A stretch of 64,000 bases of DNA, from positions 1,389,192-1,453,191 of the forward strand of contig BEDY01000006.1 of assembly GCA_002335605.1 (NCBI GenBank), in the 5' to 3' direction. Every line of letters begins with the position of its first letter. Position 1 is the first letter of the stretch. Below are positions 1 through 64,000 of this stretch, piece by piece. Origin of the DNA: Prillingera fragicola. Lineage: Eukaryota > Basidiomycota > Tremellomycetes > Trichosporonales > Trichosporonaceae. A model generated the notes under the pieces. That model had not been told where the DNA came from. It did not search any database and saw only the letters and a list, made by a program, of their open reading frames with translations. A program made the translations under genes and the position numbers.

Positions 1-1021
1 TGAGCTCGAGACGAATCCCGGGTTTGTCAGGTCGTGACAAGTGTCATTGAGCTTTTTGTGTTTTAGTATAGACTACTGTAGCGCTTGTGAGGTATCCATT
101 TCCTTTCTGCGAGACTAAGCTTCCTGTTACCACCTGGAGAGCGCAGATGACGGACAACCGAAACGGCGAAGCAAGTGGTGGACAAGATCGTCTTGCTACT
201 TAATCAAGACACATGTGGCCAGCGGCAGCCGTCCAGTTGCGTCTCACGGGAACTTGCGTCCCAGCATGCATAGAAACATCTACCAAGGCCATATATCTCT
301 TTTCTGAAAGACTCAGTCTCCAGTGATCAGCTGCAAAGGGCATATATAGCAGGATTGGCCACATATGTGGACAAAAGTTGCGATATTAATTCAAGTCACG
401 CTCACCACCTGCTCAGCTTGGGACTCATCCAAAGCATCTCTCGGGACCTCGCACCCCCACATGAACAGTCCGTATATCATCTATACAGACGCAATGGGAG
501 ATCATGGTCGGCTTGTCTGTGTCAGCCTCGGGCTCAACCTTTTAATTAAATAATAATTTTGAATCAGTCCCCATTGCCACGGCTCATATCTTCTGGTCCT
601 CTTCCCGCCAGGACGTGGTAACGACGAACCGCGTCGTGTACAAGGGATAGGGCTACCGATAAATCACACCCGCGCCAGTGTTCTCGAACCAACGACCCAG
701 CGACAGTCACCACGATCAGCGAAGTGGCAGTGGCACGGAATAACTGCAAACCTCGGGCGGAATATCCCCCCGCACAAACCGGGGCAAGCTCGGTTTCTCG
801 CACGGCAACTTGTACCCGATTGCCCACTCTTCTTGGCTTGGGGCAGAGTCTTGTGCCAGCACAGCTGCGATCACGCTGAGACGCATCCTCCAGACCCAAG
901 CGCTCTGATCGAGCCTGCACGCTGCATGGACGAGGTGCGGCCATCAGAATGAACATGTACACTGCTGCATCGATCCGCCTGCTCTACATACCCGCACTCT
1001 ACAACGCTGCCTTTGGCGAGC
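1..1021. other. Left-edge intergenic region
   Basis: No gene could be supported here. Open frames on both strands have no recognisable domain, and their composition looks like non-coding DNA. The right end is the 3' flank of the minus-strand SDR gene that stops at 1022. An upstream gene may lie beyond the window edge. Confidence 0.5.
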
Positions 1022-1888
1022 TCAGAGCTTGGCCGAGAACTGAATACTCTGCCCGCCATCGACGACGATACCGGTACCCGTGCAGTGGGCACCTGCGCGG
1101 GAGGCAAAGAAGAGGGCGAGACCGCCGATATCCTCTGGCGAGCCGACACGGCCGGTCGGCTGGGTGCCCTCGAGGACGTCGCGCGAGGTCTCGAGGCCGT
1201 ACGCGGTCATGCGGCTTGGGAAGACGCCTGGGCAGATTGCGTTGACCATGATCTTCTTCTTTGCGAGGCTGCTTGCGAGCACGCGCGTGAGGTGCAGCGA
1301 CGCGGCCTTGGACGGCTGGTAGCTGTAGGTGCCGTTTCCGGGGGCGGAGAGGGATCCCTCTGCGTTGGGGGAGATTGCGGCCGTCGAGGCAATGTTGATG
1401 ACGGTGCCGTGGGCCGTGTTGGTCTTTCCGTGCTCGAGAATCGGGAGGAGGGCGACGGTGAGGTAGAACTGGGACTTTACGTTGAGGGCAAACACCTTGT
1501 CCCAGCCTGCTGCCTCTGGGAAGTCGGTCATGGGGGCGCCCCACGTGAGGCCGCTGTTGTTGACGAGAATGTCGAGGTGCGACTCGCGGTCCATGACCTG
1601 CTTGGCGAGCGCGTCGCAGCCGGCCTTGCTGCCGACGTCGGCCTGGAGCGCGATGCACGACCCGCCAGTCGTCTTGCCGAGCGGGTTGAGCGTCGCTGCT
1701 ACGCGCTCCAGGTCGGCCAGCTTGCGGCTCGCAATGTACACCTTGCACCCGTTGCGCACGTAGGCGGCCGAGATCATCTTGCCGATGCCAGTCGCGCCGC
1801 CAGTCACGAGAGCGACCTTGCCCTTGAGCGAAAAGAGCGTGTCAATGCCCAGCTCGGGCATGATCTCGGGGGCGGCGTCCTTGGGCAT
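1022..1888 (-). CDS. SDR-family oxidoreductase (RhlG / 3-oxoacyl-reductase-like)
   Basis: Intronless 288-residue short-chain dehydrogenase, expected to use NAD(P)H to interconvert a carbonyl and an alcohol. The Rossmann glycine motif TGGATGIG is at residues 29-36, the structural NNSG at about 110-113, catalytic Ser near 168, and the YxxxK pair at Tyr190/Lys194. Length and spacing are those of a classical SDR. The extended N-terminus before the first strand and the C-terminal VDGGQ motif resemble fungal members compared with rhamnolipid-type 3-oxoacyl reductases, but substrate cannot be read from sequence. There is no signal peptide, so it is probably cytosolic. A TATAAA-like element on this strand lies about 75 bp upstream (1963-1968). 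It is divergent from the SH3 membrane protein gene. Confidence 0.9.
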   Translation of the reverse strand: MPKDAAPEIMPELGIDTLFSLKGKVALVTGGATGIGKMISAAYVRNGCKVYIASRKLADLERVAATLNPLGKTTGGSCIALQADVGSKAGCDALAKQVMDRESHLDILVNNSGLTWGAPMTDFPEAAGWDKVFALNVKSQFYLTVALLPILEHGKTNTAHGTVINIASTAAISPNAEGSLSAPGNGTYSYQPSKAASLHLTRVLASSLAKKKIMVNAICPGVFPSRMTAYGLETSRDVLEGTQPTGRVGSPEDIGGLALFFASRAGAHCTGTGIVVDGGQSIQFSAKL

Positions 1889-2123
1889 GGTGTAGTTTTG
1901 GGTGGTGAGTAGGTAGGTGTGAGTGGGGAGTGTGAATGCTAGAGGTAGAGCAGGTGTGGGCTTATAAAGCGACCGAGAGTGTGGGGAGGTCGGTCATAAC
2001 CGTAGTAGCGACGATGGACGTTTCCGGCTACCACCGGCTCTGTGCTGATCTCGGGGGCTGTTGCCGTGCACGGTCACTGTACGGCCGAGGAATAGCTTCC
2101 GAAGTCCGAGAATGAGAGACACG

Positions 2124-2153
2124 TGGATAACATGCGATATTACGTATTATCCA
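2124..2153. promoter_or_regulatory. Inverted repeat TGGATAA/TTATCCA in divergent promoter
   Basis: TGGATAA (2124-2130) and its exact reverse complement TTATCCA (2147-2153) flank a 16-bp spacer in the 646-bp gap between the SDR gene (start 1888, minus) and the SH3 membrane protein gene (start 2535, plus). Each arm contains a GATAA core, so GATA-type zinc finger binding is possible. This is pattern evidence only. The rest of the gap holds a CT-rich stretch (about 2470-2510) just before the plus-strand start, common in fungal promoters. Confidence 0.4.
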
Positions 2154-2534
2154 AGTGAATGTCATTGACCGTGTTTACGTCAGGTCCCAGCGGCGATTAG
2201 GCATGCAAAGGGAGAGAACAATAGGCATGCCAAAAACACGCCTATCCACAAGCCTAACAGCTGTCACTGCCAAGGTGTCTGTGTTCCCTGAATCAGGGCG
2301 CAGGTTGGTGTGTTTCGTTTGTGTCTTCCCTGCCTTCCCTCTGCTGCGCCCCTCCGGCTGACCTTCCCTGTGCCATCCCACAGCCACATCCTTCCCTCTT
2401 TCTGCTTTCTTACTCTCGCTGTCGTCGTCGTCGTCGTCCTGCTGCAGTGCTGTAGGCAACTTGGCTTGCTTGCACTTTCACTCTCTCTCACTCTCTCACT
2501 CCCTCTTGTCAATACCATACACACCCTCGACACC

Positions 2535-5334
2535 ATGCTGCACACAGCCGCAGGAGCACTCCTCGCAGCAGCAGCAGCAGTGACGACACTGGCGCCTACT
2601 GTTCTCGCCCAGACTCCAGGTCAAGATGGCTGTCTCTCGCTCGCCGGATCCACAGTCTGCGCAGGATGTATGTTACTCTCGACACCCGTCACGCGCACAA
2701 CAACAACTGACACCCATGCAGTCCAAGACTCCTACATCTCAACATGGGACCTCGGACCCCAGTACCCATTCATGAACCAGGTAGACGACGTTTCCGACTT
2801 TGACAACCTCGGCACTTCCTTCTTCACCGCGACAACATCAGACTCGTTCCGCCGCAGCAAAATGGTCCAGCAGCTCGGCTGCAACCAGGGCTCGACCGCC
2901 AACACTGCCATCCGCTGGGAACGCACCGTCTACTGTGCCCTCTGGACCCAGCTCGCCGGGTCTCGCACTTGCACCAGGAGGCATGGTGAGTAGAGTTCAA
3001 GGGTTGTGCGACTTTTTAGCCTTGGCGCCGCCGAGCGTGCCTTTGTCTTCGTCGTCCCATTGTAGGAGTCCCTCTTGCTAACAATGACCAGTCGGCGCCG
3101 AAGGCCAGCGCCAAATCTGCCCCGACACTTGCACTCAGTTTGGCGCCGCCGAGACTGCGCTTACCAGCAACACTACCTTTTGCCCAGCCCGTGACCGCTC
3201 GGGAACCCGCGCTTCGACTCTGACCACGGACCTCCAGGCATGCAACAATGCCGCTGCCGCCGCCGGTGGACCCACCTGCATCTCGGGCGAGATGAACGAG
3301 GGCAACTGCGGCTTTGGAAACTGGACCGCCGGGCTGTGTATGGCGTGCGGCGTCGCCAACCCAGACCAGTGCTGCTACTCTGGTCCGTAGTCTACGTCAC
3401 CCAAGCCCACTTTAATGCTAACGCCTTCTGCAGCCGGCGTCACTCAGGACCAGTGTGGCTACATTCTCGCCGCTTCGACGTACACTACCACCGGCGCCGA
3501 TGGCAAGCCCACCAGCGGCGGTGCATCAAGCGGCAGCTCGTCCAAGAAGCTCAGCGGCGGTGCGATTGCCGGAATCGTCGTCGGTGTCGTCGGCGGTCTC
3601 TTGATCGTGAGTATCCTGTTCACAGCCCACAAGCACAGCCACAGAGCACTAATGACGTAGCTCGGTGGTCTTGCCTTCTGGTTCTGCTGCCGTCGCCGCA
3701 AGAACAACCGCACGACTAACACAAAGGGCGGCCACGTTCTCATGAACCAGTACGAAAAGGAGGACGCCACGCGCACGCACGACACCCACACTGGCCTTGT
3801 TGGCAACGCCGCGCCAGCTGCCGCCAACTCGACCACTGCCTCGCCCCCTCAAACCGGTACCTCCCGCATGGCTAATGCTGCCGGCACCCAGGCCCTCGGC
3901 GACCGCGGCGTGGCCGCTACGGGTGTTCCGGCTGCTGGTGTCACTGGCGGCCATGCCACTGGTGTCACTGGTGCTCCCGCTACCGGAATCACTGGCGGCC
4001 ATGCCTCTGGTGTCACTGGTGCTCCCGCTACCGGTGTCACGGGCGGCCATGCCACTGGCAGCCACAAGGGTGCTGTCGCCGCTGGAGCAGGTGCCGCTGG
4101 CCTCGCTGCCGGTGCCGCCGCCATGCACCACCACAACAAGCAGCAGCCTGCCGTCCCCTCGGGCACCATCAAGCCCGCTACGGCTTCGTCGCCACCTCGT
4201 CCTCTGCCTACCGCTCCCAAGGCTAGCTCGCCTACTGCTGCTCGTACTGTCGGTGCCCCCGCCTCGCCCACCACTGCCCGTAACATGACTGCTGGTGCTC
4301 CCAACGTCGCTTCCAACGTCCCTGTCGGTGCTACCTCTGGCGTTGCCACTGGTCACGGTGTCAACGCTCCCGGTGTCAACGCCCACCACTCTGGACCTGG
4401 TGCCGGCACTGTCGCCAGCGCTGCCGCCATCCCCGCTGCTGTCGCCGTCGCTTCTGCCGCTGTTGCCCACAACAAGTCGTCGCACTACGGCCCTGGCCCC
4501 GTCCCTGCTGGCGCCGCTCGTGCTCAGAGCCCCAACGCACCCGGCCACCCCATTGCACAAAACTATGCCCAGCCCCAGCAGAACTCTGCTCAGCCCCAGC
4601 AGACGTATGCCCAACCCCAGCAGAACGTCCAGCCACCCCAGGCCCCCTACGGTAACATGCCCGCCGGTGTCCCCCAGCCTGGCGCTCCCCAGGCTCCTTA
4701 CGCCGCTGGCCGCCCCGCCAACCCTTCGCAGCAATCGTTCACTTCCGCCCAGTCACACCAGTCCTACAACACTGCCCCCGGCACCCCCGGCAACGTCACT
4801 CCCCAGGGCATGCCTCCCACCTCTGGCTCTTCACACGGCCACGGCCCCGCTGTCGGAGCCGGCATCGCTGGTGCCGCCGTCGGCGCAGGCGCAGCTGCCA
4901 TGGCCGCCAAGCGCCATCAGCAGCCAACGCAGGCCCGTGGTCCCGTCCCCTTTGCTCCTCCCGGTCCAGCTGTCCCTGCCGCGCACGCCGCTCCTGGCAC
5001 AGCTCCGACGTTGGCAGCGCCCGACCAGCCGCAGCTCGCCCAGGCGGCTCCGGCTGCTGTCGCCGGCGTGCCGGACAATGGCGGTGTCCCGCCCTCCCAG
5101 GTGCCCAAGGTCCAGGACGCAAACGGCGTGTGGATCAACCGCGCGTCAGAAGTGGTTGCCGTGCACCCTTACACGCAGTCTCGCGGGGACGAGCTGACGC
5201 TCACTCCCGGGCTGCGTTTGCGTGTGCGCGAGCTCTTTGACGACGGATGGGCCACTGCGACCGTCTGCGCTGGGCAGGGACCAGCAACGGGCAAGCGTGG
5301 CCTGTTCCCGCTCGTGTGTGTCGAGGCGGCATAA
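2535..5334 (+). CDS. Single-pass membrane protein with Cys-rich ectodomain and C-terminal SH3 domain (Fus1-like architecture)
   Basis: Five exons (2535-2667, 2722-2985, 3092-3382, 3434-3606, 3661-5334) give 844 residues. The order is: signal peptide (first ~25 residues, Ala/Leu-rich, ending near VLAQ); an extracellular domain of about 240 residues with roughly 18 cysteines; a Gly/Ser-rich stalk; one transmembrane helix (AIAGIVVGVVGGLLI plus LGGLAFWF, split by intron 4); a basic stop-transfer CCRRRKN; a ~430-residue low-complexity cytosolic tail rich in Ala, Pro, Gln; and an SH3 domain in the last ~65 residues. The SH3 shows the VHPY start, the DELTL acidic loop, DDGW and the GLFPLVCVE end. 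Architecture resembles yeast Fus1, an SH3-bearing plasma membrane scaffold, but the ectodomain differs. A sensor or polarity scaffold role is inference. Confidence 0.85.
3940..4062 (+). repeat. In-frame 48-nt tandem repeat within SH3 protein tail
   Basis: About two and a half copies of a 16-residue unit of the form VTGGHATGVTGAPATG, with one Ile/Val and one Ser/Thr change between copies. It encodes part of the disordered linker between the transmembrane helix and the SH3 domain. A second short repeat, AQPQQ, recurs three times near 4563-4625. Such repeats are likely to vary in copy number between strains. Confidence 0.8.
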
Positions 5335-6131
5335 GACATTGGCCGGGCGAGACACTTGCTTCTATTTTCATTTACACATTGTCTGCGCGTTTAATAGCAG
5401 GCTGCACGCTCCCTTCCCGGGAGCCCAACTAGAGGCGTCTGACGACGAGAAGAGGACACGACCACACGCGACACCACACATACACGACAATGTGAGGGAT
5501 GGACTTTGGAGGCTGCTTTTGTATTTGTTTTAATTTTGTCAATCGCATGGATTTGACATTAAGCTGGCGAACTGGTGTGCGAAAGTTGCAGCGAGGAGGC
5601 GAGCGCGCAAGTGTCCACGATGATTCGAGGGTGAGGTCTGGATCGGAGATGAGTAGCATACCGCCGGAAGCACTGCCAAAGCCCTGGTCGGCAGCCAAGG
5701 GTTCTGCCCGCCCTGTGGGATGGAGGCGAATCAGCTATGAGTATCCCAAGCAAGGCAAGGGGTTATGGGCGCCACTGGCTGGGGCTTGGCGATGGAGGAG
5801 GGTGGGTTCCGCGCTGCTGGTCGGAACGATGTCCTTGCACCAGCTTTCCACTCTGTTTGGGGGTTGCTGTGGGCGTGCTCGCGACTGTTTTTTCGGGTGA
5901 TGAGGTCTGTCAACAATGCCGACCCCCGAAATGTGAATCTGCTCAGCAGACAAGATAAAGCATCTATATCTGCAAACCATCTTTGACCCATGCAGCGATG
6001 CAGGAAAGCGGCGCTCTCCCGTACATGAATTGACCCAGCAACGTGACGTAAACGGCAACGTTCCGCCCTCTTAGAGTTTGTCCACCTTGACGCATTCTCA
6101 TGCATCACTCCATCTCTCTTGACAGCACAAA
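5335..6131. other. Intergenic region between SH3 protein and second SDR
   Basis: Contains the 3' end of the SH3 gene and the promoter of the SDR starting at 6132. Overlapping short open frames on both strands (for example 5499-5900 and 5731-6147) show no recognisable domain, and I see no RNA gene. Confidence 0.5.
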
Positions 6132-7003
6132 ATGAGCAACCTGACATCGCTCGAGGGCAAGATCTGCGTCATCACTGGCGGAGGCGGGGGGATGGGTACT
6201 GCCATGGCCAAGGTAGGTGTGCGAGCGACCTCGACCGTCCGTGTCCACGTCGGCTGAAGTGTAGATGTTCCTCGAAGCCGGCGCCGAGGGCATAACCCTA
6301 GTCGACGAACGCGAGGACGCACTTGCGACGGCGGTAGCCTCGCTGCCGGCCGAGCACGTCGCGCGGGTCCTGACGATCACGGGCGACGTGACGCAGGAGA
6401 CGACCCATGCAAACTACATCAAGACCACGGTCGAGAAATGGGGGCGCATCGACATCAGCGTCCAGACAGCCGGCACCTGTCCTCCCCCGCGGTCCATCCT
6501 CGACACGAGCGTCGCCGACTGGGACACGACGTTTGCCGTGAACGGCCGCGGGGTCTTTCTCGGCCTCCGCGAGAGTATGAGGGCGATGCTGGCGTCCCCG
6601 AGCGGGGGCAAGGACTGCGCCATCGTCCTCATCGCGAGCCAGTTTGGCCTCGAGGGCCTGCCCGGGTTTGGCGCCTACAGCGCCAGCAAGTTTGCCGTTC
6701 GTGGGCTGATGCAGGTCGCGTCCCAGGAAGTCGCCGCGCAGGGGATCAGGATCAATGCCATCTGTCCCGGTCGTGAGTGTTGGGGCGCTGGAGGGAGCTG
6801 ACAGAGTGTAAGCGATCGACACGCGCATGATCCGTATCAACACGGACGACCAGATCAAGGCCATTGTGGGCGGTGTGCCGCTCGGTCGGTTGGGGCAGGC
6901 AGAGGAGATTGCCAGTGCGGCGCTGTTCTTGTGTTCCAAGGCTGGTGGATACTGTTCGGGAACGGCAATGAAGGTTGACGGTGGCATGGCGAGGTTTGCA
7001 TAG
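6132..7003 (+). CDS. SDR-family oxidoreductase
   Basis: Three exons (6132-6212, 6265-6772, 6813-7003) give 259 residues, the usual length for a classical short-chain dehydrogenase. The cofactor loop reads TGGGGGMG near residues 15-22, followed by an acidic LVDER after strand 2, which favours NAD over NADP. Catalytic Ser lies in IASQFG and the YSASK motif supplies Tyr and Lys. CPGPIDTRM follows the last strand and is created by splicing, which supports the final intron. The usual NNAG structural motif reads QTAG here, an uncommon substitution. It probably oxidises or reduces a small hydroxy/keto substrate in the cytosol; the substrate is unknown. Its 3' end faces the hydrolase gene 233 bp away. 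Confidence 0.9.
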
Positions 7004-7236
7004 GTGATGCAAAGTAGACAAGGGTATGCAAGGTGGCATGAGCTGGGGAGCGAGACAGCAAGCAAGTGGTGTCCGCCACGTACGCCACGTAGGACACCTC
7101 CTTGCTGACTCCACTGACTCTCCCATTACCTCTGCACACACCTATTCACCTTGGCGTCAGAGCGCCAAATGGAGATGGGTTGATATTGTCATGACCTTCA
7201 TACAACTCTATCGTGTTCCGATGCACGCCGGCACGC

Positions 7237-8273
7237 TCAAGCCGCCTCACTGAGTCCCCATCTCCAGCACCACTCTGCGGTCCGCCTGACCATGTTCGGC
7301 GAGCACTTGTGCCCATACCCCTCCTCCAACTCGTACTCTACATCCCCGGGCGTCACAGCGTCCGCGACCATCTTCTCCAGCACAGGCAAGCCGCGCTTTG
7401 GTGGCAAGGCCCAGTCGATGGCACCATGCAGCGAGAGAATCTTCTTGTTTGCGTACACGTTCCCCGGCTCTGTCTTTGCGAGGTAGCTCCGCGTCCCTGC
7501 TGGATAATAGAACGGGTCGACCTTGTATTCAATCCCCCTTCCCTCAAAGTGTGCGCTGAGCGTCTCGGACGGGATAGTAACAATGGGCACACCGATCCTG
7601 ATCCGCGGGTCCTCGCGCAGCATCCGCCAGACAGTGTGGCCGCCCATGCTGATCCCGGCAGGCATCCACTCGACAATCTCGCGCTCGTCGTGCGGGAAGA
7701 GGTAGGAGGCGAGAAACTGCATGATCAGGTTGTGGTCTTGCTGCACGCCGTAGATTGTCGCAATCATGTCGATCAGGTGCACGGGGTTGATGTCAAAGGA
7801 GAGGTTGCGGTTGCGGTCCTTTGTGCGGGTGCCGTGGTTGCGAGCGTCCTGCGCCGTCAGCTCTGTGGGCACAGGGGGCAGAGGAACTCACAGTGCAGAC
7901 GACGAGGACGTCGCGGGTCTTGCGCCGGCCGCTAGACTGCTCGTACCGCTTAATCTCGCCGAGGAGTCCCGAGGCCATGGGCTCCATGTTCTGGGCGTTG
8001 TTGCAGCGACCATGGGAGAGGAGCTGCAGTTGTTAGCCATGTCCGTACAGCAGCATGCTCGAGACTTGTCGTTGCCAAGGAGCATGGACTCACGATGACA
8101 CCGATAGGCAAGTTGCTATCCTTGATCTCCTCGAGACCGTATACGTGAACGTCGAGGTCTACGAGCACAATGGTTTTCTTGGACCATGACTTGTGATCGA
8201 GAATGAGCGAGGGGAAGTCAAACTTGTGGGCTGGGCCCGAGGGCATGCCGTGTGTTGGGGCTACTGCAGGCAT
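7237..8273 (-). CDS. Alpha/beta-hydrolase family protein
   Basis: Three exons on the minus strand (8273-8094, 8023-7892, 7848-7237) give 307 residues; the second intron is only 43 nt. After a strand ending VIVLLSHGR (oxyanion HG), a conserved DARNHG segment is made by joining exons 2 and 3. The nucleophile elbow GISMGG supplies the catalytic Ser, and the C-terminal GYGHKCS offers the His. No signal peptide is seen, so the protein is probably intracellular. The fold suggests an esterase, lipase or lactonase acting on a small ester; the exact substrate is not evident. The thioesterase gene lies upstream on the same strand. Confidence 0.85.
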
Positions 8274-8724
8274 GGCGCTGGATGGTGGTGAGACTGGTTC
8301 CGGGCGAGAGATGGGCAGCGTTAAGAAAGTCTATGTATTCTAGTCAGAGTCAATGAGGACAAGCAGTGACTACTGTCGAGGACGGAGTAGATGTGGAAAC
8401 GGACATCGCTCGGCCGGCGCGGTGGATTGCCGGATGCCGGCCATGACCGACGAGACGCGTCCGAGTATCGAGGAGTATCCTCGACGGTTGTCACCGGTTC
8501 GCGAACGGTACGATTATGCGCTGAGCAACCAAGGCTGGATCAGCAAGCCAGGTGGGACTCACTGATAGCTCGACGCTGTCGAGAATGCCATGCATGCTCT
8601 GATGCGCGTTCGCCGCCATCTAGCTTCTGCCTCACCTCGGCGTGCCCCATCTCCACCCCAGTCTGCCGTATTCCAAGTCCATGCATCTACCTTCCTACAT
8701 TTACAACCTCCTCCGGTACCGCTT
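8274..8724. other. Intergenic region between hydrolase and thioesterase genes
   Basis: Promoter of the hydrolase and 3' flank of the thioesterase, both minus strand. Apart from the two palindromes listed separately (8468-8508) I see nothing else. Confidence 0.5.
8468..8508. promoter_or_regulatory. Pair of palindromes upstream of hydrolase
   Basis: TCGAGGA-GTA-TCCTCGA (8468-8484) is a perfect 7-bp inverted repeat with a 3-bp loop. Ten bp further on, GTTCGCGAAC (8497-8506) is a perfect 10-bp palindrome lying inside CCG-N9-CGG (8494-8508), a spacing compatible with Zn2Cys6 dimers. They sit about 190-235 bp upstream of the hydrolase start codon. Function as operator is inference. Confidence 0.35.
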
Positions 8725-9614
8725 CTACAACTTGGCCTTGGCCCCTTCCTCCAGCCTTGGGTCGCCGATAGGCAACATCAGCTCTCCGTCGGGCGTAAAC
8801 TTATGCGTCGCCTCGACGGGGAACATCGCCATGGTGTGCGAGCCGAACCCGCACTGCTTGCCGTTGACGCTGAAGTTTACGCGGGTGAAGGCCAGGCGTT
8901 TGCCTGTGCTGTCAGCGAGTGAACAATACCATAGAGGCAGCGAGAAGCGAGCAAGGGTGTAGCTGGAGACAACATAGCCTTGCAGCTTTGCACACTGCAA
9001 CGCCCCAACCACGCCGACGATCTACCAATCACTCATGACTCACCTTGATTAACCGCATACCCCTCAATGATCAGGTCATCACCTAGTTGGCCGCAGGGAC
9101 GCACAAACTCCTGGCTCATGTTGGTGCTAACCGTGTGCGACCAGGGGTAGCCCAGAGTGGTGAGGGCGAGCCAGGCGACTTCGTCGAGCAGCTGCGCGCA
9201 GTGTGAGCCCGGATCAGATCCACGCGACGACCAGTATGGTCTGCAAGCTTACAGTCATGACACATCCGCCATGGGTGTGCTGCTCGTCAGCTCCGTGCTC
9301 TGCAGCAACAAATAGCCACTCACGCCATTGCCGTTCAAGTGCTTCTCCTTCAGAGTGAGCTTCGTCTTGACCCACCCCGGCTTAGCCTCAAGGATCTCGA
9401 GCTGTGCTACCGTCAGAACCAAGTCCAGGCCAAAACTCAGAACACGCACAGTTTCCATGACATTTGTGCCGTGGCCTGCTGGTCAGTATCTCTGATTCGG
9501 TCAAGAGGCGCGACACTTACCACCCATTTTCATGCCAACCTCAAAAGCCTGTCATTAGCAGCCGCCCCCCCCCCAATGGTGACTCACTTCACGCGCGTTC
9601 TTGACACAAGCCAT
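8725..9614 (-). CDS. Hotdog-fold thioesterase (PaaI / ACOT13-like)
   Basis: Six small exons (9614-9588, 9548-9521, 9475-9324, 9279-9253, 9191-9044, 8903-8725) give 186 residues. Splicing assembles the family signature HGGCVMTLLDEVAWLAL: the His-Gly-Gly turn followed by the hotdog helix with its conserved Asp. Downstream come TVSTNMSQEFVRP and the last strands GKRLAFTRVNF, as in acyl-CoA thioesterases. The role would be hydrolysis of an acyl- or aryl-CoA thioester in cytosol or mitochondrion. Exons of 27 and 28 nt make this gene hard for automatic prediction. The exact edge of exon 3 could shift by 3 nt (CAGCAG acceptor). Confidence 0.85.
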
Positions 9615-9898
9615 CTTTGCGTTGTATAAACTGAGAAATAAGCAACAGCGAAATGTCAACAAATGCTCTAGTTTTCATATAAAGAGTTCGCGGGCACGGG
9701 TGTCGGGCAGTGCCGATGGTAACCGACATAACCGGCTTTTCCGCATTTCTTCCAGCGGCAACGACAGACGGGACGGAGACGAGCGCCTTGGCGGCCGTTG
9801 TGTTGGTGTGCAGCGAGTGCGGCGGTGTGTCATGACCGTGTTGCAGTTGCTTCCTCTCTGTTCTCTACTTCTTTGCATTCGGATCGTACAAGCAAACA

Positions 9899-11141
9899 CT
9901 ACGGTTCACCAGGCCAGATCTCGTCGGCAATAGCCCTAACCAGCTTGAGCTTTGCTACCATGTCGTCCCAGACAATGGCGTTTCCTTCCTCATTACTCGC
10001 AAATCCGCACTGTGGACTGACACTGATGCGCTTGAGGGCCTGCTCTGGGGTAGTACCCGCGCCCTTGGCAATGAACTCGGCGGCGGCATGCACGCGCGCG
10101 ACCATCTCGGCCTTGTCCTCCAGCTTGGGGAACTTGCTACTGATAACACCAAGCACGACCTTTTTCTCCTTGGGCAGCTGCTCGAGACACTCGAAGCCAC
10201 CGGCACGCTCCGTGTCGTATTCGAGATAGTAGGTGTGGACGTTGCACTCGTTGAACAGCTTTGTGGCAATGCGGTCGTAGGAGCCCTCGGCAAAGTGACG
10301 TGATCCCTTAAAGTTGCCGCGACACAGGTGCAGCCCAAAGTGCATCTTGCCGGTGTGCTCGCGAATGCAGTCGTTGTACACTGCAATGTACTTGTCAAAG
10401 AGTTCGTCGAGGGTGCAAGTGTTCTCAGGGTCGGCGGCCCAGCCGGTGATCATCTTCTTGTCGCAGAAGTCTACGCATCAGCGGCCATCGCTAGGCATGG
10501 ACTCACAAGCCAGGTTTGGGTCGTCGATCTGGACGTCGCGCACGCCCGCCGCGTAAAGGATGTCCAGCTCGGCGCGGAACGCAGCCGCGACGTCGGCAAA
10601 GTATGCGTCGTCGTCGGCATACACTTCAGCCGGGTAAGCTTTGCCCTGGCGATATCGCATGTGGCATGTGGTACCACACTGGCGAGATCATTGTGAGCTT
10701 TGCAGTGACGCCGGCCTTGGCTGCAGCGTCGCGCGTGTACTCCCACTCGGGGATCGCAGCCGACGTGCCCGTGTGCGAAATCTTGCCTGTGCAGACACAC
10801 GTCTTGCCCCAGCCGCCTGATTCGTGAAAGACCATGATATCGGGGACATAGTCGCGGAAGAGCGACACATGCGCATTGTCCACTTCCTCCATACCGTTGA
10901 GGGTTTGGAAGAATTCGCCCCAGAACATGCCCCGGCGGTATTCGCTGTCGGTTATCGTGTGCAGGCCGCAGTCGACTTGCATGGCGATGGCAGTGTCGAC
11001 CGCCTTGTCCGTTTCGGCCTTGAGTTGGGCTTTGGTCAGCTCGCCTGCGTCGGTCTCTTTGCGTGCGGCGAGCAGCTCGCGGGGGCGGAGCAGCGAGCCG
11101 ACGTGCTCGGCGCGGCGGGGGATGGTGGTAGTAGCGGCCAT
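9899..11141 (-). pseudogene. MetE-like (cobalamin-independent methionine synthase C-domain family) methyltransferase, frame broken by a 7-bp duplication
   Basis: Two exons (11141-10507, 10470-9899). If one copy of a 7-bp tandem duplication at 10658-10671 is ignored, they encode 399 residues of the UROD/MetE superfamily: HVGSLLRP at the N-terminus, RGMFWGEFF, then QIDDPNLAYFCD across the splice site, HLCRGN, and the C-terminal SVSPQCGFAS that places the zinc-ligand Cys. These stand-alone C-domain proteins are common in fungi and many bacteria and are thought to transfer methyl groups, though the substrate is usually unknown. As printed, translation shifts frame after SPVWYHM and stops about 16 codons later. 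Either the gene is inactive, this allele is mutated, or the assembly has an error. All other conserved motifs are intact, which suggests a recent change or an error. Confidence 0.75.
10658..10671 (-). repeat. 7-bp tandem duplication causing frameshift
   Basis: CATGTGG occurs twice in direct succession. Removing one copy joins the upstream frame (...SPVWYHM) to the downstream frame (RYRQGKAYPAEV) and restores the expected family segment. The second copy adds 7 nt and shifts the frame by one. Confidence 0.85.
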
Positions 11142-11422
11142 TGCGGGGGATGAGAGAGGGAAGGAAAGGGGATGCCTGGGACCGTATTTATACATGCGTA
11201 CGACTGCGGCGACTAGACTGACTACGCAAGCCAAGGTGGGCCGCTCGACGTGTGGGGGTGGGTCGGCATCCTAGACTGGTTGCCCCGGAGCCGTGGTCGC
11301 CGACTGACGTGAACGTTCCTGGCACGGGTGTACAGGAAATACGGCAGTCTAGTTCGTCAACCACATCTGCTTGTACAGGATTGCAAGGCTCTACATACAA
11401 AGGAGAGACACAAAGGAGAGTG

Positions 11423-14031
11423 TTACTGCACTAGATAATCTTCCCAGTTGAACGGCAGCGTAGTAGCCAGCGAGGTCCAGTATGCCTCGTCAAAGGCCGA
11501 GAAACCAGGTGTGGCATTCAACAGCTCGTTGTCCAAAAAGCTCGACTGGCCGTCAGCCTACAAACCCGCACAGCACTCACCAAGTCGCTCAAAACGTTTT
11601 CATCCACAGGGTTGAGTACTGGAAGATCCAAGTCTGCCGTTATAATAGACTTGGTTGTCAAGTCGGCCGTTGGATCGTCCAGCCGCATCTCCGGGGGACT
11701 GGGGGATGGCTGCCGACTCATTGCCACTGATGCAGTGTTGAGGCTCCTGAGGAGCTTTTCGTAAAACCTGGCAATGAACGCGGTGGGGACGTCGGTCTCC
11801 TCGTCACTGGCTGTACGGCAGATATCGTAGACCTCGGAGAGGAGGGAGATTGCCAGCCGGCGCTGAGGATTGGAGAACCGCCAATACAGCTGGGGCCGTC
11901 AGATTGGGTGCGTCTTGCCCACTCACGCTTTGCATGGAAGAGCCAAAGACGGCCAGGCGCACTGACAGCGCATCCTGGATGAAGCGCAACGTATGACTGA
12001 TAATTCGCAGCTCCCCGAGAAACATGACAGCCAGCTCGAGGCATTCGTCAAGAATAGGACCAATCTCATGCTGTTGAACATAGTTCAACATGTAGACGCG
12101 AATGGCGAGGGTAGCGCTGAAAATGACCATTCGCAGCGCAGCGTCCTTTTCCGCGCCGACTCCGTTTTGCCCTCGTGGCTGGGAGAACCACTTGTTCGTG
12201 ACTGCTAGAGCTTGGTTGTAGCGCTGTTCCAGCTTCATGAGAGTGAGGCTACGATCGATCGAGTGACCGGGATCGGGGAGACACCCAGTGTCGGTGTATG
12301 GGAGATGACTGACATTAGCATGGTTGTCACAGACAGGCTACGCACTCGAGTGAACATGCCAGCCCCAGGTCTCGTGTTCCGCATGCAAGCTCAGCATGAC
12401 TTCGCGCCCAGTTCTCGCACTCGCACAAGTCAGCGCAGTTCAACACCAGCAACCTTACATCGGCCACTTCGTAAGAGCGAATAGTAGCTGGCAACCCAAA
12501 TAGGGGAGCGTACGTCTTGTCAAAGGCTGTTGTCAGCGGCTTCCACCTCTTGCCACCAACCAGTCAGGCAAAACCACGTCCTCTCACGGTTCTGACTTGT
12601 CAGCCAGGAGCTACCAAACACCACGTCATGCCACACACCAGTCGCTCCCTGTCGACTGAAGGAGCCATATCCTTGCTCTGGGTATGCAGACCCAGCTGAT
12701 ACCCTTGCCGAATAGCGATACCAATCTTCATCCATGCCGATTGGTCGGTTGGCTGCTTGTCTGTTCCGCTTCAGCGCCATATCACCACCAATGAGCGACT
12801 CACAGTAGACCAAAATCAAGGCAGCCTGGAGAATTCCAATATGGCATGCACCAACCTCTAGCGAAGCACTGAGGAGCCGCTGAGCTCGTCCAAGGAACAT
12901 GGGGTATGAGTCTTTTCGGAAGAACTTTGCCGACGCTGCAAGGACTGCGGAGAAGAGCACCGTGCTCGAGCCGCGCACGTATTCGTATGTGTGCACTGTA
13001 CGAGTCAGTACCATGTTGCATGAGAGAACTCACAGTCGGGGTCGAATAAATTGAGCTGCGTGGTGAGGTTCTTGTGAAATCTGGCGTGAGCTCCACTCTT
13101 CACAGGGTGACTCACAAGTAGACAAGCCGACGGGCTTCCTCGTTGGTAATACACCCAGCACTGACAGGGTCGTCGCTGGCGCCATCCTGCGACTCCAGCC
13201 CGTGGCTCTGCGGCGAAGTGTTCCAAGTGTCTGGAAGGCTGAGGTCGTCGTCTCCTGGGTCGAGGTGACGGCAGACGTCCGTCTGCGCGACAGCGCGGAA
13301 CGCAGAAGTCGATATAGGTGCGTTCGACATTCCAGAGGATAGGAACGGGCCTGACGGTGAGGCTAGCCTTGCACGCTTCGGTGGTCTGTTCCACGCGCTC
13401 AGGATTGCGTCGGATGCCAGCTGTGTCTGTGCCGGTTGTTGGCTTATTGTGGCTGTAGGTGCTTCGAGGGAGGTTCTCAATGATGCCACATAGCGAGCGG
13501 CCAGACTTGGAATCGATGCGACTGATGGTACTGCCGTCGAGGCGTAGCTCGCTGGCGTGGGGAGCTGCGGGGGCGATGATGACCCCGTGAGAGGTGGTGC
13601 GACGACGACATCGGCTGTGGCTGGCTGTGGGACAGCGGAAGAGGCTCTGGACACAAGGTTAGACGCAAAGGCGTGGGCAGATAGACCTCCTCACTGTGCG
13701 AGAGCTTTCAAGTTTCGTCGTTTCCTAGAGTATGCGCAGGGCAGGTTCATGCGAGCTGGTTGTCAGTCTGGTGCTTGGCACGAAGGGGTCGACTGACCGC
13801 AGCGCTGGCAAGAGTTTCTGTAGTCTGCATTATTGACACACACGACCTAGAACAGTGAGCAGTGATCTAGACCATGACCAACTGGCCACGAACCTTGACT
13901 CCTCGACAGAGAATGCATCTGCCAACGTCAGCGGCCTAGTATCAAACGGCCCCACATCTGTTCCAAGCCCCATGACACCCTCGCCCAAGAGTAGGAGCGA
14001 TCAGTACTCACGCCCTGGTAGGTTCGACCAT
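11423..14031 (-). CDS. Zn2Cys6 transcription factor (TF1), fungal-specific TF domain
   Basis: About 14 exons on the minus strand; first exons are 14031-14012, 13918-13894, 13846-13798, 13755-13695, 13646-13116. They encode a protein of about 680 residues beginning MVEPTRACILCRGVK. The zinc cluster is Cys-x2-Cys-x6-Cys-x9-Cys-x2-Cys-x6-Cys and ends RMNLPCAYSRKRR. A disordered Pro/Ser-rich linker follows, then the alpha-helical fungal_trans-type middle region (TVLFSAVLAAS, RLLSASLEVG, RTWFCLTAFDKTY), and a C-terminus ending PFNWEDYLVQ. It is a clear paralogue of TF2 (24277-26864), with several identical exon lengths (25, 49, 192, 68, 74 nt). It shares a 294-bp divergent promoter with a Gfo/Idh dehydrogenase, its likely target. 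Nuclear; the inducer is unknown. Confidence 0.88.
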
Positions 14032-14159
14032 TCTGCCCTGCTTTTGCTTTCGGATCTAGCAGATGATTGATTGTGAGATGTCCAACGAGATGGATGAGAT
14101 TGCGCTGTGGAAAGCAAATGAGCCGAGAGATGACAGTAGCGGAGAAACATCACTTCATA

Positions 14160-14180
14160 TCGGATAAACCCTCGGATAAG
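14160..14180 (+). promoter_or_regulatory. Tandem TCGGATAA elements in the TF1 / Gfo-Idh-1 promoter
   Basis: Two direct copies of TCGGATAA (14160-14167 and 14172-14179), 12 bp apart, roughly midway between the TF1 start (14031, minus) and the Gfo/Idh-1 start (14326, plus). The same octamer appears in the TF2 promoter and twice in the sugar transporter/Gfo-Idh-2 promoter. The CGG half resembles a Zn2Cys6 half-site; GATAA alone could also bind GATA factors. Confidence 0.55.
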
Positions 14181-14325
14181 TCATACCCCCATCCATTCAG
14201 AACGATGCATGGGGGCATCCTACATGTGGGGGGAGCCATCTGTGGGCAGTGAGCAGCTTGCCCACGTCGTTTAAAGCAGGCCTTTTCATGACTTGCATCT
14301 CTCAACATCTCGTCCCAACTCCAAC

Positions 14326-15718
14326 ATGACAGCCTCACACTCTAGCTCTGACGCGCCCTACGTGGTCAAGTGGGGGTACGTTGACCATCTCCATCTCGAG
14401 CTGACGTCAGAATCATCGGCGCAGGATGGATCTCGGACATGTTCTGTAAAGATGTCAGCTTTGATCGCGAGGAGGTAACCGACGTCAGCCACGCCATCGT
14501 CGCCGTCGGATCGCGGGACAAGAGCAAGGCAGCCGAGTTTATCGCCAAGACGATTCCCAAGGGCTCGCGTGCCCAGGTGCAGGGACATTATGACAAGCTG
14601 CCAGAGGCGTGTGGATCTTACGAGGAGGTGTACGCCCATCCTGTGAGTCACCGGTGTAGCCTTGGGGCGCTTCCGGGAATGACAGCTGACACCCACAGGA
14701 TGTGCAGATTGTGTACATCGGCACCCCTCACCCGCAGCACTTCGCCGAGACCAAGGCTGCTCTCGAAGCCGGCAAGCACGTTCTGGTCGAGAAGCCCGCC
14801 TGCCTCAACGCGGCCGAGTGGGCTGTGCTCAGTGTTCTTGCAAAGGAGAAGAACCTGTTCCTGATGGAGGGACTCTGGACGCGCTTCCAGCCGCTCATTG
14901 TCAAGCTGCAAAAGGCTCTGCACGAGGACAAGGTCATTGGCGACATTCGCTATGTGAGGTCCGACTTCTCCATGGCGTTCTACGACTGTGAGTGTCCTTG
15001 GGTTGCGCTTTGCCTGACATGCAGTCAACCCGGATACCCACCGCACCATTGCGCTTGAATCAGCCGGGGGAGCCCTGTACGACCTGGGCGGCTACGCTCT
15101 GCTCCCAGCAATGCTCGCGCTGTACGAGGCGCCGGCCAACGAGCTCTCCCCGCCCGAGAACCTGCACGCGTCCATGGTCATGACGCGCACGGGCACGGAT
15201 CTGAGCACGAGTGTGACGATGGACTTCCCCAAGATCCTGGGTAAAGCCGTGTGCACGACCAGCTTTGCGTACAACTCGCCCAAGGACGAGCCCGGGGTGA
15301 TTGTCGGCACCAGGGGGGAGATTGTGCTGCACGGGGCCGTGTCGCGGCCGACCAGCCTGACTATCAAGACCATCAAGGGTGATCCCGCCCCCGCGCCGTT
15401 TATCAAGGAGTGGAACGAGCCTATCGAGGTCGACGCAGAGTTGGGCCCGGGGTTTGGGCTGTACTTTGAGGCCGACGCTGTCGGAAGGTCTCTTCGCGGT
15501 GAGTGTGGTGTGATAAGGGAGGAGTGGTGCTGATAACGTTTAGACGGGGACATTGAGAACGCTGCCCAGCCGCATAGTCGGACTGCCATGGGTCTGGAGG
15601 TGAGTTCGAGTCTTGCGACCGCGGCGCTAACAGGAAGATGTTTGACAAGATTCGCAAGCTTGGTGGTTATGAGCTTCCTCCTGGCCTGGAGCAGGTCACG
15701 AGCTCTTCAAAGCTTTGA
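14326..15718 (+). CDS. Gfo/Idh/MocA-family dehydrogenase 1 (dihydrodiol / xylose dehydrogenase-like)
   Basis: Six exons (14326-14375, 14411-14642, 14699-14987, 15025-15498, 15544-15599, 15638-15718) give 393 residues. The N-terminal Rossmann motif IIGAGW (first glycine made across intron 1) is followed by VAVGSR, IGTPHPQHF and the family hallmark VEKPACLN, whose Lys acts in catalysis. EGLWTRFQP and the ESAGGALYDLGGYAL segment match the trans-1,2-dihydrobenzene-1,2-diol / NADP-xylose dehydrogenase subgroup. The substrate is most likely a sugar or cyclic polyol. The gene is divergent from TF1 and has TCGGATAA sites about 150-165 bp upstream of its start. The final acceptor (GAAG) was chosen because the alternative CAG six... 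nt upstream leads to an immediate stop. Confidence 0.9.
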
Positions 15719-15841
15719 TCTAGCATAGTAGCTCCAAAGCACGATGCAAGGCCGCTCGGCAACAATCACATGGGTTGGTGTGCATCATTGTACCACTCAA
15801 CAGCTTACAAACGACTAACTCGCACGTCTCATTGACTCCTC

Positions 15842-17728
15842 CTAGATCATGTACCTGAAGTGACGGTTCTCAATGTCGGTCAAGTCGTTCTCACCAGCGA
15901 CACGACTCTGGTGCTCGCGCTCCTCGGGCGTGAGACCCTCTGCGAGGGCCGCGGCGTCGCGCTTCTTGTTCTGGCGGTAGTAGTGCCACCACCAGAGGGC
16001 CGTGTTGATGCATCCCGCAATCAAGATGATGGCGCACGCAGTGAGACCCTTGAGGTACTTTGGCGCGTCCGAGGGGACAAAGATCTGCGAGCCAATAATG
16101 TTACCGACGCAGTAGACGAGGAGCGAGGAGGCGCCAAAGAACGACTTTTTGGTGCGGCCTGCGACGTTGATGGAGATCATTGGCCACGCGGTGACAAACG
16201 ACGCGATAGAGTAGACGAGCGAGAGCATCCAGACCCCCCACTTGGCCCACTTGGACACTTCGGCGAGACCTGCAAACAGCAAGACGACGCAGCATACGGC
16301 CTGGACGAAGATACCGATGGGGAAGCGCATGCGGGGGAAGTAGCGGACCGTGACGGACGCGACAATCACGCAGCAGCAGGTGACGGCGTACATGGGCAGC
16401 GAGTAGATGATGGACTCGAGGGGTGTGAAGCCGAATCCGCGGTAGATGAGCGTCTGGAAGGTCGTGAGAGCGCCGTTGGGAATGTTGCCGAGCAGGTTGA
16501 ACATGAGCGCATAGTAGTACTGGGGGTCGCGGAAACACTCTTTGACCTGGTCCCAGCGCCACTTTTGCACACCACCGTCACCGGTAGAGTTCTCGGACAC
16601 GCGGGCCTTGGCCATGCGCTTCTCGCGCTTGGAGAGCCACCAGACCTCGTCCGGGGTGCCGCCAAAGATGAAGAAGATGATGCCCATGCCGACAGTGACG
16701 CCGCCGAGGAACAGGTTGATGACCCGCCATGCAGCGAGGCCGCCACGCTGCTGCGCGTTGAGCGCAATGTAGTAGATGCCCACGCCAAAGACCATGGCAA
16801 AGAACGAGTCTGGCCGTCAGCTAGCACGCCGCGCCACACGCAGCGCCACTCACTCATCGAGCAGTAGAGACCCTGGCGCAGCGTCTGCTCCTTGCGTAGC
16901 CACCACGACGCCGTAAAGATGGCAAAGCCTGTCACACTCGTCAGCAGCGGCCCGCTCTTCGTCGAGCTCGCCTGCACTCACCGGGGGTGACGACCGACTC
17001 GAACCAACCGAGCAAAACACGCACGGCGGCCAGCTGGGCATAGTTGTTGCACGCTCCGAGGAACATGACCATGGCGCCCCACAGGATGGTGCATACTGCC
17101 AAGGCGCGTCCGAGGGGGAAGCGCTGCAGGACCCACGCCATGGGGTACTGGGCGACAGCGTACGACATGTCTGGTGGAGCGTGTCAGCGGTTGGTCGGAA
17201 AATGCGCGGAACGGTAAAGTGGGGCTGGCAAAAGGGACTGAAATGAAAGCAAGCACGTACAGAAGAAGGAGGTAAGGTTGCCAAACTCGTTCTTAGCCAT
17301 GTTGAGGTTGGTGTCCTCCTTGAGACCAAAGACGACACCGGACGAGAGCGACGTCTTGTCAGAGTACTGCAGGCCATAGACTGGAGCTGTCAGTGCTGAT
17401 AAAGTGGCCGAGAAAACAAAACGTACTGATCATGAGCATGGGCATGAGGATGCTATCAGGTCAGCACCACTCCACCCGCAGACACTCACAAGTCGACTTT
17501 GAGCATGAGACGCTTGTACTCCTGGGGACTGCCCGTCAGCACTGAGGCTTTACAAAAAGACACTCACGTAAACTCGTCGTGGGCGCGCACGAGATCCTCG
17601 GCGGCGTCAATGGGCTTTTCGTCGCTGCTGAGCCGCCCACCCTCGTCGTAGGTGCCGCCATGCTCTGCAAAGGCGTCGGGCCGCTTCTTGTCCGATACGA
17701 GCTCGGGGACTGTCCCGTGGTTGGCCAT
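15842..17728 (-). CDS. MFS permease, anion:cation symporter (allantoate/nicotinate permease Dal5/Tna1-like) family
   Basis: Multi-exon minus-strand gene starting MANHGTVPEL and ending RHFRYMI. The last exon alone encodes about 310 residues. The first transmembrane segment is followed by DKTSLSSGVVFGLKEDTNL, a segment typical of the ACS family, then AQYPMAWVLQRFPLGR between helices 2 and 3, GWFESVVTPGF with helix 5, and a central loop around TPDEVWWLSKREK. Twelve hydrophobic helices are visible after joining exons. ACS carriers import carboxylates, vitamins or purine breakdown products in symport with protons at the plasma membrane; the substrate here is not determined. It is convergent with Gfo/Idh-1 (123 bp apart), so a linked function is possible. 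Confidence 0.88.
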
Positions 17729-19444
17729 TGTTGATAGAATTGTGATGCAGGAAGACACACAGGCGGGGTACTCCTGCCCTTGTTCTTAAACTCTCTGCTG
17801 CAGTAGTGTGCCGCTTTCTGCCGCGATCACGCCCACCCCCGTGATGTGCACGAGCGGCCAATGGATCTCTCGCCTCTCTCTCACATGATACGGGACCTGT
17901 CGTATAAAGTAGATAGGTGGGCTCGCGACGGCCCGAAAGACTAAAGTTGGAAAACAACGCCAGGGGGGATGTGGTGCCTGCGCTGCTGTCATGGTTGGAG
18001 CATCTTCGAATCGCGATAGGCGACACCCGAATAGTCCCTGAGGGGATAGGGGCACGCCGAGGAGAACCGAACCGTTCCGCTCTGCGCCAGAGGCGCGGCG
18101 GCGGAGGTGGCCTTGGAGCGGGGTTGCCAAGATGTTGCCGAGGGTGGGTGGTGCGGGCCAGTCGGTGCTGGTCGCTGGCCCTGACCGAGTTAGGCCCCAC
18201 TGCCTCTGTTTTGTTGACGATAGGTGTATAGGTGAAATGGTAGTGCCGGCCGGTGAGCACGGCAGAGATGATTGGGTTGTATGCGATGCTTACAGGTGAT
18301 AGGAGGACTGGGCAGCTGGTGTTGATCCTTGCTTCACCTTGCACCTTGCAGTGTATGTAAGCCTGCACCAGCTTTGATGTGCACCCCGACATGCTACCAC
18401 GGTCGACGGCCATCGCAAAGGAAAGCGAGTATGCAGCTGTTGCCGTGACTCGTCTCGAGATAGCGCCACACAGCCGCGGGTTTTCTAACAAATCAGTATC
18501 ACATTCCTTACAAGATCACAATCTCAACAAATCCAAGATCGAAGGGACGTGTGCGCTGCGGTCATAGGCTCCTCCTGCTCTGCACCCGCTGTTGCAAGGC
18601 TGCTTCCAGTCGCTAGGGTGGCTTCATTCGGGCTCTGCCTGGGACCTGTGCCGATTACTGTCCATCATGCCAGCCTCGAGTGGATTGGCACACTGTGGTT
18701 GCCGGATGTACCAGCATGATTGCCGGTGCATGACGCGTTTGCCGTACTACAAGCCCGTGGGGATGACGGCAGCGAGCGGTCGATGCAGCCAACACCTTTC
18801 GCTTCGAGGCGAGACTCGCACAACCCAGCAGTGACATGAGCCACTGCGCCGTTGGGGCCATTACGGCCCCACCCCGCCCATTTTCCGCGTTCGTCACCTT
18901 GGAGCTCTGTCACTTTGGAGCATTTGCCCTCTTGCATCGCTGCCTGACCTTCTGGCGACGAGTCTTGCTCTGTCTTCATTGGGTCGGGCTGTTGCATTCG
19001 TTCAGCAGCAGAGCCACGGCGATCACCACTTAGGAACTGCAACGAGATGATTCCCATCGAGCAGAGGCACCATCCACCCCATAGGCACAATCTCGCCAAG
19101 CCATTCCAGCTGGTATCAACCACCGACAGATGACCGAGGCAGGAGCGACGCATGGCTGTGGCCAGTGGTTTAGCATAGAGGGCAGACCTGTGCCATGCTA
19201 TAGATGTGCATATGCACATACCCTCTGAACAAGGATGGGACAGGATGCCAAGAGCTCGGCTTTTCGTACCCGGGTTGTGGTAACTGCGGTGGAGGTCGAT
19301 CACTCTCTCATTACTGCTCACATGACATCCACATCGCTTCATTGTTCGTGGCTTGTCCCATCATAAAGTCATCTCTTATTGTCTTAACACCCCATCCCCC
19401 AGCACATCCATCCACCACCTCCTCACCCTCCTAGCAGCGTCAAC
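17729..19444. other. 1.7-kb intergenic region
   Basis: Lies between two genes transcribed away from each other (ACS permease and mpaB-type oxygenase). Open frames such as 17607-18491 and 18665-19342 (minus) have no recognisable domain or splice-supported extension. No RNA gene or transposon remnant was recognised. It is the longest gene-poor stretch in the window. Confidence 0.45.
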
Positions 19445-20926
19445 ATGCTGCACCCCAATCTCGCCTACGCGGCACTCGCAGCGGGCATGGCAGCCCTAGC
19501 CATCCGCATGGTCCGTGTCAGACGCGTCCGCTACAACCGCGTCAAGGAGATGAATGCAACGTATGCCCACCTTCTCAACGACCTCGACGGCATGACGTAC
19601 CAGGAGGCTGAGAAGATTATGAAGGTTTCACAGAGCTTTGTGCGTCGCGTTTCGCAGTGTAGCCAAGCGCTGACGAACTAGGACATGCCGTGGCTCATTG
19701 CGCTGTCGCTCAGTTTCGCCCTCTTCAAGACCTATGCCATCCCCACCATCTCGTCCGTGCTGTGCAAGTCCAACGAGCTCGGCAAGAAGGAGAACGCGGG
19801 GCGGCGCGCAGAGGACACGGCTGTCGTCATCGGTGCGTGTCGGACAAGGCTGTTACTGACGACCAGGCGAGTTTCTATACGGCGGTGGCCTGGACAGCGA
19901 GCGCGGCACGACTGCCTTGGCGAGGATGAACTTTCTGCACTCGCGCTATGGCAAGCTCATCACGCGCGAGGACAAGCTGTTTACCCTCTGCTTGTTCATC
20001 TTTGAGCCGGCCAGCTTTGCGGACGCGTACGAATGGCGCGGCCTCGAGGATATCGAGAAGCAGGCGAGGTAAGTGGCTAGGACGCGAGGCGGCGTGTGTG
20101 ACGAATCGGCCGCCGTGTGGCTTCTGCTTCGAGTAACCGAAGTGAGCGGTGGGAGGTGGGAGGCTACCGCATTCCTCGGAACGCCTCTTTGGCGCACTTG
20201 TACTCAAGTCGAGGTCGATCACATGATGGTTCTGTTGACGGCTTTCGGTTCCTCACCACCCACCTAGGCACACCCACCTACCCCACTACCTTCGTACTGA
20301 CAAGCAGGTACGTCTTCTGGCGCGAGATTGGCGCGCGCATGGGCATCGACAACATTCCACCCACCCGCCAAGGCCTGTGGGACTGGAAAGAGTCCTACGC
20401 CAGCAAACACTTTGTGTACGCGCCGACAAACAAGCAAGTGGGCGACGCGACGTTTGACGTCTTTCTCCGCCCGTTCCCCGAGTTTATGAAACCGTTTGGC
20501 CTCACTGCCTCCCTCGTCTTTCTGGACGACCAGACGCGCGAGGCATTCGGCTACCCCCGCCCCCCTGCGTATCTCTACACCCTCGTCCCAGCCCTGGTCC
20601 GCTTCAAGGGCCTCGTGGTGAAATATCTCCACTACCCGCGCGAGACGCTGCCGACGTTTTTGGACAGCTTTGAATACACCGACTCGGCGGGGCAGAAACG
20701 CGTCAAGCGCAAGGGGTTCCTCTTTGAGCCGTGGTATGTCGACGACTCGGCGTCGGCGTTGGGTCTGTTTGCGTTCCTAAAGCCGGGGAAACAGTGGCAC
20801 GACGAGGGGTTTGCGGGTCACGAGCTCGGGCCCGAGAGGCTCAAGGCCGTCGGCACGGAGACTGTGCTCAAGGAGGGAGAGAGGTTGAGGGAGGGGGCCA
20901 TGGCTTGCCCGTTCTTCCACTCGTAG
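19445..20926 (+). CDS. ER-bound oxygenase, mpaB / rubber-oxygenase catalytic domain family (DUF2236)
   Basis: Four exons (19445-19639, 19682-19832, 19867-20068, 20308-20926) give 388 residues. An N-terminal transmembrane anchor (YAALAAGMAALAI) with flanking basic residues is followed by the family core: LGSRY-like FLHSRYGKLI, LFTLCLFIFEPASF, FWREIGARMGIDNIPPT and the WKESYASKHF helix. Family members include mpaB, which cleaves a farnesyl side chain in mycophenolic acid synthesis, and latex-clearing protein Lcp, both haem-dependent. The present protein may cleave or oxidise an unsaturated lipid at the ER; that is inference. Intron 3 is unusually long for this locus (239 nt). Confidence 0.82.
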
Positions 20927-21206
20927 GTTGGCTTGGGGTCTGGCTGTGTCTCATGGGAAGAGCTGGGGAGTGGGTATGTATGTCATTATCACGGCTCATC
21001 GCTTCCCCCCACGGACGCCGCAGGCTGAACCCGCAATTCACTGCTTGTTACTGATCGTTAGGTGTCGTTACATGCCAATGTCCAAATCTATGAACAACAA
21101 CCCAAAGTCCAAACTATCTCTGAGCGTCCTCGATATTGACCTCCTCCTTTACTGTCTCCACAGCCCCACCCTCACCATCCAGTTCACCATCAGCAGGTGC
21201 AGCAGT

Positions 21207-23141
21207 CTAAATACCCCCCTCAACATGCCCTCCAACCGCCGCCGCCACCACACCAGACCCGCCCGCCGCCTCCCGCTCACTCACATACTCCCCGCCCCAA
21301 CTCTCATCATACCTCGGGGGCACAGTATCCGCGCGCCCAGCATCAAGCTCCTGCATCCCCATCTCCAACCCGGCATTCCTCCTCGCAGCGCCCGCAGCCT
21401 TTTCCCTCGCCACAGCCGCCTGCGCAGCGTACGCCCCCACCACATCCCCCCGCCCAGTCCCGAGCCCCGCCAAACCGGCCGTGGTGGCGGAAGCCACGCT
21501 GGGGACGTAGGCCGCCGCGACGCTGCCGTCGGGGTTGACGAGGCTAAAGTTGCGGAGCGCCCTGAGGGCCGGCTCGGGGGTGGGCGCGTGCAGCGAGGTG
21601 GTGGAGTCGGAGCGGAACATGGAGCTAAAGTCTAGGCGCGGGGAGGACGTCGAGGTCTCTGAGGCGGCGCTGTCGGTGCCTTCTGTTAGTTCTGTGCAGG
21701 GTAGGACTCACGGAGGGGTCTGGGGCGGATGAGGGCTGGGGGGAGAGGCTGGGACATGTAGGGCGTTGTGGGGAGGTCGTCGACTACGAACTCGTCGTTG
21801 GGCATCGAGCGGCGCTTTAATGTGTCCTTGCTGCGGGTTAGCTTGGACGTGGGTGGACGTACTCCTTGAGCTTGCGGCCGATGAACCAGGCTCCGAGGGC
21901 TACGAGGACTAGGAGGGCCACGCCGCCAATGACACCGCCTGCGATGGCGCCGACGGGTACTTTGTGGCTGGAGCTGGTACCGGGATTGGACGGGGGCTCG
22001 CTGCTAGGAGAGTCAGGTGATGTGGCTGACTCGGTGGTGTTTTGTGCACTGCTTATCAGTGTCAGACAACGGGTTTGCCACTTACAGCAACGAAGAGTAG
22101 AAGGTTGCGGAGTACACGCCAATGGCATCGGTAAGCACCCCTGCCACCCGGAAGCTGAGATTGTACTGCATGGTTGGATCCAGAGGGGCCATGAAATACA
22201 GTACTGGTGCCGAATAGCCCTGGTTGGCGTCCCACTGCTGCTGCGTGAATGCGTTCGGTGGGCTGGGAGTGAGCACAACCTCGTACACTGACGGGGACGG
22301 CTGGGTCGTGCCGTTGATGGTCATGTATGAGGTGTTCTGTGGAATCTGGGCAGTGAAAGAGGAGCGTTGTGAGAGACCGCTGATGATGGACAGTGATATG
22401 GACGCGGTGTCACCTGGTATAAGCTACGAGAGGAGTTGGACGCACCGTCACCGCCAATCTGCTGGCGCACACCCCACTCGCCGCTGAGATTGAAAAAGGT
22501 ATTCGTAGTGCCGTCGGGGTTGACGAGCAACTCTTCGCGCAGAGGCACTTTGTCAAATGAGGTACTATAGGCAGTCAGCGCCCTGTTCATTATTTGCAGC
22601 CCTTGTTGCGACGTTGACACACGACGTACCCCTCAGTCTCCACCCTGGTGGTCACGTTGACACCCTCGAGCACCATCTGCCCCAAGATCAAGCTCAGCAC
22701 GGCCGTATGCTCCCCATAGTCTCCATTGACCTTCCACGCGAGGGTATCTGTGGTCCCATTCTTTGCCGTGGGCGTAAAATCCGCATTCTCACCGTCCACA
22801 GTCAACCTATACGTGCTGCCCGACACAATGGGGCCAAAGAAATAGACGGCCGAGCCTGTGTAGGAATACGTGACGGTCGCACCACCCAGAAGCGTCCTGT
22901 GCGACGCAGACCCGCGGCCCGCGACGCTCCCCCCTGCTTCTCCTGGGGGGTCAGAGTCGGCGAACACGGAGAGCCAGCCGTTGGCTGGGTCGACTGTTGC
23001 GGACGGCGCGGGCGAGTATTGGAGGGGGGCGTCCATGGAGGACAATGTCCAGTTGACTGTCAGCTGGGCCAAGGCTGAAGTGAGCTGTGCGAGAAGCAGG
23101 ACTGCTAGAGTGCTGAGCGCGGCTAAGTGGGGTGGCCGCAT
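21207..23141 (-). CDS. Single-pass membrane protein with extracellular beta domain and PPxY cytosolic tail (1)
   Basis: Six exons (23141-22630, 22564-22414, 22345-22086, 22048-21863, 21830-21712, 21682-21207) give 567 residues. There is a signal peptide (about 25 residues to SALAQ), then an ectodomain rich in NxT/S sites with a motif set found in basidiomycete surface proteins (GSAVYFFG, YRLTVDGE, HTAVLSL). Next come a Ser/Pro stalk, one transmembrane helix (VPVGAIAGGVIGGVALLVLVAL), basic RKLK, and a cytosolic tail of about 230 residues. The tail carries VPPRYDESWGG (PPRY codons at 21309-21320), a PPxY that could bind WW domains such as those of Rsp5/Nedd4 ubiquitin ligases. Same architecture and tail motif as the gene at 36848. 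A cell-surface sensor or adhesion role is inference. The second intron uses a GTGACA donor. Confidence 0.78.
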
Positions 23142-24276
23142 GTTGGACAAGGAACGACAGTGAGGTTGGCTGCAGGGTGACTGAAGTGACTGATTGAGTG
23201 AGAGGGAGATTGAACAGATGAGGAGCGAGAGAGCGTGAGAATGAAAGAGGAGGGAGATGACTGTGAGAATGAGAAGAGAAGAATAAGAATGCAAAGATTG
23301 CTGCATCGTGTCGCTGCACAGACCAGTTCTGTGCGAAGGTGGTGGGGGCAGTGCACAGATGGACGCGACTGATTTTGGCGCAGATTGAAAACACATGCAG
23401 CCATACACCCCACTCACTGGACACCCCAAGCACTTTGACATTGACAGCATAAAGCTCAGTGCTCCAGAGTCGGGCAGGGTCATACCTCAACTCTGTTGGT
23501 CCCCGTAGCAAGTGCACGTCATGGATAACACAGGTGCTCCATTGTTCAAAGTGGCTACGGCTAAATAAAAAGTGCCCCCTAAACTCGATCAACCGTACAA
23601 CATGAATGTCGACTCGACTAGTCGCCTCTCTTGCCGCATGCATCTTTCCATGCCTTGACAAAAAGGAAATGACACTCCTCTGGAGCCAGAGGGAGTGCAT
23701 AGCTGCTCGCACGCTGATTCGAACAGCGGTCTGATCGGCTTTGTACTATCACAACGACCCGGTTTAACCTCTAACCCTATACAAACAATTGATACCTGTA
23801 GAGCCCGAGAACTTGTGAAAACAGCGCTCCCGCTAGTGCCTGCAAAGCCTGAAGCGCTCTGTACTGGTTATATGCCCTGCATAGTCATGTATTGTTGCCA
23901 CAGCGGACCACGTTTACAAAATGCGCCGAGGGGAATGCCTCGGCCAACACTCTCACTTGCCTGTGCCCAGCGCTCAGGCTTGACTTCTTGGTGGGTTGCC
24001 TGGTAGTGTCCAGCTCGGCAACCCATGTAGATACCAGGCCTGGCAATGTCTTTCATCTGACTGCCATACGTTGCCTGAGCCTGAGGGAGCAACAGCGCAT
24101 CGATCGACATTCAGAGTGGTGCCACACTGCTAAACCACCAGCACGTTTTGCCGAGAGTTTATCCGACCAACAGATGACCCAATCTCCATTGCTCGGCATC
24201 ACCTGTTCTCATCTGTACATTCATCCTATCAACACTGGCCACAGCATATCCGAGACTGCAAGCTCAAGGAGAAACC
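23142..24276. other. Intergenic region upstream of TF2
   Basis: Promoters of the PPxY protein (minus) and TF2 (plus). A tRNA T-arm-like hairpin (23712-23728) was examined and rejected. The TCGGATAA element at 24159 is listed separately. No other gene is supported. Confidence 0.5.
24159..24170 (-). promoter_or_regulatory. TCGGATAA element upstream of TF2
   Basis: TTATCCGACCAA, the reverse complement of TTGGTCGGATAA, lies about 110 bp before the TF2 start codon. The same 12-mer is repeated exactly at 28890-28901, in the sugar transporter/Gfo-Idh-2 promoter. This suggests autoregulation, or regulation by TF1. Confidence 0.5.
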
Positions 24277-26864
24277 ATGGCCGAAGAACCAAAGGCGTGA
24301 GTGCCAGTTGGATCATCAGACCTGGGTCATCAGTGACCCTCGACCGGGAACTGCTCTAACAACGCAGCTGCATACTTTGCCGAGGAGTCAAGGTTTGTTG
24401 CGAGTCTCGAGCCAAAGCACTGAATGTATCAGGTCAAGTGCCTGAACAATGGGGTCTATGACAAGCCATGTCCGCGCTGTAGTCAGTATGCCGGCAAACG
24501 TGCAGCACGCGCCGCCCACTGACCAGCAGCTCGGCTCAACCTGCCATGTGCCTACTCAAAGAAGCGGGCCAGCCGTAAAGCATCCCGGACTGGTGGCCCC
24601 GTCCCCATAGCTCCGGCCCCACCACCAGCGGTGGCCTCCACCTCCAAGAAGCCGTCACCGGTCAATGAGACGTGTCCTACCAGCCTCCCACCTGCAGCTG
24701 ACCCGACCCCTCAACGATCCGGCTCCACCAGCGCCGCCAGAGACGTTCCCTGGCCCTCGCTCTCTACCCCACAAACAGCTCCCACCCCATCTCCCCCCAA
24801 TCCCGCCTGGAGCAGGCCGACACGCAAGCGCCTTAGGACTGCATCTCCCGCAGGACCCTTTCTGCCCTCTGCCACTGCTCCTCGCGTAGCGGCGCGGACA
24901 GACGTTTCTCGTCATTTGGATCCAGGGCATGTTGGCACCGACGACTCGGACTACAGCTGGCATATTTCTCCACACGAGCGCGAGTCTGTCGTGGGAACAC
25001 ATGCCAGGGCCAGTGATGATCCCGTCAGTGCTGGGTATGTGACGCAGGAGGAGGCCGGGCGGTTGGTCCAGCAGTGCGTGTCGTGTGGCAATTGCTTGCA
25101 GCGTACTGACCTCAGGTTCCACGAGTTTCTTAATCCACAGATCGCTCTCCTAGATCCCGAGTGTAAGGGTTGACACCATTACTAGAGACTGACCCGCCAG
25201 TGCATACGTTTGAGTACCTCCGCCGGACCAGTACAGTGCTCTTCTCTGCGGTCCTGGCGGCATCCTGCAAGTTCTTCCGCAAAGAGTCCTATCCTCTCTT
25301 TCTTCGGCATGCGCAGCGTGTAGTCGGCTCTGCCTTGGAGTGCGGCGACTGCCACTTGGGTCTCGTGCAAGCGTCTTTAATCTTGGTCTACTGTAAGTCT
25401 TACCAAGACCACGTTTCGCGCGGTCCGTTGACACTGCGGGCAGGGAAGCAGCCAGCAGATCAGTCGGCGTGGATCAAGATTGGTATAGCGATTCGCCTGG
25501 GGTATCAGCTCGGATTGCATCAGGCACAGCCCGAGTCTCTGTATAAACGCGGCCAAAGCGACCGGGAAGCACTTGTAAGCAGCGTCGTCGCAAGTCTTGT
25601 GTACTGACAAGTAGAACGGGGAGCGTACTTGGTTTTGTATGTGTTGTCGCTGGCGCCCGATATTTGCTAACCGCAATTTCTCCTCGTGCAGGTCTCGTTG
25701 GTACGTGATTCTCTGGTTAACGATGGTCTGATCTTTAGCATTTGACAGAACATATGCTGGGCTCTTTGGTCTCCCAGCCACTATACGGACTCACGAATTG
25801 GGTGACGTAAGGAGCAGTGGTGATGACCGCTGACATTGCAGTGTGAGATGTGGGCCCACTCGCACGAGCACCTTGACATTGTGGACATTGATCTCCGACT
25901 TGCGTGCTCTCTAGAGTGAGTAAAAGGACGTGCAATTCTGACGCGACCAAGACATATCAGCCTCACGCAGGTGATTGATTTCCAGTCTGCATCCAGCTCC
26001 TCAGGGCAGCCGCACGACTTCAACCTGCTGTTCATGGAGCTTGAACGGCGATACTATCGAGCCGTTGCCGTGTCCAAAAAGTGGTGTGGTACCGGCGTCG
26101 AGCGTCCTCCTGGGCTGGGAGATCATCAACAGGCATTCCTCCGAATGGTCACGACTAGCGCAAAGCTTGCTATCCGCGTGCAAATGCTGGGCTGTGCTTT
26201 GCCTCGTGATGTGGATAGTCTGCCGAGCGAATGCTTGGATCTAGCTGTGCTTTTTGTGGACCAGCTCCGCGTGATTGAGGGCACGTTGCAATATCTGCAG
26301 GATGTGCTTTCTGTGCGCCTCGCAGGCCTTGGCACAGCCCTTCAAAGCGTGAGTCTCATTCTGGAATGAAGTAAACGCTGACGTGCCCAGCTCTACTGGA
26401 GGTTATCCAATCCACAACGCCGACTGGCAATATCCCTTTTAGCTACGGTCCACGACATCTGCCGCGCCTCGAGCGGCGACGAGACGGACGTGGCGACTGC
26501 CTTTGTTGCGAGATTTTTGGAACGGCTTCTGAGAACGATGAACACGGCCTCCAAGGCTGTCAGCCGAATGCCCACTCCCAGCCCCACTGCTGAGCATGAG
26601 GGTCTCGAGCCGCCCGCAGATACATTTACTGGCGCCGAGATAATGCTCGACTCTCAGCTTCCATGGCTCAATCCTGTGGATGACAATGTCCTCAATGACT
26701 TGGTGAGTGCCTGTTTCACGTTGATGCTGACGTCCAAGTCGACTTTTCTTGACAACGACCTTCTCACCACTGCACCGGCATTTTCTGCGTTTGATAAGCA
26801 ATATTGGACTTCATTGGCTACGACACTGCCATTCAATTGGGAAGAGTATCTTATCCCACAGTAG
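24277..26864 (+). CDS. Zn2Cys6 transcription factor (TF2), fungal-specific TF domain
   Basis: Thirteen exons totalling 2049 nt (682 residues): 24277-24296, 24368-24392, 24433-24481, 24530-25162, 25201-25392, 25444-25574, 25615-25636, 25692-25700, 25739-25806, 25842-25915, 25961-26348, 26391-26702, 26739-26864. It begins MAEEPKACILCRGVK; the six-cysteine zinc cluster ends RLNLPCAYSKKR and is split over four exons. A Pro/Ser linker, the helical fungal_trans-like region and a C-terminus ending PFNWEEYLIPQ follow. It is the paralogue of TF1. Exons 7 and 8 (22 + 9 nt) together equal a single 31-nt TF1 exon, which supports the 9-nt microexon. The likely targets are the neighbouring sugar transporter and Gfo/Idh-2 genes, whose promoter shares a 12-bp element with this one. 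Confidence 0.9.
25692..25700 (+). other. 9-nt microexon of TF2
   Basis: GTCTCGTTG lies between CAG|G at 25691 and |GTACGT at 25701, flanked by introns of 55 and 38 nt. With the split codons at each side it yields the residues C-L-V-A in WFCLVAFDRTY. TF1 has WFCLTAFDKTY from an uninterrupted exon. Confidence 0.8.
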
Positions 26865-26979
26865 CTCCATACATGTTGCATGTCTTCCCGTACATCCCCA
26901 AGCGTCCCCACCGCCTCCCGTGCATAGACTCTGCTTACAATCCAAGTCTCCATCTGTTCGCTGTGCCCACGAGCATGAT

Positions 26980-28631
26980 CTACTTGGCGAGATGGCTCAC
27001 GTTGTGGGCGTTCTCGACCATGACCGTCGTGTCGTGTTCCTTGACGCTGCCCGACTCGGCATCTTGGTTGATCTGAGTCGAAAGCACGCCCTCGCCGTCA
27101 AAGACCTCGGCGTTCTCCTCGAGAGTGCGGCCGCGAGTCTCAGGGTAGAAGAAGTAGATGACGACAATGAGGTAGACGAGCAACACGACGTAGACGAGGT
27201 AGTACTTCCACTGGATGGCAGCGAGGGCCACGGGGTTGACCCAAGTGTTGATGCAGAGAGTGACGTACGTCGTACCCTGCCACAAGGCAAGGCCCTTGGC
27301 GCGAATGGTAAACGGCAGAATCTCAACAGTGTAGGCAATGTTGAGAGGAGACCATGCAAGGTCGTATCCGGCGTAGAAGAGGAAGAGGAAGGCGATAGTG
27401 GCGCCGCCAATCGCGGCTGTGGGGGTGTGAACAAAGGTTGCGCTGAGGGCAGCAACAATGATGAGGGTGACGAGCATGACACCGGTGGATGCGAGCCAGA
27501 GGCATCGGCGACCGAGACGCTCTACGGCCATGGCGGCGGCAATCGCAAAAAACAGGTTGGATATGGCCATTCCACCCGAGATGAGCGACTGCTGCAGGTA
27601 GGAGGTGATGCCGACGGATTTGAGAACGGGGACGAGGTAGTAGCTGACAATGCCGATGCCGTTGAGCTGAGCACCGGCGGCTGTGTTGACGACGATGAAT
27701 GTGCGCCAGCGGTTGCCCTTGGTTGCCCAGAGCGCGCTCCAGCCAGTCGAGTGTTCGCGCTCAGCGGCAAGAGCGGCACGGACTTCCTCCATCTCAAAGT
27801 TGACGAGAGCGTCGTTTTCATCACCGTTTGCGTGGACCTTGGCAAACACCCGGCGAGCCTCTGCCTCACGACCCTTGGCGAGGTACCAGCGAGGCGACTC
27901 GGGAATGAAGACGAGGAAAGCGAGCATGATCGCAGGGAAGGCGGCCTGGAAGAGAACAGGCGTCCTCCACGACCAGTGAGAGTCGGGCATGTTCTGGAGG
28001 GTGCCGTAGGTAATCCACGACGACAGGATAGAGCCGACATAGTAGACGGTAATCTGCATAGACGTGGCCTTGGCGCGGAAACGAGGGCTGCAGTGTCAGC
28101 AATGATTACCACAAATTGCCACAAGGCATGTACGTACTGGCAGAGTTCGGCACAGAGTGAGATGGCTCCGACACCACCAATAGAGGCCCCGATGCCCATG
28201 ACAACACGACCAGCCATGAGCTGCCCAATGGCTTTGGCAGTAGTTTGGATGACTGCGCCAGCCACAATCACAGCCACACCAATGAGCATGGGAATCTTGC
28301 GACCAATCTTGTCGGTGAGCCAGGCAGCAATGAATGGCACAATAAGGCCGGGCAAGAAGAGAAGAGCGCTGGTCACGCCGAGAATGTTCGAGTCCTTGAG
28401 GGAGGGAAACTGTTCGTAAAGCAGAGGCACGGCTTGGAGCGCGTTCATTAGGGAGCCATCGTAGCCCGAGACCACTTGAGTGAGGGCAGTGACGGACACC
28501 CAGAGGACATTGCGTCGAAGGGAAGGATCCTTCCACCAGCTGATTGATGATTAGCGCGCTGTTTTTCTGAGCGGCGACACAACTCACCAAGGGTCGGTAT
28601 TGTTGGGAATACCGTTGTAGACTGAAGGCAT
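26980..28631 (-). CDS. MFS sugar porter (lactose permease / hexose transporter-like)
   Basis: Three exons (28631-28588, 28539-28138, 28087-26980) give 517 residues with twelve hydrophobic segments. Sugar-porter signatures are in the expected order: GYDGSLMNALQ in helix 1, DKIGRK after helix 2, PESPRWYLAKGR after helix 6, AQLNGIGIVSYY in helix 7, VERLGRR after helix 8, EILPFTIRAKG between helices 10 and 11, and PETRGRTLEE at the end. The order and spacing resemble fungal Lac12-type permeases, though plain hexose or other sugars are equally possible. Plasma membrane, proton symport. It shares a 490-bp divergent promoter with Gfo/Idh-2 and two TCGGATAA sites, and lies next to TF2. Confidence 0.92.
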
Positions 28632-28839
28632 GGCTTGTTGGTTGCTATCGTTGAAGCTAGCCAGAAGAATGTGCTTGTGGAGACCTCTGAGGGCACCATG
28701 GGGTAGCTGTTATATGTTATCGAGCCATCGCTCCCGATAGAGTATTGATGACAGTCGTCAACTGTTGCGGCGTCTGTAGATCGGTGGCCGGCGTCCCGGA
28801 AATCATCAGATCAAGTGGAGTGTAGCTTTCAAGTTGTGT

Positions 28840-28901
28840 TCGGATAAATCTCCAGCATGCTCATTGGACATCAGCACCGACGAGGACAATTATCCGACCA
28901 A
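28840..28901. promoter_or_regulatory. Inverted TCGGATAA pair between sugar transporter and Gfo/Idh-2
   Basis: TCGGATAA (28840-28847) and its reverse complement TTATCCGA (28890-28897) face each other across 42 bp in the 490-bp gap between the two divergent start codons (28631 and 29122). The second copy extends to TTATCCGACCAA, identical to the element before TF2. No other gene or RNA is seen in this gap. Confidence 0.55.
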
Positions 28902-29121
28902 GCAGGAGTATCAACAAACCGCACCGGTGTTGTGGTGGCCGATGGTTGAAAGGTGCACTTCGCAATAATCCTATCCGTAGCCATGGCAGATTCTCCGCTT
29001 CCAGTTAGTGCTCCTGTCGGATCTCTGTGGGGCCAATGGAGAGGTGTGGAGCCGCGATGACTGTTTAAATACACGGGAAGCGTGGACGAGACTTCATGCA
29101 CACTACCCACTCAAGTCCATC

Positions 29122-30418
29122 ATGACCGTCTCAACTGCAACCCTCCCAGCCCAGCCCAGCCATGTTGTCAAGGTGGCAGTGAGTAAACACAAGTGCCAAC
29201 TCTAGGCTTTCTGACACACTGCAGATCATTGGATGTGGCGAAATCGCCATGAACACACACCTCCCGACGCTTGGCCTCTGTTCGCACATCTTCAAGACTG
29301 AGGCCCTCGTCGACATCTCGGAACAGGCGCTCGCCCACTGCAGCGCCAAGTTCAATGTTCCAAAGACATTCACTAGCGTCGACGACATGCTCGCTGCCTG
29401 TCCCGAGATCGAGCTCGTCATGATCATGAACGCCAACGAGTACCACGCCATCCACGCCGTCGCTGCTCTCAACGCCGGCAAGAATGTCTTTATCGAGAAG
29501 CCCATGGCCATCACCTTGGAGAGCGCCGCCGACATTGAGGCCGCACGCGCTGCCAACAACAAGGTCGTGTTCGTAGGCTACATGCGGCGGTACGCCCCGG
29601 CCTTCCTGCGCATGAAGGAGCGTCTCGCAAAAGTCGCCGAGGGGGACATCAGCTTCATTCGCGTCAGGGACATTATCGGACAGGTGAGTGGTCTGCAGAG
29701 GCCGTAGCTGACGACACAGAACGAGTTCTTCGTGGACCAATCTGGCACGTTCCCTATCAAGTTTACCGACTTTCCAGTGGCAGCAGGTGCCGAGCGCGCC
29801 AAGTTGTCTGCTCTCCAGCACGCCCAGGCTCTCGGACCCAAGGCTGAGAACCGCCTGGATCAGCTCACGTGGATGCTGCTGAATGGTCTTGCGTCGCATG
29901 ACCTGAGCGCACTGCGTGAGCTCGTCGGCATGCCGCAGCGGATTCTGAGCGCGACCCGAACCCCAGACGGTCGGTTTGTCACTGTCGTCATGCAGTAGTA
30001 GGTTTACCGAAAACTCTGACGAAAGGTCACTGACGCGTCGCAGCCCTGGATTTGTGGCCTTTTACGAGATGGGCATCGACGGCGTGCGCAAGTTTGACGC
30101 CCATATCGAGGTGCACGCCAAGGACACTCGCTTCAAGGTTTCCTACGACACGTGAGTCTCCGTTGATCCGCAGCAGCTGACAAAATCAGACCATACGTCA
30201 AGGGTCTCCCCATTACCTATTCTGTGCTCCGCTCTGACGAGAACGGCGACCACGTCGAGGAGGTCGTGCGTCCCACGTACGAGGACGCCTTTACCGCCGA
30301 GTACCGCGCGCTCCACGCGGCCATCACCGAGGGCGCCGAGGTCAAGACCAGCGCACTGGACGCGACCGAGGATCTGAAGCTGTTTGGAATGATCATGGAT
30401 GCCATGGTCACTTTGTAG
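29122..30418 (+). CDS. Gfo/Idh/MocA-family dehydrogenase 2 (inositol dehydrogenase-like)
   Basis: Five exons (29122-29178, 29225-29683, 29720-29997, 30044-30151, 30190-30418) give 376 residues. The Rossmann motif is IIGCGEIA, followed by VDISE after strand 2, MNANEYH, and the catalytic IEKPMAIT. FVGYMRRYAP matches the myo-inositol/glucose dehydrogenase side of the family rather than the dihydrodiol side, so it is not simply a copy of Gfo/Idh-1. It probably oxidises a sugar or cyclitol with NAD(P) in the cytosol. It is divergent from the sugar transporter, which may import its substrate. Confidence 0.9.
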
Positions 30419-30451
30419 TGTGTCTAATGTATGTTGTGTCTGTCACGGCGC

Positions 30452-31531
30452 TTATGCCTGCGCATCGAGGCTGGGAGTGGCCTTTTCAGGCGTCTTGACG
30501 GCTGGAAACCCAGCCGTACTCCCCATATGCCCGCCAGCGATGAACGCCCGGCTGATCTCGTCGCTATACTCTAGACTCGCAATAGCGACAGCCACGCCCT
30601 GCCCACGCAGAATGGCCCACCGCTGGGCCGCAATAGCCATGGCGTGTCCCTCACCATTCTCCTCTGGCGCATTGAACAATGCGCACGCCTCGGCGTAGTT
30701 GTGGAACACGGGTATGCCGTCCGGTACAGTGTAGATCTCGCGGGGACGGTTCATTCTGCCGTGGATAAAGTATTCCCAGTCGAGGTCAGCACGCCAGTTG
30801 ATGTGCCCAAACTCGCCATCCCGTGGTGGTCCGCCAGCAACCTCGCACGAGGTGTTGGTCTCTGGGTCGGCAGTGGGATCAACCCCAAATGCTGTCGGCG
30901 CAATGTCGGTCGAAGCGAGGTGGTAGCCAGCGTCGTAGCATCCTTGGCACGTTGCATACAGCTGGCGCACGATGATGTCCCCGCCTTCACCCTCCTGCCG
31001 TTCCCTGGGCGTATACTCGTGCGTGGCATTTACCGCTTCGTCAGGGACAGTGTTCCCACACCCGCGATACTTGATCTGCAACGCATTGTACGGCGGACAG
31101 AGCGCTGCGACGAGCTCGGACTGATCAGGCGCGCGCGTGTTGCATCTTATCCCGTCAATATAGGTCGTAAACGTTGGTCCAAGGTGGCGGGCGAGTTTGT
31201 TGGTTCTTGATGCCCATTCGTCGTTGTCGTGGAAGACTGTCGTGTTGGCTGCCAGGGTGGGTGGAGGGCGGTGACGGCTGCCGGCGTAGATGTGGGCCCA
31301 AGAGGGTATTGTGGGATGTGGTTTGGCGTCGGTTGATGTCATGAGGTGTGAGATTGAGATGTCAGTAGAGACCCGGAGGTTGATGTCGAGCTCCAAAATG
31401 TCAGCGACGTGGAGCCTATCAAGCGTGGATTCCAATGGAGTGGACCGCGAGAGCGAGAGCAAGGAGGAGAGAGAGGTCACAGTCTCGGCGATTGAAGGGG
31501 AAGATGGACCTTTTGGTGCCTGAGTGGTCAT
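30452..31531 (-). CDS. Uncharacterised protein, 359 residues
   Basis: Intronless reading frame starting at the ATG at 31531 (MTTQAPKGPS); an in-frame GTG lies just upstream. I do not recognise the family. It has no signal peptide or transmembrane segment. Visible features are a Ser-rich N-terminus, several cysteines including a TCQGC motif near the middle, and aromatic-rich stretches (DLDWEYFIHGR). Codon use looks like its neighbours, and the frame is open for more than 1 kb with no plausible splice sites needed, which supports it as real. The 3' end lies only 33 bp from the convergent Gfo/Idh-2 gene. Confidence 0.65.
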   Translation of the reverse strand: MTTQAPKGPSSPSIAETVTSLSSLLSLSRSTPLESTLDRLHVADILELDINLRVSTDISISHLMTSTDAKPHPTIPSWAHIYAGSRHRPPPTLAANTTVFHDNDEWASRTNKLARHLGPTFTTYIDGIRCNTRAPDQSELVAALCPPYNALQIKYRGCGNTVPDEAVNATHEYTPRERQEGEGGDIIVRQLYATCQGCYDAGYHLASTDIAPTAFGVDPTADPETNTSCEVAGGPPRDGEFGHINWRADLDWEYFIHGRMNRPREIYTVPDGIPVFHNYAEACALFNAPEENGEGHAMAIAAQRWAILRGQGVAVAIASLEYSDEISRAFIAGGHMGSTAGFPAVKTPEKATPSLDAQA

Positions 31532-31771
31532 TATCAAAGCCACACCGCTCGGTCGGTCAGCAGCGACAGGCCAGGTTTGTGCCTCCGTCGTCGCCTCGGT
31601 CGCAGTGCGTGGTCAGCTCTCGCCACCCACCTCCGCGCACGTTGGCGCACATCGGCGACCTCGGAACCGGGACAGATCAAGACTGCATTTCAGAAACCTA
31701 GAGAACGAGAAGAAAAACTGCCTATCAAACCCTTCCTAACCCTTTACCGAACCCCGGCGGAATCCGCGAGG

Positions 31772-33674
31772 TTAGATGATGCCGCGCTGCACAAACTGCT
31801 CGGGCAGGTCGACGTACTTGGAGCGGAGGTACTCTGCGACCGACTTTGCGAGGTTGTCGAGCCTGGCGGTGGATGACACACCCTTGCCGAGGTAGTCATG
31901 GATGACAAAGTGGACGGCCTTCATGCCGGGGAACTCTACGCGCTCGATACGGTTGTTGGTAAACTCGTCCTCGAGCATGGAGATGATCTGCTTCTTGGAC
32001 AGCAGCGAGCGGAGCCACGTGTACTCGTCGGCGGAACGGGCAAAGAAGCCGACGTTGGCGTTGCCGCCCTTGTCGCCGGAACGCGCGTGCACGACGTGGC
32101 CGATGGGGCCGCGCTTGGTGGGTCCCCACTGCGCGGCGTCAAAGGCCGGGGCATCGTAGTCGCTCTGCTTAACGACAGGGGCCGCCTCGTCGCCCACAGC
32201 GCTGATCGTGCGCGACTCGCCACCGACCATGGTGACCTTGAGCGGGAGGTGCTTCTGGCGCACGGTCGCGGGCCAGTACTCGATGTAAGGGGTGGGGACG
32301 GCGGCGCGGCGCTCAAAGTGCCAGCAGCAGCCGGGGAAGTGGCCGAGGCCGTCGGGGTTGGTGAGGATGGCGAGGTTCTGGTGGGGGCCAAACGCCGCCT
32401 TGTCTGGTGACTGGGCAAAGATGCGCATCATGGCGGTCGCCTGGGCCTCGGACTTGGGGTTCTCGGCGGGCACACCGTACTGGGTCATGTCAAAGGTGGT
32501 GAAGCGCGCGAGGTCCTTGCCGAGCGCAATCTTGGTCTGCATGCGGTAGGTGTCAAACTTTTCGGTAACGTCCAGGCCAGTGGCAAAGATCATGGTCTCG
32601 GCCTGCCAGCCGGCAATGGCGCAGATGGCGAGCTTGGTAGTCTCAGGGGGAGCGACACCAGTGACACCGGTGACGCGGACGCGGTCGTGGCCAATCTCGG
32701 TGACGACAATGTCGTCGATAAGCGCCTGGACGTCGGGGTTGAGGTAAACGTTGCCCTGGATCTCGTACAGGATCTGCGAGCGGACAGTCACGTCGTTGAC
32801 GACACCGTTGAAGCCGTTCGAGTTGGGCTCTGGATTTGTCAGCAGGGGCTACAAGACGTCTCTGGACTTACGCTTGGTGACGACAAAGGTACCGTCGCGC
32901 GAAATCTCGGCAATACCCATGGCAAAGTTGTAGAAAGTGTCCTTGTACGCCTTGAAGCCACTCGAGTTGCCGCCGGTAACGTACGCTCCGCACTCGATGC
33001 AGTGGCCGGCAAGGAGGGCACCAGCAAGAGCGTCAAAGTTGTTCCAGTCCCAGTTGTGGTACCATGCGGCAGCGCCAATGACGGGCGAGGCGTCGGTGCA
33101 ACGACCCGAGATGACAATGTCGGCGCCAGCCTCGAGGGCGGCACGGATACCGCGCGCGCCGACGTAGGCGTTGGCGGCCATGGGCTTGAGGTTCCAGCCG
33201 GACAGGGGGCGGTCGCCGCCCTCGAGGTGGTTGAACGTCTCTCCCTTCTCGGCCAGCTCCTCGAGGCGGCCCAGCACGCTGTCGCCCTCGACGTATGCGA
33301 CCTTGAGGTCGAGGCCCATCTCGGCCAGCTTCTTTGATGCAATCTCGGCAAGACCCTTGGGGTTCATTGCGCCGGCGTCGGTGACGACTTTTTGCTTGCG
33401 CTCGGCAATCGAGGACGCGGCAACAAGCAGGTGCTCGAGGAAAAACTTGTCGTAGCCGGCATTAGGGTCCTTGTTGAGCTCGAGAGTGTGCCAGGCGAGG
33501 TTGAGCTCGGCGAGGTAGTCGCCAAAGAGTACTGAGCAGCCCGAAGTCTGGGACTGGCGGAGGAGGGCGTCACTGTCGTGGTTAGCTGGAACAACAGAAA
33601 AAAGCTGAGACTTACGACCTGTCGGCGGACATGCCACTGAAGGCTGCGATGCGGAAAACGTCGTCTTGAGTCAT
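31772..33674 (-). CDS. AtuA-like protein (DUF1446, acyclic terpene utilisation family), long form
   Basis: Three exons (33674-33616, 33572-32872, 32829-31772) give 605 residues. The N-terminal DUF1446 domain shows IAAFSGMSADRSDALL, DYLAE, VVTDAGAMNP, YVEGDSVL, VGARGIRAALEAGADIVISGR and CTDASP. The C-terminal AtuA domain shows the conserved HARSGDKGGNANVG. In Pseudomonas, atuA belongs to the citronellol/geranyl-CoA catabolic cluster, but its biochemical role is not settled; fungal members are poorly characterised. No targeting signal is obvious. It is divergent from the helical-repeat protein gene at 34249. Confidence 0.9.
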
Positions 33675-34248
33675 GTTGGAAAGTGGAGCTGGAGAGAAGT
33701 GGAGTGGCGTGAGGAAGTGAGGAGAGCATGTTCATGGATCGCGAGCTTATATGTAGCCTTGCGAGCTACCGAGTACATGGCCCAGGCTAGTAGAGTGAGT
33801 GCAGGCTGGATGGTTGTTGGAGTAGGTCGGGGCTCGCCGTTTGACCGAGGTCTTTGTAAGAGAACGGTCAACTTGCCGAATACCCCGTGGAGCGCCGGAC
33901 CGTCTCCCATAGGAGGTACGGGGCCGAGCACGCGCGCGGGTTATCGTGGACTAGCTCGGGATCGCGCGACGCCGAGCAGTGGTAGTAAGTGATTACTCCT
34001 ATGTCAGTAGTTGTGACATGGATTGTGAACATGAGTGAAAGAAGAGGACCGAGATTGTTTGTGTCCCCACCAGGAAATCACATTTACACTCGGTCAACAC
34101 ACTCGTAGTGATGACGTAATCATACACTCGTTGATGCCCATTCTATTGTTCACGCGTCGCATTGTCACTCTCTCTCTCTTGTTCACTCTCTCTCGTACTC
34201 TCTTCCACACTATTCAACTGCACTGCCCGAGCACCACGCCCTCCCACA
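33675..34248. other. Divergent promoter region, AtuA-1 / helical-repeat protein
   Basis: A 574-bp gap. A pronounced CT-repeat (about 34167-34203) precedes the plus-strand start, as is common in fungal core promoters. No shared motif with the other promoters was noticed. Confidence 0.5.
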
Positions 34249-36009
34249 ATGACAGCAACAACCTACCCCCCGCCACCGCCAGTCGACAGCTACCCCTACG
34301 ACCTCGGCACCTACTCTTTCCCAATCTCCACGACCTCGTCCTCGGCACAGACATGGTTTGACCGAGGTCTTATCTGGTCCCACGCCTTCCACCACATTGC
34401 CTCGGTCCAGTGCTTCAAGCATGCAGCAGCCACCGACCCCCAAGCAGCAATGCCATACTGGGGCATCGCATACGCTCGGGGAGTAAACTACAACCTGCCC
34501 GGCGAAAACTTGGACTCGTCCGAGCTCGTCGCCGTTCTCGCAGAGTGTCACGCCGCGGCGGCACAGGCTGTCAGCCTTGCGCGGGATCCGGTAGAGAAAG
34601 CCCTCGCCGAGGCCATTCTCGCTCGGTACCCGGAGCCAACGTACGGTGCGGCGTCGGCCGACACTGCAAAGCACACGGCGCTGGAAGAGTGGAACAAGGC
34701 CTATGTGACAGGCATGGAGAGGGCGTACGAGGCGTTTCCCGATAACATGGACGTGGCGTGCATCTATGCCGACGCGCTCATGAGTCTCGCGCCGTGGAAG
34801 CTGTGGGACATTGCCACGGGCAAGCCGAGCGAGGTCAGCCGGACGGCGGAGATCCAAGAGGTGCTCGAGCGCCAGCTGGGCAGCCCCTCCGCGCCGAGCG
34901 AGGCGGCCAAGCGCCACCCGGGTGTGTTGCACTTTTACATTCATCTCATGGAGCTGTCTCCCTGGCCCGAGCGCGCGCTTCCTGCCGCCGACGCGCTGCG
35001 GCAGCTCGTCCCTGATGGAGGGCATTTGCGACACATGCCCTCGCATATTGACATTCTCACTGGCGACTACCGCCGCGCGATTTCTGCCAACCTCGACGCG
35101 TTTGCCGCCGATGAAAAGTATCTCAAGCACGGATCTGCGGCTGATTTCTACGCGTTTTACTGGTCCCACGACCTGTCGTTTGTCACGTACGCGTCCATGT
35201 TCAACGGGCAGTATGCGACGGCGATCAGCAGCGTGGAGCGCCTCGAGAGTCTGTTGACGGACGACTTTTTGCGCATCGAGAGCCCACCCATGATGGACTG
35301 GATGGAGGGGTTCTTGACGTTTAGGGTGCACGTGCTCGTGCGCTTTGGCAAGTGGGACGAGATTCTCGCGACGCCGTTCCCGCAGGACAAGGCGTTTTAC
35401 TGCGTCACGACGGCATTCCTGCACTATGGCCGTGCGCTCGCTCTCACCCTGACGGACAGGGTCGAGGAAGGCAAGGCCGAGAGGGAGCTCTTCCGCGAGT
35501 CGCGCAAGCAGGTGCTGCCGTCGCGCCAGGCGTTCCCAAACGAGTGGAGCGACATTCTCGACATTGCCGAGGAGATGCTCTCGGGCGAGCTCGCGTACCG
35601 CCAGGGCGACGTCGAGGCCGCGTTCGAGCACCTCCGGAAGAGTATCAAACTCAGCGATAATCTCGTGTACGCCGAGCCGTGGGGGTGGATGCAGCCTCCG
35701 CGGCACGCGTACGCTGCCCTGCAGCTGGAGCAGGGCAACGTCGACGAGGCCGCGAGGGTGTATGCCGAGGACCTTGGGTTTTCTACCGCGCTGCCGCGGG
35801 CTGTGCGGCATCCGAACAATATCTGGGCGCTGGTGGGGTACCACGACTGTCTTGTGCGGCTCGGACGTACGGCCGAGGCGGACATGCTCGAGCCGCAGCT
35901 TGCGATTGCGCGGGCTGTGGCTGATGTGGATGTGAGGGTTAGTTGCTACTGTGCCAAGGTGCCTCGCGAGGTGCAGGGCGGTGAGGAGGGCAAGGTGTGC
36001 TGCAAGTAG
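34249..36009 (+). CDS. Tetratricopeptide-like helical repeat protein
   Basis: Intronless, 586 residues starting MTATTYPPPPPVD; a longer frame from 34162 reads through the CT-rich leader and is less likely. The body is a series of Ala/Leu-rich helix pairs of TPR character: FDRGLIWSHAFHHIASVQCFKHAAATDP, MPYWGIAYARG, HMPSHIDILTGDYRRAISAN and GELAYRQGDVEAAFEHLRKSIKL. Similar single-exon TPR proteins of about 550-600 residues occur in bacteria and fungi without known function; the HMPSHI segment is a conserved feature of that group. The C-terminus ends CYC...VCCK, a cysteine cluster of unknown use. No signal or membrane segment. Role unknown. Confidence 0.82.
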   Translation: MTATTYPPPPPVDSYPYDLGTYSFPISTTSSSAQTWFDRGLIWSHAFHHIASVQCFKHAAATDPQAAMPYWGIAYARGVNYNLPGENLDSSELVAVLAECHAAAAQAVSLARDPVEKALAEAILARYPEPTYGAASADTAKHTALEEWNKAYVTGMERAYEAFPDNMDVACIYADALMSLAPWKLWDIATGKPSEVSRTAEIQEVLERQLGSPSAPSEAAKRHPGVLHFYIHLMELSPWPERALPAADALRQLVPDGGHLRHMPSHIDILTGDYRRAISANLDAFAADEKYLKHGSAADFYAFYWSHDLSFVTYASMFNGQYATAISSVERLESLLTDDFLRIESPPMMDWMEGFLTFRVHVLVRFGKWDEILATPFPQDKAFYCVTTAFLHYGRALALTLTDRVEEGKAERELFRESRKQVLPSRQAFPNEWSDILDIAEEMLSGELAYRQGDVEAAFEHLRKSIKLSDNLVYAEPWGWMQPPRHAYAALQLEQGNVDEAARVYAEDLGFSTALPRAVRHPNNIWALVGYHDCLVRLGRTAEADMLEPQLAIARAVADVDVRVSCYCAKVPREVQGGEEGKVCCK

Positions 36010-36847
36010 AGGGATAGATGCATAGATTATGAAGGCACCGAGTAGGAGGCTGTATGGTTTGTGTCTGCTGTTGTAGATGAGCTCGATTGTTATCAGTGTA
36101 TATTTGCTTCCGTGGTCGTACTGTGCATGTGACCACTGGGATCTCGGACTCGTGTTCGGACTTGTCATTCTTACTACTCTCTGCCCGCCGGTCTCGTCTC
36201 CCTGGAATGCAGGGAACATCCAACAGCCGCAACATGCAGCAGAAGCAGAAGAAGCAGCAGCCGAGGCAGCAGCACACCACCCGGGTCATGTACGCTCGAG
36301 GGCGGGGGACGCCGGAGCAGGGTGACGAGGAGGCGTTTCTTTTGACACTGAATCCGACTTACACCGCCCCTGTAATGGGCATTTCAGCATATCACCCAAG
36401 ATCTTACTCTCTTTGTCGCCTTGTCTGATCTACAGCAGCAGGAGCAGGAAGGACAGTGCACTCTCGTCTTTGTTGCAGCGCTCTGCCGACCGCGATCCAG
36501 GCCCTCATCCTGTCCTCAACACCCACCCACCCACCCAGCGTAGGGACGACGAGACCACCGGGCACACGGCGGGTAGCATGAACGCAGATGCAGATCTTGG
36601 CTCTCCTGCTCTCTCTCTCTCTGCTGTACTCCGCTCTGCTGTACTCGCAGATCTCTGCACTATATCTGTCCGTGTACTCGCCGTCTGCAGGACGCAAAGG
36701 AGGGTCAAGAGCGTGAGCGTCCTTGTGACACCGCCCCCCATCACCATGGCGCATACATCTAACCTGCACTGATCTCAATCTCTCATCTCTTTCTCTTCTT
36801 CTCTTCCCCCGAACCCTCACCCCTTACACACACACTCACACAGCGAC
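36010..36847. other. Intergenic region before second PPxY protein
   Basis: Contains simple repeats (an ACCC run near 36520-36537 and CT runs near 36600 and 36778-36810) and the promoter of the gene at 36848. No gene supported. Confidence 0.5.
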
Positions 36848-38559
36848 ATGCTCCTCCCCACCCTGTGGTGGCTCCTCGCCACCCCTCTCCTAGCCCTAGG
36901 GCAGCAATACACGCTCCGCCCCATCAACATTACCACCTCGGCCGTCGACCCGATCCTGCGCTACCAGCCCGTCGGGCCACGCACCGGCGACACTCTGGGC
37001 GGGTACGACACGTCCAACGCGCCCACAGGCGCCACGTCGGGAGCGAGCGACTCGACGTGGGAGATTTCCTACACCGGCACGCCCAACCCCAACGTCACAT
37101 TTTACACTATTCCCGTCGGCGAGTCGCGGCGCACGACGTCGCTCGCCGGCGCCTCGATCAGTGTCAAGTTTATGGGCACCGGGATCTGGTTCTACGGCAC
37201 GACGACCAATGCAGGCGACGGCCTCGAGGTGCGCGTCGACGGCAACCCCACGGCATGGACGGGTGCCACCGACGTCCTCGGCGGGATCGTCGACCTGCCC
37301 TACCGCCAGCACACGGCCGTGCTCACCGTCAAGAGCGGCACGGTCGTCGTCTACGGCACCAACATTGCAGCGGCCATGGAGTTTCAGGGGTGAGTCTGAG
37401 CAGTGCCGCGGGCGGTGGCAAGCTACGAGATCTGGGCGTGCTGACACATCAGTGCGGACGCGTCGACTGCCAACGTGACAGAGTACCAAACGACTGCAGG
37501 GGCCGACAAGAACATTTCCCCCTGGTTCACGGGCTCGACCAACGCGACTGGCGGGGCGGTGTGGAACGGCCGCTGGGACTGGGCTGGCACTGGTGCGTAT
37601 TCCAATACACAACACCGCTAACGACGCAGTGTGGGACCACATTGGCGCCGAGGTCAAGGACGCGACGCTCAACTTTTCCGTGCCGGCCAACACGTCGTAC
37701 CTTGCGCTGTTTGGCGGGACGTCCGGCTGGAGCGGCGACTATGCCGTGTCGTTTTCGCCCGCGCTCGAGACGGATGGCACCGGCGCGCAGGCGAGCCAGT
37801 ACAGTATCTGGCGCGGGAGCGATGTGCTCATGTGGGCCGGCCCGCTTGATCCGAGTATCAAGTATGAGATGACGCTCAAGACGCTGCTGAGCGCGTGGTG
37901 GATCGACGTCAGCAAGGTGCGCGTCTGGAGTGGGCTCAAGGAGGGCGCGAGTGACGGCGGCGGGAGCGGGGACGGCAAGACTGTGCAGACCGGGAGCAGC
38001 AAGAAGAGCACGCCGATTGGCGCGATCGTCGGCGGCGTCGTCGGCGGTGTCGCCGCCATTGTCCTCGTCGGCCTCGCCGTGTGGTGGTTCCGCCGCCGCC
38101 GCGTACAGAAGAGGTAAGCCCTTTCCCTCTGTCAAGCTGACAAGCAGTACCTCCCCGCTGGACATTCTCGACCGCGACGAGCCCGACCCGTACCACCCTT
38201 CGATGGTGCAGACGGAGCACAAGCCGCACACGGCCGCCTACGAGAACCAGCACCTGCTCAACACGTCGGGCCACGCCCGCAACCAGTCAGGCATGCAGAG
38301 CCCCATGTCCGAGGGCAGCATGGAGCCGTTCCCCTTCTCCGAGACGTCGAGCTCCTCGGGCGCGCTCACCGGCGCGCAGTCGGGGAGTGGCAAGGCGGGA
38401 TTCACATCGCGCAGGGAGGTGCATCAGCAGGAGATGGATGCGGGGACGCTCGTGACCCTCGTGCCGCCTAGTTATGATCCGAGCTGGAGTGGGGGTGGGA
38501 GTGGGAGTGGGAGTGGGTCGTACCCTACCATCCCAGATGGGGCTGGTCACTCTAGGTGA
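36848..38559 (+). CDS. Single-pass membrane protein with extracellular beta domain and PPxY cytosolic tail (2)
   Basis: Four exons (36848-37389, 37453-37592, 37630-38113, 38148-38559) give 525 residues. A signal peptide (to LALGQQ) is followed by an ectodomain with many NxT/S glycosylation sites and GTGIWFYG, GLEVRVDGN and HTAVLTV, equivalent to motifs in the gene at 21207. A Gly/Ser/Lys stalk, one transmembrane helix (IGAIVGGVVGGVAAIVLVGLAVWW) and basic RRRRVQK lead to a cytosolic tail of about 160 residues. The tail contains VPPSYDPSW (PPSY at 38464-38475) and a short Gly-Ser repeat near the end. The PPxY suggests WW-domain partners such as Rsp5-type ubiquitin ligases. It is a family member of the gene at 21207; the ectodomain ligand is unknown. 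Confidence 0.8.
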
Positions 38560-39275
38560 TTGAAGGAGCGGAGGAACGAGATGTGAGACGAAGAGGGAGC
38601 TTTGTGAGAACCATTATATAGCAACCATTCTATAGCGCATGATAGTTGTGACTTGTGCGTTCTGCGCCATGAGAGGTGATTGGGGCTGGAACTGTTGGCA
38701 GGTGCAGCCACGAGGATGGCGTTGTGGACATCACGGAGCTCGGCCGGGGTGGCAAATCTCATGCATCGTCTCACCATGAAGCGAAGTAGGGTTGTCGGCA
38801 AGAGCTGTCAGTGTGCATGGGACATTGTCATGGAACTGCGGTATGGGAGATGGGTACCAAGGGACTTGTGGCTCGACGGCGAGACATTCCTGACAAGCGG
38901 CCATTGTCGTTTGCCTCACGGTAGCTTGAGATCTCACCAGTAGGAGTCCCCGAATCTCCCAATGAACACATCACATATCAAGACGACGCTGGGCAGATGG
39001 GAGTCGGAACTAAGGCCTTTCCCTGCGAGACAGTTCAGCGTGATTAACGAAAGGCTTGCGAGGACAACGGATGGTAGAATAAATAAATAAGTCATATTCT
39101 GACCGGAGGTTGGTACATCAATCCTCCCCCACCCTTTCCAGCACTCATTGGTAGTTCCACCTCGGACCTGCTGTTTACGTTTGCATAGCAAGTGCTTCTA
39201 CATCACTATGACGAGTTACTGGTATACACACACGGCATTTGCGTCGGACACATTCTACCCGAGACCCTCCACCAT
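38560..39275. other. Convergent intergenic region
   Basis: Between the 3' ends of the PPxY protein (plus) and the AtuA/DUF4387 protein (minus). Short open frames on both strands show no domain. An AT-rich block (about 39074-39090, AATAAATAAATAA) may serve 3'-end processing. Confidence 0.45.
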
Positions 39276-41588
39276 TCAAGGCATGGTCACAGGACTCTCG
39301 GCGTGCGCAGACCCATTGCTGCCCACGAGCTGGGCGATGCGCTTCACGCCAGCTGCCGCTGCGCCATTGCCTGCTTCAGCGGGACAGGGGATCTCAATGT
39401 CCAGCAGTGGTGCGTGCTGCCTGAGCAAGCCGTCAGCAAACTCCAACTCAGGGGTTGATGGGGGTACTCACGCTGTGCCAAACGTGTCCGTCTCACCGAC
39501 ACTGCCCTGCTCCATGGGCCGCACAATGGTCATTTTCCAGGCCAAGGCGGGCTTGAACTAGTATCCCAGTCAGCAATTCCTCAACGCGACGTGGAACCTC
39601 GGGACTCACAAACATGCAGGTGAGAATCTTGTCGTCGGCGACGCCGTACAGATCAGCGACGAGCTCGCGGGTGAGCACACTCGACGCGACGGCGCGCTCG
39701 TACATCTCCTCGCTGGAGAACATGACGTCGCACGTCACTTCGAACGGTCCAGAGTTCTTGGACCTCACGACCGAGGCGAGGTGGCGCAGCGTGTCTGCCG
39801 TCAGTTGGGCCATGGCTGAGCTGGGAACTCACTTGGGTTGGCGGGGGCCTTGGCCGGTGCCCCATTGGCGTGGACGCCATTGGCGGCGCCGTTGCTGCCA
39901 TTTGCAAGCTTTGGCGCAGGAGGTGCCTCAATGACCGGGGCATAGTTGGGGTCAACGGCAAGCTTGTCGTCGATCGGCACGCCAAGACGCATGACCTCGA
40001 CAGGCCAGTCGGCTGCGTCGTGCGGGATGAGATGGTAGACGCTGAAGCGGTAGACGGCCCCTGCTTCCTGCTCGTGGGGCGAGAGCGGGATGGCAAAGTT
40101 GCCAGCGGTCGCGAGCTGGCCAGGATCTGCGTGGGCGTCAGTGATGCACCGAGGGGAAGGCAAGTGAACGGACAAGAGTTGTGAAGGCACCCGACGCGGA
40201 GGTTGTTGGCGATGGCATTGGCGAGACCTTGGGTCGCGGCGACGACTTCACCCATTACTCCAATCTCGTACGGCTGGACGCCTTTGCGCAGGTTGGGTTC
40301 CATCGAGCCCATGACAGCGTTCTTGCCATAGATGTGCCAGTAGATCTTGGCCTTGCCGGCTTGAAGGGCGGGGAAGAGCGTGGCTAGATGTTAGCCATGC
40401 AACAGCCTCGGAAGCTCACTGGTGTAGTCTGCCGTGTTGGCGAGGAACGCATCAATACCCTCGATCAGGATGGGATCCCGGATACCACCGATAAAGATGG
40501 TCCTAAACCCGAGCGGCTCTGCACCCTCAAGCTTGACCTTGTAGACTGCATCAGGCTCAAACCGCGCACCGCGGCAGCGCACCCGCCCCCCGGGCAGCTG
40601 CTCATACGCTGCTCCTCGCAGGTCGAGCACACCGCCGGGGCCCTCAAGAATGTCCGGGCGGGTCTTCTCGTACAGCGAGTGTGCGGCGGCAGATACAGGC
40701 GTTACCTGCTCGGTAGGGTTTAATGGGACCAGGTCAAAGTGGTCGGCGCGGAGCAGCGCCAAGATGGAGCGGGCCTTGGGACGCGCACAGATTCCTCCAC
40801 ACTCCTGTTCACGTTAGCCAAGCCAGGAAAAGCGAGGGATACTTGCCAGAATCTTGCCCATGTGCCGCGCAGGTCCATAGTTGTCAGAGCTTCCCAGGCC
40901 ATGGAACATGGCCAGAGCGGCGAATGGGGCGGGGTCATAGCTGCGGCCACCAATGATAATGTCCACGTCGGGATGCTCTCGGAGGACTTTGAGGTATGGC
41001 TCTGGGCCGACTTGGGCGACAATCTTGATCGTATTGGCAAGTGCAGCTTCGGTGAGGGGCGGGACGGGGCCACAAGGCGCGACTTGGCCTGCCTCCAGGT
41101 GGGCGGCAACCTTCTCGCGGGACACCTCGCACTTGATGGTGGCTACCTTGAAGTTGTATTTGCCCGTCTCGGCGAGCTCTTGGATAATGTTGATAAAGTG
41201 GTCCACGCTTCCATTGTCCCTTGCGTGGGTCAGCCATGCCGTGAGCACCAATCTGCACTACTCACCCACAACCGCCGGCACTGGAGATGATAATCTTGAC
41301 ACCGCGGTGGTGTGCAGCCTCGAGCATGGGGATAAAGTCCCGCACATAGCTCTCTTTGGCGCAAATGTACTCGCCACTGTTGCCGATGCAGCTTGGACCG
41401 CCGTCCGTGCTCCCGGCGTCGACGACGATGGCGTGCGCGTTGTGGTCTACAATGGCGGACCAAAAGTCTGACAGGCGGTAGCCATAGCTGGAGGATGTCA
41501 GTGGCTGATGGAGCTATAGCTCTTACCCATGGATTGGCGAAGTAGTCAGGATACGCAGTTCGTCTGCGACAATGTTGGGGTTGACCAT
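39276..41588 (-). CDS. AtuA-like protein (DUF1446) with C-terminal DUF4387 domain
   Basis: Multi-exon minus-strand gene from the ATG at 41588 (MVNPNIVADELRILTTSP) to a stop at 39278-39276 (ending SPVTMP), about 650 residues. The N-terminal part shows YGYRLSDFW, VDAGSTDGGP, IISSAGGCG, IIGGRSYDPAPFA and CGGICARPK. The C-terminal ~110 residues match DUF4387: SVVRSKNSGPFEVTCDVMF, LYGVADDKILTC and a closing GETDTFGTAQHAPLL. An Ala/Pro/Asn linker joins the two. In bacteria DUF1446 and DUF4387 proteins are often encoded side by side; here they are fused. The gene lacks the HARSGDKGG tail seen in the AtuA protein at 31772, so the two are distinct subfamilies. It is divergent from the zinc alcohol dehydrogenase gene. 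Confidence 0.85.
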
Positions 41589-41959
41589 GGTGGAACGAGT
41601 ATGGGGGGTATCCGTGGGCCCAGCATGTTGGGTACCTATATGCACAGTCTGCGGCGATACAGTCGAGCGCTGTACATGCTTGCAGCACAGATTGCAAGGG
41701 ACGACGGACCAGGGAGATGGATGAGATGCGGCAGACGGAATTGTTGTCGACGTCAAGCAAGTAGTCATGGGATGTACGGTGGACGGCATTCAAGATTCCC
41801 AGAATCCGAGTGCAATTGCCGAACCGGCAATCTACTCTCTCTCTCGTAAGCCATGAACTGCGCTTCTATCGCATCTATCTACTTTAGCAGCGCATAGAGC
41901 ACACTCAGCCTTGTCACTTCGTCGCCATTCCATCGTCAAACGCAACTCTACCCTTCACC
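41589..41959. other. Divergent promoter region, AtuA-2 / alcohol dehydrogenase
   Basis: A 371-bp gap likely carrying both promoters. I see no strong repeat or palindrome and no gene. Confidence 0.5.
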
Positions 41960-43123
41960 ATGACTGTTGATCTCCCACCTACCATGAAGGCCGTAATCCT
42001 CAAAGGCCCCTTTGACGTCAAAATCGAAGATGTCCCCACACCTCAGATCGAGGAGGACTCGGATGTCATCATGAAGGTCACCTCTGCCGGACTCTGCGGT
42101 GAGTATCAGGGATAGCATGCATGTGTGGCTGACGACTAGGTTCCGATCTGCACTGGTACCGCGGCCACCAGCCCAAGCCATACAACTTTGTCGTCGGGCA
42201 CGAAACCGTCGGCATCGTGGTCAAAGCAGGATCCGGCGTCAAGAACTGGAAGGTCGGCGACAAGGTCATTGCGCCCTTCAGCATTTCCTGTGGAGACTGT
42301 TTCTTCTGCAACAAAAAGTACACGGCGCGCTGTGTCAACGCCCGCAACTTTGGCACGCCGACGCTTCCCGGCGGCCAGGCCGAGTACTTTCGCATGCCAG
42401 AGGCAGACACCACGCTCTTGGCTGCACCCAGCGATATCCCCGACGACCTCCTCATTTTGATGACGGACATCTTACCAACCGGATACTCGACGGCCATAAA
42501 TGCTCGCAGGCTGTTGGACGAGGACCGGCCAACCGAATCGACAACGCCGCCTAAGAAGGAGGGGGTCTGTGTCGTAATCGGCTGCGGTCCTGTTGGACTC
42601 TGTGCCATCACATCGGCAACCACGCTGTTTGAGACGGTATTTGCCACCGATATTCAGACACACCGCTTGGAAGCTGCCAAGCGCCACGGTGCCATTGCCT
42701 TGCCGGGTGATGAGCTCAAAGAGGCTGTTCTCAAGGCCACGGAGGGCCGTGGTGCGGATGCAGTGCTCGAGGTCGTGGGCCACTCTTCAGCACTCTTGAC
42801 AGCAATGGACCTTGTCCGCTTCTATGGTGCTATCAGTAGCTGCGGTGTGCACACGCACAACTTTGACATGCCGGCGCCGATGCTGTACGGCAAAAAGTAA
42901 GTAACCTTTGAAAAGCCGAGCTGACTCTGCCAGCCTTCGTTTCCAGTTTGGTCGCTGCTCTGTCCGCACCTTCTTCCCTGGAGCACTGGAGGTGCTCAGG
43001 AATAATCAGGATATCTTTGCCTCGTTTGTGGAGAACAAGATTGGCTTCCACCAAGCAGAAGAGTTTTACGAGTTGTTCGAGAAGAACAAGGTGGCAAAGA
43101 CTGTGTTTGTACCGGGAATGTAG
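41960..43123 (+). CDS. Zinc-dependent medium-chain alcohol/polyol dehydrogenase
   Basis: Three exons (41960-42098, 42140-42896, 42934-43123) give 361 residues. The catalytic-zinc Cys is in AGLCGSDLHWYRG (completed by intron 1), GHETVGIV provides the His-Glu pair, and the structural zinc site is CGDCFFCNKKYTARC with four cysteines. The NAD(P) domain has VIGCGPVGLCA followed by ATDIQTHR; the Asp after strand 2 favours NAD. Length and motifs match bacterial and fungal alcohol or sorbitol-type dehydrogenases. Cytosolic. Its divergent arrangement with an AtuA-family gene may indicate a shared pathway, for example oxidation of a terpenoid or branched alcohol, but that is inference. Confidence 0.92.
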
Positions 43124-43258
43124 CGTAGCGCGTAGTATGCCATGCGTGTCTTTGCCTTCATTTGCTGAGCTTCCTTCGCTGACGCTATGATGCCCTCATC
43201 ACAATCACTTCTGTTAAAGCACCATGACATGAAATACAACGTTTCTGGTACTGACTGG

Positions 43259-45525
43259 TTAGTTGAATGAGAAGGGGTCCTCGGTGCTGATCGGCGCAGC
43301 GCCAAGGAGGTCAAGCAACATTTGATGATCCCACAAGTCGCTGCCGGTAAAGCCGTCGAGATCGGTAGGGAGTTGGAATGAGAGTGCAGCACCTTGCTGA
43401 GTGGAGACAAACTCCATTGCCAGAGGGTCCATGGGCACTGTAGAGGCGGCATCCTGCTGGATGGCAGGGGCTGGAGGGTCTCGGCTTGTGGTGACATCGC
43501 CCTTTAGCACCTTGTCGAGCTGCTTGCGGATGCTGACGATGCCTCGGCGAATCCCTGGACCTTGGCTTGATGCTTGCTCGAGAATGTCAAGCGACAGATG
43601 CACACGCTGCAGTGCTTCATCCCTGACAAAGGGGCTGCCGGCACGAATCACCAGGATATCAACTCCGCTGTGCTTGGTCAGTTGTGACTGTTAGCGTCCC
43701 TCGGAATCACACTCACGCTGAAATGAAGCAACAGTACAGGAACAAATAATGATGACTGAAGTGACCAAACGTGCGACCCCACAGCGAGAGCAGATCGTGT
43801 GTACCAGCGGCGGCGTTGCGACAGTGATTCAGCGCGGAGGAAGCCAAGGTCGAACGCGAATTGCTGGTCAAGAGCGGCCGGAAGATCAAGATGCGAATGG
43901 TATGATACAGCAAGCTACTCGAGTCAGCTCGGCGTCGAAATAGATCCATACTTTAATATGACAACGTTTGACGGTGGGCTTACAGCTGGAAGCATGGGTG
44001 CTTCGATCTTTAGCTCGGCGGGCAGCTCCTTACGCCAGGTATTGAGACGGTCGACAGCTGCAGCAATAAAGGACACGCTTCGGGTATTTGGGCTACCGGG
44101 AGAGTACATGTTGGTCAAAATGGACTCCAAGATGACATTTAGGCGAGAGCTGTGGCAGAGAGCAAACGACTTGAGGAGCCTGGTCTTGGGGTATGGCCTA
44201 CTAGTCAGTACTGTACAACTCTTGCTTGTCTGGCATACCTTCCAAGAGGGAGTGTTTGCCCTGGTTGAAGCTGAGGCTGCCAATCGACATCATCCTCTGG
44301 ATCAGGCGGCAGCTCTGGCGTAAATCCTGGGCGACATGGCAACCCCGGCTCCCGCCCAAGAGTCAGGCTCATGGTCTTGTCCCAGCAGTAGGCCGACCAG
44401 AAGAGGCGCCGACGCATGTGGTTGTCTTCCTCGCTAAAGTTTGTCGACAATGCATCCTCGTTGACGGGGAGGTGCAACCCCATCTGCCCAGGTCAGCGGG
44501 ACTCCTACTCGGCGTTGGACACACGTCTTGCATCATTCGAATGGCCATTCCGGTGAGCATCCATGCTTGATTCGTCTTTCCGGTGGCGCTCTGCCGGCCT
44601 GCAAATCCAAGCAGTGCTTCTACGACGAGTCAGTGACTGGGCCCAAGGCCAACACTCACGGATAGTAGGGATGCGTGGCTGGCCCATCGTCTCCTCGGCC
44701 AACATGCCCATGGCAAGGCTCACATACTGCTCGCCACGGGCCTCTCGTTCCCGTTCGTTCATTCCGTACGTCAGGCGAATGCCGGTAATGTAGATGATGA
44801 TGAGGAGAAACTCGGAAAAGTATGGCCCATCCAGAGCCATGTCCCGGATGAACGTAGGGCGGTGAACGACGGCGTACACGGGGCTGGCCCACGAAAAGTA
44901 GGCATTCATCCACGTCTCGCCCTCTTCAGTTGTTGCATATCGGTGCCGCAGCCGTGCTGCTGCTTGGAGTCGTTCGTCCGTCCACACCTGTGGTGACTCG
45001 GTCTCGGTCAATCGCGGGCTGGACGCTGCACTGATCCGTTCCCCGCTATCGTCAAACATGGACAGCTCGCCGTGATACACTGGCTTGGCTGCGGTGCCAA
45101 GATGATACTGCGGCCGGCCCAAGCCGTCTTCGGCTGGTTGTTCGACAATGGTTTCGGGCGACCTGTCAGTGACAGAGTATTGGCGGCCAACTGATGGCGA
45201 GGTTGCGTCCTGACAGTTGTTCAGTGCTTCCAGCCGCCGAAGTCGACGTTCAAAATCAGTAGCCAGCGCGCCAAAGTCTGCAGCAGAATGTGGTTTGGGC
45301 TTCTTTCTCGTGCGATCAACCGCCTCGCAAAGCGTGTTGGTCTCCCGACACATCTTACACGGGGGCGACTCGATGCCTTCACATTTGATCTTGCGCTCCC
45401 TGCATGACTGGGGATGGTCAGGGAGGAGTGCTCATCAAGCCGCTTACATAGCAGCTCTGTCCATATTGGCGCTTCTTGTATCGCTTGGGCCCCGCATATC
45501 CAGCGTTTGTAGAGTCGTCCGTCAT
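43259..45525 (-). CDS. Zn2Cys6 transcription factor (TF3), fungal-specific TF domain
   Basis: Multi-exon minus-strand gene from MTDDSTNAGY (45525) to DPFSFN (stop at 43259-43261), roughly 600-650 residues. The zinc cluster is split by the first intron: GQSCY joins SCRERKIKC, followed by EGIESPPCKMCRETNTLC, giving the canonical six cysteines. The middle homology region includes WMNAYFSWASPVYAVVHRPTF and ITGIRLTYGMNERE, then the fungal_trans-type signature RRRLFWSAYCWDKTMSLTLGR. It is not close to TF1/TF2. It is divergent from an ACS-family permease, which may be its target, and the beta-galactosidase/OPT pair lies just beyond. Confidence 0.9.
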
Positions 45526-46188
45526 GGGTCTCTGGTCGTGTCGTGTCGTGGTAGGAGAACAACAACAACAGGTAGGTGATTCCCACCAAGCATTTGCAGA
45601 TGCCGCCAATCCGGATACCGGATGTTGCTCGACAAGTGCGTGGCGTTCCAGCCCGCAAAGGACATGGCCGTCAGGCCGACATGGATGGTGGGCGGTGGGT
45701 CACTGCTCCTGGGTGGGCAGCGCATACCGCTTTTGCACGGCAGTCGTCCCGCCGGCTACTCGTTGGGAAAGACAATGTCTTAGTGAATGGATCACATGAT
45801 CCTCCTGCGAGAGTAGGCGCTGCTGCTACACCTCTGCTCATCACTCGCACATGTTGCAGTGGTGGTGCATACGACTGCAGTGCACGGAAACTGGCAAAGT
45901 GAGAATCCCGAATACCTGGTGTTGTCGACAGGGTGGATATGCCAAGGGATGATGCCCTGATCAATTGCGACTCCAATCCCACTGGGACCACCACCACCAC
46001 CATTCTTCTTGCAATAACAAACATTCCCAGTTTCCGGGCAGCCGTTTCCCCGCACTGCGACATGATTGCCACCCAGCAAGGCTACGGCCGTATCCATCTG
46101 GACACGCATGCTGTTGGACATATATCATGCAGCAGCAACAGCTGTGTTGCCCATCATCATCGACCGACCAACAGACGACGCCTTCGAC
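45526..46188. other. Divergent promoter region, TF3 / ACS permease
   Basis: A 663-bp gap holding the CCG-N5-CGG element listed separately and an ACC repeat (45988-46003). No gene supported. Confidence 0.5.
45611..45621. promoter_or_regulatory. CCG-N5-CGG everted site near TF3
   Basis: CCGGATACCGG places CCG and CGG half-sites five bases apart, about 86 bp upstream of the TF3 start codon. Everted CGG half-sites with fixed spacing are typical for Zn2Cys6 dimers, so autoregulation or control by another such factor is plausible. A single site can easily arise by chance in GC-rich DNA. Confidence 0.3.
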
Positions 46189-47839
46189 ATGAACAAGACT
46201 GGATCAATCTCACACGATGGCGAGAAGGGCGAGATCGAGCTGGTGGAGGCGACTGCAGTCACCGAGTACACGCCAGACGAGGAGCGTCGCTTGTTGTTAA
46301 AGTTGGACCTGATCCTCATCCCCTTTGCAATGATGCTGTACATTAGCGCCTATCTCGGTGAGTTGGACGGCACCTCGCACACGATGTGAGCTAACGGCCA
46401 GACCGCGGTAATCTTGGCAACGCTCGGCTGATGGGTCTCGAGAAGGATACGCTGAGCAACAATGACACGCACTACAGCATTGCTCTGGTATGTTTCTACA
46501 TCACATACATTGTCTTTGCCATTCCGGGTACGCTTGCGAGCAAATACATGCTGCCGTCGACTTCCTTGGCGATTGGGTGTGCCTTGTGGTCGGCAGCAGC
46601 CACCTGCATGGCTGCCACCCACAACTCGGCGGGCGTGTTCGTGTGCCGCCTGTTCGTCGGTATCGGCGAAGCCATGTTTGGTCAAGCCGTCGCCCTCCTG
46701 TTCAGTTTCTGGTACACTAAGCCTGAGCTCGCCAAGCGTATCGGCATCTTCATCAGTGCTGGAAGTCTGGCCGGAGCATTCGGCGGCCTGATCGCTTTCG
46801 GTGTCAACTCTATTCCAAGCTCCCACATGGCTCTGTGGCGCGCTCTGTTTTTGAGTAAGCGGTACTCGGTGTGCTGCATACTGACAATCCCCAGTCGAGG
46901 GTCTTCCCGGGTTTGTTCTCGCCATCAGCATCTATCTTTTCCTGCCAACGTATCCCACTGCCAAGTCACGCTACCTCACTGCCCGCCAGCGCGAGGTCGC
47001 CATTGCTCGCATGGCCCGCGAGTCCACGAGCGAAGGCAACACTGGCATTGACAAGCGTGCCCTCAAGCGTGCTTTTACCGACTGGAAAGTCTATGTCATG
47101 GCCCTCATGTATGCCAGCATGAACGTCAACCTCAGCAGTATCGGCGGATTTTTGCCCACGATTGTCAAGAACATGGGCTACACTGCTGCCCGGGCTCAGC
47201 TCTTCACGGTTCCGCCCTACGCAGTCGCTCTTGCTGTCACGGTTATTGTTGCCAGCATTTCAGACCGGATGCAATCCCGAGGGTGAGTTTGATTTTCCAG
47301 AGCAAGTACAGTGCGGCTGACATGAACAGCATTCCCCTCGCTTGCACCTACCTCATCGGTGTTGTCGGCTGGGCATTGCTCTTGAGCCTCAACGCTACGT
47401 CTAAGGCCTCCTCGATTCTATCTGCACGATACTTTGGCGTCGTCTGTGTTGTTGCACCCGCCTACGCCACAATCCCTCTGCAACTCTCATGGGTGTCCAG
47501 CAACAATCCGGCCCAGACTCAGCGCGCCGTGGCGCTAGGCATGCTCAACACCATCGGCCAGCTGGGCTCTATCCTTGGAAGCTTTAGCTTCCCATCGTCG
47601 GAAGGGCCTCAGTACAAGCGTGGTGTCGGCGTCAACATTGGTTTCCAGTGCTTTGGAGCTGCCGTTGCTCTTGCGATGACGGCGTGGCTCCGCCGGGAGA
47701 ACCGCCGGAGGGACAGCGTCGAGGGGAAACCGATGGGTACCGAGGGGCTGGACGTTCAGACAGACTTTGACTTGGCAAAGGGTGAGTGGGTCATCTGGTG
47801 AAGTGTATTGACAATACAGGTTACCGTTATGTGGTGTAA
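46189..47839 (+). CDS. MFS permease, anion:cation symporter family
   Basis: About five exons give roughly 490 residues starting MNKTGSISHDGEKGE and ending GYRYVV; the short last exon (47820-47839) is required to complete the frame. After an acidic N-terminus with TPDEERRLLLKLDL, helix 1 leads into YLDRGNLGNARL (Asp made across intron 1), the classic ACS-family signature. PGTLASKY, FVCRLFVGIGEAMFG and FSFWYTKPELAKR follow in the expected loops. Twelve hydrophobic segments are present. Likely a proton-coupled importer of an organic anion or vitamin at the plasma membrane. Divergent from TF3 and convergent with the beta-galactosidase gene. Confidence 0.9.
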
Positions 47840-48105
47840 GGGCATTGGGTGTGATCAAGACTCGCAAGGAAAGGATTTATGAATCAGAGTTGTACATGTG
47901 GTATGGACTCGGTGGTACTGCAGCCAGCATGTGACATGGGTTGGCAAACGCAGCCGCAGTTGACACCTTGAACAATCTTTCCTCACATCAACATCCAGCG
48001 GTTCCATGGCGAAGGCACCTGCATGTGATCCCGTAGGATGCTGAGCAGCAGAAGCATTGCATCTATCCCTTTCAGTTCAACTACAGACTCTACCGATCAA
48101 AGTGT

Positions 48106-51877
<3,772 letters not shown>

Positions 51878-54800
51878 ATGGCAGGACTTGAGAAGATTGA
51901 AGACAAGCCGGTGACACAGTTTGTGGTGAGTACAGATCCCAACATCGCCGCCACACTCGATCGAGAAACAGCTTGGACACCGAGTGCCGGATGTGGAGTA
52001 TCCGGCGTCTCATTGTCCAAACTTGTCTCCTTCATCCACTGACCCGCCCAGGAGGACGTTTATGCAGACAAGGCCGACATCTCCAAGGCTGAGACGCCCG
52101 ACCTCTCGGCGCAGCTTCTAGCGGCGGGCTACATTCAAGTCACCCAGGATGAGCTGATCGCCCTCGAGGCCAAGTTGCCGACCATGACTGCCGAGCAGGC
52201 CAAGACTGTGAGGTTGAGCTAGAAGTTCGGTGTTGACGCTCTTAGGTCATGGAGGAGCTGTACCCCGTGCATGTCCACGACCCTCGCTACGACCCCGAAA
52301 CTCTGGCGCGCATGAAGCTGCACATCGAGGACAGCACAGTCTTTGCCAACCCCGAGCACTATGAGCTCCTCATCTACGAGATGCGTATCTTTGCTCTTCT
52401 CACCACTACGAGCTCGGCATACCCAGAGGTCCGCGCTGTTGCATCCAATGAAGATAACCCCGAGCTCCCCTCTCTCACGATCCGTGTGTTCGTCCTCGGT
52501 ACAATGCTCTCCGCCATCGCCTGCGTCATCAACGCGGTCTTCAGCCTGCGTTACCCCGGTATCAAGATCTCGGCGGGCATGGTCCAGCTGTTGACCTGTG
52601 CGTCACCGGACATTTGGCACTACTGACCCTTTAGACCCTCTCGGTGTTGCTTGGACCAAGGTTATGCCCAACTGGCACGTCTTCGGCGCTGCCCTCAACC
52701 CAGGAGTACGTCCGCCACCGTGGGACATCCACTGACTTTACAGCCTTTCGGCAAGAAGGAACATCTCCTAATCTACTGCATGGCTGTGCTCGGTGTCAGC
52801 TTTCCGCCAACTCAGCACTTGATCTTTGTTCAAGCCATGCCCCAGGTGAGTAAATGTGACCATGTCCGCCTTCTGACGCGTGCAGTACTTCAACATGGAC
52901 TATGCGCGCCAGCCGGGGTACCAGTTCCTCGGTGCTCTCGGTACCAACCTCATTGGGTTTGGATTCGCTGGTCTGACTCGTCGCTTCCTCGTCTACCCCT
53001 CGTACTGCGTCTGGCCTGCGAGTCTCGGCACAGTCGCCATCAACAATGCCCTGCATGAACAGAGCGGCGAAAAGACACCTGTCAAGGGTCCCATGGGCAC
53101 CACCTGGCGGGCTAGCATGTACAAGTGCTTTTGGATTGTCTTCGGTATCGAGTTCTTGTGAGTGGTTGTAAGCTGGTCTGCGCTGATACGCAAGCTACTA
53201 CTTTTTCCCGTCGTTTATGTTCACAAACCTCACCATCTTTGACTGGATGGCATGGATCAAGCCTACCAGCGGTAAGCTCGTCGCTATCACTAGCGGCAAC
53301 TGGGCAGTCGGGTTCGGATTCAACCCTCTCAACACATTTGATTACGCGTACTTGACCAATCCTGGTGCGTTAGATTCAGCAGTTTTTAGTTTTTGTGCCA
53401 GAACTGACTCTCCAGGCGGTTACTACCCCCAGTTCATCCACTACAACTACACCATCGGAATCACCGCTGGCATGCTCGTGTGGGTAGTCAAGAATCTTGG
53501 GTTTCCATGTGCTGACTCTGTAGGTCTCTCATTGTGTGGTTCCGCAACGGTTGGAGCTCTGGCTACCTCCCGGTCAATGCGACCACGACCTTTGACAACA
53601 CGGGTGCCTCGTACACGGTTACCAACATTGTGGACAAGAACGGTGTTCTGGACACGGTCAAGTACCAGCAGTACTCGGCCCCGTACATGTCGGCCGCGTC
53701 GATCATCAGCACTATGGGCACATTCATGTTCACCGCAAGCAGTGAGTAGTCTGTGGCAAGCTGGCGCTGACAACAAAGCCTTGACGCATACTGTGTTGTA
53801 CAACTATCGTGAAGTCAAGCTTGGGTTCACCAGCTTCTACCTCGACTTCAAGAACTGGTTCCGCCGTCGCATGGGCAAGCCTGACCAGGAGTCGCAGTTG
53901 AAGCAGACTCCGGACATCCACAAGCGTCTCATGGATGCCTATCCCGAGGTCCCGGAGTGGTGGGTGAGTACATTATAACGAGGTGGGGATACGACTAACG
54001 ACCCCAGTTCCTCTGCATTCTTGTCACAGCGGCTCTGCTCAGTTTTATCTGTCTTGGTGTTTACACACCTGTCAGCCCTGCAGTCGTCCTGGCGGCACCG
54101 ATTCTTACCATGATCTTCATCGTCCCTGTGGGTATCGTGTCTGCGATCTCGGGCCTGCAGCCAAGTCTCAACATCATTTCGGAGATGTTTGGTGGCCTGA
54201 TCTTTGGTGGCGACACCATGGCCGTCCAGTTCTTCCGCATGTTCGGTTCTGAGCCAATCTACCATGCTTTGATTTACGCAAACGACCTCAAGCTTGGCCA
54301 GTATGTCCACATCAACCCGCGTCACATGTTTGTCGTCCAGATGTGGGGGGCGATTATTGGTACCGTCCTAACCGTTGCCCAATGGGACTGGCTCATGGAC
54401 CTGCCTGGCATTTGCACCGACGACGCACCTTTCCGCCTCATCTGCCCGAATGAGCAGACCAACTACACGGGTGAGCCAAACGAAACGGTCGGCTGCGCTG
54501 GAGCTAACGTGAAGCTTTCATCTTCTGGGGCACTATTGGTGTGAAGCGGCTCTTCGGAAAGGGAGGCCGTTACACCCTCCTCCTCATTGGCTTCCCCGTT
54601 GGCATTGCTATTCCCATTAGTGCGTTGTCATGCCTGGCCCTGCTAACAGGCAGTCTTCTTCTTTCTCAAGAAGCTCTTCCCTCGCTCCAAGATTCTCCAG
54701 GCAACCCACCCGCTGCTGCTCACCTTGGCGTTCGGCTACTTTATCGGGTACGTCAAATCACGCCCATCTGTCAGGGAAATATTGCTAACAACTCAGCGGT

Positions 54801-55112
54801 CACTGGAGTTCATACTTCCCCGGCGTGGTCATCAACTGGTTCTCTTGGAACTATCTCAAGGTCCACTATCTCGAGTTCTGGTCTCGCTACAACTACGTGA
54901 CGCTCGGTGCCATCTCCTCGGCTTTCCCGGTTAACGCGATCCTCACCTTTTTCGCCTTTGCCTTCCCGGGCATCAACTTCCCCGAGTGGTGGGGTACTGT
55001 CGGTGGCAAACCGGGCTGCATTGGTAACTGGACCAACGAGGCTTGTGCGCCGTTCAAGATTGATCCTGCTGTTGGATTCTTTGGCCCGCCTCCGGGTCAG
55101 ATTCCCAACTGA
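51878..55112 (+). CDS. OPT-family oligopeptide transporter
   Basis: About thirteen short introns interrupt a protein of roughly 770 residues starting MAGLEKIEDKPVTQFV and ending PPPGQIPN. Family hallmarks: the acidic N-terminus then PELPSLTIRVFVLGT at helix 1, INAVFSLRYPGIKISAG, the NPGPFGKKEHLLIYCMA segment (made by splicing), WPASLGTVAINNALH, HINPRHMFVVQMWGAIIGT and NYVTLGAISSAFPVNAIL. These proteins import small peptides such as glutathione or tetra/pentapeptides by proton coupling at the plasma membrane. It shares a promoter with the LacZ-type beta-galactosidase, an unusual partner. Confidence 0.92.
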
Positions 55113-55286
55113 GCGGCTGGCTGTGAGCGATGAATGGCGCTGGGAAGCGGTTTGGGGAGAAACAGTGTTTGAATTTGGCGCGAAGAATATGCATGGTGAC
55201 TTCATTATGACTTGCCTTTGGCAGAATAATACAAGAGATTGACACAAACGGGAGGGATGGTACTGTACAATGAGACTACTGCTTTC

Positions 55287-56465
55287 TCACAAAACAATTT
55301 CGACACCGTCGGGGGTGAACCTGTCGTGCGCCATTTGATCCCACCCGAGGGCCTTGCACTCCTCCCCCTCTCGAGCTCGCTCATATCCACTGTGCTCCTC
55401 GGTCATCGCGCAGCGGAAGCCGACAAGGCAGATGCCTGGCTGAGACACGTTGCGGCCGGTACGCGGAATGACGAGGTGCGGTTCAAGGTAGCGGTGAACG
55501 ACTCCGAAGTCGTGTAGCGCACGCACCGCCGGTAAAACAAGGCGTCTTACGGTTTAGCAGACGCTTGTTGTTTCTGCAGACACTCACAGATTGTCACGGC
55601 CGAGGTCAACAGTCAAGTCCCACGCAATCGCCTGGCCAACATCTTCGAGGATCATGAGCAACAGCTGCACCCAGTAACCCGGGCGGTCGGGCAGCGGACG
55701 CTGTCCCGCCCAAAGACCCAGAAATCCGGGCACAACTCCACCCTGCAAGTCGTGCAATCGCCCATAGATTTCAGCCTCGTCGATTACACTGTCGACAATC
55801 TCATGCATACGCCGGCCGTAGTCGACGTTGGGATCAAGGATCTTGATGATCACGGATCGAGGGGCGCAGCCGTCCCCAAAGGTAGCCTTACCTTTATACA
55901 CGTCGAACCTGACCCCGGCGCATACCAGTCGGTTCAGGACTGCGGTGCATTCGGCGCGCTTTGGGGGATCCTGAGGGATGGATTGCGTGTCCTGGTACTG
56001 GGATGGAGCGGAAGCTTTGGCGGAGGGCGGGTCTGTTGAAGCGGAAACGTCCCGGGACGGAATGTCTGGGATGCTATCCTCAAAGGACGGACGCGATGGC
56101 GAACGGGGACCGAGGGGGTCTTGGATGTCGGGGGGGGTGATAGGGTAGTTGCTGGTAGCGTCGCGGCCTTGCTTACTGGACGGACTGCTCTCACTGCTGC
56201 TCGAAGGCTCCGCGAGGGGAGGAACAGGAGCAGGAGCAGGAGAGGGAGAAGCAGGAGCAGGGGAGGGAGGAGGAGGAACCAGAGCCGGCGTCTTGCCGTC
56301 CAAATAGTCGTAGTTGGGGTCACGAATGCAGATAAAGTCGTACTCTTTGATGTCCGTGTCGGTGATGCGGGGTCCAGGGCCGGTAGTGAACTGTTTGCCA
56401 CAGGTGACTCGGAGCTTTGGGCCGTCGAACCCGTATTTGTCCTCGTCGGGTGGTGTCGAGGTCAT
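55287..56465 (-). CDS. Degenerate protein-kinase-like protein (probable pseudokinase)
   Basis: Two exons (56465-55588 and 55545-55287, 42-nt intron) give 378 residues, or the C-terminal half of a longer protein joined to the gene upstream. After a Pro/Ser-rich linker (about residues 60-170) a kinase-like fold appears: SVIIKIL carries the strand-3 Lys (about 208) and DEAEIYGRL the helix-C Glu. The catalytic loop, created after splicing as LRLVLPAVRALHDFGVV, reads HRYLEPHLVIP where fungal kinases of this type have HGD-LEPRN. The metal-binding motif reads LVGFRCA instead of IDFG.A. Thus both catalytic aspartates are replaced (Tyr and Gly), so kinase activity is unlikely. The stop of the upstream gene is only 34 bp before this ATG. 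Confidence 0.7.
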
Positions 56466-56499
56466 GTCGCTCGTACAAGTGGGGGTGGGGGTGGATGCG

Positions 56500-57888
56500 T
56501 TAATATACGAGCGGGACGATGGTGATGATGGAGTAAGTAGTAGACATGGTGGGAAGAGGTGGTGGTGGTTGTCTGGAGGAGCGCGGAAGCAAATAATGCC
56601 TGGCGGCCGTTACGTAACGCGGTTTCTTGGCCACACCTGCACCACCTCCACCAGCACCACCACCAGCAGTTGTGTGTCGTTGAGCCGTTCGAAGTAGCTC
56701 GTCCGGTGTCGATGTTGGCGTCGGTACCACGGGTGATCCCTTTAGAATAGAGTCCAGTACTGCCTCAGACACAAGGCACCCCTGGTCCACAGGGGGTGCG
56801 AACGCTGCGGCCAAAGCCAGCGACAATGGGCTCACACGCAACCGTTCCCCATGTGGCCCGGTTACGATGCTGTCAAGATGGCCAGGCAGAGTAATGGGGC
56901 CGGCGTATTCGATAGTTGACCGCGATGTGATGCGTAGAAGAATCATTTCATGAACCCAGCCATACATGATCCAGCCTGTCCGTGCGCGCTGGAACTCGGC
57001 AGCCAGCTGCCAGTTAACAGGGCGAAACTCTGCTCAGCTCACCTGCATTAACGACCCCACCAACCCCGAGCCAGCATTCTCGCACTGGGGCCGCCCGTCC
57101 GTGACCGAAATGTCAAAACGTGGTTCCTTGACGATGTGCTGAACCTTCGAGTCCATTGGACGCTTCAATTCGATCAGGGCGCGTGCTGCCAAGGTTCGCG
57201 GCTCTTCACCAGACTCAGATACCTCTGTTGAGAGCAGGACATCGCTTGAACCCTTGTCTCCTGAGCCAGGAACATAGTAACCCTTGGTAATGCCGACCCT
57301 TGGTGCCCGGCCTGGCTTGAACAGTGAGGGTTCAAGGAGAATGAGGTTCACAATGGGCAGGTGCACGTCGCGGTGTACGCTCTGCAGATCTGCCTCTACA
57401 TGGTGGACAGGACGGTTGGCACAGTGCCTGCGCATGCAGACCAGCTCTGTCTCCAGCCTGTGTAGAAACTCTGCTGGCACAGGGTCATCCGACAGGGCAT
57501 CGAGCAATGGGTCGAAGTAGGCTTGAAGGAGCTGAGATTGGTGCTGCTTGATGAAGGAAAGGCGTGCATCCGGGCCTACTAAGACATCCAGTAGGTTGCT
57601 GAACTGACGTTCTTCCGAGGTCGGCTCCCGCTCTTCGCTGACGTTGACGGGACGCAACCTCGAAGACGGCTTGACCGTCTTGAAAGTCAAGTGCGGCTCA
57701 CCAGGAGGAGCTTGGTACACGCTGTGGGCTCGGGCCGTGTTCAGCGAGTGCGTCGTGAGCCCTGGAACATGTTGGAGGGTTGTCGGTACCGCGAACGGTG
57801 TCAAGCTCTCGTAGGTCAGAGAAAAGACAAGGTCGATTGGGCGAGTCACGCCAGGGGTGAACTGTGGGGCGGAGGACGGAGCTGTCAT
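56500..57888 (-). CDS. Uncharacterised protein with PD-(D/E)XK-like core, upstream partner of the pseudokinase
   Basis: Two exons (57888-57043 and 57006-56500, 36-nt intron) give 450 residues from MTAPSSAPQFTPG. No signal peptide. The central part shows SDVLLSTEV, then LAARALIELKRP, where the E-x-K after a preceding acidic strand resembles a restriction-endonuclease-like core, followed by SLMQLAAEFQRARTGWIMYGWVHEMILLRI (joined across the intron), similar in layout to the Q-helix and terminal strands of such folds. Proteins pairing such a domain with a kinase domain are known in fungi and in Crinkler-type proteins; assignment here is inference. The frame ends in a low-complexity PPPPL tail just 34 bp before the pseudokinase ATG, so an intron probably joins the two into one protein of about 800 residues. 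Confidence 0.55.
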
Positions 57889-58200
57889 TGCTTGATGGTG
57901 TCGTCTGGCCGCCCACGATGCTGCTGGGTCTGCTGGTGGATTGCGATTCAAGGTGCTTGACCGTGTTGAAATGGATAGGAGCGAGTGAAGTCGACAGCTG
58001 GTGGGAACGGCGATCTGGGACGTGGACGTGGCACTGGACCGTGACTGATCGCAAGCAAACGGTGAACTTGGGCGTGCTTGACGCCCAGATCCCGGTTGTC
58101 CTCGGGTGGTGATCGATAGGTGACAGTCGGCGTCTGACGCATGTCTGGATTCACTTTCTTGGATAATCCGAGGCCGAGTTCCACCATGCACAGTGGCATC
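57889..58200. other. Short intergenic region
   Basis: Between the 3' end of the DHA1 transporter and the start of the nuclease-like gene, same strand. The minus-strand frame stays open upstream of 57888 to 58191 but begins with a GTG codon there and has no conserved motif, so the ATG at 57888 was preferred. Confidence 0.45.
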
Positions 58201-59845
58201 CTAAAGGTTTCCGACCAACATGGACGTAACTGGGGAGCGAGCGCGCAGCCGCGCCCCAAACCGTATCAACAAGAACGGCGCCGCAGCGAGCAAGAAGCCG
58301 AGTGCCGCAACCACTGTCGACGCTTGCGGATATCCCATCGCCACATACTGTCGCGTCAGCGCCGCTAAGCAAGAGAAGACTCACCATCTGATACGCAAAC
58401 AATGGAAAGATCCCGCCACACATATTGCGTGCAAAGCTCTGCGCTGCCTGGGCCGAGCTCGACCAAGTCTCATACGCGTCTGACAGATAGTTGAACACAC
58501 CGACGTAGATGCAGTAAACGCCCCAGTAGGAAATCACCAGCATGATGCTGGGAACAATCCAGTGAATTTGCGGCTGGCCCGTCCACGCAAATCCCATCAT
58601 GCCAATGGGGGAGAGAAGCCCGCCGTTGGCTGCCCAGTACAGCCGGGCTTCGGGTGGTGCACGGCCCGTGTCCGACTTAGCGGCCGCGCGACGAAATAGA
58701 GCTTCTTGATGATAGTTGGTAAAGAAGCCGATGACCCCGCCAATGATGATACAAGCCTGAACAGACCCGAGTTCGCCGGGCGAAAATCCGTATTCCTTGA
58801 ACACTAGAATTGTGGCCGTGCCGCCGAGATAGATGACAGCCCACGCAAAGCCAATCCACAGCGAAAGGGCTGAGACAATAGGCTCAGTGAAGAGGAACTT
58901 CATGGGTCGGCCAACCGAGACGCTGAGCTGCTGGACAATTGTCTTGTGGGGGCGCGTGAGCTGTGCGAGAGTCGTGTGCTTGATGCCGGTAGCTTTGGTG
59001 AGCGCCTCGGCGCGGCGGGACAGAATCTTGTCCGCGCGGGTTTCGCGGAGGAGTAGACCGTTGACGACGATGGAGGCAACAGCTGCGAGGCCTTGAACGC
59101 CGTAGCACCATTGAAAGCCGGTTTTCTCACCCACCCAACCGATAACAAGACCGCCCCCTCCTTGGCCAATAATGTTGATCAGGCTGAGAATGTTCATGAA
59201 CTTTCCGCGCTCGTGGGCCTCGAACAAGTCGGCGACCGTGCCGCCGACCATGGACACGGCGACAGAGGCGACCATGCCTTGCTGAGTGTCAGCGTTAGTC
59301 GGGTCTAGTGGCACTTACAAACCAGCGTACTGCCAGGTAACCGTGAATGTTGCGTGAAAGGGCTTGGGGGATGAAGAGCAGTGCATTGCTTTCCGTCAGC
59401 CATGCCAGGGTCGAGTACATACATGACGCTCGTCACCTGATAGATTTCGTTACGGCCAAAGTTTTCACTCAGCGGAGCGAGAGCAAGTTGTGCTATTGCG
59501 ATGCCAAAGTTGTACAGTGAGAGGCCAAGAATGAACATGAGTCGTGTCGTTCCAAACCAGTCAGGACCCCAGGTCTGCAAGATTGACATTGATGTCGCGT
59601 TCGCCGCCACGAGCGCCGAGATGAAGCATACAGAAGCGACAATACCATACTTTCGTCGCTTGGGCCAGTTGAAGGGGAGCTGACGGTTAGCTTGGTTGTG
59701 CGGGCGAGCCTACCTCGGGGTCATCTGGGGCCCAGTCGAGGGCAATCGGTTCCTCCGGGGAGATGGGGGCAGAGTCGGCGGTGGGCTTGTCGGTGAGGGT
59801 TGGCGGCAAGCCGCCCCCGCCTAGTTTCTCAACGTCCTCGACCAT
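58201..59845 (-). CDS. MFS transporter, drug:H+ antiporter-1 (DHA1)-like
   Basis: About six exons from MVEDVEKLGGGGLPPT (59845) to TSMLVGNL (stop 58203-58201), roughly 500 residues. The cytosolic N-terminus ends ALDWAPDDPE, then LPFNWPKRRKYG leads into helix 1, as in fungal DHA1 exporters. The motif-A region reads APLSENFGRNEIY, and GTVADLFEAHERGKFMN gives the second conserved loop; helix 5 carries the LVIGWVGEKTGFQW turn. The last exon restores QMYVAMGYPQASTVVAALG after a 3' intron, replacing a spurious read-through tail. Related carriers export polyamines, drugs or metabolites at the plasma membrane. Confidence 0.88.
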
Positions 59846-60888
59846 GGTGTATGTTCAAGACGAGCGACCATGAGCTGGCATGAGCATGAGGACGCGCGTA
59901 TGTGGAGCATATGAGCAACGCGGGGTACAGTCGAGGGCCTCGAGGAGAGGTTGAGACCAGCGGATGAGTCGGGCGGGTGAGGATCGGGTGAGTGGTGTTA
60001 AGCGGGGCGAATGAGTTGCTAGGCGACTTTGAGTGGGTTCTGGTCACACGACCACAAGATCACAAGGCTCCGTGCGGAAGCGGTTTAGAGGTACGTGTGC
60101 TGTACCTGAGAGTGTGGAAGAGTAGCTTGCCTCGGTGGTTGGGAGATGATGAACAGTCACATAGAATGGAAATGGCGAGGCACTTTCTGATTATTCTGCT
60201 CGGTGAATTATTCCTCGTGCACGCGAACTCGCCATTGCTTATTACGCCGGCCGAAGCAGCTGCGTCTGGCTATGGTCTGTGGCAGCCTTGACAGACATGG
60301 AGGTGCAGGACCGGCCAGTTCAGTCAAAAGGCGAAATTTTGGGTCTTTCGCATGACAACGTGCAATGCACTCTGGTTTCCATCACATTAGTTGGATTGCT
60401 TTGCTTACCTTTGAGGTTTCCTTTGGGGGCCAACAGCGTGTGCGCAGGTGGTCTTTCTCAGTTCAGAATAAATGCTAATTTTATTTCCACCTTGTTTCCA
60501 TTCGCTATCATGTGTGTGGACGAGGTTCACTCGAGCATTGCAATGGCCTGATATGGGAGATAAAAGGGATACTTCTTGCGTCCTCGGTGATCAAGATCTG
60601 ATTACGTAACAGTGTCTGTGCGGCATTGCTGCCGAGACAATGACCCTAACGTCGGGTGCAAATGACATTTCCGGCGCTAGTGGATAGAGTCAGCCATGCA
60701 GCCCGTGCAGTGGTATATCCCCCCTCGACCCCATCCCTCTGCTCTCTCTGTCACACGCTCCACGGCTGGTCATGACTCGGTCTCTCCACCGGTAGCATGC
60801 GGTCACACCGGCTCAAACGCCGTACCCTCCACCAACCTCTACGACTCTTTGTAGCACCTTATATGCCCATGACCGGCACATCTGGCCA
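59846..60888. other. 1-kb intergenic region between DHA1 transporter and secreted protein
   Basis: Holds two divergent promoters. Open frames at 59992-60291 and 60279-60551 show no domain. No repeat or RNA gene was recognised. Confidence 0.5.
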
Positions 60889-62670
60889 ATGAGCCCCATT
60901 ACTCCCATCCCCATGCTCTCTCTCAAGCTTATCGGAGCGACACTCGCCCTCTTGGGGGCCAGCGCCGCGCCTTCCCAACGCGCTGCAACGTCCATCAAGG
61001 TGACTGGCACAGGTCACTGGCCCTTCCCAGACGACACACCCGCCGCATCGTTCATTGACAAGGATGGCACCTACTACTTCCAGCAGAGCGACTCGCCCTA
61101 CGAGATCGAAGCCGCGCGCACCTGGTCATTCTTCACTGGCACCAACATGGACGATGCGCACCTCGCACCCATTAGTAACGCTGTAAATCCGGCCGAGCCT
61201 AGGGATATGAACAACAATACCTCGTGGCGCTGCAACAACTCTCCCACAGGCAAGCTGTCCTCGTACGCGCCCAAGGGATCGCGGTACTCGCAGGCCAACC
61301 ACTGTGATCTCATGGGTGTTTGGATCGATCCAGACACTGGAGACTGGATCGGTCTCGTTCACAACGAGTTCACCCCTCAGCCCTTTGGCGATCGCCTTCA
61401 CTTCGACGCCGTCGACTACGCCGTCAGCAAGGACCAGGGTCACACATGGGACATTCGCGGCCACGTCCTCACTAGCCCCTACCCTACTATCCGCGGCGAT
61501 AACGCGACATTCCCGGAGAGCACGTACAGCTGGGGAGCGGGCGACCCTCGGCTTATCGTTGACATTGCTGCTGGCTACTTTTACATTCTCTATGGCTCTC
61601 GCATCGTTGACAAGGGGGGACTCTGGCAGGCATTCTACACGCACGCCGCTCGCGCTCCAATGTCCGGGAAACTCGCTACCGGCTGGCACAAATTCTACGA
61701 CGGCGAGTGGAAGCAGCCTGGTGTCGGTGGCCGCGAGTCGAGTCTCTACCCAGTCGATCGCAAGCACCCCACGGGATACACCGCGCCAAAGCACGAGTAC
61801 AAGCCTACCACACCGGGCAACACTACGTCCCAGATCGCCAAGGGTCAGACGCCGCCGACTACGCCACTCTTTTGGATGGACGTGAGCTATAGCGCCTACC
61901 TCGGCCAATGGATCGGCGAGCCCAGCAATGTGGACCGCTCGGGCAACGTTCCACAAGAGTTCTACGTCACCGACGACCTCACATCTCAAAAGTGGAAGCT
62001 CCTGGGCGACACGGGCAAATTCCACACTGCGTCCAATTATCGCTGGTTCCTCGACCCCGTCTCCAAGTCGTCGAGCTCCATCATAGGCAAGAGCGTCCGT
62101 GCCTACTGCTCGTACGGCTGCTCTGGTGGCGCCGAGGGCGAGTTTGCAAACGTCGAGTTTGACTCTAAGCATTCTGCCAGCGTCATTGATACCGGCAAGG
62201 AGTACATTCTCAAGGCTGGGCACCGCATCATCGCCGACGGCGTAAGCGTCACAGAAGACTCTCAGGGAGCTGCGCACTGGCGATTCAAGGAGACTGGGGA
62301 TGGTGCTTACACAATTACTCACGTCGGCAGCGGCGCTCTCCTTAGCATCCCCGACACGGTCGAGGCTCGTGCATGGGGCACCGCCCCGACTCTGGGTCTC
62401 GCCTCGGAGACGAGCACCGAGCAGATTGTCTTCACCGCTGCCTCGGCGCTCGGCGTGGGCCAGCAGTGGTGGCTGATCCCCAGCCGCTGCCCCATTACCA
62501 ACAAGCGCACGGGAACGCATCGCATCGTAAACCGCCACTCGGGCCTCGTGTTTGCCATCGGCAAGGATGCCGAGACCACGCCTGCACGCTCTTGGACGGA
62601 CGAGAGCGGAAGCGACGTTGGTGGTGGCAGGACTGCCGAGGAGCAGGAGATCAGGCTTGTGGCCGTCTAG
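60889..62670 (+). CDS. Secreted protein with propeller-like (sialidase/GH43-type) domain and C-terminal ricin-lectin-like region
   Basis: Intronless, 593 residues. The signal peptide is LKLIGATLALLGASAAP; translation could start at Met1 or at Met9 (60913). The body from about residue 40 to 420 has repeated Asp/Gly/Trp blades: WPFPDDTPAASFIDKDGTYY, GVWIDPDTGDWIGLVHNEF, AVSKDQGHTWDIRG, WGAGDPRLIVDIAAGYFYILYG and YSAYLGQWIGE. The Asp-box-like SxDxGxTW motif (SKDQGHTW) is a feature of sialidase-type propellers. The last ~150 residues show three lectin-like repeats (YILKAGHRIIADG, YTITHVGSGALLSI, HRIVNRHSGLVFAIG) of ricin B type. Probably a secreted glycan-binding or glycan-cleaving enzyme; catalytic residues could not be assigned. 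Confidence 0.72.
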   Translation: MSPITPIPMLSLKLIGATLALLGASAAPSQRAATSIKVTGTGHWPFPDDTPAASFIDKDGTYYFQQSDSPYEIEAARTWSFFTGTNMDDAHLAPISNAVNPAEPRDMNNNTSWRCNNSPTGKLSSYAPKGSRYSQANHCDLMGVWIDPDTGDWIGLVHNEFTPQPFGDRLHFDAVDYAVSKDQGHTWDIRGHVLTSPYPTIRGDNATFPESTYSWGAGDPRLIVDIAAGYFYILYGSRIVDKGGLWQAFYTHAARAPMSGKLATGWHKFYDGEWKQPGVGGRESSLYPVDRKHPTGYTAPKHEYKPTTPGNTTSQIAKGQTPPTTPLFWMDVSYSAYLGQWIGEPSNVDRSGNVPQEFYVTDDLTSQKWKLLGDTGKFHTASNYRWFLDPVSKSSSSIIGKSVRAYCSYGCSGGAEGEFANVEFDSKHSASVIDTGKEYILKAGHRIIADGVSVTEDSQGAAHWRFKETGDGAYTITHVGSGALLSIPDTVEARAWGTAPTLGLASETSTEQIVFTAASALGVGQQWWLIPSRCPITNKRTGTHRIVNRHSGLVFAIGKDAETTPARSWTDESGSDVGGGRTAEEQEIRLVAV

Positions 62671-63045
62671 GCTCTTCTGCGCTAGCGATTGTATTGAAGA
62701 ATGCATTGAAGCGTTGATGATATATCTCGGCTATCATCGACGATCAAGCACTCCCCGAGTGACTCGGCCGTAAGTTACCGGAGCCTACGTCGAGAACTGC
62801 AGCAGATGTTGTCGTGGGGTCCATGATTGCATGAGGGCATTGTCCACTACTAGTTGCCCGTGGCCGGCGCTGCCTGTGGCCCGCAAAGAGCGGTACCACG
62901 TTGGCTGCACCTGATCTCCAAGTTATACGAATACTAGCTAGAAGGGTTTTGGAATGGACAGAGCACATCGAGGTACTCACTATATGGTACCCGCCGCCGC
63001 ATTATCAGATGGATGCACAATGAGCTGCTAAAAGCCACCGTCAGG
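62671..63045. other. Convergent intergenic region
   Basis: 3' flanks of the secreted protein (plus) and the tandem-repeat protein (minus). Nothing else recognised. Confidence 0.5.
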
Positions 63046-63545
63046 CTACAGGGCAGAATCGTCGATCACTGGCGGGTCCACCCAGTCTGTGGGGAGAGGC
63101 TTGACCTCATCGATGGTCTGCGCGGGGATTGCGGCAATCGTGTCCGTGTGGTCGAGCACCAGGTACAGCGACGTGTCTTCGGCAGCGGAAGGGACGCTAC
63201 CATCATCGACTACCGACGGGTCGACCCAGCCCGTGGGGAGTGATTTGATCTCGTCACTTGTCGGCTCCGGGATCGTTGCAATGGTGTTCGTGTGATCGAG
63301 CACAAGATACAGAGACGTGCCTTCGGCCGCGGTAGGGAGAGAGTCATCGATCACGGGCGGGTCGACCCACTCTGTGGGGAGAGGCTTGATCTCGTCAGTT
63401 GTCGGGGCCGGGAGGGTCGCAATTGTGATTGTGCCGTCCACGACAAGGTACAGAGAAGAGTCTGCGGCCGAGGTAGGGGGAGGATCAACAATCCCTGGCG
63501 GGTCGGCCCAGTCTGTCGGGAGAGGCTTGATCTCATCCGTTGTCG
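63046..63545 (-). repeat. Coding tandem repeat, ~141-144-nt unit, 3.5 copies
   Basis: Copies begin with (T/S/I)DE(I/V)K(P/S)LPT and diverge mainly in the Pro/Ser-rich middle. The last copy is truncated by the stop codon after WVDPPVIDDSAL. Confidence 0.8.
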
Positions 63546-64000
63546 ACGCAGGGATTGTCGCGGTGGGCGGCGGCGTGACGTCCGGGAAGGTTAGCGTCTC
63601 GAGCCACTCGGTGGAGAGCGCTTTGACGTCCGTCGCAGTTCCGGCGATCTCTGTGGGGATTGGGGTGATCTCGGAGGTGGATGCAGCCACCCAGTCCGAG
63701 ACAGTTGCGGTGGTCTCCATCCACCCATCAGTCATGGTCATGGCCACGGGGACACTAGCTGAAGGCGACGCTGTGGAAGAGGGCGACGGCCGGGACGACG
63801 TGGGTGGGACGACGTGGGTGACGATGGGCACCTCAGCTGATGAAGATGCAGATGCGGTGCCCGACTCCGAAGACGCCGGCGAGGGCCTTGACGTCACCTC
63901 AGCTGAGGCGGATGCGGCGACAGAGGACGCTGGCGATGACCTGGACTGCGTAGGCGACGTCACTTCAGCTGAGGCTGATACGGTGACCGACTGCAAGGAC
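63046..64000 (-). CDS. Partial tandem-repeat Ser/Thr/Pro-rich protein (3' end; 5' end outside window)
   Basis: The frame is open from the right edge of the window to a stop at 63048-63046, giving at least 316 residues with no start codon in the window. The first part is Ser/Ala/Thr-rich with repeated SASAEVTS blocks. The second part is three full copies plus a partial copy of a ~47-residue unit containing DEIKPLPT.WVDPP and SLYLVLDHT.TIA.IP. No membrane segment is seen in this part. Such Ser/Thr/Pro-rich repeats are usual in fungal wall or surface proteins, but the missing N-terminus prevents a firm call. Confidence 0.65.
   Translation of the reverse strand, partial: SLQSVTVSASAEVTSPTQSRSSPASSVAASASAEVTSRPSPASSESGTASASSSAEVPIVTHVVPPTSSRPSPSSTASPSASVPVAMTMTDGWMETTATVSDWVAASTSEITPIPTEIAGTATDVKALSTEWLETLTFPDVTPPPTATIPASTTDEIKPLPTDWADPPGIVDPPPTSAADSSLYLVVDGTITIATLPAPTTDEIKPLPTEWVDPPVIDDSLPTAAEGTSLYLVLDHTNTIATIPEPTSDEIKSLPTGWVDPSVVDDGSVPSAAEDTSLYLVLDHTDTIAAIPAQTIDEVKPLPTDWVDPPVIDDSAL

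Follow-up and report, generated by a model that had tools for sequence, protein, structure and literature searches.

A rare octamer confined, within a 64-kb window, to three promoters points to a candidate local regulon of two paralogous Zn2Cys6 regulators in a basidiomycete

Introduction

The octamer TCGGATAA occurs five times in the 64 kb of DNA analysed in this work (hereafter the window, with which contig C6 ends), and all five copies, at 14160(+), 14172(+), 24159(-), 28840(+) and 28890(-) when both strands of the whole window are read, are confined to three promoters. These are the promoters of functionally coherent genes: two paralogous Zn2Cys6 regulators (TF1 and TF2), two Gfo/Idh/MocA oxidoreductases (GFO1 and GFO2) and a sugar porter (ST). 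Based on the sequence, we interpret the five copies as candidate binding sites of the duplicated regulators TF1 and/or TF2, which would thereby govern a small local regulon, and we give this reading a probability slightly above one half (about 0.53). The observation from which it started is confirmed, and the regulon interpretation appears likely, being plausible and partly supported.

This kind of gene control is ordinary and already known, and the present locus would be another case of it, in which a defined element and two factors that may bind it can be named, together with the three promoters of five genes. Should both TF1 and TF2 prove to bind the element, they would be paralogues that have kept a common site, useful for studying the divergence of regulators.

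Results

Five copies in three promoters

The five positions are those named in the original prediction, all of them present and with no further copies in the window, and the heptamer CGGATAA is found in the same five places only. The predicted start codons lie at 14031(-) for TF1, 14326(+) for GFO1, 24277(+) for TF2, 28631(-) for ST and 29122(+) for GFO2. The three promoters sum to 1,211 bp, which is 1.9% of the window, in agreement with the share of under 2% claimed earlier. The distance of 110-225 bp claimed between copies and start codons holds for the nearest start (110-224 bp); the other start of a shared promoter can be as far as 274 bp from a copy.

The divergent TF1/GFO1 promoter contains the tandem element TCGGATAAACCCTCGGATAA (14160..14179, + strand), whose two octamers, spaced by 12 bp, make a CGG-N9-CGG direct repeat, and CGG-N9-CGG is also found in the TF2 promoter, in the element TTGGTCGGATAAACTCTCGG (24151..24170, - strand). 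The divergent ST/GFO2 promoter holds the elements TCGGATAAATCTCCAG (28840..28855, + strand) and TTGGTCGGATAA (28890..28901, - strand), whose octamers face each other across a 42-bp gap; one of the copies in this promoter has CAG where the TF promoters have the second CGG triplet.

An extended element around the octamer

Read in context, the copies at 14160, 24159 (reverse) and 28840 are TCGGATAAACCCTCGG, TCGGATAAACTCTCGG and CGGATAAATCTCCAG, respectively, and the matches in these flanks indicate that each promoter holds one copy of a longer element. The 24159 element is the same as the 14160 element at 15 of 16 bases, and the genome that was searched (20.25 Mb, 17 contigs) matches the 16-mer TCGGATAAACYCTCGG exactly in just two places, one in the TF1/GFO1 promoter and one in the TF2 promoter; when up to two mismatches are allowed, there are 11 places genome-wide, against 7 for the reversed control. 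The pattern CGGATAAAYYYYCRG, to which the 28840 element conforms, has three genome-wide matches, one per promoter and all in the window, against 0 for the reversed control; since the pattern was written from its three sites, these three are there by construction, and the information lies in the empty rest of the genome. Additionally, the 12-mer TTATCCGACCAA occurs twice in the 20.25-Mb genome, at 24159 and 28890 only, which bears out the earlier claim of an identical 12-mer at these two sites (both read TTGGTCGGATAA).

The 16-mer block is the top local match between the 295-bp upstream regions of TF1 and TF2 (1 of 200 dinucleotide shuffles gave an equal or better one), and it has the same orientation relative to both genes, its distance to the ATG being 128 bp for TF1 and 110 bp for TF2. 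When the upstream regions were aligned over their whole length with MAFFT, the blocks did not come to lie opposite one another. From the comparison of the flanks, the TF1 and TF2 promoters hold the best form of the element, in which CGG is repeated after nine bases.

The two regulators

TF1 (11423..14031, - strand) is a Zn2Cys6 regulator with the cluster CILCRGVKVVC...CQRC...C, its exon borders past the zinc cluster being partly approximate, and TF2 (24277..26864, + strand) is, by Pfam and homology, a Zn2Cys6 and Fungal_trans regulator of 678 aa and a paralogue of TF1. The prediction of two paralogous Zn2Cys6 regulators stood up: Zn_clus scores are above the Pfam cut-off of 21 in both proteins (25.2 bits in TF2 and 26.4 bits in TF1, where the 52-aa N-terminus was the part scanned), and 31 of the first 49 residues (63%) are identical. 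The Fungal_trans domain of TF2 scores 31.8 bits (cut-off 23). Beyond the zinc cluster, TF1 and TF2 are piecewise 33-63% identical, as measured on the main segments of a tblastn comparison, including some that cross introns (the genes of the window have short introns), and TF1 is the closest TF2 relative in a genome search with TF2 as query, its exons reaching 42-64% and other places up to 49%.

Both clusters read CX2CX6CX9CX2CX6C, within the CX2CX6CX5-9CX2CX6-8C pattern given in the excerpted text of PMC5082525. The nearest solved zinc clusters, with weak scores, are those of Leu3, Lac9 and Gal4. A lysine of Gal4 contacts CGG, and this lysine is retained in both TF1 and TF2. Most zinc clusters also carry K just before the third cysteine; at this position TF2 has K and TF1 has V, so the two may not share specificity.

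The enzymes and the porter

As had been proposed, the remaining genes are two dehydrogenases of one superfamily and a sugar porter, the families of GFO1, GFO2 and ST being confirmed by Pfam and homology. GFO1 (14326..15718, + strand, approximate exon model) has as its closest solved relative the dimeric dihydrodiol dehydrogenase 2o48 (E 1.8e-30), while the nearest solved structures for GFO2 (29122..30418, + strand), over the Rossmann domain, are DgpA1, glucose-fructose oxidoreductase, a galactose dehydrogenase and inositol dehydrogenases. ST (26980..28631, - strand) is an MFS sugar porter (Sugar_tr) of 517 aa, closest to plant STP10. On contig C4, a GFO1-like gene (43-63% identical by exon) adjoins a GFO2-like gene (46-54%), and this recurrence of the two as neighbours suggests that the enzymes probably act together, in a joint pathway. 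There is no CGGATAA in 6 kb around the C4 pair, and the element is thus not kept at these paralogous target promoters.

The element elsewhere in the genome

The more distant TF paralogue loci, fetched with 1.5-kb flanks, lack CGGATAA in 6 of 8 cases and hold it somewhere in the other two (on C3 and C9), and no shared element was established among them. Paired CGGATAA sites are found in five places genome-wide, two of them in the window, over the three arrangements searched (direct with a gap of 0-30, facing with a gap of 30-60 and back to back with a gap of 0-30). As a genome-wide signature such pairs were rejected: there are few of them, with 3 direct, 2 facing and none back to back, and the reversed control has 4, 1 and 3, respectively. 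The CGG-N9-CGG rule CGGATAANNNNTCGG was rejected as well (7 against 6 in the control). GGTCGGATAAW is not enriched genome-wide either, with 5 matches against 5 in the control.

Discussion

A possible mechanism and its known counterparts

In the mechanism that we infer, binding would consist of one zinc cluster reading the CGG of TCGGATAA(A). Another CGG follows twelve bases on and in the same direction in the promoters of TF1/GFO1 and of TF2, so that the direct repeat CGGATAAACYCTCGG could accommodate either a dimer or a pair of monomers; in the ST/GFO2 promoter, the regulators would meet two facing copies, one of them with the presumably weaker CAG replacing the second triplet. TF1 and TF2 would regulate themselves and each other and, as to the sign of regulation, would switch on the sugar porter and the two Gfo/Idh/MocA dehydrogenases, the substrate of this local circuit of uptake and oxidation being possibly a sugar, a cyclitol or a glycoside.

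Zn2Cys6 proteins typically read a CGG triplet, according to the excerpted text of PMC5559640, and TCGGATAA contains one. In the same excerpt, fission yeast Pho7 has the asymmetric site TCG(G/C)(A/T)xxTTxAA, which occurs twice at pho1 as a direct repeat. The elements described here resemble it in being asymmetric and, in part, in direct repeat, and one pho1 site has a single CGG triplet, but their tail is ATAA instead of xxTTxAA, and Pho7 serves the phosphate regulon (PMC5559640). A counterpart in gene arrangement is the Zn2Cys6 gene Rss1 of Ustilago maydis, which has a divergent promoter in common with its target srg1 and for which autoregulation is conceivable, the Rss1/srg1 promoters containing inverted and direct CGG repeats (PMC5082525, excerpted text). 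Both are cases of a basidiomycete Zn2Cys6 gene in a divergent promoter with a target gene (a putative one here), whereas Rss1 responds to salicylate and its binding motif is not determined in the excerpted text of PMC5082525.

The half-site itself resembles those of the Aspergillus sugar regulators AraR and XlnR, with the preferences CGGDTAAW and CGGNTAAW, respectively (PMC6486530, in an excerpt citing Ishikawa 2018). Four of the five window copies match these preferences, and a further CGGDTAAW match lies at 9048(-) in the window, outside the set. As far as that excerpt describes them, AraR and XlnR are regulators of sugar catabolism, and here too Zn2Cys6 regulators stand beside sugar genes. 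The locus differs in that its host is a basidiomycete, to which short introns, the Zn2Cys6 factors and the relatives of TF2 also point, that AraR and XlnR are not among the three homologues given by a protein search with TF2 that reaches relatives with exact words in common, that its putative targets are Gfo/Idh dehydrogenases and a porter and not a pentose reductase pathway, and that some of its sites have a second CGG. By analogy, we suggest that the locus may work like the AraR, Pho7 and Rss1 systems, which is distinct from showing it to be an AraR or XlnR member. No prior report of the octamer or of CGGATAA in fungal regulation was seen among the literature matches listed (those for the octamer judged by title); searches on Trichosporon motifs and on Gfo/Idh dehydrogenases found nothing, and those on paralogous sugar regulators gave bacterial matches only.

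Alternative interpretations

The strongest alternative is that a clustered octamer, picked from tens of thousands of words, is there by chance and has no function, which we regard as unlikely while giving it real weight. With 133 copies genome-wide (209 for the reversed word), 0.42 are expected per 64 kb, and none of 100 dinucleotide shuffles of the window reached five copies (mean 0.64). Of 4000 simulations with 133 uniformly placed sites, none brought five together within 14.7 kb, which argues against chance, but 362 had five in a 64-kb stretch somewhere, which favours it. By excess over a second-order Markov model, TCGGATAA ranks only 42nd of the 6,019 window octamers seen at least 4 times, and, with the rough gene models of the window, 9 of the 3,559 octamers that occur five or more times lie entirely between genes; TCGGATAA alone of these nine falls in three intergenic regions within 15 kb, the other eight being mostly local repeats or spread over more than 15 kb. 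In 15 of 3,000 triples of length-matched segments, which were drawn at random and not from promoters, some octamer was common to the three segments and absent elsewhere, and in no triple did such an octamer have five copies. The octamer was noticed after reading the sequence and not predicted, and since it was chosen because it is clustered, its count is unusual but not decisive.

A chance origin is also favoured by the distribution of the octamer elsewhere. Of the 22 copies listed on contig C1, 20 were classified with a crude gene finder as 11 intergenic, 7 exonic and 2 intronic, and with 9 of these 20 inside predicted genes the bare octamer does not appear to be a general or a promoter-only signal. 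Only 3 of the 20 are intergenic and at most 500 bp upstream of a predicted start. The flanking sequence is stronger evidence than the octamer count and argues against chance, as the 16-mer of the TF promoters and the 12-mer linking TF2 to ST/GFO2 recur nowhere else in the genome.

Another protein might read a real element, either a GATA factor or a genome-wide pentose regulator of the AraR/XlnR type, and this we consider distinctly improbable. The fit of four copies to CGGDTAAW agrees with such a reader, as do the GGATAA (with GATAA inside) that the element contains and the copies lying before dehydrogenase and reductase genes outside the window. The consensus of GATA factors is HGATAR, which the G before GATA misfits; because every one of the five sites has this G and no HGATAR site occurs in the TF1/GFO1 promoter, a GATA factor was rejected as the main reading. 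As to a pentose regulator, the protein search with TF2 (which reaches only relatives sharing exact words, 7,993 candidates being scored) gave three homologues, in Rhodotorula, Rhodosporidiobolus and Tulasnella, all of them basidiomycete and none of them AraR or XlnR.

Finally, the TF1-TF2 match could be a neutral remnant of gene duplication, with the other copies due to chance, as the paralogy of the genes and the like orientation and similar distance of the block would allow, but we hold this to be very improbable, as the upstream regions, apart from the element, have no extended similarity by eye and no word of at least 9 bp in common, and a neutral leftover does not explain the ST/GFO2 copies.

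Possible reach beyond the window

Returning to regulation by TF1 and/or TF2, a more specific form of this reading, which seems to us a long shot, would have the shared asymmetric CGGATAAAYYYYCRG connect TF1/TF2 cross-regulation with Gfo/Idh oxidation of a sugar, cyclitol or glycoside, make the AraR/XlnR-like half-site an independent one, and extend to distant genes for an aldo-keto reductase, an alcohol dehydrogenase and an aldehyde dehydrogenase on contigs C1 and C2. Octamers are located upstream of a Zn-alcohol dehydrogenase gene (at about 300 bp; C2:2568463 and 2568477), of an aldo-keto reductase gene (at about 150 bp; C2:2575326, CGGATAAATTATCGG) and of a putative aldehyde dehydrogenase gene, read by eye (at about 210 bp; C1:2134013), and these genes could be distant targets. 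The grouping of copies on C2 is suggestive and was not relied on as support, about 0.14 being expected for three sites in 7 kb. It consists of three octamers in 7 kb, beside the Zn-alcohol dehydrogenase, a transhydrogenase (by eye), the aldo-keto reductase, a Gfo/Idh gene and a TF2 paralogue, the last of these being a partial gene model with no Pfam family match.

Related loci elsewhere in the genome

A GFO1-like gene adjoins a GFO2-like gene on a contig other than that of the window (C4:1243960-1247642), and, because genes resembling the two Gfo/Idh/MocA dehydrogenases of the window lie side by side again there, the gene arrangement suggests that the two dehydrogenases form a functional pair. 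On contig C2, the octamer (the CGGATAA-containing word) occurs three times in 7 kb within positions 2567011-2586778, and the genes around these copies encode a Zn-ADH, an AKR and a Gfo/Idh protein (ox_reductase_C), together with an acyl-CoA-synthetase-like gene (identified by eye) and a paralogue of the Zn2Cys6 regulator TF2. This region is a possible second target locus.

Other features of the window

Two AtuA-type genes (31772-33674 and 39276-41588, the second also with DUF4387) lie on the same contig end. Before an OPT transporter gene, GAACGGGAA (minus strand) occurs five times in about 200 bp (51421-51629), forming a local intergenic repeat. The end of the window (63046-64000) is also the end of the contig, and many short imperfect repeats were seen by eye in its final bases.
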